From Kiloniella spongiae (lineage in GTDB: Bacteria > Pseudomonadota > Alphaproteobacteria > Kiloniellales > Kiloniellaceae): DNA of 64,000 nucleotides. The position numbers and the translations under genes were made by a program. Within the stretch, counting starts at the first letter, position 1; the number at the start of each line of letters is the position of its first letter. The notes beneath the pieces were generated by a model, which had not been told where the DNA came from, ran no database searches, and saw only the letters and a program-made list of their open reading frames with translations. The stretch spans positions 1 to 64,000 of the forward strand of contig NZ_LAQL01000004.1 in assembly GCF_001026905.1 (NCBI RefSeq), in the 5' to 3' direction. Positions 1 to 64,000 of this stretch are shown here, one piece after another.

Positions 1-80
1 CTACGGCTCGACCCTGACCGGACGGCTGCAATAACACGTTCGCGTAGCTCCCGCGGATAGGCTTTGCCTCTACGATACAT
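1..80 (-). CDS. IS630-family transposase, N-terminal fragment cut by window edge
   Basis: Reading leftward from the ATG at 80, the frame gives MYRRGKAYPRELRERVIAAV followed by RSGSSR. This is the usual opening of IS630-type transposases (ORF A / helix-turn-helix N-terminus, 'LRERVIAAV'). A strong Shine-Dalgarno (AAGGAGGT) sits just upstream of the ATG. The catalytic DDE part lies outside the window, so intactness cannot be judged. No terminal inverted repeat or TA duplication could be fixed in the following 100 bases. Confidence 0.7.
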   Translation of the reverse strand, partial: MYRRGKAYPRELRERVIAAVRSGSSR

Positions 81-456
81 TATGACCTCCTTAAACTAAG
101 CCTATAATGAATCACAAAATTAAATAAAAGGGAATCCATAACGATTCAAATTAAGTCGGATACGATCTAAAGTCTTTCAGAATAAACCGTCACTATTCCT
201 GTCGACATCCCCTGGGCAGGGTGGTGCAAGCAGCGTTTTGAAAGCAGCAGAAACATCAGCGCCATTTTTTGGGGCAAAGATAAAAGGTATTCTGTCAATC
301 CCGAACTTCTTCTAAAACTTTGATAGCGATAAAAATCAGCTCACGAACGAAAGCTTGAAACAGAAGCTACACAAAGCACTGATTGCTCTTCATGTATAGA
401 GATTAGAAAAGTACATAAAAGAAAAGCGCCTAAAACGGCGCTTATTCTTTAGATAG
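81..456. other. non-coding stretch between transposase start and tRNA
   Basis: About 375 bases without a convincing gene. Short open stretches exist on the minus strand near 180-300 but lack a start with a ribosome binding site and resemble no family I know. The right end of the IS copy and the terminator of the tRNA (422-443) should lie within it. Confidence 0.4.
422..443 (-). terminator. rho-independent terminator after tRNA-Ser
   Basis: On the minus strand AAGCGCC-GTTTTA-GGCGCTT forms a 7-bp stem followed by TTCTTTT, directly downstream of the tRNA. Confidence 0.75.
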
Positions 457-546
457 TGGCGGAAGGACAGGGATTCGAACCCTGGAAGGGCTTGCACCCT
501 TGCTGGTTTTCAAGACCAGTGCATTCAACCGCTCTGCCATCCTTCC
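457..546 (-). tRNA. tRNA-Ser (anticodon UGA)
   Basis: The minus strand reads from GGAAGGAT through the anticodon arm CTGGT-CTTGAAA-ACCAG (anticodon TGA), a long variable arm (GCAAGGG...CCCTTCC), the T arm GGTTCGAATCC and the acceptor CCTTCCG followed by an encoded CCA. The long extra arm and the UGA anticodon mark a class II serine tRNA of about 90 nt with encoded CCA. Confidence 0.95.
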
Positions 547-685
547 GTACATCGTTTGAGAAGTACATTCGTCATTCTCGTCCCGACGGGCTTTGAAATA
601 TCTCCATTTGAACGTAGTGTCAAATACTTAGATAATAAAAAATGACATTTTTTATTTTTTTTTATTTTTTCTGACAAAAAATGCA

Positions 686-707
686 AAAGGAGCCACAGGG
701 CTCCTTT
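686..707 (-). terminator. rho-independent terminator downstream of fliN
   Basis: AAAGGAGCC/GGCTCCTTT stem; on the minus strand it runs into TTGCATTTTTTG. It lies about 50 bases past the fliN stop. Confidence 0.8.
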
Positions 708-757
708 GGTTCTAGATCATATGAACACGCATCACACCTTAGAAAAAGTGATAGATA

Positions 758-1114
758 TCAATCACCTGTTCGTCTAATCATCTCTATGATTTCAACACAG
801 AGGCGATCTTCTTTAATCATCACCTCACCGCGGGCAATCATTTGATCATTGATAGAGATATCAATTGTGTCACCGATATACTTATCAAGCTCGACAACCG
901 CACCACGTCCCATCTTCAACAATTGGCTGACAGGCATTTGTGCTGTACCAAGAATCGCAGATACTTCCAACCCCACACCATGTACGGCGGGAACGTTCTC
1001 ATCTATAACAGAGGAATCTGATGCTGTCGTCTCCGGTTCAGCAGGTGCAGGTGCAGGTGCAGAATCGAACATGTCATCCACATCATCATTGTTCATAGAT
1101 TCTTCATCAGACAT
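758..1114 (-). CDS. fliN: flagellar motor switch protein FliN
   Basis: 118 residues. FliN is part of the C-ring of the flagellar switch on the cytoplasmic face of the motor, where it helps set rotation and docks the export apparatus. The C-terminal ~70 residues form the SpoA/FliN domain: 'VSAILGTAQMPVSQLLKMGRGAVVEL', then 'GDTIDISINDQMIARGEVM' and a closing 'DRLCVEIIEMI'. The N-terminal 40 residues are acidic and Ala/Pro-rich, as in many alphaproteobacterial FliN. The start is supported by AAGGTAAC upstream. The neighbour upstream is a PilZ gene (54-nt gap, same strand); other flagellar genes are not in the window to the left of this pair, so it looks like the tail of an operon or a detached pair. 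Confidence 0.9.
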   Translation of the reverse strand: MSDEESMNNDDVDDMFDSAPAPAPAEPETTASDSSVIDENVPAVHGVGLEVSAILGTAQMPVSQLLKMGRGAVVELDKYIGDTIDISINDQMIARGEVMIKEDRLCVEIIEMIRRTGD

Positions 1115-1168
1115 GAAGTTACCTTTTATATAATTTATCTGTAAACAGAATACGCTGGCTTACAGATC

Positions 1169-1507
1169 TTAGCTATCAAAATAATTGGCAATAAGAATTC
1201 GTGTTTCAGGACTCATTTCAACAAAAACACCTGCCATTGTTTCTTTGTCTGGTTCAATTCGAACAATAATTGATTTACAGTCAAATTCCAACGCACCACC
1301 ATCCAATTCAAGACGAAAATGAATGTCGACGTGATCGCCGCGCCTCAGAGGACCATCATAACCTGTAATGGCATATCCGCTGGAGCTCCAGTTATCCAAA
1401 GAATAATCAATATTATTAACGGCAACGGTTCCAATAACACCGAATTCACGACCTTCGCGGCGTATTTCTTTTTTACCAAAAAGCTTATCTAGCAAATTTT
1501 TGATCAT
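1169..1507 (-). CDS. PilZ domain protein
   Basis: 112 residues. It shows the two c-di-GMP-binding elements of PilZ: an arginine motif near the start (IRREGREFG, residues ~15-23) and (D/N)xSxxG (DNWSSSGYAI, residues ~38-47), followed by a beta-barrel-like stretch. PilZ proteins bind c-di-GMP and act on motility, exopolysaccharide or motor function. Its position just upstream of fliN on the same strand suggests a link between c-di-GMP and the flagellar switch; that link is inference from context. Confidence 0.8.
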   Translation of the reverse strand: MIKNLLDKLFGKKEIRREGREFGVIGTVAVNNIDYSLDNWSSSGYAITGYDGPLRRGDHVDIHFRLELDGGALEFDCKSIIVRIEPDKETMAGVFVEMSPETRILIANYFDS

Positions 1508-1653
1508 GCCCGGGCGAGATCCTTAAAATAAATATAACAATACAATAAGTTGTAAGATCCCATAAAAATGAAAACAAGATGTTAACTCTACGTTTTCTTT
1601 TAATAGTTATATTTATGTTCTTAAAATATAAAGCACAAAGAAAAGTACTGTTA

Positions 1654-2094
1654 ATGCGGAATCACCTTACAAATTTTATCTCAACAGCATTAATTTGTGC
1701 TGCTTTTGCCGTTTCTTCACACGATACTTTTGCGCAAAGCGGGTATATGACTCCGAATAACATTACGCGAAAGCCATTGTTAAAACCCGGATTACCAAAC
1801 CAACAACTAAAGAAAGAACGTTATTTAGGTAGCCGCTTGATATATAGCACCGCAGATCCTTTGCGGGAAATCTTCACAAAAGACACCGGATTGAGCAAAG
1901 CCTGCCAACGTGGTCGCTTTAAACAGGTGAAATCGATGCAATATATCGCGGTTGTTAATGGTCGAAAATATGGGGCAGCGTTATATCAACGAAACATGCT
2001 CCATGATCCCCAAAAGCTCGCCGAAAAAGATAAAATTTATCTATTTAAGGGGCAGGGGACATCAAGTTGTCGCGTCTATCAGAAGCGAATATAA
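1654..2094 (+). CDS. small secreted protein of unknown function
   Basis: The frame is open from 1579 but the more likely start is the ATG at 1654, which begins a clean signal peptide (MRNHLTNFISTALICAAFAV..., cleavage near 'TFAQS'). This gives 145 residues. The mature part is basic and has two cysteines (SKACQRGRF and SSCRVYQ) that could form a disulfide. It resembles no family I recognise. It stands alone between the divergent PilZ gene and the lytic transglycosylase; a periplasmic location is inferred from the signal peptide. Confidence 0.6.
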   Translation: MRNHLTNFISTALICAAFAVSSHDTFAQSGYMTPNNITRKPLLKPGLPNQQLKKERYLGSRLIYSTADPLREIFTKDTGLSKACQRGRFKQVKSMQYIAVVNGRKYGAALYQRNMLHDPQKLAEKDKIYLFKGQGTSSCRVYQKRI

Positions 2095-2211
2095 ATTATA
2101 ACAAAACATTAAACCCAACATTATTGGAAACAAGCTAGCGCTTACCACATTATTTCGGATAGAGTTCTTCTAAACATATTTGAGATCATCTATCGCGATT
2201 CGGAGCTTACT

Positions 2212-3513
2212 TTGTTTCTTTCAATACGCCGAAATTTTAATTTAAAAAAGCCGATTAACATTAAACCTAAAATTACCTTCTGCGGAAATCTTCTTTCGAC
2301 AGTTATTTTTTCTTTAATCTTGATTCCAACCCTAATTCCGTCAGTGCAAGCTCAGACAGTTGAGAATACACCTGAACAAACTGTATCACAGATATCATTC
2401 GAACAGTGGCTCAACGAGTTTAAAGTAGAAGCAAGAAGCCAAGGCATTTCGGAACAAACATTGACCCAAAGTTTTAACGGCATACAGCCGATTCCAAAAG
2501 TCATTGAATATGACCGCAGGCAGCCAGAATTCACCCGCACTTTCTGGAGTTACCTGGATCGAGCCGTAAATACGCAGCGTATAAAAAAAGCACAACAACT
2601 TCAGATAACCCACAAAGAATTACTTGATAGCATAAGCAAAAAGTACGGGGTTCAAAGCCGTTTCCTTCTTGCTTTCTGGGGTTTGGAGAGTAATTTTGGT
2701 CAACATACTGGCGGATTTTCTGTTATCGCAGCCGATGCGACACTCGCATATGACACACGACGCAGTGATTTTTTTAGAACCCAGCTCCTTGAAGCCTTAC
2801 GCATTATAGATGAAGGCCATATCACACCAGAGAAAATGCAAGGGTCATGGGCTGGCGCCATGGGACACCTTCAATTTATTCCTTCGACTTATAATCTCTA
2901 TGCCGTAGATGAAAATGGAGATGGTCGCAAAGACATATGGCACAGTCTGCCTGATGTTTTTGGTTCAGCTGCCAATTACCTTGGGCAAATCGGTTGGGAT
3001 GACCAATATACTTGGGGCAGAGAAGTTCAACTTCCTCATGATTTCAATTGGGATTTTGTTGGCCTGAACACCAAAAAAACTCTGATCGAATGGCAACAGG
3101 CTGGCATAAGAAAAATAACAGGGAACAATTTACCCGCGCTTGATCTGGAGGCGTCGCTGATCCTTCCTTCTGGCCATAAAGGACCGGCATTTCTTGTATA
3201 CAGCAACTTCCGTAAAATCCTGAACTGGAACAGATCTATACATTATGCACTCGCAGTTGGACATTTATCAGATCGCATCGAAGGAAAGACACCGCTAGTT
3301 TCGCCGCGTCCTGTAGATGAACGTCCCTTACATCGAACCGAAGTTGAAGAAATACAAACTCTTCTGGCAAACCTTGGATATGATGTTGGTAAAGCCGATG
3401 GTATCATTGGGCGGAAAACCCGTGAAGGCATCCGTAACTTTCAAAAAAGAGTTGGTTTACCGGGCGATGGATATCCGGATCAAGCTCTACTATTAAAACT
3501 CAGAAAATCGTGA
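2212..3513 (+). CDS. mltB: lytic murein transglycosylase, MltB family, with peptidoglycan-binding domain
   Basis: 433 residues starting with TTG at 2212, chosen because GGAG lies 6 nt upstream and no ATG comes before the hydrophobic signal segment (residues ~25-45). It cleaves glycan strands of murein, forming 1,6-anhydro ends, in the periplasm. The transglycosylase domain covers residues ~55-350: 'AFWGLESNFG' holds the catalytic Glu (about residue 159), followed by 'GSWAGAMGHLQFIPSTYNLYAVDENGDGRKDIWHS' type sequence and 'DVFGSAANYL'. The last ~60 residues are a PG_binding_1 repeat ('EIQTLLANLGYDVGKADGIIGRKTREGI'). No lipobox is seen, so it is probably soluble periplasmic. It lies upstream of rlpA and dac, a cell-wall cluster. 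Confidence 0.92.
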   Translation: MFLSIRRNFNLKKPINIKPKITFCGNLLSTVIFSLILIPTLIPSVQAQTVENTPEQTVSQISFEQWLNEFKVEARSQGISEQTLTQSFNGIQPIPKVIEYDRRQPEFTRTFWSYLDRAVNTQRIKKAQQLQITHKELLDSISKKYGVQSRFLLAFWGLESNFGQHTGGFSVIAADATLAYDTRRSDFFRTQLLEALRIIDEGHITPEKMQGSWAGAMGHLQFIPSTYNLYAVDENGDGRKDIWHSLPDVFGSAANYLGQIGWDDQYTWGREVQLPHDFNWDFVGLNTKKTLIEWQQAGIRKITGNNLPALDLEASLILPSGHKGPAFLVYSNFRKILNWNRSIHYALAVGHLSDRIEGKTPLVSPRPVDERPLHRTEVEEIQTLLANLGYDVGKADGIIGRKTREGIRNFQKRVGLPGDGYPDQALLLKLRKS

Positions 3514-3639
3514 CGATCGCAAAACATTAGATGAGACCAGAAGCGATGAGTGAATTAATCACAGAGATCACACTAGATAAGATTGATAAGACTTGGATAG
3601 AAGCATACAATCTTTTTCAGTATATGTATGGGGGTCTCA

Positions 3640-4596
3640 ATGAGCTTAAATAAATTACCAAAATTTGCAGCATGCCTGACGGTTATAGGCTTAGGGTTAA
3701 GTGGCTGTGCAGAAATAGAGCTTGCCTCTCATGCAACTAAAAGCATCACCAGAAGTGATACACCGAAAACCGTCGGTCGTTACAAAGTAGGATCTCCTTA
3801 TCAAGTAAAAAAAATCTGGTATTACCCTGCTGTAGATTACAGCTACAGTGAAACCGGAATTGCATCATGGTATGGCCCAGGATTTGATGGCAAAAAAACT
3901 GCGAATGGAGAGATCTATGATCAGTATGCGCTTACCGCAGCACATAGAACACTACCCATGCCATCACTTGTCCGCGTGACAAACCTTGGAAATGGACGAT
4001 CAATAAAACTTCGTATTAATGATCGCGGCCCCTTTTCTAACAATCGCATTATAGATGTGTCTCGACGTTCAGCTCAACTTCTGGGGTTTGAGCTTCAAGG
4101 GACAGCAAAGGTCAAAGTTGAGATTCTCGAAGAAGAGAGCAGACAGCTTGCAGCTCAAGCCCAAGGGAAAGACTATACACCTCAGGCTGTTTCAAGTGAG
4201 AATACGACACTTGCCGCTCCGACAGAAACAGTAACTGCCGAGCCTCTGGATGCTCCGGTCGCAAGCGCACCGACGGCAAGCCAACCGACACTATCCGTAC
4301 AAACAGCAAGTATTGAGCCTACTGCAAATTTTACGGATGGCGTCGTGTCCCAGACGCCTGTTGCACCCAGTAGTATTTACGTTCAGGCAGGTTCGTTTCT
4401 ACAGGTTCATAATGCAGATCGGCTTCGCGCCCGGTTATCTCCTTTAGGAACCGCACAAGTTGCCAATGCTGCTGTAGGCGAGCGTACTTTTTATCGGGTT
4501 CGCCTTGGCCCTTTGACAAATGTTCAAGAAGCCGACGAACTATTAAAAATACTGCACGACAATGGTTACAATGACGCTCGTGTTGTGGTTGATTAA
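3640..4596 (+). CDS. rlpA: septal ring lytic transglycosylase RlpA (lipoprotein)
   Basis: 318 residues from the ATG at 3640, preferred over the ATG at 3628 because GGGGGT lies just before it. The N-terminus is a lipoprotein signal with lipobox LSGC. The DPBB domain follows at residues ~70-165 ('GIASWYGPGFDGKKTANGE', 'AAHRTLPMPSLVRVTNL', 'INDRGPF', 'IDVSRRSAQLLGF'), the conserved RlpA core. A Pro/Ala/Thr-rich linker leads to a C-terminal SPOR domain (~245-318, 'IYVQAGSFLQVHNADRLRARL'), which binds denuded glycan at the septum. In Pseudomonas RlpA cleaves such glycans; the same role is inferred here. Confidence 0.93.
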   Translation: MSLNKLPKFAACLTVIGLGLSGCAEIELASHATKSITRSDTPKTVGRYKVGSPYQVKKIWYYPAVDYSYSETGIASWYGPGFDGKKTANGEIYDQYALTAAHRTLPMPSLVRVTNLGNGRSIKLRINDRGPFSNNRIIDVSRRSAQLLGFELQGTAKVKVEILEEESRQLAAQAQGKDYTPQAVSSENTTLAAPTETVTAEPLDAPVASAPTASQPTLSVQTASIEPTANFTDGVVSQTPVAPSSIYVQAGSFLQVHNADRLRARLSPLGTAQVANAAVGERTFYRVRLGPLTNVQEADELLKILHDNGYNDARVVVD

Positions 4597-4715
4597 TATC
4601 TCTGTCAATTAAGACTGACAAGAGGCCACATTTTCTCCACAAAAGCCCAGTACTCATCTAACTTTAAGTAACCAACTAGCTACCAAAGTAACTCTAAGAC
4701 ACTCAGGTCAGATCA

Positions 4716-5873
4716 TTGCAAAACAAAATGAATTCAAACTTTAGATCTTCATTAAAAGCTATCTTATTCAGCGGAGCTTGCCTCCTCGTGATCACTCAAT
4801 CAGCCCATGCTATTGAGACATCAGCGCGAGAAGCCTACCTGATTGATTATACAACCAAAACGGTTCTGATTAATAAAGATGCCGAAGTTTCTATGCCTCC
4901 GGCTTCCATGAGTAAAATCATGACCGCATATATGGTGTTTGAACGCCTGAAGGATGGCCGACTTTCACTGGATGATAAACTGCCTGTCAGCGAAAAAGCC
5001 TGGCGCAAAGGTGGCTCAAAAATGTTTGTCGAAGTCGGCAAAGAAGTGTCTATTCATGATCTCTTGCGTGGTATTATTGTTCAATCAGGAAATGATGCCT
5101 GTATTGTCGTAGCTGAAGGCCTTGGTGGTTCCGAAGAAAACTTCGCGTTGGAAATGACAGCGAAAGCACGCGAGATTGGCATGGAGAACAGCACCTTTGC
5201 CAATGCAACAGGCTGGCCAGATCCTGGTCAAAGAATGACAGCAAAAGATTTGGCAATCCTTGCTGATCGTATCATCACAGACTTTCCCGAATTTTATGAT
5301 GTCTATTCGGAAAAATCCTTTACCTGGTCCGGTATTACACAGGGTAACAGAAATCCATTACTTTATAAAAATCTTGGGGCTGATGGTCTCAAAACCGGTC
5401 ATACAGAAGAGGCCGGCTATGGCTTAACTGCATCCGCCAAACAGGGGGATCGGCGTATCATTATGGTTCTGAATGGTATGGGAAGCGCGAAAGAACGTGC
5501 CGAAGAGTCCGCACGTCTGGTTTCCTGGGCCTTTAGAGAGTTTGATAATTTCGAACTCTTCAAAGCGGGTGAAACGGTTGACACTGCAGATGTCTGGCTC
5601 GGCACAGAAAAGACTATAGATCTGGTTCCTGAAGACGATCTTCTATTAACACTCCCGCGGAACGCAAAAAATAAAATGACCGCCACAGTCAATTATGTTG
5701 GTCCGATCCAGACCCCAATTGAAAAGGGAGAAAGACTAGGGACACTGACAATAGCCGCGCCAGATATTGACACAGTTGAAATTCCGCTTGTTGCTGCAAA
5801 TTCAGTGGAAAGAGAAGGCGGCTTTAGCCGTATTGTTTCTGCCTTGAATTATCTGATTTTCGGAAAATCATAA
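4716..5873 (+). CDS. D-alanyl-D-alanine carboxypeptidase (penicillin-binding protein 5/6 type)
   Basis: 385 residues from a TTG at 4716; an in-frame ATG at 4728 would remove four residues and cannot be excluded. It is a periplasmic serine peptidase (S11) that trims the terminal D-Ala of pentapeptide stems. Signal peptide to ~residue 32 ('TQSAHAIE'). Catalytic motifs are all present: SxxK (S64-M-S-K67), SxN ('VQSGNDAC'), KTG ('GLKTGHTEEAGY'). The C-terminal ~90 residues form the beta-rich PBP5_C domain ('VWLGTEKTIDLVPEDDLLLTLP') and end in an amphipathic helix typical of membrane-tethered members (DacF/DacC-like). It is followed after 5 nt by tmk, so co-transcription is likely. Confidence 0.93.
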   Translation: MQNKMNSNFRSSLKAILFSGACLLVITQSAHAIETSAREAYLIDYTTKTVLINKDAEVSMPPASMSKIMTAYMVFERLKDGRLSLDDKLPVSEKAWRKGGSKMFVEVGKEVSIHDLLRGIIVQSGNDACIVVAEGLGGSEENFALEMTAKAREIGMENSTFANATGWPDPGQRMTAKDLAILADRIITDFPEFYDVYSEKSFTWSGITQGNRNPLLYKNLGADGLKTGHTEEAGYGLTASAKQGDRRIIMVLNGMGSAKERAEESARLVSWAFREFDNFELFKAGETVDTADVWLGTEKTIDLVPEDDLLLTLPRNAKNKMTATVNYVGPIQTPIEKGERLGTLTIAAPDIDTVEIPLVAANSVEREGGFSRIVSALNYLIFGKS

Positions 5874-5878
5874 CACCC

Positions 5879-6520
5879 ATGTCCAAAGGTTTCTTTATAT
5901 CCCTTGAAGGCGGAGAAGGGGCAGGAAAAAGCACGCAAATCAAACGCTTGTCCCAATTTCTTGATAAATACGGTTACAGGAATACCTGTACCCGAGAACC
6001 AGGTGGAACACCCGGTGCCGAACTTATTCGCGACCTACTAGTACGTGGTGATGCCTCACGATGGACACCAAAAACAGAAGCACTGTTGATGTTTGCGGCC
6101 CGACAGGAACACGTTGAAAAGATAATCAAACCTACTCTTGCAAAAGGAGAATGGGTAATTTGTGACCGTTTTGCAGATTCCTCTGTTGCCTATCAAGGTA
6201 TAGGGCATGGCTTAGGTGCAAAAAAAATTACCGATCTTCACAATTGGGTTTTGGGCGACTTTCAGCCTGATCTGACATTGATACTGGATCTGCCCGTTTC
6301 GGTTGGCCTAGGCCGCACACGAGGACATGATCTCGGCGAAAACCGCTTTGAGGGAATGGAAACATCTTTTCATGAGCGTATGCGTGAAGGTTTTTTATCA
6401 ATTGCAAAAGAAGCCCCTGATCGCTGCGTGGTCATAGATGCCACACAATCGCTGGATGACGTAGAAAAATCTATAAGAGAAGCTGTCACCAATAAGTTTA
6501 CCGGATCTTTCGATGGCTAA
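5879..6520 (+). CDS. tmk: thymidylate kinase
   Basis: 213 residues. Phosphorylates dTMP to dTDP in the cytoplasm. P-loop 'EGGEGAGKSTQ' at residues ~9-19, the dTMP-binding 'TREPGGTPGAE' segment, 'DRFADSSVAYQG' and a lid region 'RGHDLGENRFEGMETSFHERMREGF'. Family-typical length. It overlaps the start of holB by 8 nt, the usual tmk-holB pairing in proteobacteria. Confidence 0.97.
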   Translation: MSKGFFISLEGGEGAGKSTQIKRLSQFLDKYGYRNTCTREPGGTPGAELIRDLLVRGDASRWTPKTEALLMFAARQEHVEKIIKPTLAKGEWVICDRFADSSVAYQGIGHGLGAKKITDLHNWVLGDFQPDLTLILDLPVSVGLGRTRGHDLGENRFEGMETSFHERMREGFLSIAKEAPDRCVVIDATQSLDDVEKSIREAVTNKFTGSFDG

Positions 6521-7628
6521 AACAACCCGGAAGAAAGCACAATCAGAACCCGACCTCATTGACCATCCCAGGTTAACACAAGATCTGGTTGGTCACACAA
6601 AGGCAGAAGAAACTCTTCTGAGGGGATTTAATTCCGGTAAACTTCCGCATGCATGGATGCTGACTGGTCCCAAAGGCATTGGCAAAGCAACACTTGCCTA
6701 TCGTTTTGCCCGCTTCTTGATGAATCAAATCAATGAAGATGAAGGTAATAACCTCTTTGGCGATAGCGCTCCGCCGACAACACTGGATATTGGTATAGAT
6801 AACCCCGTTGCCAAAAGAATTGCAGCGAGCGCGCACGGTGATCTCGTAACGCTTGAATTAAGTCCGGATGAAAAAGGCAAGACGCGAACGACAATTCCTG
6901 TCGATGAGGTCCGCAAGATTGTCAATTTTTCTCATAAGACATCCATCGAAGGTGGCTGGCGCATTGTTATTGTTGACGCTGTAGAAGAAATGAACACCAA
7001 TGCAGCAAATGCGCTTCTCAAGGTTTTGGAAGAACCACCGGAAAAAACAGTCCTGTTACTTATATCCCATCTTCCCGGGCAAATTCTACAAACGATCCAT
7101 TCCAGATGCTGTCATCTTCCGCTTGTTGCATTGGAAGAAGACACTGTTATAGCTTTACTCAAAAATAAAGCGCCAGAACTCTCGGATGATGATGCTGTTC
7201 AACTCGCTAAACTATCAGAAGGGTCGGTTGGAAAAGCACTGGATCTATGGAAAAGCGGCGGTCTTGACCTCTACAGGGAAATGATATCGTTGCTTGCGAC
7301 CTTACCCAACCTGGATATGGTCAAGCTTTATGCCTTTGCCGATAAACTTTCCGGCTCTGATCCACTCGCGTTCAAAACGGGGATGGAACTTTACCTTTGG
7401 TGGCTGGCACGTTTGACGAAAACAGCCGGGCAAGGTGTCCTGCCGGACATGGTTATTCCCGAAGAACAAACACTAATCTCTGCATTAATTGAACGACATG
7501 GTCTTGCGCAATGGCTCGGCCTGTGGGAGAAGTGCTCGAAGAATTATGCCCGTGCTACCCGTGCTAATCTGGATAAAAAGCAGGTCGTTGTGACAACCTT
7601 AACGGAACTCCAAACCCTGACTGCCTGA
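6513..7628 (+). CDS. holB: DNA polymerase III delta' subunit
   Basis: 371 residues. Clamp-loader subunit that opens and loads the beta clamp. AAA+ fold: 'HAWMLTGPKGIGKATLAYRFARFLM' (Walker-A-like, residues ~48-72), 'IPVDEVRKIVNFSHKTSIEGGWRIVIVDAVEEMN' and the SRC-like 'IHSRCCHLPL' arginine-finger region. Length and position directly after tmk (8-nt overlap) support the call. metG follows 45 nt downstream. Confidence 0.95.
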   Translation: MAKTTRKKAQSEPDLIDHPRLTQDLVGHTKAEETLLRGFNSGKLPHAWMLTGPKGIGKATLAYRFARFLMNQINEDEGNNLFGDSAPPTTLDIGIDNPVAKRIAASAHGDLVTLELSPDEKGKTRTTIPVDEVRKIVNFSHKTSIEGGWRIVIVDAVEEMNTNAANALLKVLEEPPEKTVLLLISHLPGQILQTIHSRCCHLPLVALEEDTVIALLKNKAPELSDDDAVQLAKLSEGSVGKALDLWKSGGLDLYREMISLLATLPNLDMVKLYAFADKLSGSDPLAFKTGMELYLWWLARLTKTAGQGVLPDMVIPEEQTLISALIERHGLAQWLGLWEKCSKNYARATRANLDKKQVVVTTLTELQTLTA

Positions 7629-7673
7629 TTAACACAGAGTACCCCGGCAAGTACTGTTGATCAGGAGTTTCCT

Positions 7674-9227
7674 ATGGCTGGATCAGAAAAAGGATCCTAT
7701 TATATCACGACGCCCATTTATTATGTGAATGACAAGCCACATATTGGGCATGCCTATACCACACTGGCCTGCGATGTACTTGCTCGCTTTAAAAGGCTGG
7801 ATGGCTATGATGTAAAGTTTCTGACCGGGACCGATGAACATGGTCAGAAAGTCGAGGCTTCTGCCGAAAAAGCCGGGATAGACCCACAAACATTTACAGA
7901 TCAGGTATCCCAAAACTTCAGAGATCTGACAGATGTTTGTAACTATTCAAATGATGATTTTATCAGAACAACTGAAGATCGTCACAAGAAGGCATGTCAA
8001 AAGCTTTGGCAAGTTCTGGAAGATAAAGGTTTTATCTATTTAGGAAGTTACGCCGGATGGTACGCCGTGCGCGATGAAGCCTTCTATACAGAGACGGAAC
8101 TGACAAAAAACGCAGACGGAAAACGTATTGCACCAACAGGCGCAGAAGTTGAATGGGTAGAAGAACCTTCTTATTTCTTCAAGCTCTCTGCTTTTGAAGA
8201 TAAATTATTAGCCCTTTATGAAAATGATCCATCCTTTGTCGGTCCTAACAGCCGTCGGAATGAAGTGATCAGCTTTGTTAAAGGCGGCTTGAGAGATCTG
8301 TCGGTCAGCCGTACAACATTCAAATGGGGTGTCCAGGTTCCCGGTAACAATGATCACATTATGTATGTATGGCTGGATGCTTTGACAAATTATCTGACAG
8401 CAGTTGGTTACCCGGATGAAAGTGCGATAGAATATCAAAACTTCTGGCCAGCTGATCTGCATATGGTCGGAAAAGATATTCTGCGTTTTCATGCTATCTA
8501 TTGGCCAGCTTTTCTTATGGCTGCTGACTTGCCTTTACCAAAGCGTATCTTTGCTCACGGATGGTGGACCAACGAAGGCCAAAAGATTTCCAAATCAATT
8601 GGTAATGTGATTGATCCTCTTGCATTAATTGACGAATATGGACTTGATCAGGTTCGTTATTTTATGATGCGTGAAGTTCCCTTTGGGAAAGACGGCGATT
8701 ATTCAAAACAGGCGATGATTTCGCGTATGAACGGTGATTTGGCTAATGATATAGGAAATCTGGCCCAACGTGTTCTTTCGATGGTTTTCAAAAACTGCGA
8801 AGGTAAAATACCAGAGCATGGCGATTTCACAGATGCTGACAAAGAGCTTCTTGATAGCGTAAATGCGCTGCATGAAAAACTTAGAAATGATTTCGACAAA
8901 CAAAGCTTTCACCGCGGCTTGGAGTCTGTTTGGAACGTTATTTCAGCAGCAAACAAGTATGTTGATGAACAAGCACCCTGGGGATTGAAGAAAACGGACC
9001 TAGCCCGTATGGGAACTGTTTTGTATGTTCTGGCTGAATCTATTCGCCAAATAGCTATTCTTCTTCAACCAGTTATGCCAGAATCAATGGAAAAGATGCT
9101 AAATCAGCTGAGTTTGCCCGTAGATGTACGAAAATTCTCTGACCTGAAAACACCACTTCCTACCGGCGTTGAAATTGATAAGCCTCAGGGCGTTTTCCCG
9201 CGCTATGTAGAGGAAGGGGGGGCATAA
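7674..9227 (+). CDS. metG: methionyl-tRNA synthetase
   Basis: 517 residues, the short bacterial form without the C-terminal tRNA-binding domain. Charges tRNA-Met. HIGH signature 'DKPHIGHAYT' near residue 20; KMSKS appears as 'GQKISKSIGN' near residue 305; 'WLDALTNYLTAVGYPD' and 'VGKDILRFHAIYWPAFLMAADLPLPKRIFAHGWW' are strongly conserved. The ATG has AGGAG upstream. tatD begins at the last base of its stop codon, so translation is probably coupled. Confidence 0.98.
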   Translation: MAGSEKGSYYITTPIYYVNDKPHIGHAYTTLACDVLARFKRLDGYDVKFLTGTDEHGQKVEASAEKAGIDPQTFTDQVSQNFRDLTDVCNYSNDDFIRTTEDRHKKACQKLWQVLEDKGFIYLGSYAGWYAVRDEAFYTETELTKNADGKRIAPTGAEVEWVEEPSYFFKLSAFEDKLLALYENDPSFVGPNSRRNEVISFVKGGLRDLSVSRTTFKWGVQVPGNNDHIMYVWLDALTNYLTAVGYPDESAIEYQNFWPADLHMVGKDILRFHAIYWPAFLMAADLPLPKRIFAHGWWTNEGQKISKSIGNVIDPLALIDEYGLDQVRYFMMREVPFGKDGDYSKQAMISRMNGDLANDIGNLAQRVLSMVFKNCEGKIPEHGDFTDADKELLDSVNALHEKLRNDFDKQSFHRGLESVWNVISAANKYVDEQAPWGLKKTDLARMGTVLYVLAESIRQIAILLQPVMPESMEKMLNQLSLPVDVRKFSDLKTPLPTGVEIDKPQGVFPRYVEEGGA

Positions 9228-10015
9228 TGATTGTCGACTCTCACTGTCACCTTGATTACTTTCTGAAAGATGGTGATCTGGAAGATGCTTTAACACGTGC
9301 GCGTGACGTTGGAATTGGATGCATGGTTACCATTGGTACCAAGCTATCCACTTTCGATACAGTTTTGGATATCGCAAAAGCAAATAATGATATTTATTGC
9401 ACCGTAGGCATCCACCCACATGAAGCAGGAACCGAAGGCCTGTCATCTCCGGATATCCTGATTGAAAAAGCCAGGGATTCAAAAGTAATCGGTTTAGGTG
9501 AAAGTGGTCTTGATTACTATTATGACCACGCCCCCAGAGACCGACAGAAAGAAAGTTTCCGGGCACACATTGAAGCTGCAAGAGAAACAGGTCTCCCGCT
9601 TGTTGTTCACACCCGTGATGCAGATGACGATACCATTGCAATCATGCGTGACGAATACAATAAAGGTGCCTATCCCGCCCTAATCCATTGTTTTACGGCG
9701 GGGCCAGAACTAGCGAAAGCATCTCTGGAGATGGATTTTTATATTTCTCTATCTGGCATTATTACCTATAAGTCAGCCGAAGATATTCGCACAACAATCG
9801 CTGAAGCTCCGTTAGATCGCTTGTTGATTGAAACCGACAGCCCTTATTTGGCACCTGTCCCGATGCGTGGCAAAAAGAATGAACCTTCTTTTGTACGCCA
9901 TACAGCAGAAGCTTTGGCAAATGTTAAAAAGGTAAGTGTGTCGGAAATTCATACCGCAACGACCGATAACTTTTATCGTCTCTTTACAAAAGCTCAAAGA
10001 CCGACGGCAGCATAA
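9227..10015 (+). CDS. tatD: TatD family metal-dependent hydrolase (deoxyribonuclease)
   Basis: 262 residues. TIM-barrel metallohydrolase with 3'-5' exonuclease/DNase activity known for the family. Metal ligands visible: 'DSHCHLDY' at the start, 'IGLGESGLDYYYDHA' (Glu), 'VVHTRDADDD', 'LIHCFTAGPE' and 'LLIETDSPYLAPVPMRGKKNEPSFV'. Overlaps metG by one base and is followed 2 nt later by the PhnP-like gene: metG-tatD-MBL is a common alphaproteobacterial order. Confidence 0.95.
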   Translation: MIVDSHCHLDYFLKDGDLEDALTRARDVGIGCMVTIGTKLSTFDTVLDIAKANNDIYCTVGIHPHEAGTEGLSSPDILIEKARDSKVIGLGESGLDYYYDHAPRDRQKESFRAHIEAARETGLPLVVHTRDADDDTIAIMRDEYNKGAYPALIHCFTAGPELAKASLEMDFYISLSGIITYKSAEDIRTTIAEAPLDRLLIETDSPYLAPVPMRGKKNEPSFVRHTAEALANVKKVSVSEIHTATTDNFYRLFTKAQRPTAA

Positions 10016-10017
10016 CC

Positions 10018-10797
10018 ATGAAAATTACAATGCTAGGATGCGGTGGTTCCGGTGGCGTTCCCATTTGCTCAGGCGCTCCCGGTGGCAACTGGGGTAACTG
10101 TAATCCAGAAAACCCCAAAAACAGACGCCGAAGAGTTTCTATCCTTGTCGAACATGAAGATACGACGATTCTGGTTGATACAGGTCCTGATCTAAGAGTT
10201 CAGCTCCTGGATGCAGGTGTAGAATATGTTGATGCAGTTCTCTATACCCATGATCACGCTGATCATGTTCATGGATTGGACGAACTCAGGTATCTGGCTT
10301 ATAAAGCAGGCGGTCCGATTGAAGCTTTTATGGACGAATCAGATAGAGAAATTATAACGAACCGCTTTGCCTATGCTTTTACATCTTCATGTGATCCTGA
10401 AAGTACCTATACGCCAATGATGGACGACAAAACTATTGATGGTCCTTTCAAAATTGGTTCGATTGAAATTACGCCTTTCTATCAAAACCACGGCAACACC
10501 AACTCTCTCGGGTTTCGTTTTGGCGATTTTGCTTACTCAACAGACGTGTTTGACCTTGATGGCAGAGCCTTTGAAATACTGGCAGGGGTTAAATACTGGA
10601 TTGTCGATTGTTTACGCTACGAGCCGCACCCATCACATGCCCATTTTGAGAAAGCCCTGAGTTGGGTAGAACGTCTTAAGCCTGAAAGGACGATCCTTAC
10701 TCATATGAACCAGCAAGTTGACTATGATGACCTCAAGTCAAAATGCCCCGAGGGTGTAGAGCCGGGATATGACGGCCTGACGTTTGAAATAAAATAA
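10018..10797 (+). CDS. MBL-fold metallohydrolase, PhnP-like
   Basis: 259 residues. Metallo-beta-lactamase fold with the 'THDHADHVHGLDELR' metal motif (residues ~78-92), upstream glycine-rich start 'MLGCGGSGGVP', 'ILVDTGPDLRVQLL' and terminal 'ILTHMNQQVDYDDL'. The closest named family is phosphoribosyl 1,2-cyclic phosphate phosphodiesterase (PhnP), but copies sitting behind metG-tatD without phosphonate genes are widespread and their substrate is uncertain. Last gene of the operon. Confidence 0.88.
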   Translation: MKITMLGCGGSGGVPICSGAPGGNWGNCNPENPKNRRRRVSILVEHEDTTILVDTGPDLRVQLLDAGVEYVDAVLYTHDHADHVHGLDELRYLAYKAGGPIEAFMDESDREIITNRFAYAFTSSCDPESTYTPMMDDKTIDGPFKIGSIEITPFYQNHGNTNSLGFRFGDFAYSTDVFDLDGRAFEILAGVKYWIVDCLRYEPHPSHAHFEKALSWVERLKPERTILTHMNQQVDYDDLKSKCPEGVEPGYDGLTFEIK

Positions 10798-10828
10798 AAA
10801 GCCGAAATAAAATAGACGACAACTCAAA

Positions 10829-10859
10829 AAATAGGCAACGCAAAGTTCGCCGCCTATTT
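10829..10859 (-). terminator. terminator between convergent genes
   Basis: AAATAGGC/GCCTATTT stem. Read on the minus strand it ends in a T-run (TATTTTTTGAG), so it serves the solute-binding gene at 10873-12828; it may also stop the metG operon transcript. Confidence 0.65.
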
Positions 10860-10872
10860 ACGATATAAATAA

Positions 10873-12828
10873 CTACTCGTCGAACCAGAACCCGTCAGGC
10901 TTATAAACGCCCAGCAAGGCGCCAGGTTCCCAGTTATAAAAGCCATCCTCAGGAACATTCATCAATTTATTGGATAAAGCAACTGGTTGGGGAATTTCAG
11001 CAACCAACCCAATTGTATAGGTTTCCTCTGCATTGATTTCCAAGATACGTTCCCAGATATCTTTCTTTTCTGCGGTTGATTGAGCTCTGAACCAGAGAAC
11101 ATAGAGATTATTCAACTCTTTCGCTTTGGTAATATCAACTTCTTCACCAGCGTTACCTTTGGTCTCAACATACTGTCCCCATTTTGGCCACTGGAATGAC
11201 TGTTGTTGACGAGGCACGAGTTCAGCTGGCGAAGAATGTGGTGACAAAAGCGCATTCAGGTTGCCGTACCAAAGCGACATATTCGTTTCGCCAGAAAAAA
11301 TCCTGTTACGTAAAACTTCTCTTTGTGAAGGTTTTGGATAAAGCTTAACCCCAATCTTCAACCAGGAATCTGATATTAATTCAAGGATATCTGTTTCTTC
11401 GCTACTTTCACCCGCGGTCTCAATAATGATCTTCATCGGGCGACCGTCACTTAATAAACGAAGTCCGTCTTCATCCCGTTCTGTCAGGCCCATTTCATCC
11501 AAAAGCGCATTGGCTTTTTTTACATCAAATTCTGTCCATTTTTTGAAGTACTCTTCTTTATAAAGACTGCTGCTTGGCAAGACAGTGTTGTTTCCTTCAA
11601 GCCCAAGTCCATAATAGAGCACCTGATTTAATTCATAGCGGTTAGTGGCCAGAGATAACGCATGCCGGAATCTTTTATCGCGGTTCAGTTTACGCCACTC
11701 CGGATCTTTCGCATTCAAATTCGGATAGAGCGCAAATTGTGATCCACGAACTGTCTTCCAAAGACGCACTGAATACCCGTTTTGATCGTCGTTTCCTTTC
11801 AAGAAAGTATAGTCAGAAAAATTAAGGCCTCTGGATTGTAAATCAGAATCTCCAGAACCTACCTTTGCTGGAATCAAGCCACCTCCGGCTACTGACAGTA
11901 TTAATTCATTCGCATAAGGAAGCTGATGCCCGAATTCATCAATCCTGTGATAGAAAGGGTTTCTCTTGCCAACAAATCTTGTTGAGGGCGGTTTAACCGT
12001 ATTAATCCAAGGCTGCAATGTTGGCAGTTTCGGGTTGGTAAATTTATACTGCCTTGCTTTACGATTATGAAGCTGTACCCAATTACGTGCACCAGCTTTT
12101 GCGACACGTTGTTCCAAATCATCAGCATCGACATATTTTGCATGAAACTGCTTCATATAATGCGAAGGCTGGAAAAGATAGAGCGGGCGCGTCGCCGCCA
12201 AACTTGGAAGGAAAAAGGGGTTTGGTACCGACCAACTATAACGAACGGTCACTTCGTCAATAATCTCTACGGTAGGCATTTCCCCATCGACAAGTAACTC
12301 AGCAGGGGGGCCAAAAGGCCTTAAATTACTATCATTAGCAACATCGTCCCAAAAATACTTGAAGTCAGCCGATGTAAAGGGATGGCCGTCAGACCATTTA
12401 TGTCCCTTTCGAAGTGTCAGAGTAAAAATACGGCCTTCTTCAACTTCCAGCTTATCCAGAATATCTGTCTTAAAATCCAATTGAGGCGTATAACCAATAA
12501 GACGGGCATAGCCATAAACAGAAAACAGCCGAACATCTTTCGATTTTGCAATCAAACTTCGGATTGAGCCACCGTATTTTCCCGCTTTCCAGCTATGACT
12601 TTGCTTAACAACGAATGGCGCTTCGGGAATGCGCTCTGTAATTGGGGGCATTTCACCATTAATGACTCTTCCCTCAAAAACAGGAACTTCTTGAAGTAAA
12701 TCAGGGTTAAAGTCAGAAGAAGGAGAGAGATAAGTTTCAGCAAAGCTTGATGATACTCCAGCCGAAAGGCTTACTATCATCAACGATTTGATCAATGTTT
12801 TTAAAAATTTACCCACTATTATGTTCAT
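10873..12828 (-). CDS. ABC transporter substrate-binding protein, family 5 (peptide/nickel type)
   Basis: 651 residues from the ATG at 12828, chosen over 12855 because it starts the signal peptide (MNIIVGKFLKTLIKSLMIVS..., cleavage near 'SFAET') and has a purine-rich GAGAGA site. Family hallmarks: 'FTLTLRKGHKWSDGHPFTSADFKYFWDDV', 'RFRHALSLATNRYELNQVLYYGLGLEGNNTVLPSSSLY', and the terminal lobe 'SDSWLKIGVKLYPKPSQREVLRNR'. It is longer than DppA/OppA and resembles the ~600-residue YejA-like subgroup. No permease or ATPase genes lie next to it, so it is an orphan binding protein. Ligand unknown. Confidence 0.88.
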   Translation of the reverse strand: MNIIVGKFLKTLIKSLMIVSLSAGVSSSFAETYLSPSSDFNPDLLQEVPVFEGRVINGEMPPITERIPEAPFVVKQSHSWKAGKYGGSIRSLIAKSKDVRLFSVYGYARLIGYTPQLDFKTDILDKLEVEEGRIFTLTLRKGHKWSDGHPFTSADFKYFWDDVANDSNLRPFGPPAELLVDGEMPTVEIIDEVTVRYSWSVPNPFFLPSLAATRPLYLFQPSHYMKQFHAKYVDADDLEQRVAKAGARNWVQLHNRKARQYKFTNPKLPTLQPWINTVKPPSTRFVGKRNPFYHRIDEFGHQLPYANELILSVAGGGLIPAKVGSGDSDLQSRGLNFSDYTFLKGNDDQNGYSVRLWKTVRGSQFALYPNLNAKDPEWRKLNRDKRFRHALSLATNRYELNQVLYYGLGLEGNNTVLPSSSLYKEEYFKKWTEFDVKKANALLDEMGLTERDEDGLRLLSDGRPMKIIIETAGESSEETDILELISDSWLKIGVKLYPKPSQREVLRNRIFSGETNMSLWYGNLNALLSPHSSPAELVPRQQQSFQWPKWGQYVETKGNAGEEVDITKAKELNNLYVLWFRAQSTAEKKDIWERILEINAEETYTIGLVAEIPQPVALSNKLMNVPEDGFYNWEPGALLGVYKPDGFWFDE

Positions 12829-12878
12829 TTCTCTCTCATTACTACCGAAAACCAACCACGTTATCTTAGCTTCACCAT

Positions 12879-14012
12879 CTATCTAAGGTCATCAATTATA
12901 CGGTAGATGGGATCCAAACTACTTGCACCAAGCTTTTCAGATCGATCTGGAGACCAGCCCTCAAACTCATTAGGTGTGTCTGCCGTATCCTTAAAAGGCA
13001 TTTCAAGGGTCATTGACAGGCAATCATGTGTCTCAGCTGTATTGTTGCTGCAGATTGTGAGGTTGGCTTTCCCCGGTTCATTCTGAGGGTATCCATGAGC
13101 TATTTGGAAATCTGGATTTGCTTCCATATAATGGGCTTGAAAACGATCCAGTAAATTTAACAGGCGGTCGTCAAAAGACGGAATGCCGTGTGTTCCTGCA
13201 ATAAAGTTATGTGGGATAGCTTCATCACCGTGAATATCGAACATAAGATCAACACCGGTTTCCATCATTTTCTCACGTACATGATAAACCTCAGGACTCT
13301 TTTCTAATGAAGGGGCCTGCCATTCACGGTTCAGGTTTGACCCAACAGCATTAACACGGAGATTACCACGACGACTGCCATCCGGGTTCATGTTCGGAAC
13401 AACATAAAAAACGGCTTTCTTTAACAGCTCTCGTGCTATGGCATCATTTTCATCTAACAAGCGCCCCAGAAAACCTTCCATCCAGAACTCTGTCATGCTT
13501 TCGCCGGGATGTTGTCTTCCAATAACCCAACATGATTTTTTGTTCTTATCTGCTTCACCAATGGTTAAAAGATCGATATCTTGTCCGTCAATTGTCTGTC
13601 CCAAGACGTCAAGAGTAACACCTTGACCATGCTGAGCTTCAGCAATGAGATCCGCGTGACGTTCCATAGAGTAGGGGGCAAAATAAGCGAAATAGACCGA
13701 GTTATATCCCGGTGTAAATTCAATTGTTAATGTTTCACCGTCATAAGAAGTGGTCGGTACTCTGAACCAAGTCTCGCGATCATAAGAAGCGACAGCCTGA
13801 TAGTTTTCCCATCCACCAGGATAGGCTGCACCACCTGCATTGAGAATTTTTAGAGCACACGCCTGATCCTGTGCACCACTTAGACGAAAGTAAAACCACT
13901 GATAAAAATGGGAATTCGTGTCTGATTCGATTTCTAACTGGATATCAGAAGGATTATCAGAAGACAGACAGCGAATGTTACCTGCATCAAAGTTGCTTGA
14001 AATACGGATCAT
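12879..14012 (-). CDS. M14-type cytosolic carboxypeptidase
   Basis: 377 residues with no signal peptide. N-terminal beta-sandwich typical of cytosolic carboxypeptidases (residues ~1-125, 'NSHFYQWFYFRLSGAQ'), then the M14 zinc peptidase: 'GRQHPGESMTEFWMEGFLGRL' carries the zinc His and Glu, 'MNPDGSRRGNLRVNAVGSNLNREWQAP' the substrate Arg/Asn-Arg, 'LMFDIHGDEAIPHNF' the third zinc ligand, and 'SMTLEMPFKD' the catalytic Glu. The group is related to eukaryotic CCP (deglutamylases); bacterial substrates are largely unknown. Same strand as the binding protein downstream (50-nt gap), so peptide uptake and trimming may be linked. Confidence 0.92.
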   Translation of the reverse strand: MIRISSNFDAGNIRCLSSDNPSDIQLEIESDTNSHFYQWFYFRLSGAQDQACALKILNAGGAAYPGGWENYQAVASYDRETWFRVPTTSYDGETLTIEFTPGYNSVYFAYFAPYSMERHADLIAEAQHGQGVTLDVLGQTIDGQDIDLLTIGEADKNKKSCWVIGRQHPGESMTEFWMEGFLGRLLDENDAIARELLKKAVFYVVPNMNPDGSRRGNLRVNAVGSNLNREWQAPSLEKSPEVYHVREKMMETGVDLMFDIHGDEAIPHNFIAGTHGIPSFDDRLLNLLDRFQAHYMEANPDFQIAHGYPQNEPGKANLTICSNNTAETHDCLSMTLEMPFKDTADTPNEFEGWSPDRSEKLGASSLDPIYRIIDDLR

Positions 14013-14389
14013 TAGAATATTACTCGTTTAATTACGCTTATACATTTGGGCATTAGAATACCTGATACGTAACAAGCAGCAAGCTTTGTATATCTCTGCT
14101 CTTGAATCTTTTTTTGATAAAGGTATGGAATAAAAAAACGATGTAACAAAAGTATATTATTATGAGATTATCAGCTCCTACATTATCATAGATACAATAA
14201 AGTAACCCAATTATGCCCCTGATTTTTCATTACAAATAAAAAATATTTTCATCTGCTTTATAAAATTTCTCTATTGAAAGTTATTATCTACAATCCAATT
14301 TACCTGTGGCAAAATTGCGCACCGGATTGAAATTTGTTTCAACAACAGGTAGTGTAACATTCCAAACTACAGAGAAAGGTAGTTGTATC

Positions 14390-14659
14390 ATGCGTAATAA
14401 GCCCACCTATTTACCAGTGATACTTAAGTCTTCTGGTTGGGTTCTAAGCCGAATTGGAACGCTGCTGGCTACAATTTTTGCTGCTAGTGCATTTGCAACA
14501 CTTCTCCCCATACTAGGGAGAAATAGTCAGTTATTACTGGAACCACTTATGATGTCGGCCCTGATTGCTGCGATAATAGCAATAGGCGGTTTCTTGATCG
14601 TCAAGTGGACTGAACACAAGTTTGGCAATCCGCTACAGGATTTTCCAGCAACACTGTAA
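14390..14659 (+). CDS. small membrane protein of unknown function
   Basis: 89 residues from the ATG at 14390; the frame is open from 14306 but the upstream part looks untranslated and a purine-rich AAAGGTAG lies before 14390. Two predicted membrane segments, 'VLSRIGTLLATIFAASAFATLLPIL' and 'LEPLMMSALIAAIIAIGGFLIV', with a basic N-terminus and a cytoplasmic-looking tail. No family recognised. A strong terminator follows 35 bases downstream, so it is monocistronic. Confidence 0.6.
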   Translation: MRNKPTYLPVILKSSGWVLSRIGTLLATIFAASAFATLLPILGRNSQLLLEPLMMSALIAAIIAIGGFLIVKWTEHKFGNPLQDFPATL

Positions 14660-14693
14660 ATAAGCGTTTTCATCATTACTTTTTACTTTGTTA

Positions 14694-14722
14694 TCAGGAA
14701 ATAACACATTGTTATTTCCTGA
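14694..14722 (+). terminator. strong rho-independent terminator
   Basis: Perfect 12-bp stem TCAGGAAATAAC/GTTATTTCCTGA with a 5-base loop followed by TTTTTT. Confidence 0.92.
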
Positions 14723-14950
14723 TTTTTTATGAACTTGAATTTGAGAATTATTTCATTATCGGTAACCTTTGTTAACCTTAGATGTAAAAACTTTCGCCCC
14801 TTGGTTACACCCTGCTTACCCTTTCGATTGACGGCGCCCAGAGTTGACAGTACCCGGGCAGGCAACCTAACATCCTCCTATAATTTATCGAGTATACGTT
14901 CGCTCTACTCACCTTCAAAAATATATACATACCTCCGATAGGAAGTCCTG

Positions 14951-15907
14951 ATGAAACATTTCAAGAAAATCAGTCTTGCTGCTATTACCTCCATGGCTAT
15001 AGCCATGCCGTCAATGGCAGAAACACGCATAACCTACAAATCAGCAAAAACAACATCTTCCTATTATCAGATGGCCGTTCAAATAGCAGAAGCCATGAAA
15101 GCCGGTTCATCCGGCAACATTATGGTTACAGTGGAAGAAAGCCAGGGATCCGTACAAAATGTTATGGAAGTCCGAGCCAGAGGAGGAGACTATGTTTTCA
15201 CGACACCTCCGGCACTGGTACGGTTAGCTAAGGCTGGAAAAGCAATGTTTGAAGGAAAAGGTGATCCGAAATTCAACGAAATCAGAGCTTTATTCCCCAT
15301 TCCCTCGCTTACAATGCACTTCGTCGTATCCGAAAATAGTGGCATCAAGAATTTTGCGGGTTTAGAAGGGAAAAAAATTCTCTTGGGCAAGGGATCATTT
15401 GGCGCCAAGGAAGGCGCTAAATATCTCAAGTTATTCGGCTTAGAAGGAAAAGTGGATCTTGCAAACGTAGAGCTTTCCAACGCAGTTCCAGCCTTGAAAA
15501 ATGGTCAGATAGATGGCTTTGTCACAGCGGGTTCTTATCCTGCTCCAAACGTCATAGAAGCCGCGGCATCAACTGGTGTGAATGTGCTCTCCTTAACATC
15601 GGATCAAATTAAAGCTTCAAAACGCAAAGAATTGACCATTCCGGCGGGGACCTACAGCGGGCAGGATGGAGACATTACCACAACGTCACTACCCGTTGTC
15701 GCCTACACAACTACTGCCATGAACGATGATACGGCCTATCAACTCACTAAAACCTATTGGGAACAAAAAGAAACCATGGGTCAGTCAGCAGCATGGTGGA
15801 ATGGCGTCAACAAAGATTTATTATCGAACATCGAGGGGAAAATTCACCCCGGTGCTGTTCGTTATTATAAAGAAAAAGGCATGACACTTTCTAGCGTACA
15901 ACAATAG
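14951..15907 (+). CDS. TAXI family TRAP transporter solute-binding protein
   Basis: 318 residues, signal peptide ending near 'MPSMAETR'. Mature protein begins 'ITYKSAKTTSSYYQMAVQIAEAMKAG' and contains 'VEESQGSVQNVMEVRARGGDYVFTTPPALVRLAKAG', the ligand-binding pattern of the TAXI (TRAP-associated extracytoplasmic immunogenic) family. It delivers an organic acid-type ligand to the fused permease encoded next. A hairpin lies between the two genes, so the binding protein is probably made in excess over the permease. Confidence 0.92.
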   Translation: MKHFKKISLAAITSMAIAMPSMAETRITYKSAKTTSSYYQMAVQIAEAMKAGSSGNIMVTVEESQGSVQNVMEVRARGGDYVFTTPPALVRLAKAGKAMFEGKGDPKFNEIRALFPIPSLTMHFVVSENSGIKNFAGLEGKKILLGKGSFGAKEGAKYLKLFGLEGKVDLANVELSNAVPALKNGQIDGFVTAGSYPAPNVIEAAASTGVNVLSLTSDQIKASKRKELTIPAGTYSGQDGDITTTSLPVVAYTTTAMNDDTAYQLTKTYWEQKETMGQSAAWWNGVNKDLLSNIEGKIHPGAVRYYKEKGMTLSSVQQ

Positions 15908-15930
15908 CCCGCGCTTCTTGTAAAAAACAA

Positions 15931-15958
15931 AATCCCGGCTGTATTATCAGTCGGGATT
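15931..15958 (+). terminator. intercistronic terminator/attenuator in TRAP operon
   Basis: AATCCCGGCT/AGTCGGGATT 10-bp stem (one G-T pair) followed by TTTCG, between the TAXI protein stop and the permease start. It would let part of the transcripts end after the binding protein. Confidence 0.75.
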
Positions 15959-15996
15959 TTCGTATCAACACCATTCAATATTAGCAGTGATATCCC

Positions 15997-17784
15997 ATGC
16001 CTGAAAATTCATCCAAGTCCATACGCATTCTATGCTTTGTTCTTGCGACGTTGTTTGTTGTCTTTCACATCAGTTTAATTTTTTCAGGCTTGGTACCCAA
16101 TCTGGTTAGCCGTCCTCTTCACCTTGCCTTTATTCTTCCCTGGGTTTTGATCCTTGGCACTCAAACCGACGCGATATCACGCATAACAGGTGTTATTATA
16201 GCCGCCGCCGGTACCGGGGCAGCTCTATGGGTTGCCTTTAATCATAACCAACTGAGCGATCAATACGGTTTTCTGGAAAACGATTTCCAAATAGCTATTG
16301 CTGTTACTCTACTTCTTGTTGTGCTCGAATCTGCAAGGAGAGCCATTGGCTGGCCCTTACCAATTGTAGCTGTATTTGCACTTCTTTACGGTCTCTTCGG
16401 ACAATACATACCCGGTGAATTTGGCCATGCGGGAACGCCCATAAAAAGTTTCCTTGGCACCCTGACAATTGCTGAAGGCGGTATTTGGGGCAGTTTAACG
16501 GGAGTTTCTGTCAGTGTAGTTTCAATCTTTGTTATATTTGGCGCCGTGTTAAACGCTGGCGAAGCCGGACAGGGCTTTATGAATGTTGCCGCTGCTGCCG
16601 CCGGGCGTTTAAAAGGCGGTGCGGCAAAGGTATCAGTCATTTCCTCAGCTTTATTTGGCTCCATTTCCGGTTCAGCCTCTGCAAACGTTGCTTCAACTGG
16701 TGCAATTACCTTGCCTGCCATGACACGCCTCGGCTATCCCAAACGTCTTGCCGCCGCCGTTGAGGCTGTTGCATCTTCTGGTGGTCAAATTATGCCGCCA
16801 TTAATGGGGGCAGGGGCCTTTGTGATGGTTGAACTTACAGGCATTCCCTATACCAGTATTATGAGCGCGGCAATCTTACCCGCCATCCTGTTTTTTCTGG
16901 CCGTCTGGGTTGGAATCAACGCCTATGCCCGCAACCAAGATCTCAAGGGAATAGAAGATAAAGACAGGCCAAGTACAAAGGATGTTTTTATTACATCCGC
17001 CTTCTTTCTAGTGCCCTTTAGTGTTTTACTTTTGGGCATGTTTTATTTCAACTACACGCCACAATACGCAGCATGCATGGCAATTATTGCTGGGTTCTTG
17101 CTATTATTCTTCACAAAAAATCTGATATTTAACTTAAAAGAAACTCTTTATCGAATTGAAAACACTGCTATTAATTCGGCCAAACAGGTATCCATGATCG
17201 CGGCGATCATACTCTGCGCTTCGATCATCATTGGAGTATTATCCATTACTGGTTTAGGTGTTAAAATTACCTCTCTGATTCTCTCTGGATCAGGCGGTTT
17301 ACTCTGGCCTTCGATCTTTCTGACAGCTTTAGCCTGCCTTATTCTGGGTATGGAAGTTCCAACCACCGCAGCCTATGTGATATGTGTATCAGTCGCAGGT
17401 CCGGCACTAACCCAACTAGGTCTTACACCACTTCAGGCCCATCTGTTTGTTTTCTGGTTCGCACTACTTTCAACAATCACGCCGCCTGTTTGCGGAGCTG
17501 TCTTTATCGCCGCGGGCATGATAGGGGAAAACTGGTTTAAAGTAGCTTTAACGGCAATGGCTCTAGGTGTCGGCCTTTATATTATCCCACTGGGCATGAT
17601 CGCGAACCCGGATATCCTAAGTCTCTCCGAAACACCACTGATGGCCTTGATTGCATTCGCACAAATTGGGCTAGGATTGACCTGCATTTCTTACGGTCTA
17701 ATTGCTATAAAATCTGCTATTGCCAAGCTAGGTCTCATTGTATCTGGTATAGCAATTATATTTGTTCCCGATCTTATCATATGA
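15997..17784 (+). CDS. TRAP transporter permease, fused DctQ-DctM (TAXI type)
   Basis: 595 residues, all hydrophobic with roughly 15 or more membrane spans. The first ~120 residues correspond to the small DctQ-like subunit, the remainder to DctM ('GSISGSASANVASTGAITLPAMTRLGYPKRLAAAVEAVASSGGQIMPPLMGAGAFVM' and 'GMEVPTTAAYVICVSVAGPAL'). Fused permeases go with TAXI binding proteins, and one is encoded directly upstream. Sodium-driven uptake is known for the family; substrate unknown. Its stop overlaps the ATG of the broken hydrolase downstream. Confidence 0.93.
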   Translation: MPENSSKSIRILCFVLATLFVVFHISLIFSGLVPNLVSRPLHLAFILPWVLILGTQTDAISRITGVIIAAAGTGAALWVAFNHNQLSDQYGFLENDFQIAIAVTLLLVVLESARRAIGWPLPIVAVFALLYGLFGQYIPGEFGHAGTPIKSFLGTLTIAEGGIWGSLTGVSVSVVSIFVIFGAVLNAGEAGQGFMNVAAAAAGRLKGGAAKVSVISSALFGSISGSASANVASTGAITLPAMTRLGYPKRLAAAVEAVASSGGQIMPPLMGAGAFVMVELTGIPYTSIMSAAILPAILFFLAVWVGINAYARNQDLKGIEDKDRPSTKDVFITSAFFLVPFSVLLLGMFYFNYTPQYAACMAIIAGFLLLFFTKNLIFNLKETLYRIENTAINSAKQVSMIAAIILCASIIIGVLSITGLGVKITSLILSGSGGLLWPSIFLTALACLILGMEVPTTAAYVICVSVAGPALTQLGLTPLQAHLFVFWFALLSTITPPVCGAVFIAAGMIGENWFKVALTAMALGVGLYIIPLGMIANPDILSLSETPLMALIAFAQIGLGLTCISYGLIAIKSAIAKLGLIVSGIAIIFVPDLII

Positions 17785-18373
17785 TTTCACATGGCGAGAA
17801 AATTTTACGTGTTCAAAAAATTGATGGCTATCTTGAAGGCACTTATTTAAAAACTGATATCATCAATCAGAATGAACAAATCATCTTAATCATACCGGGA
17901 TCAGGACCAACTGATAGAGACGGCAACAATCCACTTGGCATACGCGCAGCAACTTATAAACGCTTAGCAAAAGACCTTGCTAAAAAGGGCATAAGCTCTC
18001 TCAGAATTGATAAACGAGGGCTTTATGGAAGCAGTTCTTCAACAACAGATCCAAACAATGTCACTGTAAATGATTACGTTGAAGACATCATTGATTGGGT
18101 CAACTTAATCAAAAAAATATTGGTCATAAAAATATTTGGATATTAGGTCATAGTGAGGGCGGACTGATCGCGCTAAAAACGGCCCTCAATTCGAAAGTTC
18201 CCGTCTATGGCCTTATTCTCGCTGCTACAGCAGGTGTATCGTTTGGACAGTTATTAAGAAAGCAACTAAAGCAAAATTCACCTAATATAACAATTACAGA
18301 AGATGCCTTTTACATCATAAAGCAGCTTGAAAATGGTCAACATGTTGAGATGACATCCTATGACAACTCATAA
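17781..18373 (+). pseudogene. alpha/beta hydrolase, frameshifted and C-terminally short
   Basis: The first frame (17781-18146) has 'IILIIPGSGPTDRDGNNPLG' and 'LRIDKRGLYGSS', the hydrolase core up to 'VEDIIDWVNLIKK'. At a run of seven A near 18111-18117 it shifts; the continuation is in another frame: 'NIGHKNIWILGHSEGGLIALKTAL' with the nucleophile elbow GHSEGG. One more A would restore a single frame. Even so the joined product (~195 residues) ends before the acid and histidine of the triad expected in a ~300-residue member. It overlaps the TRAP permease stop (ATGA), so it was once translationally coupled to transport. Confidence 0.8.
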
Positions 18374-18567
18374 AACTGGAAATAGCATCTGATATTGTCA
18401 GGGAGATTTGTAAATTTATCGCAAATCAAAATTTTCAAAAAATGTAAAAACCTTTCACGATTTCTATCCTGAGATCACCGGAATCTGTCTTCTGAAATTT
18501 ATCATTATTGACAGGATCAAGTTTCCTGAAGTACTGGTAACTTCTTATTCTACAGGAGTTACGGTTT

Positions 18568-19776
18568 ATGGATTGGGAAAAAGTTTTTGCCACGCGGTCT
18601 TCACGTATGAAGGCGTCCGAAATTCGGGAGTTACTCAAGCTTCTGGATCAGCCAGATATTATATCATTTGCTGGCGGTATTCCTGATCCCGCGCTTTTCC
18701 CAACCCAAGAATTTCAACAAGCTTTTGCCAATACCCTGACAGGCGACAAACAGACAACAGCACTACAGTATTCTGTTAGTGAGGGTTATGTTCCTCTACG
18801 TCAGTGGATTGCTAAACAAATGGAAGGCCTTGGCATTCCCTGTAGTGTTGACAATATTCTAATAACATCAGGGTCACAGCAAGCCCTGGATTATTTGGGC
18901 AAGCTCTTACTGTCGCCAAATGATACTGCACTTGTAACCTGGCCAACTTATATGGGTGCACTTGGGGCCTTTAATGCCTACGAGCCCAACTATGATCGCC
19001 TGATTGCAAATGGCAACCGTTCGGCCAAGGAATACCAAGAAACCGCTGCCGAAAAGAATAGCAGAGTAAAGTTCGCCTACATGTCCGTGGATTTTGCCAA
19101 CCCGACCGGGGAAACGCTTGATCGTCCCGGGCGTGAAAAATTGCTGGATCTGGCAGAAGAGCTCGATATTCCTGTGATCGAAGATGCTGCATATCAATCT
19201 CTTCGGTATGACGGAGAAGCAATTCCGCCAATCCTGGCCATTGACATAGAACGTAAAGGTCATATCGACGAAACCCGCACGCTATATTGCGGTAGTTTCT
19301 CAAAAACACTTGCACCGGGACTAAGAGTAGGGTGGGTCTGTGGGGCCCAGTCCGTTATCAGCAAACTCGTTTTAATGAAACAAGCCGCCGATCTGCATAG
19401 TTCAACCATCAACCAAATTGCGATCCACGAAGTCGCTTCCAAAGGCTTTGATAAGCAGGTTGCCAAAATCTTCACCGCCTATTCAACTCGACGTGACTCT
19501 ATGCTGGCTGCACTGAAAGAGCACATGCCAGAGAGCGTAAGCTGGACAAAACCAGAAGGCGGGATGTTTATTTGGCTAACACTGCCCAAACATCTGGATG
19601 GGGCCAAGCTCTTGGCAAAATCAATAGAAACACAGCGTGTCGCCTTTGTTCCCGGGCACGCATTTTATGCAGACGGATCTAATCGCAACACTATGCGGTT
19701 GAGCTTCTCTCAGGCAAACGAAGAAACCATCAATGAAGGTATTCGCAGATTGGGTCTTTTGCTGAAATCTGCATAA
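18568..19776 (+). CDS. PLP-dependent aminotransferase, class I/II (2-aminoadipate/aromatic type)
   Basis: 402 residues. Fold type I transferase of the LysN/KAT II-like group: 'ELLKLLDQPDIISFAGGIPDPALFP', 'LITSGSQQALDYLGKLL', 'MSVDFANPTGETLDRPGREKLLDLA', 'VIEDAAYQSLRYDGE', PLP lysine in 'YCGSFSKTLAPGLRVGWV', and 'PEGGMFIWLTLP'. Such enzymes transfer amino groups of 2-aminoadipate, branched-chain or aromatic amino acids to 2-oxoglutarate; exact substrate not determinable. A purine-rich ribosome site (CAGGAG) precedes the ATG. Confidence 0.92.
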   Translation: MDWEKVFATRSSRMKASEIRELLKLLDQPDIISFAGGIPDPALFPTQEFQQAFANTLTGDKQTTALQYSVSEGYVPLRQWIAKQMEGLGIPCSVDNILITSGSQQALDYLGKLLLSPNDTALVTWPTYMGALGAFNAYEPNYDRLIANGNRSAKEYQETAAEKNSRVKFAYMSVDFANPTGETLDRPGREKLLDLAEELDIPVIEDAAYQSLRYDGEAIPPILAIDIERKGHIDETRTLYCGSFSKTLAPGLRVGWVCGAQSVISKLVLMKQAADLHSSTINQIAIHEVASKGFDKQVAKIFTAYSTRRDSMLAALKEHMPESVSWTKPEGGMFIWLTLPKHLDGAKLLAKSIETQRVAFVPGHAFYADGSNRNTMRLSFSQANEETINEGIRRLGLLLKSA

Positions 19777-19883
19777 TCTAGCGACCATCATTTGGACAAA
19801 AGAATGGGGTGAGTGTCGAATTACTTACCCCGAATTAACAATTTCTGTTTTATCACAAAACCTTATGCAGATATTTTTGTTTA

Positions 19884-20210
19884 TTATTCAAATGTATAGG
19901 ATCCTAAGTCACAAAGATCCAAACCGAAATCTTCGATAACTTCTCCATCTTCAAAATCAGCTCTTATATCATATTCACAAGTTTCCATTCCATCAGCTAT
20001 CAGAACATCAATTTCATACCCGGAATCGAGGAAGCCACCAGCCATTAGATTACTCTCCCAATCCCCAGAACTTGCCGGGGATACATAAAAAGAAACAACA
20101 GGACTGCTTGATTCATTAATCAACAGAAATATCAGATCTTCAGCCCACGCAGTATTCACCCAAAACAGACTGATCGTAACTACCGTTAATCTAAAGAGTT
20201 TCTGGATCAA
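19884..20210 (-). CDS. small secreted acidic protein of unknown function
   Basis: The longest frame begins at 20273, but a TTG at 20210 with AGGAAAA 6 nt upstream yields a proper signal peptide (MIQKLFRLTVVTISLFWVNT-AWAED), so 108 residues is preferred. Mature domain: 'LLINESSSPVVSFYVSPASSGDWESNLM' ... 'CEYDIRADFEDGEVIEDFGLDLCDLGSYTF' with two conserved-looking Cys. Small secreted domains with this N-x-S...FYVSP..DWE pattern occur widely in alphaproteobacteria and cyanobacteria without known function. Confidence 0.65.
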   Translation of the reverse strand: MIQKLFRLTVVTISLFWVNTAWAEDLIFLLINESSSPVVSFYVSPASSGDWESNLMAGGFLDSGYEIDVLIADGMETCEYDIRADFEDGEVIEDFGLDLCDLGSYTFE

Positions 20211-20290
20211 AGTACTTTTCCTAAACAACCATTCACATAAAAAGAAATGTAACTCATTCCAGTTCACTGACAAACATCTTTTCTTTTGCT

Positions 20291-21043
20291 TTAATTTACC
20301 AAAGCATCACTATCAACAGTCACACCATATGACCTGACAATTTCATCATAACGACCTGATTTTTTTATCTTTTTCAACGCAACATTAAATTTGTCACATA
20401 CTTCCTGCTTTGCAAAAACGGATCGGAAATGACTGGGGGGAAATAGTTCATGGTAGGTAACCTCCGGGTTTTCAATTCCGTTCGTATTAGCTAGATTACG
20501 ACTAAACCATTGGAAGATATATTTATCTGCAATAATAACATCCGCGCGCCTGGTAAATAGCATTTTACTTTGCGTGTTTTGATCACCAATTTCTCTATAC
20601 AATCCATTATTCTTGGCTAACTCTTTGAAGTTTTGGCCTAAATAATTGCTAGCATTTTGGAATGCGATGACTCTTTTATCTTTCAAATCCCCAATACTAT
20701 TGATCTCTAAACCATTTGATTTCAATGTGATGGCATAATTTCTATAGGTGATATGAGAATTTGTATAACATCCCGGAAGATTTTCTAATCCCGTCGACAT
20801 GATGCCATCCATCCGACCCGCCCTAAATTCAGCAAGTTTTCGGGCGAGGGGGACGTATCGAGCTTTCATCCGATAGCCCGCAAGTTCAAGGGTTTCTTTG
20901 AGAATATCATATTCAATACCGCGGTTTTCACTCTGTATAATATAGGGCGGTATCGATGATCCAACAGCAATTTTGAGTTCTTTTGCAGACGCTTTTGAAA
21001 CACATAAAGCGCACATGATTATCCACAGGATCGTTTTCATCAT
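20291..21043 (-). CDS. amino-acid-type periplasmic solute-binding protein (SBP family 3)
   Basis: 250 residues with signal peptide (cleavage near 'SKASAKE'). 'LKIAVGSSIPPYII...GIEYDILKETLELAGY', 'FRAGRMDGIMSTG', 'DLKDKRVIAFQNASNYLG' and the closing 'FNVALKKIKKSGRYDEIVRSYG' are the two-lobe family-3 pattern. No permease or ATPase is adjacent, so it may be an orphan receptor or a sensor-type binding protein. A degraded gene of the same family lies across the prophage at 32957-33439. Confidence 0.85.
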   Translation of the reverse strand: MMKTILWIIMCALCVSKASAKELKIAVGSSIPPYIIQSENRGIEYDILKETLELAGYRMKARYVPLARKLAEFRAGRMDGIMSTGLENLPGCYTNSHITYRNYAITLKSNGLEINSIGDLKDKRVIAFQNASNYLGQNFKELAKNNGLYREIGDQNTQSKMLFTRRADVIIADKYIFQWFSRNLANTNGIENPEVTYHELFPPSHFRSVFAKQEVCDKFNVALKKIKKSGRYDEIVRSYGVTVDSDALVN

Positions 21044-21277
21044 CTAAATCCAATCAAACCATAAATCAGATTTTCTCCTCAAAACATATTAATCTACGTT
21101 TGGAGAGATTCAATTTTGTTCAATTGAATCAACTCTACAAGCACACAACTTAAAATATTATTTAAACCAAAAAATTCACGTAAAAAAATTTTGAATTTTT
21201 ACTCTTCAGAAAATTTATTATATACTTCTTGACGGCCAAATAGTGATAAGAACCAGATGTTAATAAACATTTTTTGT

Positions 21278-21682
21278 TCACTCGTCAGAGATATAATCAC
21301 CTTCAAACTTCTTAAGATTATCGTCAATCTGATACCAGTCAGGTTTAGATCCCGTATGAATGTGAACTGTTGGTCGTATTCCCGGATCATCATCGAGCGC
21401 AGAGGCAGCAACAACATATATGTCACCCGTGACCATATCGCCCAATGAAGTCCCGCAATCTTTGCAAAAACACCGTTCCAATTTCCATTTTGGCCCGGTA
21501 GGAACTTTTGCAATTTTTTCTTGTCCTTCAATTACTTTGAGATCATCAGCCTTACCAATCAATACAGCCGAAAAAACACCCGCAGCTTTACGACACCTTG
21601 AGCAATGACAATAACTCAAAGAAGAGGGTTCTCCTGAAATTTCAAACTTAACCGCGCCACATAGGCAACTTCCATTAATCAT
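21278..21682 (-). CDS. GFA family zinc protein (glutathione-dependent formaldehyde-activating enzyme-like)
   Basis: 134 residues from the ATG at 21682, preferred over 21739 because the domain starts there and GAAAGAG precedes it. Zinc cysteines: 'GSCLCGAVKFEISG', 'SYCHCSRCRKAAG', 'RCFCKDCGTSLG'. This is the CENP-V/GFA fold; most members have no proven enzyme activity, so formaldehyde detoxification is only the family label. It is the last host gene before the left dif/attL site. Confidence 0.88.
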   Translation of the reverse strand: MINGSCLCGAVKFEISGEPSSLSYCHCSRCRKAAGVFSAVLIGKADDLKVIEGQEKIAKVPTGPKWKLERCFCKDCGTSLGDMVTGDIYVVAASALDDDPGIRPTVHIHTGSKPDWYQIDDNLKKFEGDYISDE

Positions 21683-21824
21683 CTTATGCTCTTTCTTCAA
21701 AACACTCCACAAAAGGAACGTAGCATGAACACAATTCAATTGGGTAGTGATAATTTAAATTCGAAAGCAAGAAAACTACTCATAACTAAAGGACATAAAC
21801 AGAGTAACAGTTTTATAAATCACT

Positions 21825-21852
21825 AATTCGCATAATGTATATTATGGAAAAT
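21825..21852 (+). other. dif: dif-like Xer recombination site, left prophage boundary (attL)
   Basis: XerC arm AATTCGCATAA, core TGTATA, XerD arm TTATGGAAAAT. The CGCATAA, the TGTATA core and TTATG..AAAT match the classical E. coli dif as I remember it. The core plus whole XerD arm recur in direct orientation at 32930-32946, 11.1 kb away. The XerC arm here is the better match to consensus and is read as the chromosomal one. Confidence 0.85.
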
Positions 21853-21953
21853 TATTTAAGAAAGGTTTCCAGAAAGCTTGGAATATTATTTCTGATCGCT
21901 TTAACCGATTATTTCCACCTGTCATGGCAAAAGGATTCGCTCTCGCATCTTAA
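21852..21953 (+). other. detached 3' tail of the phage repressor gene (33 codons)
   Basis: Starting in the XerD arm, a frame of 33 codons (LFKKGFQKAWNIISDRF... to TAA at 21951-21953) has no start of its own. It is exactly in frame with the repressor at 32556 if the two dif-like sites are joined: ...NNVYYGK then LFKKGF... . The joined protein would be 163 residues instead of 131, and its stop would lie 20 nt before the HTH gene at 21974. Confidence 0.7.
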
Positions 21954-21973
21954 AGTTCAGGTAGAGCAACAAT

Positions 21974-22399
21974 ATGGATAACTATTTCAGACAGTCTTTC
22001 TTTTCTCTCGACCCGGTGTCATGCCTTTCACTTGCCGATCATATGGAAGCACACGCCAAGGTCTTGAGACGTCATGCAGAAACAATTGACGCAGATAGAA
22101 CGGCTGGACTTCGCAAACAAATGAGGATCAAACGAGCATCAAAACTTGCACATGCTCAATCAAAAACAGGCTCCACAGATCGTAGCTCTGTATTCAGTGC
22201 AGCAATGGCTTTCCGGCTTCCTATCGAAGTCGTGAAAGCCAATTTTGAGCGACTACAGAAGAAACAGGCCCAAAAAGACCTGATCGCCAGAAACAAGAAG
22301 ATTATCAGCCTTAGCAGACAAGGCCATTCTTCCAGAACCATCGGTCGTCATTTTGGGATTTCTCACACTACGGTATTAAAAATACTTAAAGGGGTTTAG
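21974..22399 (+). CDS. phage helix-turn-helix protein
   Basis: 141 residues. The C-terminal third is a clear resolvase/sigma-like HTH: 'RNKKIISLSRQGHSSRTIGRHFGISHTTVLKIL' (residues ~105-138). The middle is long, basic and probably helical ('LRKQMRIKRASKLAHAQSK'); the N-terminus 'SCLSLADHMEAHAKVLRRHAE' is also helical. Probably a DNA-binding regulator or nicking accessory of the prophage. Ribosome site AGGTAGAG upstream. It lies just inside the left boundary; in the circular phage it would follow the repressor gene directly, suggesting a joint regulatory operon. Its stop codon is inside a terminator shared with the converging gene. Confidence 0.65.
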   Translation: MDNYFRQSFFSLDPVSCLSLADHMEAHAKVLRRHAETIDADRTAGLRKQMRIKRASKLAHAQSKTGSTDRSSVFSAAMAFRLPIEVVKANFERLQKKQAQKDLIARNKKIISLSRQGHSSRTIGRHFGISHTTVLKILKGV

Positions 22400-22406
22400 C
22401 CCCTTT
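22388..22406. terminator. bidirectional terminator overlapping two stop codons
   Basis: AAAGGGG-TTTAG-CCCCTTT, a perfect 7-bp stem. The 5-base loop contains the TAG of the plus-strand HTH gene and the TAA of the minus-strand gene, so both convergent frames end inside the hairpin. Confidence 0.8.
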
Positions 22407-23202
22407 CCATTACAAACAAGAGCAAATCAATCCACTTTTGTCCTTCAATCACTTTCCATATCAAATCATAAGGTATTGATGTAATAGCTAATATAAATGT
22501 GAATATAACCATCATATTGTTCAAATTCATTGAATCATTATGCATTTTCTCTTTTTGTTTATCCTTATCAACAGTAGCAAGAGCTCTACCAGTTATCTTG
22601 TGTCTTATTGCGTCAACTCTTGCTAAATCTTCAGACTCACACAAAGATGAAATGTAGAGACTAAGTAGCTCTGATAATTTCCCATATTGGTTAGATCGAT
22701 AAATTTGCTCATTAAAGATGTAACATAATATTTCATTGTTGCTAAAAGGAGAATTATTTCCAGTTATAGCTCTTTCAACTAATATCTCTAGAATTTTTGA
22801 GCGTGTAGGAAGAATATATGTTCTTTTGTTAACAATGAAATTTAAAAGCTTATCTTTAAGAATATTCAACCTATAAATTTGTGATATTCCTGTTAGGACA
22901 TAATCTTGAAAATTTTCATATCTGGTTTGATAAACACCTTTGAAATGAAGAATTTGAAAGGTTAATAAATTAATAGCATTAAAAGGTATAGTTGCTTCAT
23001 ATTGAAATCTATCAACATTCCAATATTTTCCTTCTAGACCATATTCGGTAATCGTGTCTACGCACATTAAAGGAATATTGCCATCGTATAAATAAATAGC
23101 AAAACAGTTGATTGCTTTCGCACCGGGGCCTGATCTAGGAAAACTTACAGGACAATTTTCTTTAAGTAACCTTCTTAGTACCCATTTTTGAAATGAATTC
23201 AT
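22396..23202 (-). CDS. AT-rich phage-borne protein of unknown function with C-terminal membrane segment
   Basis: 268 residues, clearly more AT-rich than the virion genes beside it. N-terminal half 'NCFAIYLYDGNIPLMCVDTITEYGLEGKYWNVDRFQYEATIPFNAIN...' is globular; the middle is helical; the end has one or two hydrophobic stretches ('MMVIFTFILAITSIPYDLIWKVIEG', 'WIDLLLFVM'). It has its own intergenic region upstream and its own terminator, i.e. it is outside the virion operon. Position, composition and membrane anchor fit a cargo (lysogenic-conversion or superinfection-exclusion) gene. No family recognised. Confidence 0.6.
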   Translation of the reverse strand: MNSFQKWVLRRLLKENCPVSFPRSGPGAKAINCFAIYLYDGNIPLMCVDTITEYGLEGKYWNVDRFQYEATIPFNAINLLTFQILHFKGVYQTRYENFQDYVLTGISQIYRLNILKDKLLNFIVNKRTYILPTRSKILEILVERAITGNNSPFSNNEILCYIFNEQIYRSNQYGKLSELLSLYISSLCESEDLARVDAIRHKITGRALATVDKDKQKEKMHNDSMNLNNMMVIFTFILAITSIPYDLIWKVIEGQKWIDLLLFVMERG

Positions 23203-23286
23203 TAAATTAATCTCACAATGATAAACATCTAATATATGAGATATATACTACCTTTTTATTCGTAACTCTATTATGATTTCTTTAAT

Positions 23287-23571
23287 TTAACTAATCGCCA
23301 AAACAGCCATAGCACCCAAAATCCAAGGCAACCAATCCATAGGCTTTTCGACCAGATTACCCTCTGTAATATCGACCGTTAGAACGTCTTTAACTGTTCC
23401 ATCCAAATTAACAATACCGATACCCGGTACAGAGAAAACAGGCGGGTATTCGCTGTAAAAATCTGGATCATTTGGGAAGTTCACTCCGGGATAACGCGCA
23501 CGGAGAATGGCTATCTGTTCATCGTAATAGTTAGATCGCCCAAGCTCATCAAGATTACGCCACAAGCCCAT
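23287..23571 (-). CDS. phage protein with C-terminal membrane anchor, unknown
   Basis: 94 residues, last gene of the virion/lysis operon. Soluble N-terminal ~70 residues with many Asp/Pro/Tyr ('ARYPGVNFPNDPDFYSEYPPVF'), then 'WLPWILGAMAVLAIS' as a terminal membrane segment. It starts on the last base of the holin stop (TAATG), implying coupled translation. May be a lysis accessory or virion membrane protein; not resolvable. Confidence 0.6.
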   Translation of the reverse strand: MGLWRNLDELGRSNYYDEQIAILRARYPGVNFPNDPDFYSEYPPVFSVPGIGIVNLDGTVKDVLTVDITEGNLVEKPMDWLPWILGAMAVLAIS

Positions 23572-23978
23572 TATTTCGCCCTTCCCTTTAGCTTTTCAAC
23601 AGTCCGCAAGCCACCCAAACCAAGCAGCCCCATAAGAACGGCGCTCATTTGGTCCATATCAATACCCGGCGGGATAGAAACAGCTTCCCCGGTGTTCGTA
23701 ATCACCCAAGCCATGAGATCACGCAGGATATAGTTATAGGCCATTGCAGCGCCACAGACCCAGATAATAAAGGGCCGACCACCAGCCACAAAAATAGACC
23801 TGTGCGACGCCTCGACCTTGTTTATTTCAGCTTGTATCAAATCTGCTTTCTGGGCCAGCCGTTGCTTGGCAAGCTCTAATGTCATTGCTTCTTCTTCTGT
23901 GGTCCAGAGGTCATCGACAATATTGCCAACGGCCTTTACTGCACTGACGACCTCACCACCTAAGAGCTTATCAAGCAT
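23571..23978 (-). CDS. holin of the 3-TM (GTA-type) family
   Basis: 135 residues. 'LTLELAKQRLAQKADLIQAEINKVEASHRSIFVAGGRPFIIWVCGAAMAYNYIL' followed by 'MSAVLMGLLGLGGLRTVEKLKG' matches the pattern of the '3TM holin' family seen in gene transfer agents and alphaproteobacterial phages: amphipathic helix, then membrane spans, then RTVEK. It would open the inner membrane at lysis, together with the wall hydrolase encoded upstream. It overlaps the 40-residue gene upstream by 8 nt. Confidence 0.8.
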   Translation of the reverse strand: MLDKLLGGEVVSAVKAVGNIVDDLWTTEEEAMTLELAKQRLAQKADLIQAEINKVEASHRSIFVAGGRPFIIWVCGAAMAYNYILRDLMAWVITNTGEAVSIPPGIDMDQMSAVLMGLLGLGGLRTVEKLKGRAK

Positions 23979-24093
23979 TGATCAAATACTCTAAATGCGT
24001 GACCCGCTTGTCAAAGTTCCACGCAACAAAAAGCAGAACGTAGACACCGACATCACCACCAGCAGACAACAATTTTAACAGCCTGTCTTCCAT
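23971..24093 (-). CDS. 40-residue membrane peptide in lysis cassette
   Basis: MEDRLLKLLSAGGDVGVYVL then LFVAWNFDKRVTHLEYLINA: one hydrophobic stretch (residues ~15-26) with charged ends. It ends 8 nt inside the holin gene start and begins right after the preceding 53-residue gene stops. Similar short peptides flank holins in other phages; function not known. Supported by tight gene packing rather than homology. Confidence 0.55.
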   Translation of the reverse strand: MEDRLLKLLSAGGDVGVYVLLFVAWNFDKRVTHLEYLINA

Positions 24094-24094
24094 A

Positions 24095-24256
24095 TCAGCC
24101 CTTTTTCATTTGCTGATAGCCGAAGTATAAAGCGCCGGCACCGAGAGCGATTTTCAAGGCCCCGTTGCCAGCATTATTAACCCCGTCCCCGGCTTGCTTT
24201 ACCCCGATACCCCCAAGCAGGACACCGCCCCCAAGTGCCATAATTAGCCAATGCAT
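24095..24256 (-). CDS. 53-residue glycine-rich membrane peptide
   Basis: Begins MHWLIMALGGGVLLGGIGVK and ends LGAGALYFGYQQMKKG: two hydrophobic segments around a polar turn (QAGDGVNNAGN). It starts on the final base of the upstream gene's stop (TAATG). Tailless membrane phages such as PM2 carry several peptides of this type in the internal membrane; a virion membrane role is inferred. Confidence 0.6.
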   Translation of the reverse strand: MHWLIMALGGGVLLGGIGVKQAGDGVNNAGNGALKIALGAGALYFGYQQMKKG

Positions 24257-24360
24257 TATTTACGCTTTGCCTTTACGACACGACCACCCTTTGCATAGCG
24301 GTAGCCCTTTTTCAGACGCCCGTTTGACTTGGTTCCGGTCTTTGCTTTTTTACGTGCCAT
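24256..24360 (-). CDS. 34-residue highly basic peptide
   Basis: MARKKAKTGTKSNGRLKKGY followed by RYAKGGRVVKAKRK: about 40% Lys/Arg and no acidic residue. AGGAGGT stands 6 nt before the ATG, one of the best ribosome sites in the element. Likely a nucleic-acid-binding virion peptide that neutralises packaged DNA; inference from charge and location only. Confidence 0.65.
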   Translation of the reverse strand: MARKKAKTGTKSNGRLKKGYRYAKGGRVVKAKRK

Positions 24361-24369
24361 AGTTACCTC

Positions 24370-24822
24370 CTAAGCTACGTTGGTATAAAACAAATGCGAC
24401 CCAAGAGCCGCGCTTAATGTGGCGTTCTTGGTCCAATAGACCGAGATTGCCCGTGTATGGTAATGGGTTGCGCCGTTGGTGATATCTGCAAGAGATCCAG
24501 ACACGGCTTGATCAGCAATTCGTAGAGCCAGCGCAAAGGCTGGATCACTATCCGTTACTGCCAATAACTTGGCCCGGTTAGGATCGTTATGGTTCCACGC
24601 ACTGAATTGCCATTTCTGTGTTGCCACAGCCGCAGGAGTAGAAGGCCAACGACGGTCCCTCACCCGGTTCATAATGACATTTGCGACCGCTTGCATACCC
24701 TCTGCCCCCTCTGAACGGGCTTCGCCCCAGAGTGTCCGAGCAACCGTATCAACGTCAGAACTATTCATCTTTCTTCCCCAATAGATCAGGCCGATAGCAG
24801 CCAGTACGGCTAGCGTTTCCAT
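24370..24822 (-). CDS. phage cell wall hydrolase (SleB/Hydrolase_2 domain) with N-terminal anchor
   Basis: 150 residues. Residues ~3-16 are hydrophobic (LAVLAAIGLIYWG), a signal-anchor. The rest is the SleB-type domain: 'VARTLWGEARSEGAEGMQAVANVIMNRVRDRRWP' with the catalytic-region Glu, 'KWQFSAWNHNDPN', 'GATHYHT' and 'SHLFYTN'. Acts on peptidoglycan, either as a virion-borne entry enzyme or as the lysis enzyme with the holin three genes on. Begins in the stop of the preceding gene (TAATG). Confidence 0.85.
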   Translation of the reverse strand: METLAVLAAIGLIYWGRKMNSSDVDTVARTLWGEARSEGAEGMQAVANVIMNRVRDRRWPSTPAAVATQKWQFSAWNHNDPNRAKLLAVTDSDPAFALALRIADQAVSGSLADITNGATHYHTRAISVYWTKNATLSAALGSHLFYTNVA

Positions 24823-25487
24823 TACAAAATGTCGTAATTTATTGATGCATATAGTTGGTTAGTTAACTGTTTGGCCCATACACCTAACCCGGCTTCTAAA
24901 TACATATTATGATATTCAGCACTGTCACCAATAGCGACGACCCTACGAAACTTTGATGCATTTGCGTAAGCCGTTGCAGGCGACACAGTATCGAAAGCAA
25001 GCACCGACCAGTTCCCATAGGCAATCATGCTTAATTGCCGAATGATAATTCCGTTCACATTGACAGACGGATTTATGAGATTGTGAAAGAAGTTTCCACC
25101 AGCCGCCGTAAAACTCGCGGAATGCTCACCCAATGGCACAATACCCGGCTTATCCTTTTCAGCTACAACCGGAAAATTTATGACATTCGCCTGTAAAACC
25201 CCTGTAAGACTTAACCTGCTATCGCGGATATCACCGAAGCCTACAGCCAGAGTGATTTCAATTGGCGCGTTTGCCTCATTCTCTACCCGGATATAATCAA
25301 AGGTTTCGCCCTCATCAGCTTTGACCGAAAAGCCCTGATAGAACAGGCTTGGCGTATCATCTTCAAAGCCAAGCAAAAAGGCCGTAGGTGCCTCAATACA
25401 AGCAACCACATTGCCCCGGATTGTGACCTTTTCGGACTGGTTCGCACCAATCGTAACCTTATGGACTGCATACCGTCTTTTACTCAT
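24822..25487 (-). CDS. putative minor capsid (spike/penton-like) protein
   Basis: 221 residues, no membrane segment, dominated by beta-type sequence ('VTIGANQSEKVTIRGNVVACIEAPTAFLLGFED', 'NAPIEITLAVGFGDI', 'VNVNGIIIRQLSMIAYGNWSVLAFD'). It is the largest soluble protein of the virion operon after the coat protein, placed between the membrane peptides and the hydrolase. A vertex or spike role is the simplest guess; there is no motif that proves it. Confidence 0.6.
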   Translation of the reverse strand: MSKRRYAVHKVTIGANQSEKVTIRGNVVACIEAPTAFLLGFEDDTPSLFYQGFSVKADEGETFDYIRVENEANAPIEITLAVGFGDIRDSRLSLTGVLQANVINFPVVAEKDKPGIVPLGEHSASFTAAGGNFFHNLINPSVNVNGIIIRQLSMIAYGNWSVLAFDTVSPATAYANASKFRRVVAIGDSAEYHNMYLEAGLGVWAKQLTNQLYASINYDIL

Positions 25488-25855
25488 TATGACCTCTTAA
25501 AAATCAGCCATGCCACACCCAAAGGCAGCACATATTTAACAACCTTGTCAGCCAATGACGCTTCAGCATTGAATGACCGCTCTACAGCCCCCAGAGCCTT
25601 ATCAAATACCGCCTCCGTTCTGGCTGCTTCTTTGCCAAATGCATCTAATGAAGCTTCATAAGCCTTGTCGATAAGCTCAAAAGCCCCGCCATCAGTGATA
25701 TTCACATTGTGACCAGAGCCAGAGACAGCCAAGCCTCCAAAGGCATTGGTTGAATTGGCACCGTTTGCAATGGCTTCATCTGTGGCAGCAACCCGGCTAT
25801 CAGTGGTATTGATAACCGTCGATGATTTACTTTTTGAACTGGAAAACAGACCCAT
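25487..25855 (-). CDS. virion-type protein with C-terminal membrane segment
   Basis: 122 residues. Low-complexity Ser/Thr/Asn start (SSSKSKSSTVINTTDSRVAATDEAIANG), 'AVSGSGHNVNITDGGAFELIDKAYEASLDAFG', a helical middle and a terminal span 'VVKYVLPLGVAWLIFKRS'. The layout of a long soluble part and a short C-terminal anchor suits a membrane protein under the capsid. Coupled to the next gene by TAATG. Confidence 0.6.
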   Translation of the reverse strand: MGLFSSSKSKSSTVINTTDSRVAATDEAIANGANSTNAFGGLAVSGSGHNVNITDGGAFELIDKAYEASLDAFGKEAARTEAVFDKALGAVERSFNAEASLADKVVKYVLPLGVAWLIFKRS

Positions 25856-25858
25856 ATT

Positions 25859-26080
25859 CTAAGCCTTTCTCACCAGCATCAGAGCCAGACCACCAACGAT
25901 AACAAGCGGCAACGCCTTTTCGATTGTTCCGGCAATGCCCTTATCCTGCCCACCGACGATAAAGGGCGCAGAAATTGCGCTGTAACCGTCCGATGCAGCA
26001 GAAGACACAGCCGGAGCGGACCCGGTTAAAGACCCGCCGAACAGCGTAGAAAACAAACCGCCTACAGGTGCCGCACTCAT
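25859..26080 (-). CDS. 73-residue virion-type membrane protein
   Basis: Small Ala/Gly/Ser-rich protein with a C-terminal hydrophobic helix 'ALPLVIVGGLALMLVRKA'. It overlaps the upstream gene by ATGA and is followed 3 nt later by the next one. Same architecture as its neighbours (soluble N-terminus, one C-terminal span, basic tip). Confidence 0.6.
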   Translation of the reverse strand: MSAAPVGGLFSTLFGGSLTGSAPAVSSAASDGYSAISAPFIVGGQDKGIAGTIEKALPLVIVGGLALMLVRKA

Positions 26081-26382
26081 TTAGCATTACCCTTACTCAA
26101 AATCACAAAGCCAAGCAGACCGATACCGCCCATCATTGCCAGTGTTTTGGCGTCTATAGGTTTTGCGGTTGGAAGGTTGGTATTTGTGACTGGTGTAAAA
26201 TCAGGTGTCGGTGTTGATACCGTTCTGGGGTTCAATCGTTCACGTAAACGGCTTTGACGTTCTTTGGCATCAAGATAACGGTCAAAGACTGATCCCGCCG
26301 TATTTGCAGCTTGATCAAAAACACCGCCGACAGTTTCAACGCCCTTATTCAACAACCCAAAGAAATCATCAAAAATTGTCAT
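26077..26382 (-). CDS. 101-residue virion-type membrane protein
   Basis: Start set at the ATG at 26382 (AGGGGGAATA directly upstream) rather than 26424. 'MTIFDDFFGLLNKGVETVGGVFDQAANTAGSVFDRYLDAKERQSRLRERL' is an amphipathic helix, then a Pro/Thr-rich linker and a terminal span 'TLAMMGGIGLLGFVILSKGNAK'. It follows the coat-protein gene after 58 nt. Confidence 0.62.
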   Translation of the reverse strand: MTIFDDFFGLLNKGVETVGGVFDQAANTAGSVFDRYLDAKERQSRLRERLNPRTVSTPTPDFTPVTNTNLPTAKPIDAKTLAMMGGIGLLGFVILSKGNAK

Positions 26383-26440
26383 TATTCCCCCTTGTGCAGC
26401 AAGGCGCGAACGCCCTGCCCTCACAATTCAGATTGTTGGA

Positions 26441-27250
26441 TTATTGCCCCGGAACGTGGCCCTCTAGGCGTTCAGCAATAATGCGGAAATTTGCTGGTGC
26501 TGACATATCCAAACGCAACCGAAAGTCTTGAGCTTTCAGGCTCATTCGGTCACTTAGACGGTTCGTCGGTGAAAAATCTACGTGTGTCATACCAGCCTGA
26601 ATAGTACGCCCAGTGTGACCGTAGTGAGCCTTAATAACTTGTTGATCGACCTGAGAAATGATCTTTCCATCACGCTCAATTTCAACGGTTTTTGTGTTTG
26701 CTGTGGTCATATGCAGACCGAGCAAAGCATAGTCACCACGAGGAATATTAGAAATCTCGTAAGGTCCAGCAGATTGCGCGTCATATCCGTCAAAACGACG
26801 AATAGTACAATGCACACCCATCTTTTGCGCAGGACCCTGTAAAGCATGAATTTGCAGACTTGGATTTGTTACACCCGCCGCAATATCAATTTCTACATTA
26901 AAGACCTGAACATCAGCCGTACCCCATGCCAGAGCGTCCTCGCCTTCTTGCTGCCGCATGTTCGGACGTGAGAAGACAATTTGAATTACCCCGTCTTCAA
27001 ATCCATAACCGTAATAGTCGTTTACGACATGAAGTTCTGCACCGGACAATTTTACCTTTTCATCGGCGTCAATTACCAAGCGAATTTCTTCAATTTCAGC
27101 CGCAATTTGTGCCTTTGTCGCATCCGCACCATTCCGTTTGTATCGGATGAATAAGGAATGATACGTCAGGCCGACAGGCAGTTCCGCAATAGCCGTTGCA
27201 CCCGCTGCAACTTGACCAAAGGAGCCTACTTTTTTCATCATTCTTGCCAT
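26441..27250 (-). CDS. major capsid protein, double jelly-roll, PM2 P2-like
   Basis: 269 residues, the same length I recall for PM2 P2. The start 'VGSFGQVAAGATAIAELPVGLTYHSLFIRY' parallels PM2's 'NVAAG....LPIGQTYEVIDLRY', 'ISNIPRGDYALLGLHMTTANTKTVEIERDGKII' parallels its second-barrel '..LPR..GYRIAAIHI...AVEFQIDG', and the end 'SLKAQDFRLRLDMSAPANFRIIAERLEG' parallels '...IQDLRLKID....AEIIVEY'. It is all-beta, with no signal or membrane segment. Expected to form pseudo-hexameric trimers on a T-lattice over an internal membrane. The comparison is from memory; no alignment was run. Confidence 0.82.
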   Translation of the reverse strand: MARMMKKVGSFGQVAAGATAIAELPVGLTYHSLFIRYKRNGADATKAQIAAEIEEIRLVIDADEKVKLSGAELHVVNDYYGYGFEDGVIQIVFSRPNMRQQEGEDALAWGTADVQVFNVEIDIAAGVTNPSLQIHALQGPAQKMGVHCTIRRFDGYDAQSAGPYEISNIPRGDYALLGLHMTTANTKTVEIERDGKIISQVDQQVIKAHYGHTGRTIQAGMTHVDFSPTNRLSDRMSLKAQDFRLRLDMSAPANFRIIAERLEGHVPGQ

Positions 27251-27264
27251 GATAGCTGGTTCCC

Positions 27265-27393
27265 TTATGCGTCAAAGCCGTTGATAGCTTTATTGACCTG
27301 ATCGTTATCACGCATGGAATTCATCAGCCACCCGGCTGCGAAGACACCAGCAACGACGATTGCCAACATTTTAATGTCACCCTTACTAGGCAT
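27265..27393 (-). CDS. 42-residue single-span membrane peptide
   Basis: MPSKGDIKMLAIVVAGVFAA then GWLMNSMRDNDQVNKAINGF plus DA: a hydrophobic segment at ~9-23 flanked by Lys and by an acidic/amide tail. It begins on the last base of the preceding gene's stop (TAATG) and lies 14 nt before the coat gene. Probable virion membrane peptide. Confidence 0.6.
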   Translation of the reverse strand: MPSKGDIKMLAIVVAGVFAAGWLMNSMRDNDQVNKAINGFDA

Positions 27394-27503
27394 TAAATGT
27401 ACTCCGATGTTGCGGAGTTTTTCTGTAGCGCTTTAATCGCCACAGCAGCAAACACAGCACCTAATGCATATGTTACGGCTGTACCCCAGTTGATTTTTGG
27501 CAT
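27393..27503 (-). CDS. 36-residue single-span membrane peptide, first gene of virion operon
   Basis: MPKINWGTAVTYALGAVFAA followed by VAIKALQKNSATSEYI. One hydrophobic helix (residues ~7-22). Preceded by GGGGGCAGG as ribosome site. It is the first gene after the 108-nt gap that follows the ATPase gene, so it opens the virion transcription unit if a promoter lies there. Confidence 0.6.
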   Translation of the reverse strand: MPKINWGTAVTYALGAVFAAVAIKALQKNSATSEYI

Positions 27504-27594
27504 AACCTGCCCCCGTTTAAAAATTGAGTTAACTTACTCTCGTACCCTATTCAAAATTCAGGATTTATTGAGAAAATCAACGCTTAATTTCACC

Positions 27595-27604
27595 CGTATA
27601 TACG
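27595..27604. promoter_or_regulatory. palindrome in the gap before the virion operon
   Basis: Perfect 10-bp palindrome CGTATATACG, immediately followed by the 6-bp palindrome TACGTA, and enclosed by CCGTA/TACGG. It sits upstream of the coat/membrane gene block in one of the few non-coding gaps of the element; a late-gene activator or repressor site is plausible but unproven. Confidence 0.35.
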
Positions 27605-27611
27605 TACGGAA

Positions 27612-28274
27612 TTACCCGAATTTGTCCTTTCCTCGGGTAACGACGCCGTTCTTTTTGTGGAAGTATTCCAGCGGTTGAAGCTCATCAATCTTATCTTTGT
27701 ATTGAGTACCCAATAGCCCCACAGTCTTAGCCCGGTCATTCACGTCATCACCCGGCCTTAGTATGTAGACTTCTGTTGTATTGCCTCGGAAATCAGCATG
27801 AATACCCGCCAATCTTTGGGCCACGCCAATGACCTCAATGCCGTAGTGGCGACCACGCGCACAAACCTCAAACATACCGTAAATTTCAGACGGGAGATTA
27901 TGATTAGGAAGCCCGGCGTTCATTTCCTCTACAACCAGCGTGACCATATCAGCAGCCGTATAACTAACCTTTTCAAATACCTTTTTCTGAATGTCCATTA
28001 AGATCAGGCATAACCTATGAAGCTGCATAGGGCGATTTTGCGCACTACACTGATACGCTATACGAAACCCTCTACGATTAGCGGCAATGGCCCTTTGTAG
28101 GTCTACTTCATTTGGAGAACGCCCGACCTGAATAAACCCCGGTTCGTGTTGGTATTCCCCTGTAGGGTCAAAAATCAACACCCGCTTGCGGTCCTTGATA
28201 AGTTTTTTCGTACGGGTAGATTTACCCGAACCGGAACCACCATAAACCCCAATACGTTCAGCACCCTTACCCAT
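27612..28274 (-). CDS. DNA packaging ATPase, FtsK/HerA (A32-like) type, PM2 P9-like
   Basis: 220 residues from the ATG at 28274, chosen because GGGAG precedes it and it overlaps the upstream stop by 8 nt; the frame is open to 28319. Walker A 'VYGGSGSGKSTRTKK' at residues ~9-23, Walker B 'DMVTLVVEEMNAG' near ~107-119, and a following 'VCARGRHYGIEVIGVAQRLAGIHADFRGNTTEVYILR' sensor-like segment with the Q/N and arginine pattern of this group. Length and motif spacing match genome-packaging ATPases of tailless membrane phages. It would pump DNA into the procapsid, and its place next to the coat gene supports that. Confidence 0.88.
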   Translation of the reverse strand: MGKGAERIGVYGGSGSGKSTRTKKLIKDRKRVLIFDPTGEYQHEPGFIQVGRSPNEVDLQRAIAANRRGFRIAYQCSAQNRPMQLHRLCLILMDIQKKVFEKVSYTAADMVTLVVEEMNAGLPNHNLPSEIYGMFEVCARGRHYGIEVIGVAQRLAGIHADFRGNTTEVYILRPGDDVNDRAKTVGLLGTQYKDKIDELQPLEYFHKKNGVVTRGKDKFG

Positions 28275-28809
28275 TGGCAGCACTCCCGTCATTCGGGCCA
28301 AAGTCATATGGATCATCACCGCCAGACTGTGCCGATTGTTGCACTGGCTGTTCCGTTTTCTGGCTTGATTGTTTTACAGGCTTGGCATTTTTTGCCTTGA
28401 TTTCAGCTATGACCATCATTGCCTTAGGAATGGTAAAACTGCCAATAGCAATTGCAGCCTGTGCATACTCATTTCCCGGATGAATAAGAAACTGTAACCA
28501 CTTGACTTTTAAACAGAGTTTATAAAGCGCATCAGTGGCTTTTCGGGCCTTTTCTGCTTCAAAATCCTGAATAGGCAAAGTTTCAAGTTTCGTGTACCAC
28601 CCGGCAAATTCCAGACCACCATGCAAAGCGTCATAAAATTCATCTTCTGTAAGAAAGCCAGCATCCGGGTTGCTTTCTTTAGCTTCTACAACTTCATTTT
28701 CAGTTTCGACAGTATCGCCGAAAGTCATGAAATCAGCTTCCGAGATAGTCTCGGTAGTCTCCGTATTCTGGTCGCTCTGCATCCCCAGAGGCTGGAACTG
28801 GTTGCTCAT
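28267..28809 (-). CDS. phage protein upstream of the packaging ATPase, unknown
   Basis: 180 residues. Acidic N-terminal half (ETTETISEADFMTFGDTVETENEVVEAKE), a middle 'WLQFLIHPGNEYAQAAIAIGSFTIPKAMMVIAEI' that could contact membrane, and a Gln/Ser-rich tail ending in SAANG. It overlaps the preceding gene by 77 nt and the ATPase by 8 nt. Perhaps a packaging or assembly partner; no family recognised. Confidence 0.6.
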   Translation of the reverse strand: MSNQFQPLGMQSDQNTETTETISEADFMTFGDTVETENEVVEAKESNPDAGFLTEDEFYDALHGGLEFAGWYTKLETLPIQDFEAEKARKATDALYKLCLKVKWLQFLIHPGNEYAQAAIAIGSFTIPKAMMVIAEIKAKNAKPVKQSSQKTEQPVQQSAQSGGDDPYDFGPNDGSAANG

Positions 28810-29062
28810 TATCTTCTACCTTGTCACATGATTGTTCTGGCTTCTGGGCATCCAAATACGCCTGTATAAATTTACGAGACGTTGGCTTGCTCATATTTTG
28901 ACTTGCGGTACAGCTTCCGCCATCAGCAGAACCGTCACAGCGCGTATAACAAACGCCACCCGCATTCACCCTTACTTGAACTTTGTAAGTGCAAAAGTCG
29001 TCATTGCATTCCTTATGCCCGACAACTGTCCCAGCTAGTTCGTGAGGTGTCTTTTTACCCAT
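28733..29062 (-). CDS. cysteine-rich phage protein, unknown
   Basis: 109 residues from the ATG at 29062, selected because AGGGGG lies 5 nt before it (a GTG two codons earlier is possible). Six cysteines in 'ECNDDFCTYKVQVRVNAGGVCYTRCDGSADGGSC' suggest a zinc-binding or disulfide-bonded module; the C-terminal part is polar and acidic. It overlaps both neighbours, consistent with a compact phage operon. Confidence 0.6.
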   Translation of the reverse strand: MGKKTPHELAGTVVGHKECNDDFCTYKVQVRVNAGGVCYTRCDGSADGGSCTASQNMSKPTSRKFIQAYLDAQKPEQSCDKVEDNEQPVPASGDAERPEYGDYRDYLGS

Positions 29063-29231
29063 TGGCACCCCCTATTTGTGACTTGAGACTAGAGACCTCG
29101 TTAATAAGCCCCCGTATGATTGAGTTCTGGCACTTGACCAGTTGCATAGCCACATCTGCTTTCTGCATCAGTGGCGCTTTCTCTAAACGCGCTTCCCACA
29201 CGTCCAGAGCTTCTATTAGACCGTTCATCAT
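29055..29231 (-). CDS. 58-residue helical phage protein overlapping the rep 3' end
   Basis: The likely start is the ATG at 29231 (TTAGGGGTA just upstream). MMNGLIEALDVWEARLEKAP continues as an amphipathic, coiled-coil-like helix ending in SSLKSQIGGANG. It shares 131 nt in another frame with the C-terminus of rep. Its well-formed ribosome site and protein-like composition suggest it is real. Confidence 0.55.
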   Translation of the reverse strand: MMNGLIEALDVWEARLEKAPLMQKADVAMQLVKCQNSIIRGLINEVSSLKSQIGGANG

Positions 29232-30348
29232 TACCCCTAATGAATATGAAACGATCCCTCGCCTTGGATACCTTCTTTTCAAACCCCTCTCTATTTTCCC
29301 GAATATCAGACCGTAGAACACGCTCAAGACGCGGCACGATCATAGAGAGATTTGACCCGTCATAATCCAGCACAGCAGCCAGACCAGCCGCACAGCCTTT
29401 TATGAGGGTTTCATATGTATGTACGGCTTTGTTTAATTCGACCTCTCTAATATCAGAGGGTTCAACACCGCTTTCATACATACGTAAACAGTTTGCTATT
29501 TCTTCTGTTGTCATTTCCCATATGGGGTCTACGTCCATACGGGTTGCGTTTGTATCGGTCTGGTCAGGATTGAGATAACGAATATCGCTCATAGCCTTTT
29601 TGAACAGGTCACATATGGACGCTTCCAAATCCTGCCAACTCGTAATGTTCCACTTTTCTTTTAAGTGCCGCTTTCCAGCCCGAACCTCTACCCGCCAGAC
29701 CTTGTTATTCGGATTGTCCTTTTCTAAATCCCAAATCTTCCACCAGTGTTCTTTACGCTTTGAAATAACCTCAGCCCGTTTATCGTAAATGATGATTTGG
29801 CGGTTCGGCATTTTACCCACAGTGACAGAGGTTGTCCGCCTTCCCTTATGGCTCGTAGACACGTCATTTTCCTCATAAGAACCGCGCACAGTGGAGCTAT
29901 GACAAACAAAATCATTGGACCTTAAAGCAAAGTCAGGCGCGAAAAAATCAACGCAGAAATCCACACGCCCAATACTCTCAGAGAGAACCGTTGCGCCCAA
30001 GCCTTCAAGAATATCATACAGTCGCTGCTTGGTGCCTTCATAACCGCGACAGGCAAGACCAGCAGAGCCACACGACACGCGAATGTTGTATTCCGTTGGA
30101 TTGTTCGACTTCTTGAAAAACCATGTCTCACCATCTGGCCCGGTAGAACAGCGATAAGCATAGCCGTTGCGATTGCCTGTTATATCAATAAGTAGCTCTA
30201 TGCCGCCGGGACCGACGCGAACGGGCTGTGGGGCCTCTACCTCTTTGGCGAGTTCTTTAGCTGCTTCAAGAGCATCTACGACACGCCCCGGTAAAGCACC
30301 CTGAAAGGAAACATCCAGCCCGTCAAATCCTCTGTATATCACTTCCAT
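29101..30348 (-). CDS. rolling-circle replication initiator, Rep_trans family
   Basis: 415 residues from the ATG at 30348 (a GTG at 30354 adds two). Core motifs of the phage/plasmid Rep_trans family: 'ESIGRVDFCVDFFAPDF' (RxDxxxD), 'SVTVGKMPNRQIIIYDKRAEVISK' (IYDK..E) and 'KVWRVEVRAGKRHLKEKW' (RxE). These proteins nick one strand at the double-strand origin through a tyrosine and restart replication; in filamentous phages the RstA-type protein does this. PM2 itself uses a different rolling-circle family, so this pairing with a PM2-like capsid is notable. The last ~40 residues are Ser/Arg-rich, overlap another gene and may be poorly conserved. Confidence 0.85.
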   Translation of the reverse strand: MEVIYRGFDGLDVSFQGALPGRVVDALEAAKELAKEVEAPQPVRVGPGGIELLIDITGNRNGYAYRCSTGPDGETWFFKKSNNPTEYNIRVSCGSAGLACRGYEGTKQRLYDILEGLGATVLSESIGRVDFCVDFFAPDFALRSNDFVCHSSTVRGSYEENDVSTSHKGRRTTSVTVGKMPNRQIIIYDKRAEVISKRKEHWWKIWDLEKDNPNNKVWRVEVRAGKRHLKEKWNITSWQDLEASICDLFKKAMSDIRYLNPDQTDTNATRMDVDPIWEMTTEEIANCLRMYESGVEPSDIREVELNKAVHTYETLIKGCAAGLAAVLDYDGSNLSMIVPRLERVLRSDIRENREGFEKKVSKARDRFIFIRGNDERSNRSSGRVGSAFRESATDAESRCGYATGQVPELNHTGAY

Positions 30349-30383
30349 AATCACACCGTTTTCTGTTTTATGTAATTCTGTGG

Positions 30384-30405
30384 GGGGGTGCTACAAGCGA
30401 CCCCC
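30384..30405. promoter_or_regulatory. hairpin between rep and HNH, candidate replication origin or regulator
   Basis: GGGGGT-GCT-ACA-AGC-g-ACCCCC folds into a 9-bp stem with a 3-base loop and one bulge. It lies 36 bases upstream of rep in the divergent gap with the HNH gene. Rolling-circle origins often present the nick site in such a hairpin near rep; a terminator is less likely because no T-run follows on either side. Confidence 0.4.
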
Positions 30406-30529
30406 AAGGAGCCAATTTGAAAGAAAAAGTATCGTTTTGAAATAATGACTCCCTGTTCTTACTTTGTTCATGTACAATACTACATACAAAGCACCACATG
30501 TTGTATTTTAGATTCTATAGGAGCACTAA

Positions 30530-30820
30530 ATGTCGCACTCTATGTTAACAATCCAATTGGTTTGGCAAAAGGCCACTCCAATACTTGGACGCGATCAAGA
30601 TATCTGGCGAAAAGATAAGTTCGGAAGCCTAATTCACAGACACTCATATGGTATGCAATCTGATTATGGTTGGCATATTGATCACATATATCCGGATAGC
30701 AAAGGTGGCCCTGATGTCGTAGCAAATTACCAACCCTTGCAATGGAAAAATAATATTGCAAAGAGTGATAAAGTTGGATTACGAGGCCTTTCTTTATTCG
30801 GCTCTTTTCCCCGCTCATAG
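30530..30820 (+). CDS. HNH endonuclease-type protein
   Basis: 96 residues. 'GWHIDHIYPDSKGGPDVVANYQPLQWKNNIAKSDK' carries the HNH pattern (His-Ile-Asp-His, central Asn, final Asn-Asn), residues ~47-81. GGAG stands 8 nt before the ATG. It is one of only three plus-strand genes of the element and faces away from rep. HNH proteins of this size nick or cut DNA; here it could act in replication, packaging, homing or against competitors. Confidence 0.75.
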   Translation: MSHSMLTIQLVWQKATPILGRDQDIWRKDKFGSLIHRHSYGMQSDYGWHIDHIYPDSKGGPDVVANYQPLQWKNNIAKSDKVGLRGLSLFGSFPRS

Positions 30821-30824
30821 ATAC

Positions 30825-30855
30825 ATAAATAAGCCTCTAAATGAGGCTTATTTAT
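30825..30855. terminator. bidirectional terminator between HNH gene and early operon
   Basis: Perfect 13-bp stem ATAAATAAGCCTC/GAGGCTTATTTAT with a 5-base loop. It follows the HNH stop by 5 bases and overlaps the stop codon of the minus-strand 40-residue gene (30852-30974). Confidence 0.85.
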
Positions 30856-30974
30856 CCCCATATTCCCCAACCAGTGCCAACACCAACAACGAAGCCAATG
30901 CCAGTAGGAATACTTCCGACCAGAACAAAGAACTTGATCCATTCCCAAGTCTCACCATCAAACCAATCACGCAT
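30852..30974 (-). CDS. 40-residue membrane peptide, last gene of early operon
   Basis: MRDWFDGETWEWIKFFVLVG followed by SIPTGIGFVVGVGTGWGIWG: Trp-rich amphipathic head then a Gly-rich hydrophobic segment. It overlaps the stop of the XRE-RMF gene by 8 nt and has AGGA upstream. Its stop lies in the terminator hairpin. Confidence 0.6.
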   Translation of the reverse strand: MRDWFDGETWEWIKFFVLVGSIPTGIGFVVGVGTGWGIWG

Positions 30975-31287
30975 GATATTTTTCCTGTGCTGCATAATAA
31001 CCTTTGAACCACTCGCCACGATCTTCTCCGGGGCGATACGGACAACGCGAAGAGTTCACGCTTTCCTGCCAAGCTTTAAAGCCCTCTTGGTAGGGTTCGG
31101 CTTCTTCCGGCAATTCATCAGGAAAAGGTTCGTTCGTGGCCCATGCTTCCACTTCATCCGATGGATCACGCTTCCCGGCTTCCATCTTGGATATGTAGGA
31201 TCGTGAAACACCAAACTTTTCACCGAGTTCAGCTTGTGAGAGCTTTTGCTCTAATCGCTTGGCCCGGATTTTCTCACCAATATTCAT
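30967..31287 (-). CDS. XRE helix-turn-helix protein fused to an RMF-like domain
   Basis: 106 residues from the ATG at 31287, preferred over 31344 as the domain starts there and AAAGG precedes it. Residues 1-42 are a Cro/C1 HTH ('IRAKRLEQKLSQAELGEKFGVSRSYISKMEAGKRDPS'). After an acidic linker (EPFPDELPEEAE), residues ~65-104 read 'YQEGFKAWQESVNSSRCPYRPGEDRGEWFKGYYAA', which aligns without gaps to ribosome modulation factor (Q..GY.A...S...CPY.....R..W..GW..A). RMF causes ribosome hibernation in enterics; in phages the domain is unexplained. Might couple transcriptional control to host ribosome state. Confidence 0.75.
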   Translation of the reverse strand: MNIGEKIRAKRLEQKLSQAELGEKFGVSRSYISKMEAGKRDPSDEVEAWATNEPFPDELPEEAEPYQEGFKAWQESVNSSRCPYRPGEDRGEWFKGYYAAQEKYHA

Positions 31288-31301
31288 TTTCAAACCTTTC
31301 A

Positions 31302-31643
31302 TTAGAGAACTTTTTTCATTCCGAGAGAAACAGGCACACCGCACGACCTAAAAAGCATTTCCCAATCCGTTGCATTGGTTTTGTCAGGGAATACCTTGTG
31401 CCTCTTTTTAAAGTGTTCAGTCGTGGATTTTAGCTGATTACAGACAGCCTTGAATTTGTCATCACCTTTGGGCCAAGGATAAATGCTAGACCGGGTTATT
31501 TCTTCATCCTGCATTGATTGCAGGGCGTTACCCATATCAGCGGCGGTATCAAAGTCAGTCTTAACGAGATATTCCCGCAGACCGTCAGACCAGCTTACAA
31601 GCCATGTCTTTGCATTGATATTATTCCGCCACTGAACAGCCAT
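31302..31643 (-). CDS. early phage protein, unknown
   Basis: 113 residues, soluble and Trp-containing: 'MAVQWRNNINAKTWLVSWSDGLREYLV', 'SSIYPWPKGDDKFKAVCNQL', 'TDWEMLFRSCGVP'. AGGA lies upstream and the gap to the DUF736 gene is only 9 nt, so it belongs to the early operon. No motif recognised; a small regulator or host-takeover factor would fit its position. Confidence 0.55.
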   Translation of the reverse strand: MAVQWRNNINAKTWLVSWSDGLREYLVKTDFDTAADMGNALQSMQDEEITRSSIYPWPKGDDKFKAVCNQLKSTTEHFKKRHKVFPDKTNATDWEMLFRSCGVPVSLGMKKVL

Positions 31644-31652
31644 AACAAAGTC

Positions 31653-32078
31653 CTATCGTGGGTAAGCAAAACCGCCTGAGCTATCAGCAGCAGACGGGGC
31701 GCGACGACGCTTGTTAGGGTTGTAGCGTTCCCAGACGATACGCATATGGTCCGGGTTCTTTGGGTCTGGTTGATCTTCCATATCAACGAAGAAAGCCGCC
31801 ACGTTGACGCTGCCATTCATATCAGGGTGGTCAACTGCCAGAGACAGGAACTTTCCCCCGCCTTGATCTTCTTTCCACCATGCAGCCCCGAAATCTTCCC
31901 ACTCGCCACGGTAATGAATATTGATGCGGTAATCAGGGGAACGATCAGAGCGCTTGATTGCTGGATCAAGAAACAATGGCCCAGAGGCAACAGCGTTTAA
32001 ATCAATATCGCCCCTAAAGCATTCTTTGTCTTTTGTTGTGGCTGGTATATGTACGAGAGTTCCAATTTTGCGAGACAT
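31653..32078 (-). CDS. DUF736-like protein
   Basis: 141 residues. 'IGTLVHIPATTKDKECFRGDIDLNAVASGPLFLDPAIKRSDRSPDYRIN....EDFGAAWWKEDQGGGKFLSLAVDHPDMNGSVNVAAFF' follows the DUF736 layout (GTF...F.G.I.TL....V...P.......PDFR....E.GAAW.K....G..YLSV.LDDP.....I.A.L). DUF736 is frequent on alphaproteobacterial plasmids; an OB-like single-strand DNA-binding role is sometimes suspected but not established. The basic tail KRRRAPS supports nucleic-acid contact. Ribosome site GGAAAGA. Confidence 0.72.
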   Translation of the reverse strand: MSRKIGTLVHIPATTKDKECFRGDIDLNAVASGPLFLDPAIKRSDRSPDYRINIHYRGEWEDFGAAWWKEDQGGGKFLSLAVDHPDMNGSVNVAAFFVDMEDQPDPKNPDHMRIVWERYNPNKRRRAPSAADSSGGFAYPR

Positions 32079-32115
32079 ATTCTTTCCTTCGCCGTTCGTT
32101 AAACCTATCTCCCCA

Positions 32116-32201
32116 CCCCTCCGGGGCGGGTATTAATGGGTTTTTAATTTTAGAGGGGTTTCACCCCTTAAAGAGAGTTGGGAGAGGGCAGATTAATGCC
32201 C
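32116..32201. promoter_or_regulatory. cluster of three GC-rich hairpins before the DUF736 gene
   Basis: Within the ~175-nt non-coding gap 32079-32253: CCCC-tcc-GGGG (32116-32126), AGGGGT-ttc-ACCCCT (32154-32168) and GGGCA-gattaa-TGCCC (32186-32201). None has a proper T-run. A structured leader or a single-strand (lagging) origin for rolling-circle replication would fit. Confidence 0.4.
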
Positions 32202-32253
32202 CCTTCCCCTCTAAAGGCTTCCGGTTGCTCCCCAGCAGAGCCAGAGCCAAAAT

Positions 32254-32358
32254 TCATAAAAGTGAGGGAATAAGAGTTAGAAAGCCGTAGGTCGCACCCA
32301 TGCCGATAACGGTGCCGATGCCCAGACCAAAACCAAAAATGATACCCTGCGAAAACAT
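32254..32358 (-). CDS. 34-residue glycine-rich membrane peptide
   Basis: MFSQGIIFGFGLGIGTVIGM followed by GATYGFLTLIPSLL: a single membrane helix with repeated G-x(3)-G spacing. GGGGGAATAG immediately precedes the ATG. It is the first minus-strand gene after the operator region, so it should be made early after induction. Confidence 0.6.
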   Translation of the reverse strand: MFSQGIIFGFGLGIGTVIGMGATYGFLTLIPSLL

Positions 32359-32434
32359 CTATTCCCCCGTGTGACTGCCTCGCCTTGGGGTGACATTCGG
32401 TTGCCACCCCGTCCCCGGCGAGGGATCAAGAAAT

Positions 32435-32449
32435 GGTCACATTGTGACC
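32435..32449. promoter_or_regulatory. palindromic operator GGTCACA-t-TGTGACC
   Basis: Perfect 7-bp inverted repeat with one central base, in the divergent gap between the early operon and the repressor. Different in sequence from the TTATAG array beside it, so a second regulator (perhaps the XRE-RMF protein) may bind here. Confidence 0.55.
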
Positions 32450-32462
32450 TCATATAAGCCTC

Positions 32463-32537
32463 TTATAGCTTATAGTGAAGCTATAAGGTCATAACTAGAC
32501 TCATCTTGTCAACATGTAATTTATAGATAAACTATAA
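32463..32537. promoter_or_regulatory. operator array of TTATAG/CTATAA half-sites
   Basis: Half-sites at 32463-32468 and 32470-32475 (TTATAG), 32481-32486 (CTATAA), 32521-32526 (TTATAG) and 32532-32537 (CTATAA). They form the inverted repeats TTATAGCTT-n6-AAGCTATAA and TTATAG-n5-CTATAA. The second sits 18 nt before the repressor ATG, over a TATAAG-like element. Minus-strand TTGACA (32512-32507) can serve as a -35 for the early operon. Typical repressor control of divergent promoters. Confidence 0.7.
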
Positions 32538-32555
32538 GAAAGAGGAGAACCCGCC

Positions 32556-32951
32556 ATGAAAACAGTAGATTTCTACATTGACGAAGCCAAAAAAAATAGA
32601 GGAATTAAGTCAGATGCAGGATTATCTAGAGAGCTAGGATTTAAAGGCAATCCCACTGGGCATTGGCGGACAAAACGAGCATGGCCTGCTGATGAGACAA
32701 TTGTAGAACTCGCAGAAATGGCGAATGAAGACCCAACAGAAGCATTAATGAACCTCAATATATGGAGAGCCTCGGGCAAAGCACGGGTTCTCTATGAACG
32801 TATTGCCAAAAGCACAGTTCAGAGTGTGGCAATCCTTGGGGTTTCCAGCCTTGCCACTTTTGGTTTCCAACCAAAAACCGCAGAAGCCAGCCAAATTTTG
32901 GAAAAAGTGGAAACCCAAGTCGCGAACAATGTATATTATGGAAAATATTAG
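32556..32951 (+). CDS. phage repressor-like HTH protein (DUF3693-type), 3' end altered by integration
   Basis: 131 residues as integrated. Residues ~4-62 'DFYIDEAKKNRGIKSDAGLSRELGFKGNPTGHWRTKRAWPADETIVELAEMANEDPTEALMNL' match the HTH proteins (DUF3693) that act as regulators in filamentous phages. A hydrophobic stretch follows ('TVQSVAILGVSSLATFGF'). AGAGGAG precedes the ATG. The last codons lie within the right dif-like site and the stop TAG comes from host DNA; in the circular phage the frame continues 33 codons (see 21852-21953). Faces the operator array, so it probably represses itself and the early operon. Confidence 0.75.
   Translation: MKTVDFYIDEAKKNRGIKSDAGLSRELGFKGNPTGHWRTKRAWPADETIVELAEMANEDPTEALMNLNIWRASGKARVLYERIAKSTVQSVAILGVSSLATFGFQPKTAEASQILEKVETQVANNVYYGKY
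32919..32946 (+). other. dif-like Xer recombination site, right prophage boundary (attR)
   Basis: XerC-side arm GTCGCGAACAA (diverged), core TGTATA, XerD arm TTATGGAAAAT. The core and XerD arm are identical, base for base, to the left site and in the same direction. The diverged XerC arm is interpreted as the phage's own, coding the repressor residues QVANN. Confidence 0.85.
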
Positions 32952-32956
32952 AAAAA

Positions 32957-33439
32957 TCACTCAACACCAAAATACTTTTCATACAAAGCCTCGTATTCTT
33001 CTGTAACTTTGTATTCTTCCATTTTGTTTGCAAAAAAAACGCTGATATTATCTTTCTCGGCTTTTTTGGAAAAACCAATGTACATTGGTTTTTCCAGCAC
33101 CGGTGGATTTATGATCGTAAATTTATCCAACACATTCGTATCTTTATAGACAGAATAAAAATCGCTGAAATAGACGATACCGAGGTCACCGCGGCTGTTA
33201 GTAATAAATCTTTCAACCCATCGAGCGTCGGCGCAGCATATTTTTTTAAGATAATCGGCATTATCGAATTCATATCCGTACCGACAGTGCCAATAAAATA
33301 AATTACGTTTTTTGCGTATCATCCCCATTCTGCTACCAAACTGCCCTGAGGTTTCTTTATCTCCGACAATTTTCTCATTTATAACAAGTTTTATAATCGA
33401 TAGACTAATAATGCTCCGTCCTGTGACAAAACAAAGGTT
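32957..33439 (-). pseudogene. remnant of family-3 solute-binding protein (second lobe)
   Basis: Open frame without an acceptable start: upstream of MGMIRKKRN it continues as '...KLVINEKIVGDKETSGQFGSR', a typical mid-protein stretch. The end, 'VLEKPMYIGFSKKAEKDNISVFFANKMEEYKVTEEYEALYEKYFG', is the closing helix pattern of amino-acid-type binding proteins. The signal peptide and first lobe are missing. It begins 11 bases after the right dif-like site, so it is host DNA flanking dif. A start at 33328 (123 residues) is formally possible. Confidence 0.65.
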
Positions 33440-33444
33440 TCATT

Positions 33445-34020
33445 ATGAAAGTGATTATTGCGGGTTCACGTACGATTAATGATTATAATGCTCTTGAAAG
33501 CTTTGTGGAGAGCGTTGAGTGGCCCATCGAAGAAGTTGTTTCTGGTAGCTGTCGCGGGGTCGATACGTTGGGCGAACAATGGGCTGAAAAGAATAATATC
33601 CCAAAGAAAGTGCTTCGCGCCGACTGGGTTAAATATGGCCGAGAAGCTGGCGAGCTTAGAAACCGGGAAATGGCAAACTACGCCGATGGTCTCATCCTTT
33701 TGTGGGATGGTAAAAGTCCGGGTGCTAGCTGTATGCTCAGAGAATCAGCCAGAGCTGGCATCAAAATTCACCATCAGATATATGGCTTTGACTGGCAGGA
33801 AATGGAACAGGCTGAAAAAGCTATTCTGGATTATTATTGGTCCGGTAGAGGACGCCTTGTTTTTCAGCATAACCATTGGGAATGGGAATCTGTTGATCCT
33901 AATGCACCTGTTATTCCGCAAGAAGCCATCAATGGCCTTATTGAACAAGGCTTTTTAGAAGAAGATACTATTACAGTGCTTAAGCCAGTACGGGAAGATT
34001 ACCATAGTAAGTTTGCTTAG
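33445..34020 (+). CDS. SLOG-type nucleotide-binding protein (DUF2493/YspA-like)
   Basis: 191 residues. Rossmann-like SLOG core: 'MKVIIAGSRTINDY' (GSR), 'EEVVSGSCRGVDTLGEQWAEKNNIPKKVLRADWVKYGREAGELRNREMANYADGLILLWDGKSPGASCMLRESARAGI', including SGsCRGVD, the R-N-xx-M motif and W-DG-S-GA. Family members are thought to bind nucleotide ligands, and some act in defence or stress signalling. A C-terminal ~60-residue extension ('IPQEAINGLIEQGFLEEDTITVL') resembles nothing I know. It runs into a truncated protease gene on the other strand. Confidence 0.8.
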   Translation: MKVIIAGSRTINDYNALESFVESVEWPIEEVVSGSCRGVDTLGEQWAEKNNIPKKVLRADWVKYGREAGELRNREMANYADGLILLWDGKSPGASCMLRESARAGIKIHHQIYGFDWQEMEQAEKAILDYYWSGRGRLVFQHNHWEWESVDPNAPVIPQEAINGLIEQGFLEEDTITVLKPVREDYHSKFA

Positions 34021-34686
34021 GATAAAATTGATCATGTCAACCTCTCCCAATGTCATGCTATAAACCTGAGCCGAGGCCCCTCTTCCCGTACCGTTTGCCG
34101 TCTCGAACATTCGATTAAACGTCAACGTATCAAAATCAAATCCCAAACGCAGTGCATCCGTAGGGCTTAACACAATTGAACTTGCGCCGGTATCAACAAG
34201 AAATTTGACTCGTTTATTATCAACAAAGGCTTCTATATAAAAATGCCCATCACTGGCACGGCTAAATTCGAGTTCTCCAGCCTGATTTATATAACCTTGT
34301 CCCGGAATTAAATTGTTCGAAACCCGATCCCAGACATTCTCAAAAACATCGCGATAACTATAACCAACAAAAAGAACAACAAAGATAACGATCCACAATC
34401 CAATATCACGTATATGTTTCGGCAAATCAGATTTTTGCAATCGCCCAACACCGAGAATAGAGGACATAATCAGGAGCAAAATCGCAAGACTACGCACCAG
34501 ATCTATCTGATCATCGTCACTTGAAAGAGAGCCCGGAAAGCGATCAACAAGAAAAAATACACCCAGACCTGTCAAGACAATGAGAATGAGGCAAATCCCA
34601 AAAGATGAGATACCACCACCCGAAGGCTTCTTCCCTTGCCCATTATCCGAACTTTTCTCAAACGGGTTCGGTTTTCTCTCAACCAT
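33955..34686 (-). pseudogene. retropepsin-like aspartic protease (TIGR02281 type), 3'-truncated
   Basis: 243-residue frame. N-terminal membrane segments ('ISSFGICLILIVLTGLGVFFLV', 'LVRSLAILLLIMSSILGV', 'IGLWIVIFVVLFVGYSYR'), then the protease domain 'SRASDGHFYIEAFVDNKRVKFLVDTGASSIVLSPTDALRLGFDFDTLTFNRMFETANG' with the catalytic DTGAS. The family normally goes on after 'GEVDMINFIL' to a closing 'NSLLGMSFLNRL'-type strand. Here the frame turns into unrelated residues that are simply the antisense of the neighbouring gene's 3' end. The breakpoint is therefore near 34020-34040. Confidence 0.75.
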
Positions 34687-34770
34687 GTCTTGATTTATCC
34701 TGTGTAAATATTCGCAGAAAGTTTAGCATTTCACACATAAGCACTTTCGTAAAAGCTTTAAAGTACTTCC

Positions 34771-35136
34771 TTAGGCGTTTGATGTTAGAAGTTTTATCCC
34801 TAATACCCCCATTAAACCACCAGCAATCCGGTCAATCCAGCTTTTGGATTTAAGATACATCTGACGCGATGCTCTAACCGAAAGAGCACAAGCCACCAAG
34901 ACATACCAACCAGTCTCAACAAACAGCAATGCCGGTAATAAAAGCGCAGGAAACCAGATTGAGGTTTCTGCAGGCATGAAGACAGCAAAAACGCCACTGT
35001 AAATAAGAGCTGCTTTGGGATTATTAATTTGCGTCATAAAGGCATAACTAAAGGAACGCATAAGGCTTTGTTCTGAATGAGGTTGTGAAACTCCCTCTGC
35101 GCGTTGCCGTTCGGTTAAAACATGGCGTCTCGTCAT
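34771..35136 (-). pseudogene. LysE family exporter, C-terminal fragment
   Basis: 121-residue frame. 'SLMRSFSYAFMTQINNPKAALIYSGVFAVFMP', 'LLLPALLFVETGWYVLVACALS' and 'KSWIDRIAGGLMGVLGIKLL' are the last three or so membrane spans of a LysE/RhtB exporter of ~205 residues. The first ~80-90 residues, with the initial spans, are missing; the present N-terminus (MTRRHVLTERQRAEG) is not family-like. Probably non-functional. Confidence 0.75.
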
Positions 35137-35230
35137 TTCAAATTGTCCTTGTTAGTCATTAGATTAAAGTGGACAATATTCACGCCTGTAAAATCAATGG
35201 CTTACACCGCCTAAATCCATGAGGGTTCAA

Positions 35231-35415
35231 ATGGGACAGAAAGCAGTCATTTACGCACGGGTCTCAACTTCTGATCAGTCGTGTGAACGCCAGATAGGTG
35301 AACTCACCAGTTTTGCTGAACGAGGGGACTTTGAAATCGTTGGGGTGCTCGGGATCTTGGCATCAGCAAGAACACTATTACTGAAATTGTAAAACGGGAT
35401 CGAAACAATCCGTAG
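35231..35415 (+). pseudogene. serine recombinase (resolvase) remnant with internal deletion
   Basis: An ATG at 35231 with GAGGGTT upstream starts MGQKAVIYARVSTSDQSCER then QIGELTSFAERGDFEIVG, the catalytic N-terminus of a resolvase including the active Ser. After ~46 residues the frame breaks. In another frame up to the TAG at 35413-35415, 'RDLGISKNTITEIVKRDRNNP' is the C-terminal HTH. The whole middle domain is missing. Confidence 0.8.
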
Positions 35416-35446
35416 GACTTTTCTGCAATGACCTGTTCTAGTGCGT

Positions 35447-35500
35447 TGAGAACTAACTAGGTCTCGACCGTTGATGCAGGCAAAACTTAGTTAGTTCTCA
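35447..35500. repeat. 13-bp perfect inverted repeat beside resolvase remnant
   Basis: TGAGAACTAACTA (35447-35459) and TAGTTAGTTCTCA (35488-35500) separated by 28 bases. It lies just after the resolvase fragment and could be an end or resolution-site relic of the same mobile element, or a large hairpin terminator for the aminotransferase gene on the minus strand. Confidence 0.5.
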
Positions 35501-35579
35501 CGTTAGACTCTTATGTACAGTACGGCATGAAAATCTTCCCCTAGCCTTGTACGTCAAGACCATGACGCCAATAGATCCG

Positions 35580-36977
35580 TCAAGCCGAAGCGGCAATTAT
35601 CGCCGTTTCAATAGTTTTAAGCGCTTGTTCCATCTGACACTGTGTAGTTATCAATGAAGGATAAAGTGTCAAAACAGATCCCATGGATATTTTGAAGCTC
35701 AGCCCGTTTTCTAGGCAACGATAAAAGACCTCTTCTGCAAGATCATTTGCTGGAGCTTTACTGCCTCGATCCTGAACCAGATCAATTCCCATCAGAAAAC
35801 CACGCCCTCGAATATCACCAATACATGAATGCCGATCCATCATGTCATTAAGGCGTTCCAACGCCCATTCACCGACAATAGCAGCGTTTTCAACCAAGCC
35901 TTCCTTTTCGATGATCTCAATGGTCGTGAGAGCGGCTCGACAGGTGACTGGATTTTTTTCATGGGTGTAGTGGCCAACAGCGTAGTCGCCGCAGACATCA
36001 AGTTCAGGACGACAAATCGTAGCTGCAATGGGCAAAATTCCACCGCCCAAAGCTTTACCCATCACTAGTATATCCGGTACGACATCATCATGATCGCAGG
36101 AAAACATTTTCCCGGTTTTGCCGAGTCCCGTAGGAATTTCGTCAAAGATCAGAAGAGCACCATGGTCATTACAAGCCGCCCTGACTTTTTTCCAGAATCC
36201 CTTTGGTGGAATATGTGGGACAGCACGGTTCGGCTCTGCAATGACGGCTGCGATATCACCTTCCTTCTCAAGCGTAAATCGGATCAGGTTTGCAACAATA
36301 TCTCCAACGTCCTCATCCCTAGGCGTTTCTCGCGAGTGTTCAATTCCAAATGGATTGCGATAAGCATCAAAAGAAGGAACGTGTTCTGTTCCAGCAAGTA
36401 ATGGTCCAACACGTCCCATCCTAAACAATTGCTCGCCTCCTATACTCGAGGCACCGAAACCCGACCCGTGAAAAGAATCCCAGAAAGAAAGGGTTTTAAA
36501 TCTGCCCGTGGTGACGCGGGCAATTTTAAGTGCGGTTTCAACCGCGTCAGATCCACCAGTTGTAAAGAGAACTTTATTTAGATCACCAGGCGAAATTTCT
36601 GCAATTTTCTCGGCTAGCTCTGAAGCAACATCACAAGAGAAACGCCTTGGAGAAAAAGGAAGGTCATCCATTTGACGACTTATTGCTGTCTTCAGTTCAG
36701 GGTGTCCGTAGCCAATGTGGTGAACGTTATTACCATGGAAATCCATGTATCGACGACCATCTTTGTCTTCCAGCCAAATCCCCTCCGCTTTCTTGATGGC
36801 GCTTAAGCAGGGGGATGAAATAGATTGATGTATAAAACAGCTTGTATCTCTTGCGACTGCTTTATGCGTACTTTTTCCAAGTTGGGTGTTCCAATTTGTT
36901 CTTCTCGTGCTCAGATTGGTTTCACTTTCCGAAAAATTGGGGGACTGCGTTTTGTTTTCCGGGTTGATTGAGCTCAT
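35580..36977 (-). CDS. class III PLP aminotransferase-fold enzyme, PbfA-like
   Basis: 465 residues from the ATG at 36977 (AGAGGT upstream); the frame is open to 37094. 'GIWLEDKDGRRYMDFHGNNVHHIGYGHPEL', 'LPFSPRRFSCDVASELAEKIAEISPGDLNKVLFTTGGSDAVETALKIARVTTGRFKTLSFWDSFHG', 'LLIFDEIPTGLGKTGKMFSCDH' and the PLP lysine in 'DILVMGKALGGGILPIAA'. The 'DFHGNNVH.IGYGHP' and 'PGDLNKVLF' segments resemble (R)-1-hydroxy-2-aminoethylphosphonate ammonia-lyase (PbfA), but no phosphonate genes are nearby, so the substrate is open. Divergent from an XRE regulator 180 bp away. Confidence 0.82.
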   Translation of the reverse strand: MSSINPENKTQSPNFSESETNLSTRRTNWNTQLGKSTHKAVARDTSCFIHQSISSPCLSAIKKAEGIWLEDKDGRRYMDFHGNNVHHIGYGHPELKTAISRQMDDLPFSPRRFSCDVASELAEKIAEISPGDLNKVLFTTGGSDAVETALKIARVTTGRFKTLSFWDSFHGSGFGASSIGGEQLFRMGRVGPLLAGTEHVPSFDAYRNPFGIEHSRETPRDEDVGDIVANLIRFTLEKEGDIAAVIAEPNRAVPHIPPKGFWKKVRAACNDHGALLIFDEIPTGLGKTGKMFSCDHDDVVPDILVMGKALGGGILPIAATICRPELDVCGDYAVGHYTHEKNPVTCRAALTTIEIIEKEGLVENAAIVGEWALERLNDMMDRHSCIGDIRGRGFLMGIDLVQDRGSKAPANDLAEEVFYRCLENGLSFKISMGSVLTLYPSLITTQCQMEQALKTIETAIIAASA

Positions 36978-37159
36978 TGTTTTATACCTCTTGCTCGTTC
37001 CACTACAGAATTGAATTTGCTTGATGGTATAATCGGTGAACTCGTTCGTCCATTTCGCTTGTAATGAAAATGATGAGCTAGTAGAAGCAACCAATGCTTC
37101 TTATGGCGTCATTCAAGAATTGAAATACTTATGCTCTCCGATAATGGATAAGAACTTAA

Positions 37160-37990
37160 ATGGGCAAACTTACAGTCGCTAAAAATTTAAGACTTCTCAC
37201 CAGCTATCATAAGTCGATTGCAGAAGTCTGCCGCCAGATGGGGGTCAACCGGCAACAGTTCAATAAATACCTGAACGGCACCAGTTTGCCATCCAGAAAT
37301 ATGCTTCAACGTATCTGTGATTTCTTTGGTGTAGAAGATTATGAGATATTACTACCCTTGGATGAATTTCGCGGACTGATCGCGATAAAGTCACGTAAGG
37401 AAACATTTGAAGCAAGCAAGAGCCAGACGACCCGAGGACATATAGAGAAGGTTTTAGCAGCCTCACGAACGGATGCCGAGCAACTAACAGGATTCTACTA
37501 TTCGTACCGATATTCGTTTTCGGATACCGGTAAGATTCTAATATCACTTATTCATATTTGGCCCTCGGATGGTCATATTCTCTCAAAACGAGTGGAGCGA
37601 TTCCGTGATCTTGAGAGTGGCGATGAGAGTCCGTTCCTATGTAAATATTTGGGCCATCTGCTCTATTTGCAAGATCGGATTTGCATCGTTGAGTATGAAT
37701 CGCTTAAGCGCGAAGAAGTGTCACAGACTATCCTCTACCCTAGCGGTCGAAATCGAAAAACTTGGTTTTCCGGGCTCAACCTAGGCGTTTCGACACGTGA
37801 TGACCGCCGCATTGGTTGTGGTTGCGTACTCTATCAGTATCTTGGTGTAGAAGTGGATTTAAAACGCGCGCTTGGCGGCCTTGGAAAATTTCCGGTTGAG
37901 CATGAAAATGTGCCCCTCATGGTTCGCAATACACTGCAAACTCGCGTCGCCAACGATCAACAGAATACGCTCTTCGCCCCTCCTATTTGA
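37160..37990 (+). CDS. XRE-family transcriptional regulator with large C-terminal domain
   Basis: 276 residues. N-terminal HTH 'NLRLLTSYHKSIAEVCRQMGVNRQQFNKYLNGTSLPSRNMLQRICDFFGVEDYEILLP' (residues ~8-66). The remaining 200 residues form a globular domain ('LTGFYYSYRYSFSDTGKILISLIHIWPSDG...') found in alphaproteobacterial regulators of this type, likely for ligand sensing. It diverges from the PbfA-like gene, which it probably controls. Confidence 0.8.
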   Translation: MGKLTVAKNLRLLTSYHKSIAEVCRQMGVNRQQFNKYLNGTSLPSRNMLQRICDFFGVEDYEILLPLDEFRGLIAIKSRKETFEASKSQTTRGHIEKVLAASRTDAEQLTGFYYSYRYSFSDTGKILISLIHIWPSDGHILSKRVERFRDLESGDESPFLCKYLGHLLYLQDRICIVEYESLKREEVSQTILYPSGRNRKTWFSGLNLGVSTRDDRRIGCGCVLYQYLGVEVDLKRALGGLGKFPVEHENVPLMVRNTLQTRVANDQQNTLFAPPI

Positions 37991-38120
37991 GAAACCATTT
38001 TAACACTTAAGCGCTTTCCGGGCCATGACGTCGCGTTCTGTGAATCTCTTTCGGGTTTTATTCCTCGCCCCTTGGGGCGTAAACTTCCTTTGTGAGTGAG
38101 TATCTACACAAACACCATAA

Positions 38121-38473
38121 TGTAACCGTACTGATCTATCATTTGTTTTTCCAGTAAAATACCGTCGGGCTGTATTTGATGTGTCAGTAGGTGAAACATT
38201 ACGTGATGTGTGTCTTGAGGTTGAAAAAAGCTACCAACTGAAATTCCTGTAGATTGGTACTAACAAAGACCATGTCCATTTTTTAGTGCAATCAGTTCCC
38301 ACCTACACTGTAACCAAACTGGTAACCACGATTAAAAGTATAGCCGCTCGTGAGATGTCTCGCTTATGTGCTCAGGTTAAAAACAATTATGGGGCGGTAA
38401 GTTTTTGACGAACGACTATTTTGTCAGTTCAGTTGGAGTACATGGTAATGAAAATTTCCTCGCGACATTATGA
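38121..38473 (+). pseudogene. IS200/IS605 TnpA (Y1 transposase) remnant
   Basis: One frame reads 'TDLSFVFPVKYRRAVFDVSVGETLRDVCLEVEKSYQLKFL', stop TAG, 'IGTNKDHVHFLVQSVPTYTVTKLVTTIKSIAAREMSRL'. The DHVHFLV segment is the HUH motif. A frameshift follows, then 'NDYFVSSVGVHGNENFLATL' carries the catalytic-Tyr helix region. One nonsense codon and one frameshift make it dead. The 130 bases before it (37991-38120) hold nothing I can identify. Confidence 0.85.
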
Positions 38474-38509
38474 AAAGACCATGAAAACACCTCAATGTGT
38501 GCACGAAAA

Positions 38510-38534
38510 AGCCAGCTACAAAATGCAGCTGGCT
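38510..38534 (-). terminator. terminator of the ABC transporter operon
   Basis: AGCCAGCT/AGCTGGCT stem; on the minus strand it is followed by TTTTTCG. It lies 60 bases past the livF stop. Confidence 0.85.
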
Positions 38535-38595
38535 AAAACATGAAAAAACGTCAACGTATTTCAGGACGGGTCAATAACCAGTTCTTATTTTTGTT

Positions 38596-39339
38596 TTAGA
38601 TAGCCAGATATTCCTGACGCAATTCTTCGTTATCCAGAACTTCCTGCGCAGTACCATCAAAAACGACCTGCCCCATATCAAGAATAATCGCTCGATCCGC
38701 AAGGTGCAGTGCCGCGATAGCGTTCTGCTCAACGATGATCGTTGTTATGCCATGAGTTTTTATCTCCTGTAAGATTGATTCAATCTCATGAACAATCACA
38801 GGAGCCAAACCTTCGTAGGGTTCATCAAGTAGTAATAGCTTTACATCACGGGCCAGTGCACGTGCGACAGCAAGCATTTGCTGTTCACCACCTGACATCG
38901 TAATCCCTTCTTGATCTCGACGTTCAGCCAAACGAGGAAAATGCTGATAGAGACGCTCAATAGACCAACCAACAGGTTCCGCAATCTGTGCAAGTTGAAG
39001 GTTTTCTTCAACTGTAAGTCCAGGAATAATTCTGCGGTCCTCAGGGACAAGCGCAACACCATTTTGAGCGGCTTCAAAATCTTTCATTCTATGGAGTGGT
39101 TTATGATCCAACCATACTTCACCCTGGGTCAGAACAGGATCACCCGCCCGGGCAATTGCGCGAAGAGTTGACGTTTTTCCCGCACCATTTCTACCAAGCA
39201 AGGCAAGAATTTCGCCCTCACGGACATCAAAGCTCACCCCTTGAACGATATAACTTTCACCGTAGTAAGCGTGAAGATCATGTGCAGAAAAATAGGCTGG
39301 AGCAGTTCCTTCACTTTTAATTGGTTGCATACGGCTCAT
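38596..39339 (-). CDS. livF: branched-chain/amide-type ABC transporter ATPase (LivF)
   Basis: 247 residues. Walker A 'LLGRNGAGKTSTL', signature 'TMSGGEQQMLAVARAL', Walker B 'LLLLDEPYEGLAPVI', switch His in 'TIIVEQNAIAA'. LivF-type features are 'NGVALVPEDRRIIPGLTVEENL'. Powers import through LivHM with LivG. Overlaps livG by 4 nt; last gene of the operon. Confidence 0.95.
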   Translation of the reverse strand: MSRMQPIKSEGTAPAYFSAHDLHAYYGESYIVQGVSFDVREGEILALLGRNGAGKTSTLRAIARAGDPVLTQGEVWLDHKPLHRMKDFEAAQNGVALVPEDRRIIPGLTVEENLQLAQIAEPVGWSIERLYQHFPRLAERRDQEGITMSGGEQQMLAVARALARDVKLLLLDEPYEGLAPVIVHEIESILQEIKTHGITTIIVEQNAIAALHLADRAIILDMGQVVFDGTAQEVLDNEELRQEYLAI

Positions 39340-40091
39340 AGATGCGCTCCCCCAAGATAGGCTTCCTGAACACGTGGATCACCCTTGATCCCTTCTGGTG
39401 TTCCCTCTGCAATAACAGTTCCCTGTGCCATGACACTCACCTTGTCAGCCAAAGAAAAGACCACGTGCATGTCATGTTCAATAATCACCTTGGTGATCCC
39501 CCTCTCCCCAATCCGCTTGAGAAGATCAATCGTGTTATTGGTATCGGCACGGGACATACCAGCAGTCGGTTCATCAAGCAGCAAAAGCTTGGGATTTTGT
39601 ACCAAACACATAGCCAGTTCCAAACGACGTTTATCGCCACGGGAAAGACTGCCTGCATGCATGTTGCGTTTATCAATCAAGCCAACATCTTCCAGCATAT
39701 GTTCAGCACGCCCGATGATTTCACTATCCTGGTCCGCCCGTTTCCAACCATTTAACTTGAATGCGCCATCCCTTGAGGCCAAAGTAGGAATTACTACGTT
39801 ATCCAACAACGATAAATCGCTAAAAATCTCTGGCGTTTGAAACACCCGGGAAACCCCGGCCTGGTTAATTTCGTGTGGCTTAATTCCCAAAAGAGAATTG
39901 CCGTCGAAATTAACACTTCCACTATCAGGAATTAACAAACCAACTAAACAGTTTAGAAAGGTCGATTTTCCGGCGCCGTTTGGACCGATAATAGCATGAA
40001 CAGATCCTTCTTCGACATCCAATTCAACTTTATTAAGAGCCTTTAGACCACCAAAACTCTTGTTCACATCGCGAACTTCAAGAATACCCAT
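39336..40091 (-). CDS. livG: branched-chain/amide-type ABC transporter ATPase (LivG)
   Basis: 251 residues. Walker A 'IIGPNGAGKSTFLNCLVGL', signature 'AGSLSRGDKRRLELAMCL' (a variant of LSxGQ), Walker B 'LLLLDEPTAGMSRADT', and 'KVIIEHDMHVVFSLADKVSVMAQG'. LivG-type with 'GVSRVFQTPEIFSDLSLLDNV'. Pairs with LivF at the membrane. The gap to livM is 12 nt. Confidence 0.95.
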   Translation of the reverse strand: MGILEVRDVNKSFGGLKALNKVELDVEEGSVHAIIGPNGAGKSTFLNCLVGLLIPDSGSVNFDGNSLLGIKPHEINQAGVSRVFQTPEIFSDLSLLDNVVIPTLASRDGAFKLNGWKRADQDSEIIGRAEHMLEDVGLIDKRNMHAGSLSRGDKRRLELAMCLVQNPKLLLLDEPTAGMSRADTNNTIDLLKRIGERGITKVIIEHDMHVVFSLADKVSVMAQGTVIAEGTPEGIKGDPRVQEAYLGGAHL

Positions 40092-40103
40092 AATATTATC
40101 TCT

Positions 40104-41264
40104 CTATTCACCTGGTTGAACTTTGGCAGAGCCAATCGGATCGGCTTTACCATCTGTGCTGTTATTTTTATTTCGAAAGCGTGCATAGATCCGGCTAAAG
40201 CCTTCAACAATGCCACCAGGTAAGAAAACAACAATCAGCATGAACAACATACCAAGTGTAAGATGCCAGCCTTCACCAACAAAAAGACTTAGAATTGCAA
40301 CAACACCATCCTCAAGAAAATCAGGTAGGAAGTTGAAAATACCATGCAGCACATTTTCATTAATCGCCGAGAAGATATTTTCAAAGTACTTAATAACACC
40401 TGCCCCGATAACGGGACCGATTAATGTACCAACACCACCAAGAATGGTCATGAGAACAACCTCGCCAGAAGCTGTCCACTGCATCCGTTCAGCACCAGCA
40501 AGTGGATCCGTAACAGCCATCAGAGACCCGGCAAGACCCGCATACATACCAGAGATAACAAACGCCGTCAGCGTATAAGGACGCATATTCAATCCCGTAT
40601 AGCTCATACGGTTAGAGTTTGACTTCACAGCTCTTAACATCATGCCAAAAGGAGAACGGAATATCCGCATGGAGATATAAAACCCGATAATCATAAGTAT
40701 GGCACAGAAGTAAAATCCGGAATAACCACTCATCTCAATACCAAAGAAATTGGTTGGCGGAATACCGTCTGTTGCAGCAACACCGACAAGACTATCCAAG
40801 GTACGAGGATCATTCAGACTAAGCTGCAATCCTGTTTCCCCATTAGTAATCGGCGTTAGAACTGAATAAGCCAAATTATAAGACATTTGAGCAAAAGCAA
40901 GCGTCAGAATAGAGAAGTAAATACCTGATCTGCGTAGGCTGATATAGCCAATAACAACAGCAAATAAGCCAGAGGTAATCACCCCAAATATAACAGCAGG
41001 TACAACGCTCATACTTAACAGTTTGAATGACCAAACCGCTGTGTAAGAACCAACACCCAAGAAAGCGGCATGACCGAAGGATAGATACCCCGTTAAGCCA
41101 AAAAGGATGTTAAAACCAATTGCAAAAATACCAAATATTGCAAAGCGCTGTAGCAAATCAGGATAGCTTGCACCAATTGGTGCCAACCAAATTGGCATGG
41201 TGAGAACTGCGAAGGTAAAAATACCCATAAGCAGTAAATCTTTACGCGGCGTAGCAGTAATCAT
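40104..41264 (-). CDS. livM: branched-chain/amide-type ABC transporter permease (LivM)
   Basis: 386 residues, about ten membrane spans. Hallmarks '[26 protein letters not shown]', '[18 protein letters not shown]', '[40 protein letters not shown]' and '[23 protein letters not shown]'. A ~30-residue polar C-terminal tail follows the last span. Forms the channel with LivH. Confidence 0.95.
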
Positions 41265-41268
41265 TGTC

Positions 41269-42285
41269 TTAGGACTCCATCACGCCTTTGCGCCCCATCA
41301 GACCTCTTGGACGAACAAGAAGAATGACAACCGCAACAAGGAAAATAATAATTTGATCAATACCAGGCAGGATTTCTTTCACTTCATTCATAGAAGCGAA
41401 GGATTGTAGAATTCCCAAAAGGAAACCAGCGGCAACAGCACCGCCTAGAGATCCCATTCCACCGACAACGACCACAACAAAGGAAAGAACAAGGAAATCC
41501 ATACCAAGATGGTAATCCGGCGGAACAATTGGCGTGTACATCACACCTGCCAGTCCCGAAACAACAGCTGCAATACCAAAGACAATCGTAAACCTGCGCT
41601 CAATATTAATACCGAGAAGACCAACTGTTTCACGATCTTGCATGCCAGCACGGACAACCATTCCAAAGGTGGTAAATTGCAAGAAACAGAAGACAGCTGT
41701 AATAATGATCCCAGCGAATAGAAGATACGTCAGACGCCACCACGGATAGATCACTGAATCGCCCAACCCAATAGCTGCGCCGATATCAGCGGACCCAGTT
41801 AACAGATCCGGGGGTGGCATCGGTACCGGGTTTGCCCCGAAAAACGCCTTAACAATTTCCTGCAAAACAATCGCTAAACCAAAAGTCACAAGAATCTGTT
41901 CTGCATGTGTACGCTTATAGAAAAAGCGGATCAGCCCGCGTTCCATTGCCAAGCCAACAAGAAGCATCACAGGGATCGCAAGTAAAATTGACAGCGGGAC
42001 CGCATAGTCAATAATTGCCGCGCCCGTTTCGCCAAACCATATTTCAAGATAAGGCACCTCTTTGAAGGCATCAAAGAAAGTTATACTTTCATCTTTCACT
42101 TGTTTGGAAATGGTCAGAATCTTCTTAAGAGTAACGGCACAGAAAGCACCAAGCATAAACAATGCCCCGTGAGCAAAGTTCACAACGCCTAGCGTGCCGA
42201 AAATCAGTGTTAATCCCAAGGCAATAAGAGCGTATGACCCGCCCTTATCCAAGCCGTTCAGGATTTGCAATACAAATGCATCCAT
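41269..42285 (-). CDS. livH: branched-chain/amide-type ABC transporter permease (LivH)
   Basis: 338 residues, about eight spans. '[43 protein letters not shown]', '[19 protein letters not shown]', '[42 protein letters not shown]' and '[21 protein letters not shown]'. An insert of ~35 residues after the second span ([25 protein letters not shown]) is longer than in E. coli LivH. A hairpin separates it from the binding-protein gene. Confidence 0.95.
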
Positions 42286-42386
42286 CGTTCTATTTTCGCT
42301 GCTGTTTATTTCTCTAGAGTTATTTCACAAATATCTCTCAGAGTATCACACCTCGGGACAATACCAGAGAGTGCATAATTTAAAGT

Positions 42387-42412
42387 TCTGACCGCTCATA
42401 TGAGCGGCCAGA
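42387..42412 (-). terminator. intercistronic hairpin/attenuator after the binding-protein gene
   Basis: TCTG-a-CCGCTC-ATAT-GAGCGG-c-CAGA: a 10-bp stem with one mismatch, followed on the minus strand by ACTTTAAATT. Located between the binding protein and livH, where a partial terminator or 3' stabiliser would raise binding-protein levels. Confidence 0.65.
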
Positions 42413-42427
42413 TTTTACAACGAGTAA

Positions 42428-43792
42428 TTAAACCTCGTATGGGCCGAGTTCACCACCAAAGATAGATGGATCATACTCAACTTGGGCACGCGGAACTTCT
42501 TTAACAATCTCAAGAAGATCAAACTGAGTTGATGGGTTTGCATTACCCCGCACCACGAGAACATCTTTAAAGCACTGATGATCAGCAGCACGATATTCAG
42601 TCGGACCATTCCCCATACCATCGAACTCGAAGCCTTCAAGAGCTTTAATGACTTCTGGTGGATAGAATGTACCAGCCATTTCACACGCATTTGCATAAAG
42701 CAATGTCTGGACATAGCAAGTGTGTGCAGCCTGTGATGGAGGGAAGCCATATTCCTGACCAAAGGACTTAACAAATGCTTGTGACCCGGCATCTTGAAGT
42801 GCCCAGTTCCAGTTTGTTGTTCCCAAAATCCCTTTGATATTCTCACCGGCACCTTGCGCCATCAAACGCGAGAAGAGAGGCACGATAATTTCAAAGTTTT
42901 TACCGTTAACCTGCTTGTCACGCAGACCAAACTGAACAGCCTGTGTCAAAGAGTTGATCATATCCTTACCATAGTGGTTAAGGATCAATACATCGGCACC
43001 TGAGTTTAGAACAGGGGTAATATACTGAGAGAAATCGCCCGCACCCACTGGCGTTTTAACTGTATTCACAGTTTCCCAGCCGAGACCTTCTGTCGTATTC
43101 TTGATCGACTCTTCTTGTGTCCAACCCCATGTGTAATCGGCAGTCAGATGATAAGCACGGCGATCCGTTCCCATTTCATCTTTAAGAACCGGGCCAAGAG
43201 CGGCACCAGATTGATACGCATTGAAGAAATGACGGAAGCCATAACGACGCTTGTCTTTACCTGTTGTGTCGTTTGAGTGGGTCAAGCCACACATAAAGAT
43301 AACCCCCATCTCCTGCGCCAGAGACTGAGTAGCAATAGCCACACCAGAAGATGAACCACCAGAGAACATAGTGACACCTTCTTTTTCAATCATACGCTTG
43401 GCCGAGGCACGGGCAGCATCTGATTTTGTTTGGGTATCACCGGTTACGTATTCAACCTTCTTCCCAAGAATACCATTTCCTTTGAGTGAACTTGGCTTCA
43501 TGGTTGTTAGCATGCCACCATCGCCTTCACCATTAAGGTGCTTGACAGCTAGCTGGTATGCGCGTAACTCATCCGCACCTTCATCAGCATAAGGTCCGGT
43601 TTGCGGTACGTTAAAGCCAAGCTTGATAAAAGACTGGCTACTAGGATCATTCCTGAAATCAGCAGCATAAGCGCCTTTCACGAAAGAGTATGGTGTCGCG
43701 CCACTAAAAACAGCTGCGCCCGCACCTGCTGCGGCTGCACTAGTTAAAAGTTTGCGACGAGAAAGTTTAAATTTGTTCGTTGTATTCGTCAT
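42428..43792 (-). CDS. HAAT-family substrate-binding protein with Tat-type signal
   Basis: 454 residues from the ATG at 43792; the frame opens at a GTG at 43849 but the signal begins here. 'KFKLSRRKLLTSAAAAGAGAAVFSGA' contains the twin-arginine motif. Mature part: 'IKLGFNVPQTGPYADEGADELRAYQLAVKHLNGEGDGG', 'KRMIEKEGVTMFSGGSSSGVAIATQSLAQEMGVIFMCGLTHSNDTTG', 'GADVLILNHYGKDMINSLTQAVQFGL': type I periplasmic fold of Leu/amide/urea-type receptors. First gene of the five-gene operon. The ligand is not readable; Tat export implies folding before translocation. Confidence 0.9.
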   Translation of the reverse strand: MTNTTNKFKLSRRKLLTSAAAAGAGAAVFSGATPYSFVKGAYAADFRNDPSSQSFIKLGFNVPQTGPYADEGADELRAYQLAVKHLNGEGDGGMLTTMKPSSLKGNGILGKKVEYVTGDTQTKSDAARASAKRMIEKEGVTMFSGGSSSGVAIATQSLAQEMGVIFMCGLTHSNDTTGKDKRRYGFRHFFNAYQSGAALGPVLKDEMGTDRRAYHLTADYTWGWTQEESIKNTTEGLGWETVNTVKTPVGAGDFSQYITPVLNSGADVLILNHYGKDMINSLTQAVQFGLRDKQVNGKNFEIIVPLFSRLMAQGAGENIKGILGTTNWNWALQDAGSQAFVKSFGQEYGFPPSQAAHTCYVQTLLYANACEMAGTFYPPEVIKALEGFEFDGMGNGPTEYRAADHQCFKDVLVVRGNANPSTQFDLLEIVKEVPRAQVEYDPSIFGGELGPYEV

Positions 43793-44020
43793 GACAGTAT
43801 TCGTCTCCCAAGAAGTATACTCATGCTGTTCTTTTGTGCTGGATCGCACCGATTACTTTTTTAGTTTTACTTTTTCGGCCTATTAATTTATTTCGCCGTT
43901 ATGTGCAAAAGCATCCTCTTGTTTCGTAATAGGGACAATAGAACTTTGAAGGCAACTCAAATTTTTGTTATATTTTTTACTTTATTACAGATCTATTTGT
44001 AAAAAATGAAAATAAATACA

Positions 44021-44054
44021 AAAGCCCGCAACGAAAATATTCACTGCGGGCTTT
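44021..44054 (-). terminator. terminator of the chemoreceptor gene
   Basis: AAAGCCCGCA/TGCGGGCTTT, 10-bp stem, 14-base loop; the minus-strand read continues into TTGTATTTATTTTC. Confidence 0.85.
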
Positions 44055-44085
44055 TATTAAATCAGAGACTTATCTGTTTTAAAGG

Positions 44086-46155
44086 TTACTCATTTACAGA
44101 CCTTAGATGGCCAATAAAGTCATGAACTTTACTTTCCAGTTGCTGTGCTTCTTCAGCAAGTCCAGATGCAGATTTTTGCACCTGTTCTGCTGCGGTACCT
44201 GTTGTATTAGCAGCTTCACGAACCTGGCTAATATTTGCAGAAACCTGGTCCGTACCATTTGCAGCCTGTTGAACAGACTTCGTAATTTCAGCTGTGGCGG
44301 CCCCCTGCTCTTCTACTGCCGAAGCAATCGCTGTCGCAACTTCATGGATAGAATCAATTGTTTTTGAAATACCATGAATGGCCTCAACTGAATCACGGGT
44401 TTCCCCCTGAATAGAGCTGATTTGACCAGAAATCTCTTCCGTCGCTTTTGCCGTTTGGTTCGCAAGCGACTTAACCTCAGAAGCAACAACGGCAAAACCT
44501 TTACCAGCTTCACCAGCTCTTGCTGCTTCAATGGTAGCATTCAATGCCAGAAGATTCGTTTGCTCCGCGATATCGTTAATCAGTTTTACAACCTCGCCAA
44601 TCTTATCAGCTGCATTGGCAAGACCTTCGATTTTCTGGTTGGTCCTGGATGTCTCTTCAACCGCATTACTCGCAATATCTGCTGAGCGTTGTACCTGGCT
44701 ACTAATTTCATTAATTGATGCAGAAAGTTCTTCCGTCGCGGCAGCCACAGACTGCACATTGGCAGAAGCATCTTGCGCCGCATCAGTTACTACAGACGCT
44801 TGACTTGACGATTGTGACGCTGCATTCGACATTGTCTCAGCTGAAGAGCGCATCTCATGGGCAGAGCTGGAAACAGAAGAGATAATCTGTCCAACAGATG
44901 CTTCAAAGTCATTCGCCATTTGCATTCGGGCTTCTTGACGCTCTACCGAGGCACGCTTTTCTGATTCCAGTTTTTCAGCTTCCATTTGGCTGACCCGTTC
45001 AGCATTAGCTTTAAACTGTTCTAAAGCACGGTTGATATCACCAATCTCATCACCGCGATCCTGCCCTTTAACTTCGACATTATAATTACCCTGCATGAGT
45101 GACGTGATGACCCCCATACTACCTTGTAAAGGATTACGGATCATAAAGCGGGAAATAAGAAGAAGTGCGACAATCAAGATCAGAAGGAGTACAACACCAC
45201 CAATAACCGTATATTGTTGTACAGCTTGAGCCTGTTGAGTTAACCGACTAACGGGTACATTAACAAGAACAGACCAAGGCGCTTTTGAATCTCTAATTTG
45301 TACAGGTACAAAAAGACGATATAGATCGTTATCTTCCTTGCCAAAAACCTCGCCGTTGCCAATTAAAGGTACAGCCTCGGCCAAAACAGGATTTTCTGCA
45401 TTTAAATCTTTCCCCAGTTCTTCCTGTTTTTCAAAGGCAACCCATTTTGCCTGATTAGAAATCAGATTAACTGAACTGCCAGTATCAAAGGGCTGTATCT
45501 CGTTAAAGGCCGCTGACATGTCATTGAGGCTCATATCAACACCAACAACACCAATAAAATCCCCATTATCGTTCAAAATAGGATAAACAAACGAAGTCAA
45601 AAGAACATCTGTGCCATCAATATCATAAACAATTGGTTCCATGATGATCGGCGCTTTGGTATCTCTGGGAATAGTATAATATTCTGAAAAATTAGTCAGG
45701 AATGACAGTTTTATACCTTCACCAAAATTATAATAGTAAGTTGCATAACGGCCGTCTTCGCCATTATAGCCTTCTTTAGAGTCCTTATAGGTACTATCAT
45801 TACCATCAAGCGCATCCGGTTCAAACCCCGCCCATGCACCAGCTAAATTTGGATTGGCCTCTAGAGACTGCCTCAAAACATTATGATAAGCTTGACGGTC
45901 TTCCGGATTAGTCGCTTGGATAGCTTTAAATGATTGCACAATTGAATGAGCAACTGTCATAGCCTGGTCTAATTGATTTTTGACCTTTTCCGCTTCAACC
46001 TCACCAACTTCCTGGGCTTGTTCCAATGTAAGATCACGAACGGTTGTCTGCATTGTCCATGACATTAAAAAAATACTTATTGCCAGACAGACAACAACAA
46101 TTAGGGCACTTGTTATTGTTAGCTTTGCGCTCAGAGATAGCTTGTTAAGCATCAT
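44086..46155 (-). CDS. methyl-accepting chemotaxis protein with dCache sensor
   Basis: 689 residues. Membrane span at ~10-32, periplasmic dCache-type ligand domain ~35-310 ('FIGVVGVDMSLNDMSAAFNEIQPFDTGSSVNLI', 'YRLFVPVQIRDSKAPWSVLVNVP'), second span ~318-338, HAMP ('RFMIRNPLQGSMGVITSLMQGNYNVEVKGQDRGDEIGDINRALEQF'), then the helical signalling domain with the hairpin tip 'IAEQTNLLALNATIEAARAGEAGKGFAVVASEVKSLANQTAKATEEI'. Senses a small ligand and controls CheA. A truncated copy of its 3' end lies immediately upstream. Confidence 0.93.
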   Translation of the reverse strand: MMLNKLSLSAKLTITSALIVVVCLAISIFLMSWTMQTTVRDLTLEQAQEVGEVEAEKVKNQLDQAMTVAHSIVQSFKAIQATNPEDRQAYHNVLRQSLEANPNLAGAWAGFEPDALDGNDSTYKDSKEGYNGEDGRYATYYYNFGEGIKLSFLTNFSEYYTIPRDTKAPIIMEPIVYDIDGTDVLLTSFVYPILNDNGDFIGVVGVDMSLNDMSAAFNEIQPFDTGSSVNLISNQAKWVAFEKQEELGKDLNAENPVLAEAVPLIGNGEVFGKEDNDLYRLFVPVQIRDSKAPWSVLVNVPVSRLTQQAQAVQQYTVIGGVVLLLILIVALLLISRFMIRNPLQGSMGVITSLMQGNYNVEVKGQDRGDEIGDINRALEQFKANAERVSQMEAEKLESEKRASVERQEARMQMANDFEASVGQIISSVSSSAHEMRSSAETMSNAASQSSSQASVVTDAAQDASANVQSVAAATEELSASINEISSQVQRSADIASNAVEETSRTNQKIEGLANAADKIGEVVKLINDIAEQTNLLALNATIEAARAGEAGKGFAVVASEVKSLANQTAKATEEISGQISSIQGETRDSVEAIHGISKTIDSIHEVATAIASAVEEQGAATAEITKSVQQAANGTDQVSANISQVREAANTTGTAAEQVQKSASGLAEEAQQLESKVHDFIGHLRSVNE

Positions 46156-46335
46156 TCAGTTCCATCATCCTACTAAAGACGCAATTATAATATTTGCGCA
46201 TATCTTCCAAGATATTCCACCGTTGGCATATCTATGTTTACCAACACAATATCCAATGCCCCTTAAAAAGTAGTAAATCAATCGACACAGGTGTTCTTCA
46301 AGTGAAAGAGTTTTGAAAAAGAAGTATTTTTATAC

Positions 46336-46374
46336 AAACAAACCCGCAGTGGAATCTTCCACACGGGTTTGTTT
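46336..46374 (-). terminator. terminator after the truncated chemoreceptor copy
   Basis: AAACAAACCCG/CGGGTTTGTTT, 11-bp stem with a 17-base loop; the minus-strand read continues TATAAAAAT. Confidence 0.75.
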
Positions 46375-46395
46375 TTCACATATATTTTAAATAAT

Positions 46396-47068
46396 TTAAT
46401 CGTTCACAGATCTTAAACGCCCAATGAATTCGTGTACTTTATTCTCCAACTGCTGAGCTTTTTCGGCGAGACCGGATGCCGATTTTTGTACCTTCTCAGC
46501 TGCAGTACCTGTTGTATTAGCGGCTTCACGAACTTGAGTAATGTTTGAAGAAACCTGATCTGTACCATTTGCTGCTTGCTGAACCGACTTTGTAATTTCT
46601 GCAGTAGCGGCCCCTTGCTCTTCGACTGCCGAAGCAATTGCAGTAGCGACCTCATGAATAGAATCAATTGTCTTGGAAATACCATGAATAGCTTCTACTG
46701 ATTCACGAGTTTCGCTCTGAATAGAACCGATTTGACCAGAAATATCCTCTGTCGCTTTTGCAGTCTGATTCGCAAGCGACTTAACCTCAGAGGCAACCAC
46801 GGCAAAGCCTTTACCTGCTTCACCAGCTCTTGCCGCCTCAATTGTCGCATTCAACGCCAGGAGATTGGTTTGCTCAGCAATATCATTAATCAATTTAACA
46901 ACCTCACCAATTTTATCAGCTGCATTCGCTAAACCTTCAATTTTTTGGTTGGTTCGGGATGTTTCTTCAACCGCATTACTAGCGATGTCTGCAGAGCGTT
47001 GAACCTGACTACTGATTTCATTAATAGACGCAGAAAGCTCTTCGGTCGCCGCAGCAACTGACTGTACT
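46396..47068 (-). pseudogene. 5'-truncated duplicate of the chemoreceptor signalling domain
   Basis: From about 47068 leftward the frame reads 'QSVAAATEELSASINEISSQVQRSADIASNAVEETSRTNQKIEGLANAADKIGEVVKLINDIAEQTNLLALNATIEAARAG...' to '...FIGRLRSVND', nearly identical in protein to the last ~220 residues of the gene at 44086. Sensor, membrane spans and HAMP are missing, and homology stops abruptly at 'actgactgtac'. A start at Met 46893 would give 165 residues, but it has no domain logic. The nucleotide copies differ at many silent sites, so the duplication is not recent, or the copy came from another receptor gene. Confidence 0.8.
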
Positions 47069-47167
47069 AAACTAAAGAATTGAACGAAATTTAATCACTT
47101 TATTTTTGCTCTATTCTTATTTGAGTTCTAAATTATTGCTGCATTTCTTAAAATCTAATGGTGCCTT

Positions 47168-48001
47168 ATGACTAAACAAATTCCCGATACAACAAAAAAC
47201 GGTATTTCCCGCCTTATTGACCTCATGAAAGATCTTAGAGATCCAGATGGCGGATGTCCTTGGGATATAGAACAAACTTTCCGGACTATCGCACCTTACA
47301 CCATTGAAGAAGCCTACGAAGTTGCTGACGCAATTGAGAAAAATGACCCAGCTTCACTCAAAGATGAACTTGGAGATCTTTTATTACAGGTCGTTTATCA
47401 TGCCCAAATAGCAAAAGACGAGAATCTCTTTGATTTTGAGAGCGTTGCCCAAGCAATTACCGAGAAGATGATAAATCGTCATCCGCACGTTTATGCTGAG
47501 ATCTCTCACGATAATGTTGAAGAACAAAAGCTTGCCTGGGAAGAACTAAAAGCAAAAGAGCGCGAGAATAAGCGAGGAAAAAAAGAAGAAAGCGTGCTGG
47601 ACGGTATTACAATCGGATTACCTGCTGCCACACGCGCTATTAAACTTCAAAACCGTGCTGCAAAAGTTGGTTTTGATTGGCCAAACCTTTCCCCGGTTAT
47701 TGACAAAGTTTACGAGGAAATTGACGAACTGAAAGACGTCTTACAATCCGATCAACACGACAATACTTTAGATAAGCATGATCGAGCAGAAGATGAACTT
47801 GGCGATATATTATTTTCAGTTGTAAACTTGGCAAGGCATCTGGATATTGATCCAGAACAAGCACTTCGACGCACCAACCAAAAATTTGAAAATCGCTTTC
47901 GAACTGTTGAAAAAACAATCAAAGAAAACGGATTAAATATCAAAAATACATCATTGGAATATATGGAAAATATCTGGATATTAAGCAAAGAAAACGAATG
48001 A
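47168..48001 (+). CDS. mazG: nucleoside triphosphate pyrophosphohydrolase MazG
   Basis: 277 residues with two MazG domains. N-terminal: 'DLMKDLRDPDGGCPWDIEQTFRTIAPYTIEEAYEVADAIEKNDPASLKDELGDLLLQVVYHAQIA' (metal-binding EExxE...ExxD). C-terminal: 'YEEIDELKDVLQSDQHDNTLDKHDRAEDELGDILFSVVNLARHLDIDPEQALRRTNQKFENRF'. Hydrolyses NTPs/dNTPs to monophosphates and pyrophosphate; house-cleaning and stress role. Monocistronic here, though in many relatives it lies near hflX. Confidence 0.95.
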   Translation: MTKQIPDTTKNGISRLIDLMKDLRDPDGGCPWDIEQTFRTIAPYTIEEAYEVADAIEKNDPASLKDELGDLLLQVVYHAQIAKDENLFDFESVAQAITEKMINRHPHVYAEISHDNVEEQKLAWEELKAKERENKRGKKEESVLDGITIGLPAATRAIKLQNRAAKVGFDWPNLSPVIDKVYEEIDELKDVLQSDQHDNTLDKHDRAEDELGDILFSVVNLARHLDIDPEQALRRTNQKFENRFRTVEKTIKENGLNIKNTSLEYMENIWILSKENE

Positions 48002-48093
48002 CACATTATGTCTATTTTATATCTCATTTCCCGTTTGAATAATTAAATCCTGGGCTGATATAAATGGTTCATTGTGGTCGATGGCAAAACTTT

Positions 48094-48660
48094 TTAATCC
48101 GACTTGATTTTTGTAGCCAACTCTTCTAATTGAACTTGATCCAAAGTGACGTTGTATTCTCCATAAGGAATACTCGAAGAAGAAGTAACATCATAAGCAC
48201 TCATTGTTTCTGATACCTTCTGACCATTCCTATCAAGAAGTGTGACTATTAATCCCGCACTACTTTTTCTATCACTTCAATTTTACCATCTGCGTTATGT
48301 GCATACCTTTTAGGATCACAAGCCATCGGTTTCCCCAGTCTTGATAACAGGAAATTGCAATGTCGTTGTCGTTCCCGAGCGTAATATTATTTTTTAGATT
48401 TCCTCGATGATACTCAGAAAGGGTCAACTAATGTACTATCATTAAGAGCAAATCTCATCCGAGTTCGGTCATGCCCTAGGCTAAATGAAAACCCCATCCT
48501 GGCATTGTAATTACCCTTACTATCCGCTTCCCAATTAACACCCAATGCAAAATTATCGAACTGATGATTTAAACCAGCAGAAGCGGTATTCAAGGATTGA
48601 TCTCCCCCAAATTAGAAAGATCAAATCGAGTACCCAAAGCTTTACATCAAGGCGTAAAGC
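48094..48660 (-). pseudogene. decayed outer-membrane beta-barrel protein gene
   Basis: On the minus strand several broken frames give coherent pieces: 'LGTRFDLSNLG', then 'DQSLNTASAGLNHQFDNFALGVNWEADSKGNYNARMGFSFSLGHDRTRMRFALNDSTLVDPF', and finally 'VTLLDRNGQKVSETMSAYDVTSSSSIPYGEYNVTLDQVQLEELATKIKSD' ending in TAA at 48096-48094. Barrel-like strands followed by a carboxypeptidase-regulatory-like module are typical of large surface or usher-type proteins. Stops and frameshifts separate the pieces. Confidence 0.65.
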
Positions 48661-48665
48661 TCTCC

Positions 48666-49220
48666 TTAATACAAAATATCGTCGGCTGATAATTGATAAT
48701 CCTGATATGCTTTCTTGGGGTATTTATCGTGATAATAAGCTGAATCATAGTTATAAACTGACAGACTCAAAATAACTTTGCCAGCCCGTCCTTCCAAGTG
48801 CACAGGCAATATATGTCGCCAAGAATAAAGAGTTTCACTTGGATGATCTAATTTTGCTGTTACACACAATACTTTTTTTGTATCAAAAGCCCGGTTCCAA
48901 TCTGTTCTTATTTTTATGGCTAGCTCGGGCTCGTACACTTCACTCAAGAGAGAATTTTTTAAGGTGGTAAGATGGGAAGCATTGACCATTTCACCAGCAA
49001 GCCGACACAGATAATCATTTCGTCTTTCATCATACGCAAACACAGCAAGATGAGAGAGAGACTTTGGAAACTCAAAAACCTCAAACTCTTCCATAGACGG
49101 AAGCGTTCCCTTGGATGATTGATAATTCGCCCACCACTTAAGAATGCCGTCACTAATTGGACAGTTTAATGCAAGGGATAAAGCTTCATTAGATTTTGAG
49201 ATATCAGACACGTAAAACAA
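48666..49220 (-). CDS. PAS domain protein (PAS_5 type)
   Basis: 184 residues. 'ILKWWANYQSSKGTLPSMEEFEVFEFPKSLSHLAVFAYDERRNDYLCRLAGEMVNASHLTTLKNSLLSEV' follows the pattern of the alphaproteobacterial PAS_5 family: a W..W......P....F.P..L...+..+.Y....YRL.G. stretch. A stand-alone sensor domain with no output module; partners unknown. Its start overlaps the end of the AEC transporter gene by 17 nt, so the two are probably co-transcribed. Confidence 0.78.
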   Translation of the reverse strand: MFYVSDISKSNEALSLALNCPISDGILKWWANYQSSKGTLPSMEEFEVFEFPKSLSHLAVFAYDERRNDYLCRLAGEMVNASHLTTLKNSLLSEVYEPELAIKIRTDWNRAFDTKKVLCVTAKLDHPSETLYSWRHILPVHLEGRAGKVILSLSVYNYDSAYYHDKYPKKAYQDYQLSADDILY

Positions 49221-50085
49221 ACCACATTAAAATTGGCAAGGTAACAATTGAGAGCGTTGTTGAGATCACCACGAGGCTCGCAACTTCTTCCGGCTCTCTT
49301 TCATACAATTCGGCAAAGAGATAGCAAAAAACAGCAACAGGCAAAGCGCACTGCAAAATAACAACACCTGCCGCAGGTCCTTCTAGCCCAAGCAACCATA
49401 CAATGCTCAAACCAACAAGGAAACCACCCCCTAATCTAAAGGTGGCTAACCCAAAGCTTCGGCCAAGATTAACAACCTTCAAACTGGCCAGGGAAACCCC
49501 AAGCGTAATGAGCATCAAAGGTATTGTTAAGTCACCAATTAGTTTTGTCGTATTTAAAATCCATTCAGGAACCGTAAGATCAGCCACCAGAACACCTGTC
49601 GCAATAAGTGTAGCTGGAATAATCGGCATCGTAACCAGTGATTTTGCTGAAAACTGCCCAGATACAAATGCAACACCAATGGTCAACTGGATAACAACAT
49701 AAACAGCAAAGAAGCCAATCGCCAAAGCCAACCCCTCTTCACCAAAGGCAAGAAGACAAAGTGGCAAGCCAATATTACCAACGTTTGGCCAGGTCAATGA
49801 TTGCAGAAAAGTACGCTGAGAAAGACCTAGAAGCATAAGAAAGATGCCGCCCGTAATAGCGAAAATTACATTCGCCAGTGTTGCGGCGCCCCCCATTGCC
49901 ACAAGCGCATCCATAGAAAGATCAACAGTTGCCAATGTATAGAACACCAGAGCTGGTGTACTAAAATAAGTTACCAGAAAAGTGACCATCGGCGTATCAA
50001 ACTTACGACCAGCCTTAGCCCAGATAAAACCAATGGAAATGCAGATTAAAACAGGAGAGATAATCCCTAGAATTTCAGCAATCAT
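49204..50085 (-). CDS. AEC family transporter (auxin efflux carrier-like)
   Basis: 293 residues from the ATG at 50085; an ATG at 50115 would add ten polar residues. About ten membrane spans, 'ISPVLICISIGFIWAKAGRKFDTPMVTFLVTYFSTPALVFYTLATVDL', 'LTWPNVGNIGLPLCLLAFGEEGLAL' and 'GPAAGVVILQCALPVAVFCYLFAELYEREPEEVASLVVISTTLSIVTLPILM' are family signatures. Exports or imports organic anions; substrate not predictable. Confidence 0.9.
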   Translation of the reverse strand: MIAEILGIISPVLICISIGFIWAKAGRKFDTPMVTFLVTYFSTPALVFYTLATVDLSMDALVAMGGAATLANVIFAITGGIFLMLLGLSQRTFLQSLTWPNVGNIGLPLCLLAFGEEGLALAIGFFAVYVVIQLTIGVAFVSGQFSAKSLVTMPIIPATLIATGVLVADLTVPEWILNTTKLIGDLTIPLMLITLGVSLASLKVVNLGRSFGLATFRLGGGFLVGLSIVWLLGLEGPAAGVVILQCALPVAVFCYLFAELYEREPEEVASLVVISTTLSIVTLPILMWFVLRV

Positions 50086-50148
50086 TTTTCGAAATCTTGT
50101 GTTGAATGGAATCATACAATTTCAAGTAAATGACACCATGTCAAAGAA

Positions 50149-50170
50149 AAGCCGGATTAAAATCCGGCTT
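50149..50170 (-). terminator. terminator after the ABM/NIPSNAP gene pair
   Basis: AAGCCGGATT-aa-AATCCGGCTT, 10-bp stem, followed on the minus strand by TTCTTTG. Confidence 0.8.
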
Positions 50171-50188
50171 CCATCATCGGTTATCGTC

Positions 50189-50536
50189 CTAGTATGAAAA
50201 CAGAGCTTTGGAATCAGCAGGAGCTTCCGCTCTTTCATTCAAACCATAATCTCGTTCCACGCAAGCAACCCTTAGCCTGTAGTTAGACCCCCCCCCTTCT
50301 CGTCCCTTCATTTGCGTTTGCCGATGGTCAAAACAATTACGCCACTCCTTAACCGCAGCTTCATCTCGCCAAAAGGATAGTGAGAGAATTTTCTGGTCAT
50401 CAACAAGAGACTGAAAACGTTCAATAGAAATAAATCCATCAATATCTTCGAGCTTGTCTTTCAAGTCAGCTGCCAGTGCAAGGTAATGATCTTTTTGTCC
50501 CTTTGCAGGGATTACTTCAAAAATTACGGCGATCAT
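50189..50536 (-). CDS. antibiotic biosynthesis monooxygenase (ABM) domain protein
   Basis: 115 residues. Ferredoxin-like ABM fold: 'MIAVIFEVIPAKGQKDHYLALAADLKDKLEDIDGFISIERFQSLVDDQKILSLSFWRDEAAVKEWRNCFDHRQTQMKGR'. Members are small oxygenases or haem-degrading-like proteins; substrate unknown. Overlaps the NIPSNAP gene by 4 nt (ATGA), implying joint production. Confidence 0.85.
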   Translation of the reverse strand: MIAVIFEVIPAKGQKDHYLALAADLKDKLEDIDGFISIERFQSLVDDQKILSLSFWRDEAAVKEWRNCFDHRQTQMKGREGGGSNYRLRVACVERDYGLNERAEAPADSKALFSY

Positions 50537-50862
50537 GACGCAACAAAACTGGCATGAGGTAAAGAGACATTCTTCACAAAAAGGCGATCTTCTCTAAGAA
50601 TGAATTTCTCTTTTTGTGCAAACTCATAATTTGCCTTACCGAGAGGATGTGTCGCCAATTTTTGTCGATAGACTTCATACGCAGCCATACTCTCAATATT
50701 ATAAATACCATAGGCCGTTGTTGTAGAACCTTCATGGGGAGAGAAATAGCCAATTAAATCGGCCCCACATTCAGGAATAGCCTGCCCCCAGTTCTGGGCA
50801 TAGGTATTAAACAGATCTTTTTTATAGGGATCAATTTGGTAGGTAATAATACACGTAATCAT
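50533..50862 (-). CDS. NIPSNAP family protein
   Basis: 109 residues. 'MITCIITYQIDPYKKDLFNTYAQNWGQAIPECGADLIGYFSPHEGSTTTAYGIYNIESMAAYEVYRQKLATHPLGKANYEFA' is the NIPSNAP dimeric alpha+beta pattern, structurally close to ABM. First gene of a two-gene operon with the ABM protein. Biological role of bacterial members is unsettled. Confidence 0.85.
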   Translation of the reverse strand: MITCIITYQIDPYKKDLFNTYAQNWGQAIPECGADLIGYFSPHEGSTTTAYGIYNIESMAAYEVYRQKLATHPLGKANYEFAQKEKFILREDRLFVKNVSLPHASFVAS

Positions 50863-50968
50863 GTTAACCTCTTATCGTTAAGACAAGAGAGTATTACCAC
50901 CGACGAAAGTTAAAATGATTCGTCACATAACGAATGTATGAAATAATAACAACTATATGCAACACAGA

Positions 50969-51778
50969 CTAAACGCCAAATAATTTGCGATGTATTTCAT
51001 TCCAAAGTTCTTGGGTGGGCGCCAGTAACAGCCCTTGTTTGCTGTAAGCACTGTAACTATAAGCAGCTCTATCGAGACAGGCTCCATATCCACCAGCCTC
51101 TCGATGAATAAGCTCACCGGGCAGATGGTCCCAGGGCATTAGTCGGGTAAAAAGGGCAAATTGGGTTTTAGAAGTCGCCAGACGTTCATAATCAGCTCCA
51201 GCGCAACGTAGTGTATTCACTGTATTAAGTTTTGACCGGTTTTTATCTATCGCTTTTCTGATCTTTGGATCTTGATCTTCAGAGCCATGGAGCGTTCCCA
51301 CACTCTCACTTAGGGCTTTAGCTGACACTTGAATAGACAATCGTTGATCATCTTGATAAGCCCCTTCTCCTCTTCGTGCTTGAAGCATGCTCTGGTTAAC
51401 CGGATTTAATATCCACCCCGCAACTGTTTCGCCCTGATAAAGCAGCGCCAACATAGTTTTAAAAACATCCCGGCCACGGGCAAAGTTATTCGTTCCATCA
51501 ATAGGGTCAATGATCCATGTAAGCCCATGCTCATCAAGATTTTGTAATAAATCGGGAGAACTCGCGACTTTCTCCTCCCCAATAACCTGACTACCCGGCA
51601 ATAAATCAATCAACCGCCTTTCAAGCAGAGCTTCAGCCTCTGTATCAGCGACAGTAACGGTCTCACCGCCTTTTTTGTATGAAACATCACCTTCTGACAG
51701 GTTCTGAAACCTTGGCAAAATCACCTGTTCAGCAACTTCATTAAGAAGGCCTGCAACCCTATCCAGCTTTGAGAACAT
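50969..51778 (-). CDS. inositol monophosphatase family protein
   Basis: 269 residues. Metal-binding motifs 'VADTEAEALLERRLIDLLPGSQVIGEE' and 'TWIIDPIDGTNNFARG' (DPIDGT), closing 'AGADYERLATSKTQFALFTRLMPWDHLPGELIHREAGG' (WDxxPG). Could act on inositol-1-phosphate, histidinol phosphate or 3'-phosphoadenosine-type substrates. Follows the deaminase gene on the same strand after 42 nt. Confidence 0.9.
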   Translation of the reverse strand: MFSKLDRVAGLLNEVAEQVILPRFQNLSEGDVSYKKGGETVTVADTEAEALLERRLIDLLPGSQVIGEEKVASSPDLLQNLDEHGLTWIIDPIDGTNNFARGRDVFKTMLALLYQGETVAGWILNPVNQSMLQARRGEGAYQDDQRLSIQVSAKALSESVGTLHGSEDQDPKIRKAIDKNRSKLNTVNTLRCAGADYERLATSKTQFALFTRLMPWDHLPGELIHREAGGYGACLDRAAYSYSAYSKQGLLLAPTQELWNEIHRKLFGV

Positions 51779-51820
51779 TACGCAGCCAACAGATTTATTG
51801 TAGGATCGATACAGATCATG

Positions 51821-52840
51821 TCATCTATGGCTTGAAACAACATTATCGATACGATCCAAGTGCTGTTGTTTCTCATCGTCTGTCAGGAACGATCCTGAAA
51901 TCGAGTTGCGACACAACACAGCAATATCATCCTTGCTCAAGTCTAAAGCTTCGACAACTGATAAAAAGTTTGCGGTCATATAGCCGCCAAAATAAGCTGG
52001 ATCATCGGAATTTACCGTGACCTTGAGACCAGCCTGCATCATTTTTTTCAGCGGGTGATCTTTCATATTTGCCACACCACAAAGCTTGAGGTTTGAAAGT
52101 GGGCACACAGTAAAGGCAATACCAGAGCTTGCCAGTTTCCGAGTTAAGGCAAGATCCTCAATTGTTCTGTTACCATGATCCAACCGATCAATCTTTAACA
52201 ATTCAATTGCCTCACGTACGTACTCCGAAGGCCCTTCTTCCCCCGCATGCGCCACCAGCTTGAGATCCAAATCGCGGGCTGCGTTAAAAACGCGCTCAAA
52301 CTTCGAAGGTGGATGCCCCATTTCACTTGAATCCAGCCCGACCGCGACAATGCGCCCGTCGAACCATGGCTTTGCCTCTTCAAGCGTTGCAAAAGCATCT
52401 TCTTCACTCAAGTGGCGCAAGAAAGACATGATAAGCTCTGAGGTTACGCCCAGTTTTTCTTGCCCATCATCCAGAGCACGCAAGATACCGTTTGTTACGG
52501 TTGAAAATGCAACGCCACGGCTTGTGTGTCCTTGAGGATCATAAAAAACTTCAACGTGGACCACACCTTCTTTGGCGATTTTTTCCAAATAAGCAAAGGT
52601 CAGATCATAAAAATCCTGCTCCGTCTGAAGAACATTCATCCCCTGATAATAAATATCAAGAAAGTCCTGTAAGTTGGAAAACTTATAGGCAGTACGAATT
52701 TCCTCAACAGACTTATAGGGTAAATCAATATTATTTCTGATAGCCAAATCCATCATCATTTCCGGTTCCAATGAACCTTCGATATGAAGATGTAGTTCAG
52801 CTTTGGGGAGCGCATTGATAAAGTCTGTTAAGTTGCTCAT
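51821..52840 (-). CDS. adenine deaminase (annotated family: adenosine deaminase)
   Basis: 339 residues. Zinc ligands 'KAELHLHIEGSLEPE' and 'LKLVAHAGEEGPSEY', 'HGNRTIEDLALTRKLASSGIAFTVCPLSNLKLCG', and 'VTVNSDDPAYFGGYMTANF'. The last motif and 'VEVFYDPQGHTSRGVAF' are the variants I associate with bacterial adenine deaminases (adenine to hypoxanthine) rather than true adenosine deaminases, which have TDDP(L/A)xF. Purine salvage role. Specificity is inference. Confidence 0.85.
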   Translation of the reverse strand: MSNLTDFINALPKAELHLHIEGSLEPEMMMDLAIRNNIDLPYKSVEEIRTAYKFSNLQDFLDIYYQGMNVLQTEQDFYDLTFAYLEKIAKEGVVHVEVFYDPQGHTSRGVAFSTVTNGILRALDDGQEKLGVTSELIMSFLRHLSEEDAFATLEEAKPWFDGRIVAVGLDSSEMGHPPSKFERVFNAARDLDLKLVAHAGEEGPSEYVREAIELLKIDRLDHGNRTIEDLALTRKLASSGIAFTVCPLSNLKLCGVANMKDHPLKKMMQAGLKVTVNSDDPAYFGGYMTANFLSVVEALDLSKDDIAVLCRNSISGSFLTDDEKQQHLDRIDNVVSSHR

Positions 52841-52986
52841 ATAATTTGTCCGAATAAATATCTAACTCACTTAGACTCTAACTTTTAATTCCATTCTTGA
52901 AAATAGATCGGAGAGATTTTCTTTGCCAATCCCTTAAATCAACAGGATAAATTGATGAACCTCTAAGGATCATCCCCACAAAAAAA

Positions 52987-53004
52987 GGGAGCCAAACGGC
53001 TCCC
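52987..53004 (-). terminator. terminator of the groESL operon
   Basis: GGGAGCC/GGCTCCC flanked by A6 and T7, a classic symmetrical terminator usable from either side, 32 bases past the groEL stop. Confidence 0.92.
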
Positions 53005-53035
53005 TTTTTTTATAGCAAACGGTTGTTTGGCTGGC

Positions 53036-54709
<1,674 letters not shown>

Positions 54710-54725
54710 TTAATTCAGGGACCAG

Positions 54726-54757
54726 TAATATTGAAGCTTATTTAAAGCTTAATATTA
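54726..54757 (-). promoter_or_regulatory. hairpin between groES and groEL
   Basis: TAATATT-g-AAGCTT / AAGCTT-AATATTA: a 13-bp stem with a single bulged base and a 5-base loop, overlapping the groES stop. AU-rich and without a T-run, so more likely an mRNA processing or stability element setting the groES:groEL ratio than a terminator. Confidence 0.5.
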
Positions 54758-55042
54758 TTGAAGAATGCCCATAATGTCGGACTCACGCATGATTAGCAGT
54801 GTTTTGCCATCAAGCTTAACTTCGGTGCCGGACCACTTACCATAAAGAACAGTGTCGCCTTCTTTAACGTCGAGAGGAACAACTTTGCCATCATCAGAAC
54901 GAGCGCCACTGCCAACAGCAGTAACTTTACCCTGCATTGGTTTTTCTTTTGCAGTATCGGGAATGATGATACCACCAGCAGTTTTTTCTTCCTGGTCTAG
55001 CGGCTCAATAACAACACGATCGTGAAGAGGTTTGAAGCTCAT
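54755..55042 (-). CDS. groES: co-chaperonin GroES (Hsp10)
   Basis: 95 residues. '[46 protein letters not shown]' with the mobile loop, and '[36 protein letters not shown]'. Caps the GroEL ring as a heptamer. First gene of the operon; CIRCE lies 70 bases upstream. Confidence 0.99.
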
Positions 55043-55111
55043 AGATCAACTCCATCAGAGTATATTAAAACAAAAAAATTTCGGGCACCCAAGGTGAGAG
55101 TTTTCTTATTG

Positions 55112-55138
55112 TTAGCACTCCCACCGAATGAGTGCTAA
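55112..55138. promoter_or_regulatory. CIRCE operator upstream of groES
   Basis: TTAGCACTC, nine bases, GAGTGCTAA: the exact HrcA-binding consensus. Predicts HrcA repression of groESL with heat induction. Confidence 0.97.
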
Positions 55139-55203
55139 CAGCGATATAGAACTCGGGTAGTAGGATGTCAACCAATCGAGAAAAAAATAATTAGAATGGC
55201 TTC

Positions 55204-56550
55204 TTATTCTTCCGGTTCTTCTGGCTCTTCTTCGAGCGGATTTATGCCAAATTTGCTGATAAACTTATCAGCATCAGCCTGAAGAATAGAAAGAGAAACC
55301 CAGACACCCTCTTCATGGTGATCCTGTTCAAGGACTTTGGCATTATCGTGTAACCAGGATAAAGCCGCACCATTCTCATAGGGAATTTCAAATTCATAAA
55401 CAAGGTTTTGCGCATCAAGAAGCCGCTCAACCATATGCAAGAACTCAGAACACCCCTCACCCGTAATTGCAGAACAAAGAAGCGTTGTATCCTGATGTCC
55501 AGATTGTATTTCCAAAGAAGATTTTATTTCTTCAGAAAGCAAGTCCGATTTGTTCCAGACTTCAATCATATCCTTTTGAATATCCGGATCTAGCTCCAAA
55601 TCATTCAGAACAGCCTTAACGTCATCTTTTTGAGCTTCAGTATCTTCGTGCGAAACATCTCTTACATGGACCAGCACATTCGCTTCTCTGACCTCTTCCA
55701 AAGTGGCTCGGAAAGAGGCGATCAAATCTGTTGGCAATTCTGAAATAAATCCAACTGTATCTGATAAAATAATTTCGCGCCCGGATGGCAAGTTAACCCG
55801 GCGCATCGTTGGGTCCAGTGTTGCAAATAACAGATCTTCAGCAAAAACCTTTGATTCAGTCAGCCGATTAAAGAGCGTCGATTTTCCTGCATTTGTATAT
55901 CCCACCAATGAAACAATCGGAAAAGGTACCTTCCGGCGCGCCGAACGATGTAGCTCGCGGGTTTTCTTCACCATTTCAAGATCGCTTTTCAAACGAACGA
56001 TTTTTTCATCAATCAAACGTCTATCAATCTCGATCTGACGCTCCCCCGGACCACCCATAAAGCCTGCACCACCGCGCTGACGCTCAAGGTGTGTCCAAGA
56101 TCGTACCAATCTTGAACGCTGATAACTTAACTGAGCAAGATCAACCTGTAGCTTACCCTCTTTGGTACGCGCGCGTTCACCGAAAATTTCAAGAATAAGC
56201 CCAGTCCGATCAATGACCTTTGCTTCCCATCCCTTTTCAAGATTTCGCTGTTGCACGGGCGTCAAAGCCGTATCGACAATAACAACCTCGACATCGTTGG
56301 CATGAATATAATCGTGATACTTTTCGATGATACCGGAACCAAACAAAGTGGATGGCTTAGGTCGGGCAACCGTAATTACCTCGTGGCGTATGATCTCTAG
56401 ATCAATTGCCAAAGCCAAGCCGTAAGCTTCTTCAAGCCGCGCTTCAGAAGAACGGATTGATTGAGAAGCTTTTTTTAATTCCGGATGAAGTACAATGGCG
56501 CGGACCTTTTTTTTACGGTCCACGCCATCATCAATAAATTTTGAGCCCAT
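55204..56550 (-). CDS. hflX: GTPase HflX
   Basis: 448 residues from the ATG at 56550; a TTG at 56562 would add four. Ribosome-associated GTPase that can split stalled ribosomes. N-terminal HflX domain ('VIVDTALTPVQQRNLEKGWEAKVIDRTGLILEIFGERARTKEGKLQVDLAQLSYQRSRL'), 'GGAGFMGGPGERQIEIDRRLI', then the G domain: G1 'VGYTNAGKSTLFN', G3 'LSDTVGFISELP', G4 'WNKSD'. Acidic C-terminal tail. It follows hfq, the standard hfq-hflX arrangement. Confidence 0.97.
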   Translation of the reverse strand: MGSKFIDDGVDRKKKVRAIVLHPELKKASQSIRSSEARLEEAYGLALAIDLEIIRHEVITVARPKPSTLFGSGIIEKYHDYIHANDVEVVIVDTALTPVQQRNLEKGWEAKVIDRTGLILEIFGERARTKEGKLQVDLAQLSYQRSRLVRSWTHLERQRGGAGFMGGPGERQIEIDRRLIDEKIVRLKSDLEMVKKTRELHRSARRKVPFPIVSLVGYTNAGKSTLFNRLTESKVFAEDLLFATLDPTMRRVNLPSGREIILSDTVGFISELPTDLIASFRATLEEVREANVLVHVRDVSHEDTEAQKDDVKAVLNDLELDPDIQKDMIEVWNKSDLLSEEIKSSLEIQSGHQDTTLLCSAITGEGCSEFLHMVERLLDAQNLVYEFEIPYENGAALSWLHDNAKVLEQDHHEEGVWVSLSILQADADKFISKFGINPLEEEPEEPEE

Positions 56551-56574
56551 ATAAATCAGCAAAACCTGTGAAGG

Positions 56575-56835
56575 TTACGATGCTGCTCCGCCTTCGTCGT
56601 CCTTGCCCGGATCAAAAAGCTGAACTGGTGTCGCAGGCATAATTGTTGAGATCGCGTGTTTGTATACGAGTTGTGCATGTGCATCACGACGAAGCAATAC
56701 AGAGAAATTATCAAACCATGAGATAATGCCTTGCAGCTTGACGCCATTTACCAAAAAGACCGTTACCGGGACTTTGTTTTTGCGAATCGTATTCAGGAAT
56801 ACATCCTGTACGTTCTGTGATTTTTCCGCGGCCAT
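56575..56835 (-). CDS. hfq: RNA chaperone Hfq
   Basis: 86 residues. '[61 protein letters not shown]' covers Sm1 and Sm2 with the YKHAIS motif. Hexameric ring pairing small RNAs with mRNAs. Short C-terminal tail as in alphaproteobacteria. A ~150-base gap (56836-56994) to the HAD gene likely holds its promoter and no gene I can support. Confidence 0.98.
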
Positions 56836-56994
56836 CGCGTTTAATCCCCTTTTTGTTTTTATTACGTGTTTTTATTGGTTGGTATTATTAGCTTTTGGGG
56901 TTATGCCCGAAAATCGGACAAGAGAGATTCTTTATCATTATGCTGAGGAAATACAACCCCTCATCAACACAGGACTTAAAAATCCCCTAATTTT

Positions 56995-57642
56995 CTATGC
57001 TAAAAATGCTTTCATTTCGCCACAGGATGCAAAATGCAAAGCAGGTTTACACTCGATAAACTCTTCATCTCGAGGAGCATCAGGGCGGATTAGAACCGGA
57101 TAACAAGCACAGTTGTGAGCACATTGAAGATCAATATCCGTATCCCCGACAAACCATACCCCTTTATCTTGAGAAAGTTCACTTCCCTTCAACGCCAAAT
57201 CCATAACACCCGGATCTGGCTTATCTTTAGCGGCATCATTTGCACCGATGATATTTTGAAAAAAGCCGTCCCATCCCAAATGAGTGACCTCTTTACGAAG
57301 GATATACCCTTTTTTATTGCTCACAATAGAAAGATAGACACCCTGTGACACAAGAAATTCCAAAAGTTCTTTTGCTTGTGGCAAAGGCGCCAAGACATCC
57401 AAGTGACTTGCTTCGTAAGTATTGTAGAAAATTTTAGTCGCAATCTCGACTTTATCCCCAAAAATTTTGGGGAAACTTTCACGTGCCGAGGCACGAACTC
57501 TGTCCTTGACCTCTTCGAGTGTCCAGGGATCTTGCCCCATTTCGTTAAAGGTAACAGAAAGCGCATGATGGATCGAAATCCAACTGTCGATTAATGTATT
57601 ATCCCAATCGAAGACAACAGCTTTGGGGAATGAAGATGTCAT
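56995..57642 (-). CDS. HAD-superfamily hydrolase (phosphoglycolate phosphatase-like)
   Basis: 215 residues from the ATG at 57642, which starts directly before 'FPKAVVFDWDNTLIDSW' (motif I DxDxT); the frame is open to 57717 inside trkA. Motif II 'LSIVSNKKG', motif III Lys and motif IV 'GVWFVGDTDIDLQCAHNCACYPVLI'. Small-molecule phosphatase; substrate not determinable. Between trkA and hfq on the same strand. Confidence 0.88.
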   Translation of the reverse strand: MTSSFPKAVVFDWDNTLIDSWISIHHALSVTFNEMGQDPWTLEEVKDRVRASARESFPKIFGDKVEIATKIFYNTYEASHLDVLAPLPQAKELLEFLVSQGVYLSIVSNKKGYILRKEVTHLGWDGFFQNIIGANDAAKDKPDPGVMDLALKGSELSQDKGVWFVGDTDIDLQCAHNCACYPVLIRPDAPRDEEFIECKPALHFASCGEMKAFLA

Positions 57643-57691
57643 GAAATATGATGTCTCTAATAATTTAAGATGATAAATCTGTGTCGTGTTC

Positions 57692-59068
57692 CTAAAAAAA
57701 CTCAAGCTTAACAGCAAACAGCTTTTCTATCTTTTTAACAGCTTCCGCAGCGGAGAAAATAACAACCAAATCATGAGATCGCACGATTGTACCTCCCCTT
57801 GGAATAATAACTTCACCGTCTCTGACAATTGCACCGACAATAACTCCCGGCGGAAGTTTAGCTTCACGGATTGGCACACCAACAAGGCTTGATGTTTCAA
57901 GCGCTTCAGCTTCAATAACTTCACCAAGACCATCAGCAATAGTATGAACAGACCGAATACGCCCTCTTCGAACATGTTGCAAGATGTTGGACACGGTAAT
58001 ACTGCGCGGATTAACAACCGTATCAATACCCAGAGTACTGATTAGCGGTGCATAGGACGTGGTGTTAATCAACGTCACAGCACGTTTGCAGCCATGTCGC
58101 TTGGCAAGTAGTGACGTAAGGATGTTCACCTCATCATCATTGGTTACTGCAACGATTGTCTCTGTTGTCGAAATATTAACCTCATTCAAAATCTCCGCAT
58201 CAAGAGAATCACCATGGATAACCACAGTTCTCTTCAAGGATTTTGCAACAAATTCAGCGCGTTTTTTATCAAGCTCAATAAGCTTGAGCTTTACTTGAGG
58301 GTGGTTCTCTTCAACCGTTCTGGCAAGATAAAGACCAATGTTCCCCCCACCAATAATAACAACTCTGCGTGCTTCTGATTCTGAATGACCAAAGGCATCC
58401 ATAGTCCGGTTCAGGTGCCCATGATCCAAGACCAAGTACACATCATCACCAGGACGCAGCTCATCATCGGGGGTCGGTACAAAGCCCTTACCCTGACGAA
58501 AAATACCAACGACAACAACATTCAACGTCGGGAAGAGCTCTGTCAATTGCCGAAGAGGTGTATGAATAATCGGTGTGTCTTCGGTACAATGCACACCAAT
58601 CAAACTTACCTTGCCATCAGCAAGCGGATAGACATCAAATGCGCCCGGTATCTGAAGACGTTTTTCAATTGCTGCTGCTACTTCAATTTCAGGTGAAATG
58701 ATAACGTCAATAGGCATGTGATCACGTGTAAAGAGATCCGACCACATCGGATCCAGATAATTTTGCTCACGGATACGCGCAATCTTTGTTGGCACATCGA
58801 ACATGGAATGACAAATCTGACAAGCAACCATATTTACTTCGTCAGCATGCGTTACCGCAATAATCATGTCAGCTTCGGATGCGCCTGCTTTTTCTAAAAT
58901 GTTTGGGTGTGAAGCAAAACCAACCACACCTTTCACATCCAATGAATCGGTAATTTTATTTACCAATGCAGGATCTCGATCAATCACAGTGATATCGGCA
59001 TTCTCGCTTGCAAGATAGCGGGCAATGTTAAAGCCCACCTGGCCAGCACCACAAATAACTACTTTCAT
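57692..59068 (-). CDS. trkA: Trk system potassium uptake regulator TrkA
   Basis: 458 residues with two RCK units. First 'MKVVICGAGQVGFNIARYLASENADITVIDRD' (Rossmann NAD-binding) with its TrkA_C half; second 'ARRVVIIGGGNIGLYLARTVEENHPQVKLKLIELDKKRAEFVAKSL' and a final TrkA_C 'REAKLPPGVIVGAIVRDGEVIIPRGGTIVRSHDLVVIFSAAEAVKKIEKLF'. Gates TrkH-type K+ channels by nucleotide binding. Lies 27 nt downstream of ntrX, an order typical of alphaproteobacteria. Confidence 0.96.
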   Translation of the reverse strand: MKVVICGAGQVGFNIARYLASENADITVIDRDPALVNKITDSLDVKGVVGFASHPNILEKAGASEADMIIAVTHADEVNMVACQICHSMFDVPTKIARIREQNYLDPMWSDLFTRDHMPIDVIISPEIEVAAAIEKRLQIPGAFDVYPLADGKVSLIGVHCTEDTPIIHTPLRQLTELFPTLNVVVVGIFRQGKGFVPTPDDELRPGDDVYLVLDHGHLNRTMDAFGHSESEARRVVIIGGGNIGLYLARTVEENHPQVKLKLIELDKKRAEFVAKSLKRTVVIHGDSLDAEILNEVNISTTETIVAVTNDDEVNILTSLLAKRHGCKRAVTLINTTSYAPLISTLGIDTVVNPRSITVSNILQHVRRGRIRSVHTIADGLGEVIEAEALETSSLVGVPIREAKLPPGVIVGAIVRDGEVIIPRGGTIVRSHDLVVIFSAAEAVKKIEKLFAVKLEFF

Positions 59069-59095
59069 AACAGGATCCTAAATCCGTAAATTTCC

Positions 59096-60487
59096 TTAGC
59101 CTCGATCTGTCGAAATACCAAGTGTTCTCAGTTTACGATGCAAAGCAGATCGTTCCATACCAATAAATGTTGATGTTTTCGAGATATTTCCACCAAACCT
59201 CATAATCTGAGCTTCAAGATATCTTTTCTCGAACAACTCCCGCGCTTCTCTTAATGACAAAGCCATCAGATCTTCTTGCCCTGAACCGCCAGATGAAACA
59301 GACGGAGAAATAGATCCAATATCAGGCGGCATCATCTCTGCAGAGATCATTTCATCCCCTTCGCCTGGTGCCATAATCAACAGCCAATCAATAACATTTC
59401 TAAGCTGACGAACATTTCCAGGCCACTCATAGGCCTGCAGAGAAGCCATAGCATCCTGGGCCAGTGGACGAGCAGGAATACCATTGGTTTTCGCAGATAG
59501 ATCCATAAAGTATTCAATCAGGTCAGGAATATCATCGCGACGATCAACCAATGCAGGCACAATCAGTGGAACAACATTCAGGCGATAATACAAATCTTCC
59601 CTGAATTCACCTGCTGCAATTAATGCCTGTAGATCCTTGTTGGTAGAGGCAATAACCCTGACATCAACCTCGACTTCGACATCGCCGCCTACTCTGGTAA
59701 AGGATTGTTCCTGCAAAACACGAACAATTTTTCCCTGCGTTTCAAGTGGCATATCGGCCACTTCATCCAACAAAAGAGTTCCTCCATGAGCCTGCTCAAA
59801 GGTGCCAACTCTTATGGATATCTCCCCGTCGTCACCTTTGCTCTCAGTACCAAAGAGCTCACTTTCTAGACGATCAGGATGCATCGTGGCGCAATTCAAT
59901 GCGACGAATGCGCCATTATGACGCGTGGATTGTTGATGCAGTTGGCGCGCCACTACTTCTTTTCCTGCCCCTGCAGGACCAGTTATCAAAACACGGCTAC
60001 CAGTCGGAGCAACCTTATCCAAGGCTTGTTGCAATTGAAGCACTGGTGCAGATGAACCAATTAATGATGACTGCACAGCTGCACTTACTCTAAGACGCTC
60101 ATTTTCCCGCCTTAACTCTGAAAGCTCTATAGCACGGTTAATAATCAAAAGTAATCGATCCGATTTAAACGGCTTCTCAACAAAATCAAATGCGCCGATC
60201 TTAATCGCACTTACTGCTGTTTCAATCGTGCCGTGGCCAGACATCATCACAACAGGTAAATCACTATAATCATGCTTAATGGCTTCGAGTATGCCAATAC
60301 CATCAAGTTCAGAATTGTTAAGCCAAATATCCAAAACAACCAGACTGGGGCGTCGGGCATGAATTGTCGCCAGAGCTTCCTGGCTGTTAGCAGCCTCCCT
60401 GACAACATAGCCTTCATCTTCCAGGATACCACTCAGGGCCATTCTGATGTCTGTTTCGTCATCAACAATGAGAATTTCGCGAGTCAT
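59096..60487 (-). CDS. ntrX: nitrogen/redox response regulator NtrX
   Basis: 463 residues. Receiver domain ('ILIVDDETDIRMALSGILEDEGY', phosphoacceptor in 'LVVLDIWLNNSELDGI', Lys in 'DFVEKPFKSDRLL'), AAA+ domain with Walker A 'ITGPAGAGKEVVA' and Walker B 'GTLLLDEVADMP', and a C-terminal Fis-type HTH. Where sigma-54 activators have GAFTGA this protein has 'FGTESKGDDGEISIRVGTFEQ', so it should not remodel sigma-54 polymerase; this is known of alphaproteobacterial NtrX. Partner of NtrY directly upstream. Confidence 0.95.
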   Translation of the reverse strand: MTREILIVDDETDIRMALSGILEDEGYVVREAANSQEALATIHARRPSLVVLDIWLNNSELDGIGILEAIKHDYSDLPVVMMSGHGTIETAVSAIKIGAFDFVEKPFKSDRLLLIINRAIELSELRRENERLRVSAAVQSSLIGSSAPVLQLQQALDKVAPTGSRVLITGPAGAGKEVVARQLHQQSTRHNGAFVALNCATMHPDRLESELFGTESKGDDGEISIRVGTFEQAHGGTLLLDEVADMPLETQGKIVRVLQEQSFTRVGGDVEVEVDVRVIASTNKDLQALIAAGEFREDLYYRLNVVPLIVPALVDRRDDIPDLIEYFMDLSAKTNGIPARPLAQDAMASLQAYEWPGNVRQLRNVIDWLLIMAPGEGDEMISAEMMPPDIGSISPSVSSGGSGQEDLMALSLREARELFEKRYLEAQIMRFGGNISKTSTFIGMERSALHRKLRTLGISTDRG

Positions 60488-60523
60488 GTAATCAATCTGT
60501 TTAAATGAGTTATAATATTCTAT

Positions 60524-62794
60524 TTAACTGACAATCGGGAATACCAAGTGCACTTGCGCACCAATTATCTTACCAGTTTGATCCAAATTATCTTCAAGAA
60601 CAAGAGATCCCCCATGATCTTCCATTATTTTCTTAACAATCGCGAGCCCCAACCCTGTCCCCTTTTCTCTATTTGTAACGTATGGCTCGGTCAATTTTTC
60701 ACGATCACCAGCAGGCAAGCCCTTACCTGTGTCTTGAATAATGATAGAAACGTCGGCTTCAGACTTCTCTAAAAATACCCTAATAACAGCCGTATTGTCC
60801 TCATGGTCCCCTTCCAATTTTCCCTCAATAGATTCCCCTGCATTCAAAAGAAGGTTTGTCAAAACCCTATTAATTTGTTCAGTGTCGCAAGACATCAGAA
60901 TACTGTCTTCTGGTACTATCGTTTCAAATTGAATACCCCGTTGAGCCGTTTCCTGAAGAAAAACAGCTTCTTTTATGAGCTTGTTGAGATCTGTTTCCTT
61001 CATTTTTGGAACAGGCATCCGTGCGAATGAAGAAAATTCATTCACCATTGTGCCGATATCAGTGACATGTCGAATAATGGTATCAATACACAGTTCGAAT
61101 GTTTTGGTATCGCTCCCGATTTCTTTCAAATACTTTCTTTTTAAGCGTTCTGCTGACAATTGAATTGGGGTCAGAGGATTTTTAATTTCATGGGCGATAC
61201 GTCGGGCCACATCTGACCAAGCGGCTTTACGTTGAGCAGAAACCAGTTCGGTAATATCGTCAAAAGTGATAACAAACCCGATAATTTCAAAATCATCCCC
61301 AAGTTCAGCAACAGTTCGCAAGAGCAATGTTCGTTGCACACCATTTTCTTGCGTATAGGGAATGTGTTTTTCAACTGGGCGCAGAGGCCTGGACTTTGCT
61401 TCATCCACAAACTCAGCAACTTCTGGCATAACAACAGATATTTGTTTGCCACGAAGGTCAGAAAATTGATCCACAAAGAATGCAGATGCAGATCGATTGG
61501 GGAGTGTGATCTCTCCCTTTGCATTCAACCCAATGACACCAGCAGTAACGCCCCCCAAAACAGCTTCAATAAACCGCGTGCGCTCATCAAGCTGTGCATT
61601 CGCGCTCATCAATTCCTGTTGCTGACGCTGCAATTCACCCGTCATCAAATTAAAAGTTCGGGACAAGCGCCCGATCTCGTCTTCTGATTTATTCGAAATA
61701 ACCCGTGTTTCCAAATCACCTTCACGCACTTTTTCTGCGGCGGCAATCAGATTTCCGATCGGACCAGTGAGGTTGTTTGAAAAAGTAAGCCCAACCCAGA
61801 CAGATGCCAAAAGAATCATCAACGCAACAATTGCAAAGATCATCGCAAAAGTAAGTACAAAACCAGAGCGTTGACCTTCAAGATCGGTATAGAGAGAAAT
61901 CGCACTTTTAGCGCGTTCAATGTGCTTTAAGATATTGGGGTCTATCGGACGCCCAACAATTAGAAATGACCCATCAAACCCACCGAGATAAACCAGCGCA
62001 CGAACCCGACCATCATCTTCAGACGAAAGGATAACGACCTCCCCATTAATTGCATTTTTAATTGCAAAATCAGGTATTTCTGGTGCAAAATTAAGGAGGA
62101 AACTAAATGCTGCCTTGCCCTGAACCTGCCCTGATTGATCAAAAACAACAACCTCGGTTAAATTCAAACGATTGGCTCGTTCCGTCAAAAAAGCATCAAA
62201 TTGTTCTTCATTCTGTATCAACAAATTTAATGACTGCCCCAAATCGAATGAAACAGATAAGGCATCGGCGACAATCCCTTGCTGATGTTCATTCAAGTAA
62301 GCTTCGGCAACTGCATATGATTCTTTCACAGCAGTACTCACCTTTTCGTTAAACCATCCCTGAAGACCAAACTCAAAAAAACCGACGGAAACAATAGCGA
62401 CTATAATCGTTGGCGTAACAGCCACAAGACTGAACAATCCAACCAGTCTTGAATGAAGTTTTGCACCTGCTAATCCGCGCTTTCTCTCTAACCATAAAAG
62501 GACAAGTCGCCTGACTACAATCGCCAGCAACGCCATCAAAAGGATAAAATCTGCAGTTAAAAGTAAAAGGATAAGCTGAGGATCATTTGCTTGGGATAGA
62601 TCACCTGAAAGGGCCGAAAACGTTGTAATCCCACTAATACTTGCCGCAATAAACAGAATTATCGCGAGCTTTCGTTCCAACCCAACACGCTTTGCCCACA
62701 AAGAAGCATTCAACCAGAAGCCGTTATTTTCTATTACCGCACCACTACCATGTGCTTCAGGCACCGAGTTATTTTGCGTCTCCTCAACCATCAT
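60524..62794 (-). CDS. ntrY: sensor histidine kinase NtrY
   Basis: 756 residues. Two N-terminal hydrophobic spans (~45-105), a third near ~115-140, extracytoplasmic domain to ~320, a last span, HAMP ('[43 protein letters not shown]'), PAS ('[30 protein letters not shown]'), HisKA with H-box '[26 protein letters not shown]', and HATPase_c ('[15 protein letters not shown]', '[42 protein letters not shown]'). Phosphorylates NtrX. Overlaps ntrC by 4 nt. Confidence 0.96.
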
Positions 62795-64000
62795 TTACCA
62801 CCCTTGATCACAGACACATCCAACTCTTTGATTTTCTTTCTCAAGGTGTTTCTGTTTAATCCCAGAAGCTTAGACGCTTGAATTTGATTACCGTTTGTTG
62901 AGGCAAGCGATAGCTCTATTAAGGGCTTTTCAATCTCTTTAAGAATTCTATCGTATAATCCTGTTGCAGGTAACTCTGGAAAATGAGCCGCAAAGTACTC
63001 GCTCAAATGCCGCTCAACAGCCTCACCAAGAGACTCATTCAAAGTTGGTGCAACTGGTGAATGGACCTTATCTTCCTCGGCACTGTTTCCCTTTGCAATC
63101 AGGCTGAGCTCATGTTCCACAATATCTTGTGAAATCACATCTTGGCTGTAGAGCACCGTTAGCCGCCTGACAATATTTTCTAATTCCCGAATATTTCCCG
63201 ACCAGTAATTTCCCCTTAAAGACGCCATTGCTCCTTGGTCAATAACCTTACTGGGTAATCCTTCTTGTTCACACAACCGTAGAAAATGCGATACCAGTTC
63301 TGGAATATCTTCGGCACGCTCTCGAAGAGGTGGCAACCTCAGCGGAACAACACTCAGCCGGTAGTACAGATCTTCCCTGAAACTACCTTGTTCTACCATT
63401 TGAGCAAGATCTCTGTGTGTAGCCGTGATAATACGAACATCAGCCTTTATTGGCACGCGTCCGCCGACTGTGGTGAATTCATTTTCCTGTAAAACCCGCA
63501 AAAGCCTTGTTTGAGCCTCCAATGGCATATCCCCGATTTCATCCAGAAATAATGTTCCGCCAGCGGCTTGTTCAAAACGTCCCGAATATCGAGCTGTTGC
63601 GCCTGTAAAGGCGCCCTTTTCATGTCCAAAAAGCTCACTTTCGATAAGTTCTTTTGGGATAGCTGCCATATTAACCGCAATAAAGGGGCCGCTTTTTCTT
63701 TTCCCGTAATCATGAAGTGCACGGGATATAAGCTCTTTCCCTGTACCTGACTCACCTGTAACCATCACTGTCAAATCAGTTGCCATTAATCGCGCCATAA
63801 CACGATAAATCTCCTGCATAGCAACGGAACGCCCAATCAGTGGCAACGGATCTTCCTGAGTGTTCTCGCGTTCCCCAACAACATCAACAGGCTCTGAAAG
63901 TGCACGCTTAACAGTTAAAGACAACTCTTTGAGATCAAAAGGTTTTGGTAGGTACTCAAAAGCCCCACGTTCAGTCGCCTTAACTGCGGTTAACAAAGTG
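62791..64000 (-). CDS. ntrC: nitrogen regulator NtrC (N-terminus cut by window end)
   Basis: At least 403 residues visible. End of a receiver domain ('[32 protein letters not shown]', with the conserved Lys), sigma-54 interaction domain with '[13 protein letters not shown]', '[23 protein letters not shown]' (intact GAFTGA), '[25 protein letters not shown]', and a C-terminal Fis HTH ('[29 protein letters not shown]'). Activates sigma-54 promoters for nitrogen assimilation. The start and probably ntrB lie beyond 64000. Confidence 0.96.

What the first reader, a model, noticed from the sequence alone, without database searches (positions are those of the whole stretch)
32556..32951. Repressor gene runs through the attachment site: integration swaps its C-terminus and splits an operon
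The right dif-like site encodes the last residues of the repressor, and host DNA supplies a stop two codons past the shared GGAAAA (131 aa). If the sites are joined as in the excised circle, the frame continues exactly in phase for 33 codons at the left end (21852-21953), giving 163 aa, and its new stop lies 20 nt before the HTH gene at 21974, which has its own ribosome site. Thus the circular phage would have a longer repressor in an operon with the HTH protein; the lysogen has a shortened repressor and an uncoupled HTH gene. This would make Xer recombination itself a regulatory switch.
Basis: partly seen in the sequence, partly recalled or inferred. Interest (0 to 1): 0.9.

Follow-up and report, generated by a model that had tools for sequence, protein, structure and literature searches.

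The report
Phage repressor recut by chromosome integration
In this small bacterial virus the site used to join the host chromosome lies inside the virus's own repressor gene, so the free virus and the integrated virus should make two different repressors; the arrangement recurs in other small viruses of two unrelated kinds, but its regulatory effect has not been tested.

Summary
The anatomy is confirmed. An 11,094-bp PM2-like (corticovirus-like) prophage sits in the chromosomal dif site of an alphaproteobacterium. Its repressor reads through attR and host DNA supplies the stop (131 aa). Through attP it would continue 33 codons (163 aa), ending 20 nt before a regulator gene that integration strands at the other end. 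It recurs: 10 of 18 repressors with two att sites have att inside the gene (6 P2-capsid, 2 filamentous, 2 unassigned prophages). Deposited circular filamentous phage genomes show the continuous long gene directly. The att-encoded tail is net positive in 10 of 10 prophages and 7 of 7 such phages; all 14 att-crossing repressors tested carry a hydrophobic segment before att. Two phiLf records share one N-part but have unrelated tails. Truncation of a dif-containing repressor was already published for filamentous phages phiRSS0 and XacF1, and integration-dependent immunity for mycobacteriophage BPs. New here: the corticovirus-like examples, the shared HTH / hydrophobic / dif / basic-tail plan, the stranded regulator, tail swapping. 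That integration switches repressor activity is the best reading, but inferred. An ssrA-like degron fits this phage (KGFALAS; host tag RGVALAA) and does not generalise.

The parts
32556..32951 (+). Repressor gene, prophage form, 131 aa, XRE-type HTH (phrog_638)
   Evidence: first 70 residues modelled with pLDDT about 87-96
32817..32867 (+). Hydrophobic segment VQSVAILGVSSLATFGF (residues 88-104), followed by TAEAS
   Evidence: Kyte-Doolittle 17-residue mean 1.56; not confidently modelled (pLDDT < 50 at 84-104)
32923..32946 (+). attR, dif-like site inside the repressor gene (encodes NNVYYGK)
21829..21852 (+). attL, full dif site
   Evidence: empty dif between both flanks in G010 and G012
21852..21953 (+). 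Viral-form repressor tail: 33 codons LFKKGFQKAWNIISDRFNRLFPPVMAKGFALAS plus stop, stranded at attL
21974..22399 (+). Regulator gene (141 aa, C-terminal HTH, below Pfam cut-offs), next gene of the repressor operon in the circular form
   Evidence: related to the next gene of G127 (E 4e-6), G892 (1.7e-4), G813 (0.002)
32463..32537 (.). Five TTATAG/CTATAA sites in 75 bp upstream of the repressor; candidate operator
   Evidence: 33 in 64 kb, shuffles give 27.6 on average, so about 0.03 expected in 75 bp
21837..32930 (.). Corticovirus-like prophage, att-to-att period 11,094 bp
26441..27250 (-). Major capsid protein, P2 family
   Evidence: PF18628 2e-23, PF25513 5e-19
27612..28319 (-). Packaging ATPase (HerA/DUF87)
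29101..30354 (-). Replication-initiator candidate, conserved in related prophages
   Evidence: no Pfam or PHROG match
24370..24822 (-). Cell wall hydrolase (endolysin)
   Evidence: PF07486 3e-23

Best explanation
The phage attachment site (a dif site used by the host's Xer recombinases) lies inside the repressor gene. SHOWN from sequence: in the lysogen the repressor is cut at att and finished by host DNA (131 aa), and its last 33 viral codons plus the next gene, an HTH regulator, are stranded at attL 11 kb away. Read through attP the gene is one 163-aa ORF in operon spacing with that regulator. INFERRED, most likely: integration changes the regulatory state in two ways at once. It removes a basic, probably membrane-active tail that makes the viral-form repressor weak, retained at the membrane or unstable, leaving a compact form that holds the lytic promoter. 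It also disconnects the partner regulator from the repressor promoter. Immunity would then be established only after Xer integration, as in integration-dependent immunity of mycobacteriophage BPs. How the tail acts (membrane retention together with the upstream hydrophobic segment, or proteolysis) is open.
For: Frame and coordinates. Host dif used, empty site in two relatives. Ten prophages with att inside the repressor. Records deposited as circular filamentous phage genomes carry the uninterrupted gene with dif inside: PSH1, phiSHP2, SMA9, Cf1c, XacF1, phiXv2, phiLf; the phiXv2 record annotates attP, and the phiLf UK record a Xer recombination feature, inside the HTH gene. Tails: net charge positive in 10 of 10 prophages and in 7 of 7 free phages (PSH1, SMA9, phiSHP2, Cf1c, phiXv2, phiLf Taiwan, phiLf UK); above the mean of the two other frames (one-sided Wilcoxon p = 0.001), amphipathic moment above the mean of five alternative readings (p = 0.002). 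Hydrophobic segment: 14 of 14 att-crossing versus 5 of 12 non-crossing repressors reach 1.5 (Fisher p = 0.0012; Mann-Whitney without a cut-off p = 0.0011). The next gene starts within -8 to +29 nt of the tail's stop in 8 of 10 prophages by an automatic rule, and overlaps it or lies 2 nt away in 7 of 7 annotated free phages (PSH1, phiSHP2, SMA9, Cf1c, XacF1, phiXv2, phiLf UK). dif is read in different frames (VYYGK, YIMR, YTLC, IHYAK, IYYH, YILSH), yet the ORF continues. phiLf Taiwan and UK: 144 of 145 aligned N-part codons identical, no identical codon among the tails. PSH1 and SMA9: N-parts diverged, last 26 residues identical. Literature: phiRSS0, a published parallel; BPs, a tested mechanism of this type.
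Against: No attP junction, RNA or protein of this phage was seen. 8 of 18 two-ended cases, and PM2 and NO16 by putative dif sites, have the stop before dif, so the switch is dispensable for dif phages in general. The lysogen keeps the hydrophobic segment, so 'release from the membrane' is not straightforward, and the model does not support that segment (pLDDT < 50). The 1.5 hydrophobicity cut-off was set after the crossing values were known, and the non-crossing set holds weak relatives (PM2 c and NO16, HMM E 0.003 and 0.02). The degron reading fits the window host; for the six other phages whose host tag and viral tail were both read the ends differ, although three of the six tails end in Ala as the tags do. 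G904's tail lacks the basic amphipathic look, and no next gene was found by the rule for G904 and G561. G123's att pair is weak (6 mismatches of 20). Several comparisons are not independent (PSH1/SMA9, Cf1c/phiXv2, G617/PG21). The phiLf Taiwan record is marked unverified.
Confidence: 0.55

Rival explanations
1. BPs-type degron switch: the viral tail is an ssrA-like tag read by ClpXP (or another C-terminal protease), so only the truncated prophage form accumulates.
For: Viral tail ends KGFALAS, host tmRNA tag ends RGVALAA. PSH1 and SMA9 tails end EIAA. Three of six other tails end in Ala. BPs long form is removed through such a tag.
Against: Last residue is Ser, not Ala. For the six other phages with both a viral tail and a host tag read, the ends differ: HSPA/VAVAA, CQYA/VRLAA, SRAG/TALAA, NYV/AQAA, SPC/AIAA, KCA/RLVA. 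phiLf UK ends ADAK and Cf1c TGQ.
Confidence: 0.2
2. The tail is a membrane-active peptide in its own right (for superinfection exclusion or envelope effects), made only from the extrachromosomal phage; integration disarms it. An AxA motif after the hydrophobic segment could let signal peptidase free it.
For: Basic amphipathic tails, hydrophobic segment with AxA-like motifs. A preliminary trial of plasmid expression of phiRSM3 ORF15 (ORF13 of phiRSS0) gave no correct clones, which the author read as possible toxicity (PMC3816273, passages).
Against: No export or toxicity was tested. Signal-peptidase sites were judged by eye and a simple pattern, with no predictor. phiRSM ORF15 belongs to a different integration system.
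Confidence: 0.15
3. Convenience: dif sits at the end of the regulatory gene because that place tolerates interruption; truncation has no regulatory consequence.
For: 8 of 18 two-ended cases have dif after the stop. Host-supplied tails vary from 0 to 32 aa, so the prophage end seems unconstrained.
Against: The tail is kept open, basic and operon-coupled in many phages, through different dif frames and after apparent natural swaps; hydrophobic segment and att crossing go together.
Confidence: 0.2
4. Only the operon split matters: integration silences the downstream regulator (an antirepressor or lytic or excision factor), and the tail is a by-product of translational coupling.
For: Regulator conserved next to the tail in several prophages. 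In PM2 and NO16 too, a dif-like site follows the HTH gene.
Against: Does not explain why tails are basic and amphipathic.
Confidence: 0.2

Closest known systems
phiRSS0 of Ralstonia (filamentous), ORF13 (PMC3816273 and PMC4471427, passages read)
   Same: HTH regulator gene contains dif/attP; Xer integration shortens it at the C-terminus (156 to 130 aa; here 163 to 131)
   Different: Filamentous phage of a betaproteobacterium; its record was not in the collection, so its tail could not be compared
XacF1, Cf1c, phiXv2, phiLf (Xanthomonas); PSH1, SMA9, phiSHP2 (Stenotrophomonas)
   Same: HTH repressor (phrog_638 tested for PSH1, phiSHP2 and Cf1c), hydrophobic segment, dif inside the gene, basic or hydrophobic tail, next gene overlapping or adjacent
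   Different: Filamentous phages; the next gene is another family (PSH1/Cf1c/phiLf ORF112 type)
Integration-dependent immunity of mycobacteriophage BPs (PMC4557955, abstract and passages)
   Same: attP in the repressor; long viral and short prophage form (33 residues difference there, 32 here)
   Different: BPs uses its own integrase and a tested ssrA-like tag; here host Xer, no integrase found, and a tail whose action is untested
PM2, NO16, PG21, Jorvik (Corticoviridae and relatives)
   Same: P2-type capsid for PM2, NO16 and PG21; dif-like site next to an HTH gene in PM2 and NO16; Jorvik attP dif-like (PMC10589892, passages)
   Different: In PM2, NO16 and the PG21-like prophage of G617 the HTH gene stops before att

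Membership tests
BPs-type integration-dependent immunity | attP inside the repressor ORF | tested here: met
BPs-type integration-dependent immunity | Viral form longer at the C-terminus than the prophage form | tested here: met
   163 vs 131 aa by reading attR and attL; the circle itself was not seen
BPs-type integration-dependent immunity | ssrA-like C-terminal tag on the viral form | tested here: inconclusive
   KGFALAS vs host tag RGVALAA; ends in Ser; not general
BPs-type integration-dependent immunity | Phage-encoded integrase | tested here: not met
   None of 20 prophage proteins scanned matched a recombinase over its Pfam cut-off (the downstream HTH gene has a sub-threshold resolvase-HTH match, and weak PHROG transposase and endonuclease matches); the site is the host dif
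BPs-type integration-dependent immunity | Short form active, long form degraded | not testable with these tools
   needs expression
dif-in-repressor cassette of filamentous phages (phiRSS0/Cf1c type) | phrog_638 HTH repressor | tested here: met
   1.2e-16; PSH1, phiSHP2, Cf1c same family
dif-in-repressor cassette of filamentous phages (phiRSS0/Cf1c type) | dif inside the repressor, next gene coupled to its stop | tested here: met
dif-in-repressor cassette of filamentous phages (phiRSS0/Cf1c type) | Carried by a filamentous phage | tested here: not met
   P2 coat and HerA-type ATPase
Corticovirus-like (Vinavirales) | P2-type major capsid protein | tested here: met
   PF18628, PF25513
Corticovirus-like (Vinavirales) | HerA-type packaging ATPase and about 10-kb circular genome | tested here: met
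   DUF87; att-to-att period 11,094 bp; circularity inferred
Corticovirus-like (Vinavirales) | PM2-type replication protein P12 | tested here: inconclusive
   No Pfam or PHROG match for 29101-30354; related to reps of other prophages, PM2's own not hit
Xer-using integrative element | Sits in the host's dif, with dif at both ends | tested here: met

The most novel reading that the evidence does not exclude
Small dif-using viruses with unrelated capsids (filamentous Monodnaviria and corticovirus-like Varidnaviria) share one Xer-actuated lysogeny switch: a membrane-linked HTH repressor whose basic, membrane-active tail is present only in the extrachromosomal form. Integration removes the tail and strands its partner regulator in one step, so host chromosome-dimer recombination makes the lysogeny decision; the same site lets phages exchange tails.
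Probability: 0.4. Interest if true: 0.82.

Novelty: new variant of a known kind. Interest (0 to 1): 0.66.

Why it matters
It would show that phages without any integrase let the host's chromosome-dimer resolution step double as their lysogeny switch, in two unrelated virus lineages, and it gives a concrete pair of proteins (131 vs 163 aa) and a stranded partner gene to test. It also suggests how dif phages swap repressor tails naturally.

Tried and rejected
Degron as the general mechanism: compared viral tails with host tmRNA tags. Seven other alphaproteobacterial hosts gave a tag; six of their phages have a viral tail and none matches as the window does, so this was demoted to a rival. No tag was read for G020.

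Viral-contig searches gave nothing useful: repressor, MCP, Rep, MCP alignment and Rep alignment found no relative. The dif pattern gave 66 stretches, none with a phrog_638-like repressor by my HMM (reading frames listed); I judge them chance matches in AT-rich phages. The genome-contig scan with a Rep alignment gave 78 loci, of which 4 had a P2-type capsid by my HMM and 2 this repressor; three that I read (L142, L168, L174) carry a gene beside Rep that looks like an integrase by eye.

The att count: one search printed 30 repressor ORFs from 29 loci. 18 are counted as two-ended: 10 crossing (G123's attL, G259's from another contig) and 8 not crossing (G031, G117, G700, G713, G486, G561 minus strand, Thalassospira pCSC3H3, and G617, whose weak pair has the spacing of the PG21 genome, 10,018, and whose repressor contains PG21's). 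12 were left out because no second att was found (G091, G393, G024, G425, G511, G902, G850, G849, G711, G634, G138, G709); several of these also run into a dif-like sequence at the 3' end (G850 ..TVYYGKYLL, G849 ..ILYIMETSAYYF). G080 did not pass the HMM.

Inoviridae WC36-1 was not counted as a free phage: linear, unverified, and sequence after dif may be chromosomal. SMA7 was left out (proviral record, gene across the record start).

Structure: the two-row model supports the HTH part only; Foldseek gave no hit below E 0.37, the best being ImmR, with DdrO and P22 C2 near the top; a profile search of PDB sequences had 3bs3, a putative DNA-binding protein, at 2e-5.

Full report
What was checked. 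The repressor ORF 32556-32951 (131 aa) ends inside a dif-like site; the stop TAG follows one codon after GGAAAA. The left site, 21829-21852, is a full dif. In the same phase its continuation reads LFKKGFQKAWNIISDRFNRLFPPVMAKGFALAS and stops at 21951-21953, 20 nt before ATG 21974. The sites are 11,094 bp apart.

What the element is. Between the sites lie a P2-type capsid protein, a HerA-type ATPase and a cell wall hydrolase, a 3TM holin-like protein and a replication-initiator candidate shared with other prophages: a corticovirus-like prophage. The host is an alphaproteobacterium (alpha-type tmRNA). It shares a family with G020, whose repressor contig matches a Pelagibius MAG contig of the same length, 33,411 bp, with the same repressor; the host itself was not named. 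In the genus 8 of 8 genomes at >=90% completeness match the dif pattern, one site each in the 7 relatives; the window genome has two, attL and attR. In G010 and G012 both flanks of the prophage lie beside that single dif. Integration is therefore at the chromosomal dif, and none of 20 scanned prophage proteins matched a recombinase over its Pfam cut-off.

Is the long form real? One search printed 30 repressor ORFs from 29 loci. With two attL sites located separately (G123, a weak pair; G259, another contig), 18 had both ends. In 10 the att lies inside the repressor: window, G127, G123, G020, G904, G892, G813, G671, G561 plus strand, G259. In 8 it lies after the stop: G031, G117, G700, G713, G486, G561 minus strand, Thalassospira pCSC3H3, and G617, whose spacing of 10,018 equals the PG21 genome. 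12 ORFs had no second site and were not counted. Of the ten crossing cases, six have a P2-type capsid (window; G127, G123, G020, G259, G813), two a filamentous-phage Zot (G671, G561) and two (G904, G892) neither by these searches. For the ten, the frame that continues the repressor at attL is open for 23-66 codons, median 39.5, against 21.5 for the other two frames (p = 0.009). More direct: records deposited as circular filamentous phage genomes carry dif inside one uninterrupted repressor gene: PSH1 (ORF5), phiSHP2, SMA9, Cf1c, XacF1, phiXv2, phiLf. The phiXv2 record marks attP, and the phiLf UK record a Xer recombination feature, inside the HTH gene.

What the tail looks like. Tails are mostly unrelated in sequence but net positive in 10 of 10 prophages (+4 to +9) and 7 of 7 free phages (PSH1, SMA9, phiSHP2, Cf1c, phiXv2 and two phiLf records; +1 to +5), against 4 of 10 host-supplied prophage tails. 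Charge exceeds the mean of the two other frames in the paired test (p = 0.001) and the amphipathic moment exceeds the mean of five alternative readings (p = 0.002), one-sided. G904 is the exception in appearance. All 14 att-crossing repressors tested (10 prophages, 4 free phages) have a hydrophobic segment between HTH and att at the 1.5 cut-off, against 5 of 12 non-crossing ones (p = 0.0012; without cut-off p = 0.0011). The cut-off was set knowing the crossing values; three of those five windows lie in or near the HTH domain; PG21 and G617 share a repressor; PM2 c and NO16 are weak relatives. AxA-like motifs after the segment were noted by eye and simple pattern only.

Frame continuity and swapping. 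The same dif is read in different frames (VYYGK, YIMR, YTLC, IHYAK, IYYH, YILSH), yet the ORF goes on. PSH1 and SMA9 repressors align at 39.5% overall but share the last 26 residues exactly, with two third-position differences in that DNA. phiLf Taiwan (marked unverified) and UK have 144 of 145 aligned N-part codons identical, and no identical codon among the tails after dif. This is what tail exchange by Xer recombination at dif would leave; other recombination is not excluded.

The stranded partner. The gene after the tail starts within -8 to +29 nt of its stop in 8 of 10 prophages by an automatic rule (for G123 and G813 a start a little further downstream looks likelier), and overlaps it or lies 2 nt away in 7 of 7 annotated free phages. 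The window's HTH gene is related to the next gene of G127 (E 4e-6), G892 (1.7e-4) and G813 (0.002); those of G813, G892 and G259 form one family (E below 1e-19). In the lysogen this gene sits 11 kb from the repressor promoter. The consensus scan of 21600-22450 found one promoter-like site, no more than shuffles give.

How it most likely works. Five TTATAG sites in 75 bp precede the repressor, a candidate operator. I infer that the circular form makes a tailed repressor plus the partner regulator, and that integration removes the tail and the partner together, so firm repression follows integration. This mirrors BPs, where the long form is degraded and the short form holds immunity (PMC4557955, abstract and passages). 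In this phage the tail end KGFALAS resembles the host tag RGVALAA, but the six other phages with both tail and host tag read do not show such a match, so membrane action of a basic tail next to a hydrophobic segment is at least as likely. No functional test exists in what I saw.

What is known. Yamada 2013 states that attP lies in ORF13 of phiRSS0 and that integration shortens it from 156 to 130 aa, with hypotheses on function and a note that expression clones could not be obtained (PMC3816273, passages; attP within ORF13 also in PMC4471427). The XacF1 paper notes attP within ORF12 (PMC4076744, passages). In searches I saw no listed paper, by title and start of abstract, on such a switch in corticovirus-like phages or on the tail features; the library is open-access only and the lists were capped (15 of 60, 20 of 22, 0 of 0, 10 of 133, 10 of 210, 7 of 7). 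The passages seen of the NO16, Jorvik and marine Vibrio papers do not mention it. phiRs551 uses its own resolvase and an att outside the repressor.

Verdict. The switch itself is inferred.

Noticed in passing
L246 (G671), downstream of attR: DNA just after attR encodes a second, related tail (TVRRTWRYYW), as if a remnant of another dif phage lies in tandem.
   Followed up: partly
L244 (G561), repressors at 1997 (-) and 15997 (+): Two different dif-adjacent repressors, one crossing att and one not, lie about 14 kb apart on opposite strands in one genome.
   Followed up: no
L142, L168, L174 and other loci: Of 78 loci with this Rep family only 4 have a P2-type capsid in the stretch held; three that I read carry an integrase-like gene (by eye) beside Rep. 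Possible satellites or integrative replicons using a corticovirus-type Rep.
   Followed up: partly
L256/L257 (Inoviridae WC36-1 records): Repressor 61% identical over 116 residues to that of unnamed proteobacterial genome G711, although one record names a Lentisphaerae host; records are unverified and of 7020, 8068 and 16080 bp.
   Followed up: no
window 30967-31344 (-): A second XRE-type HTH gene (HTH_3, 2.5e-13), a possible Cro-like counterpart of the repressor.
   Followed up: no
window 23571-23978 (-): Matches the 3TM holin family of gene transfer agents (PF11351, 8e-14), near the cell wall hydrolase gene.
   Followed up: no
L028 (G031), repressor: A repressor that stops 108 nt before att ends in KKKLAA, close to its host's tag end ARLAA.
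   Followed up: partly
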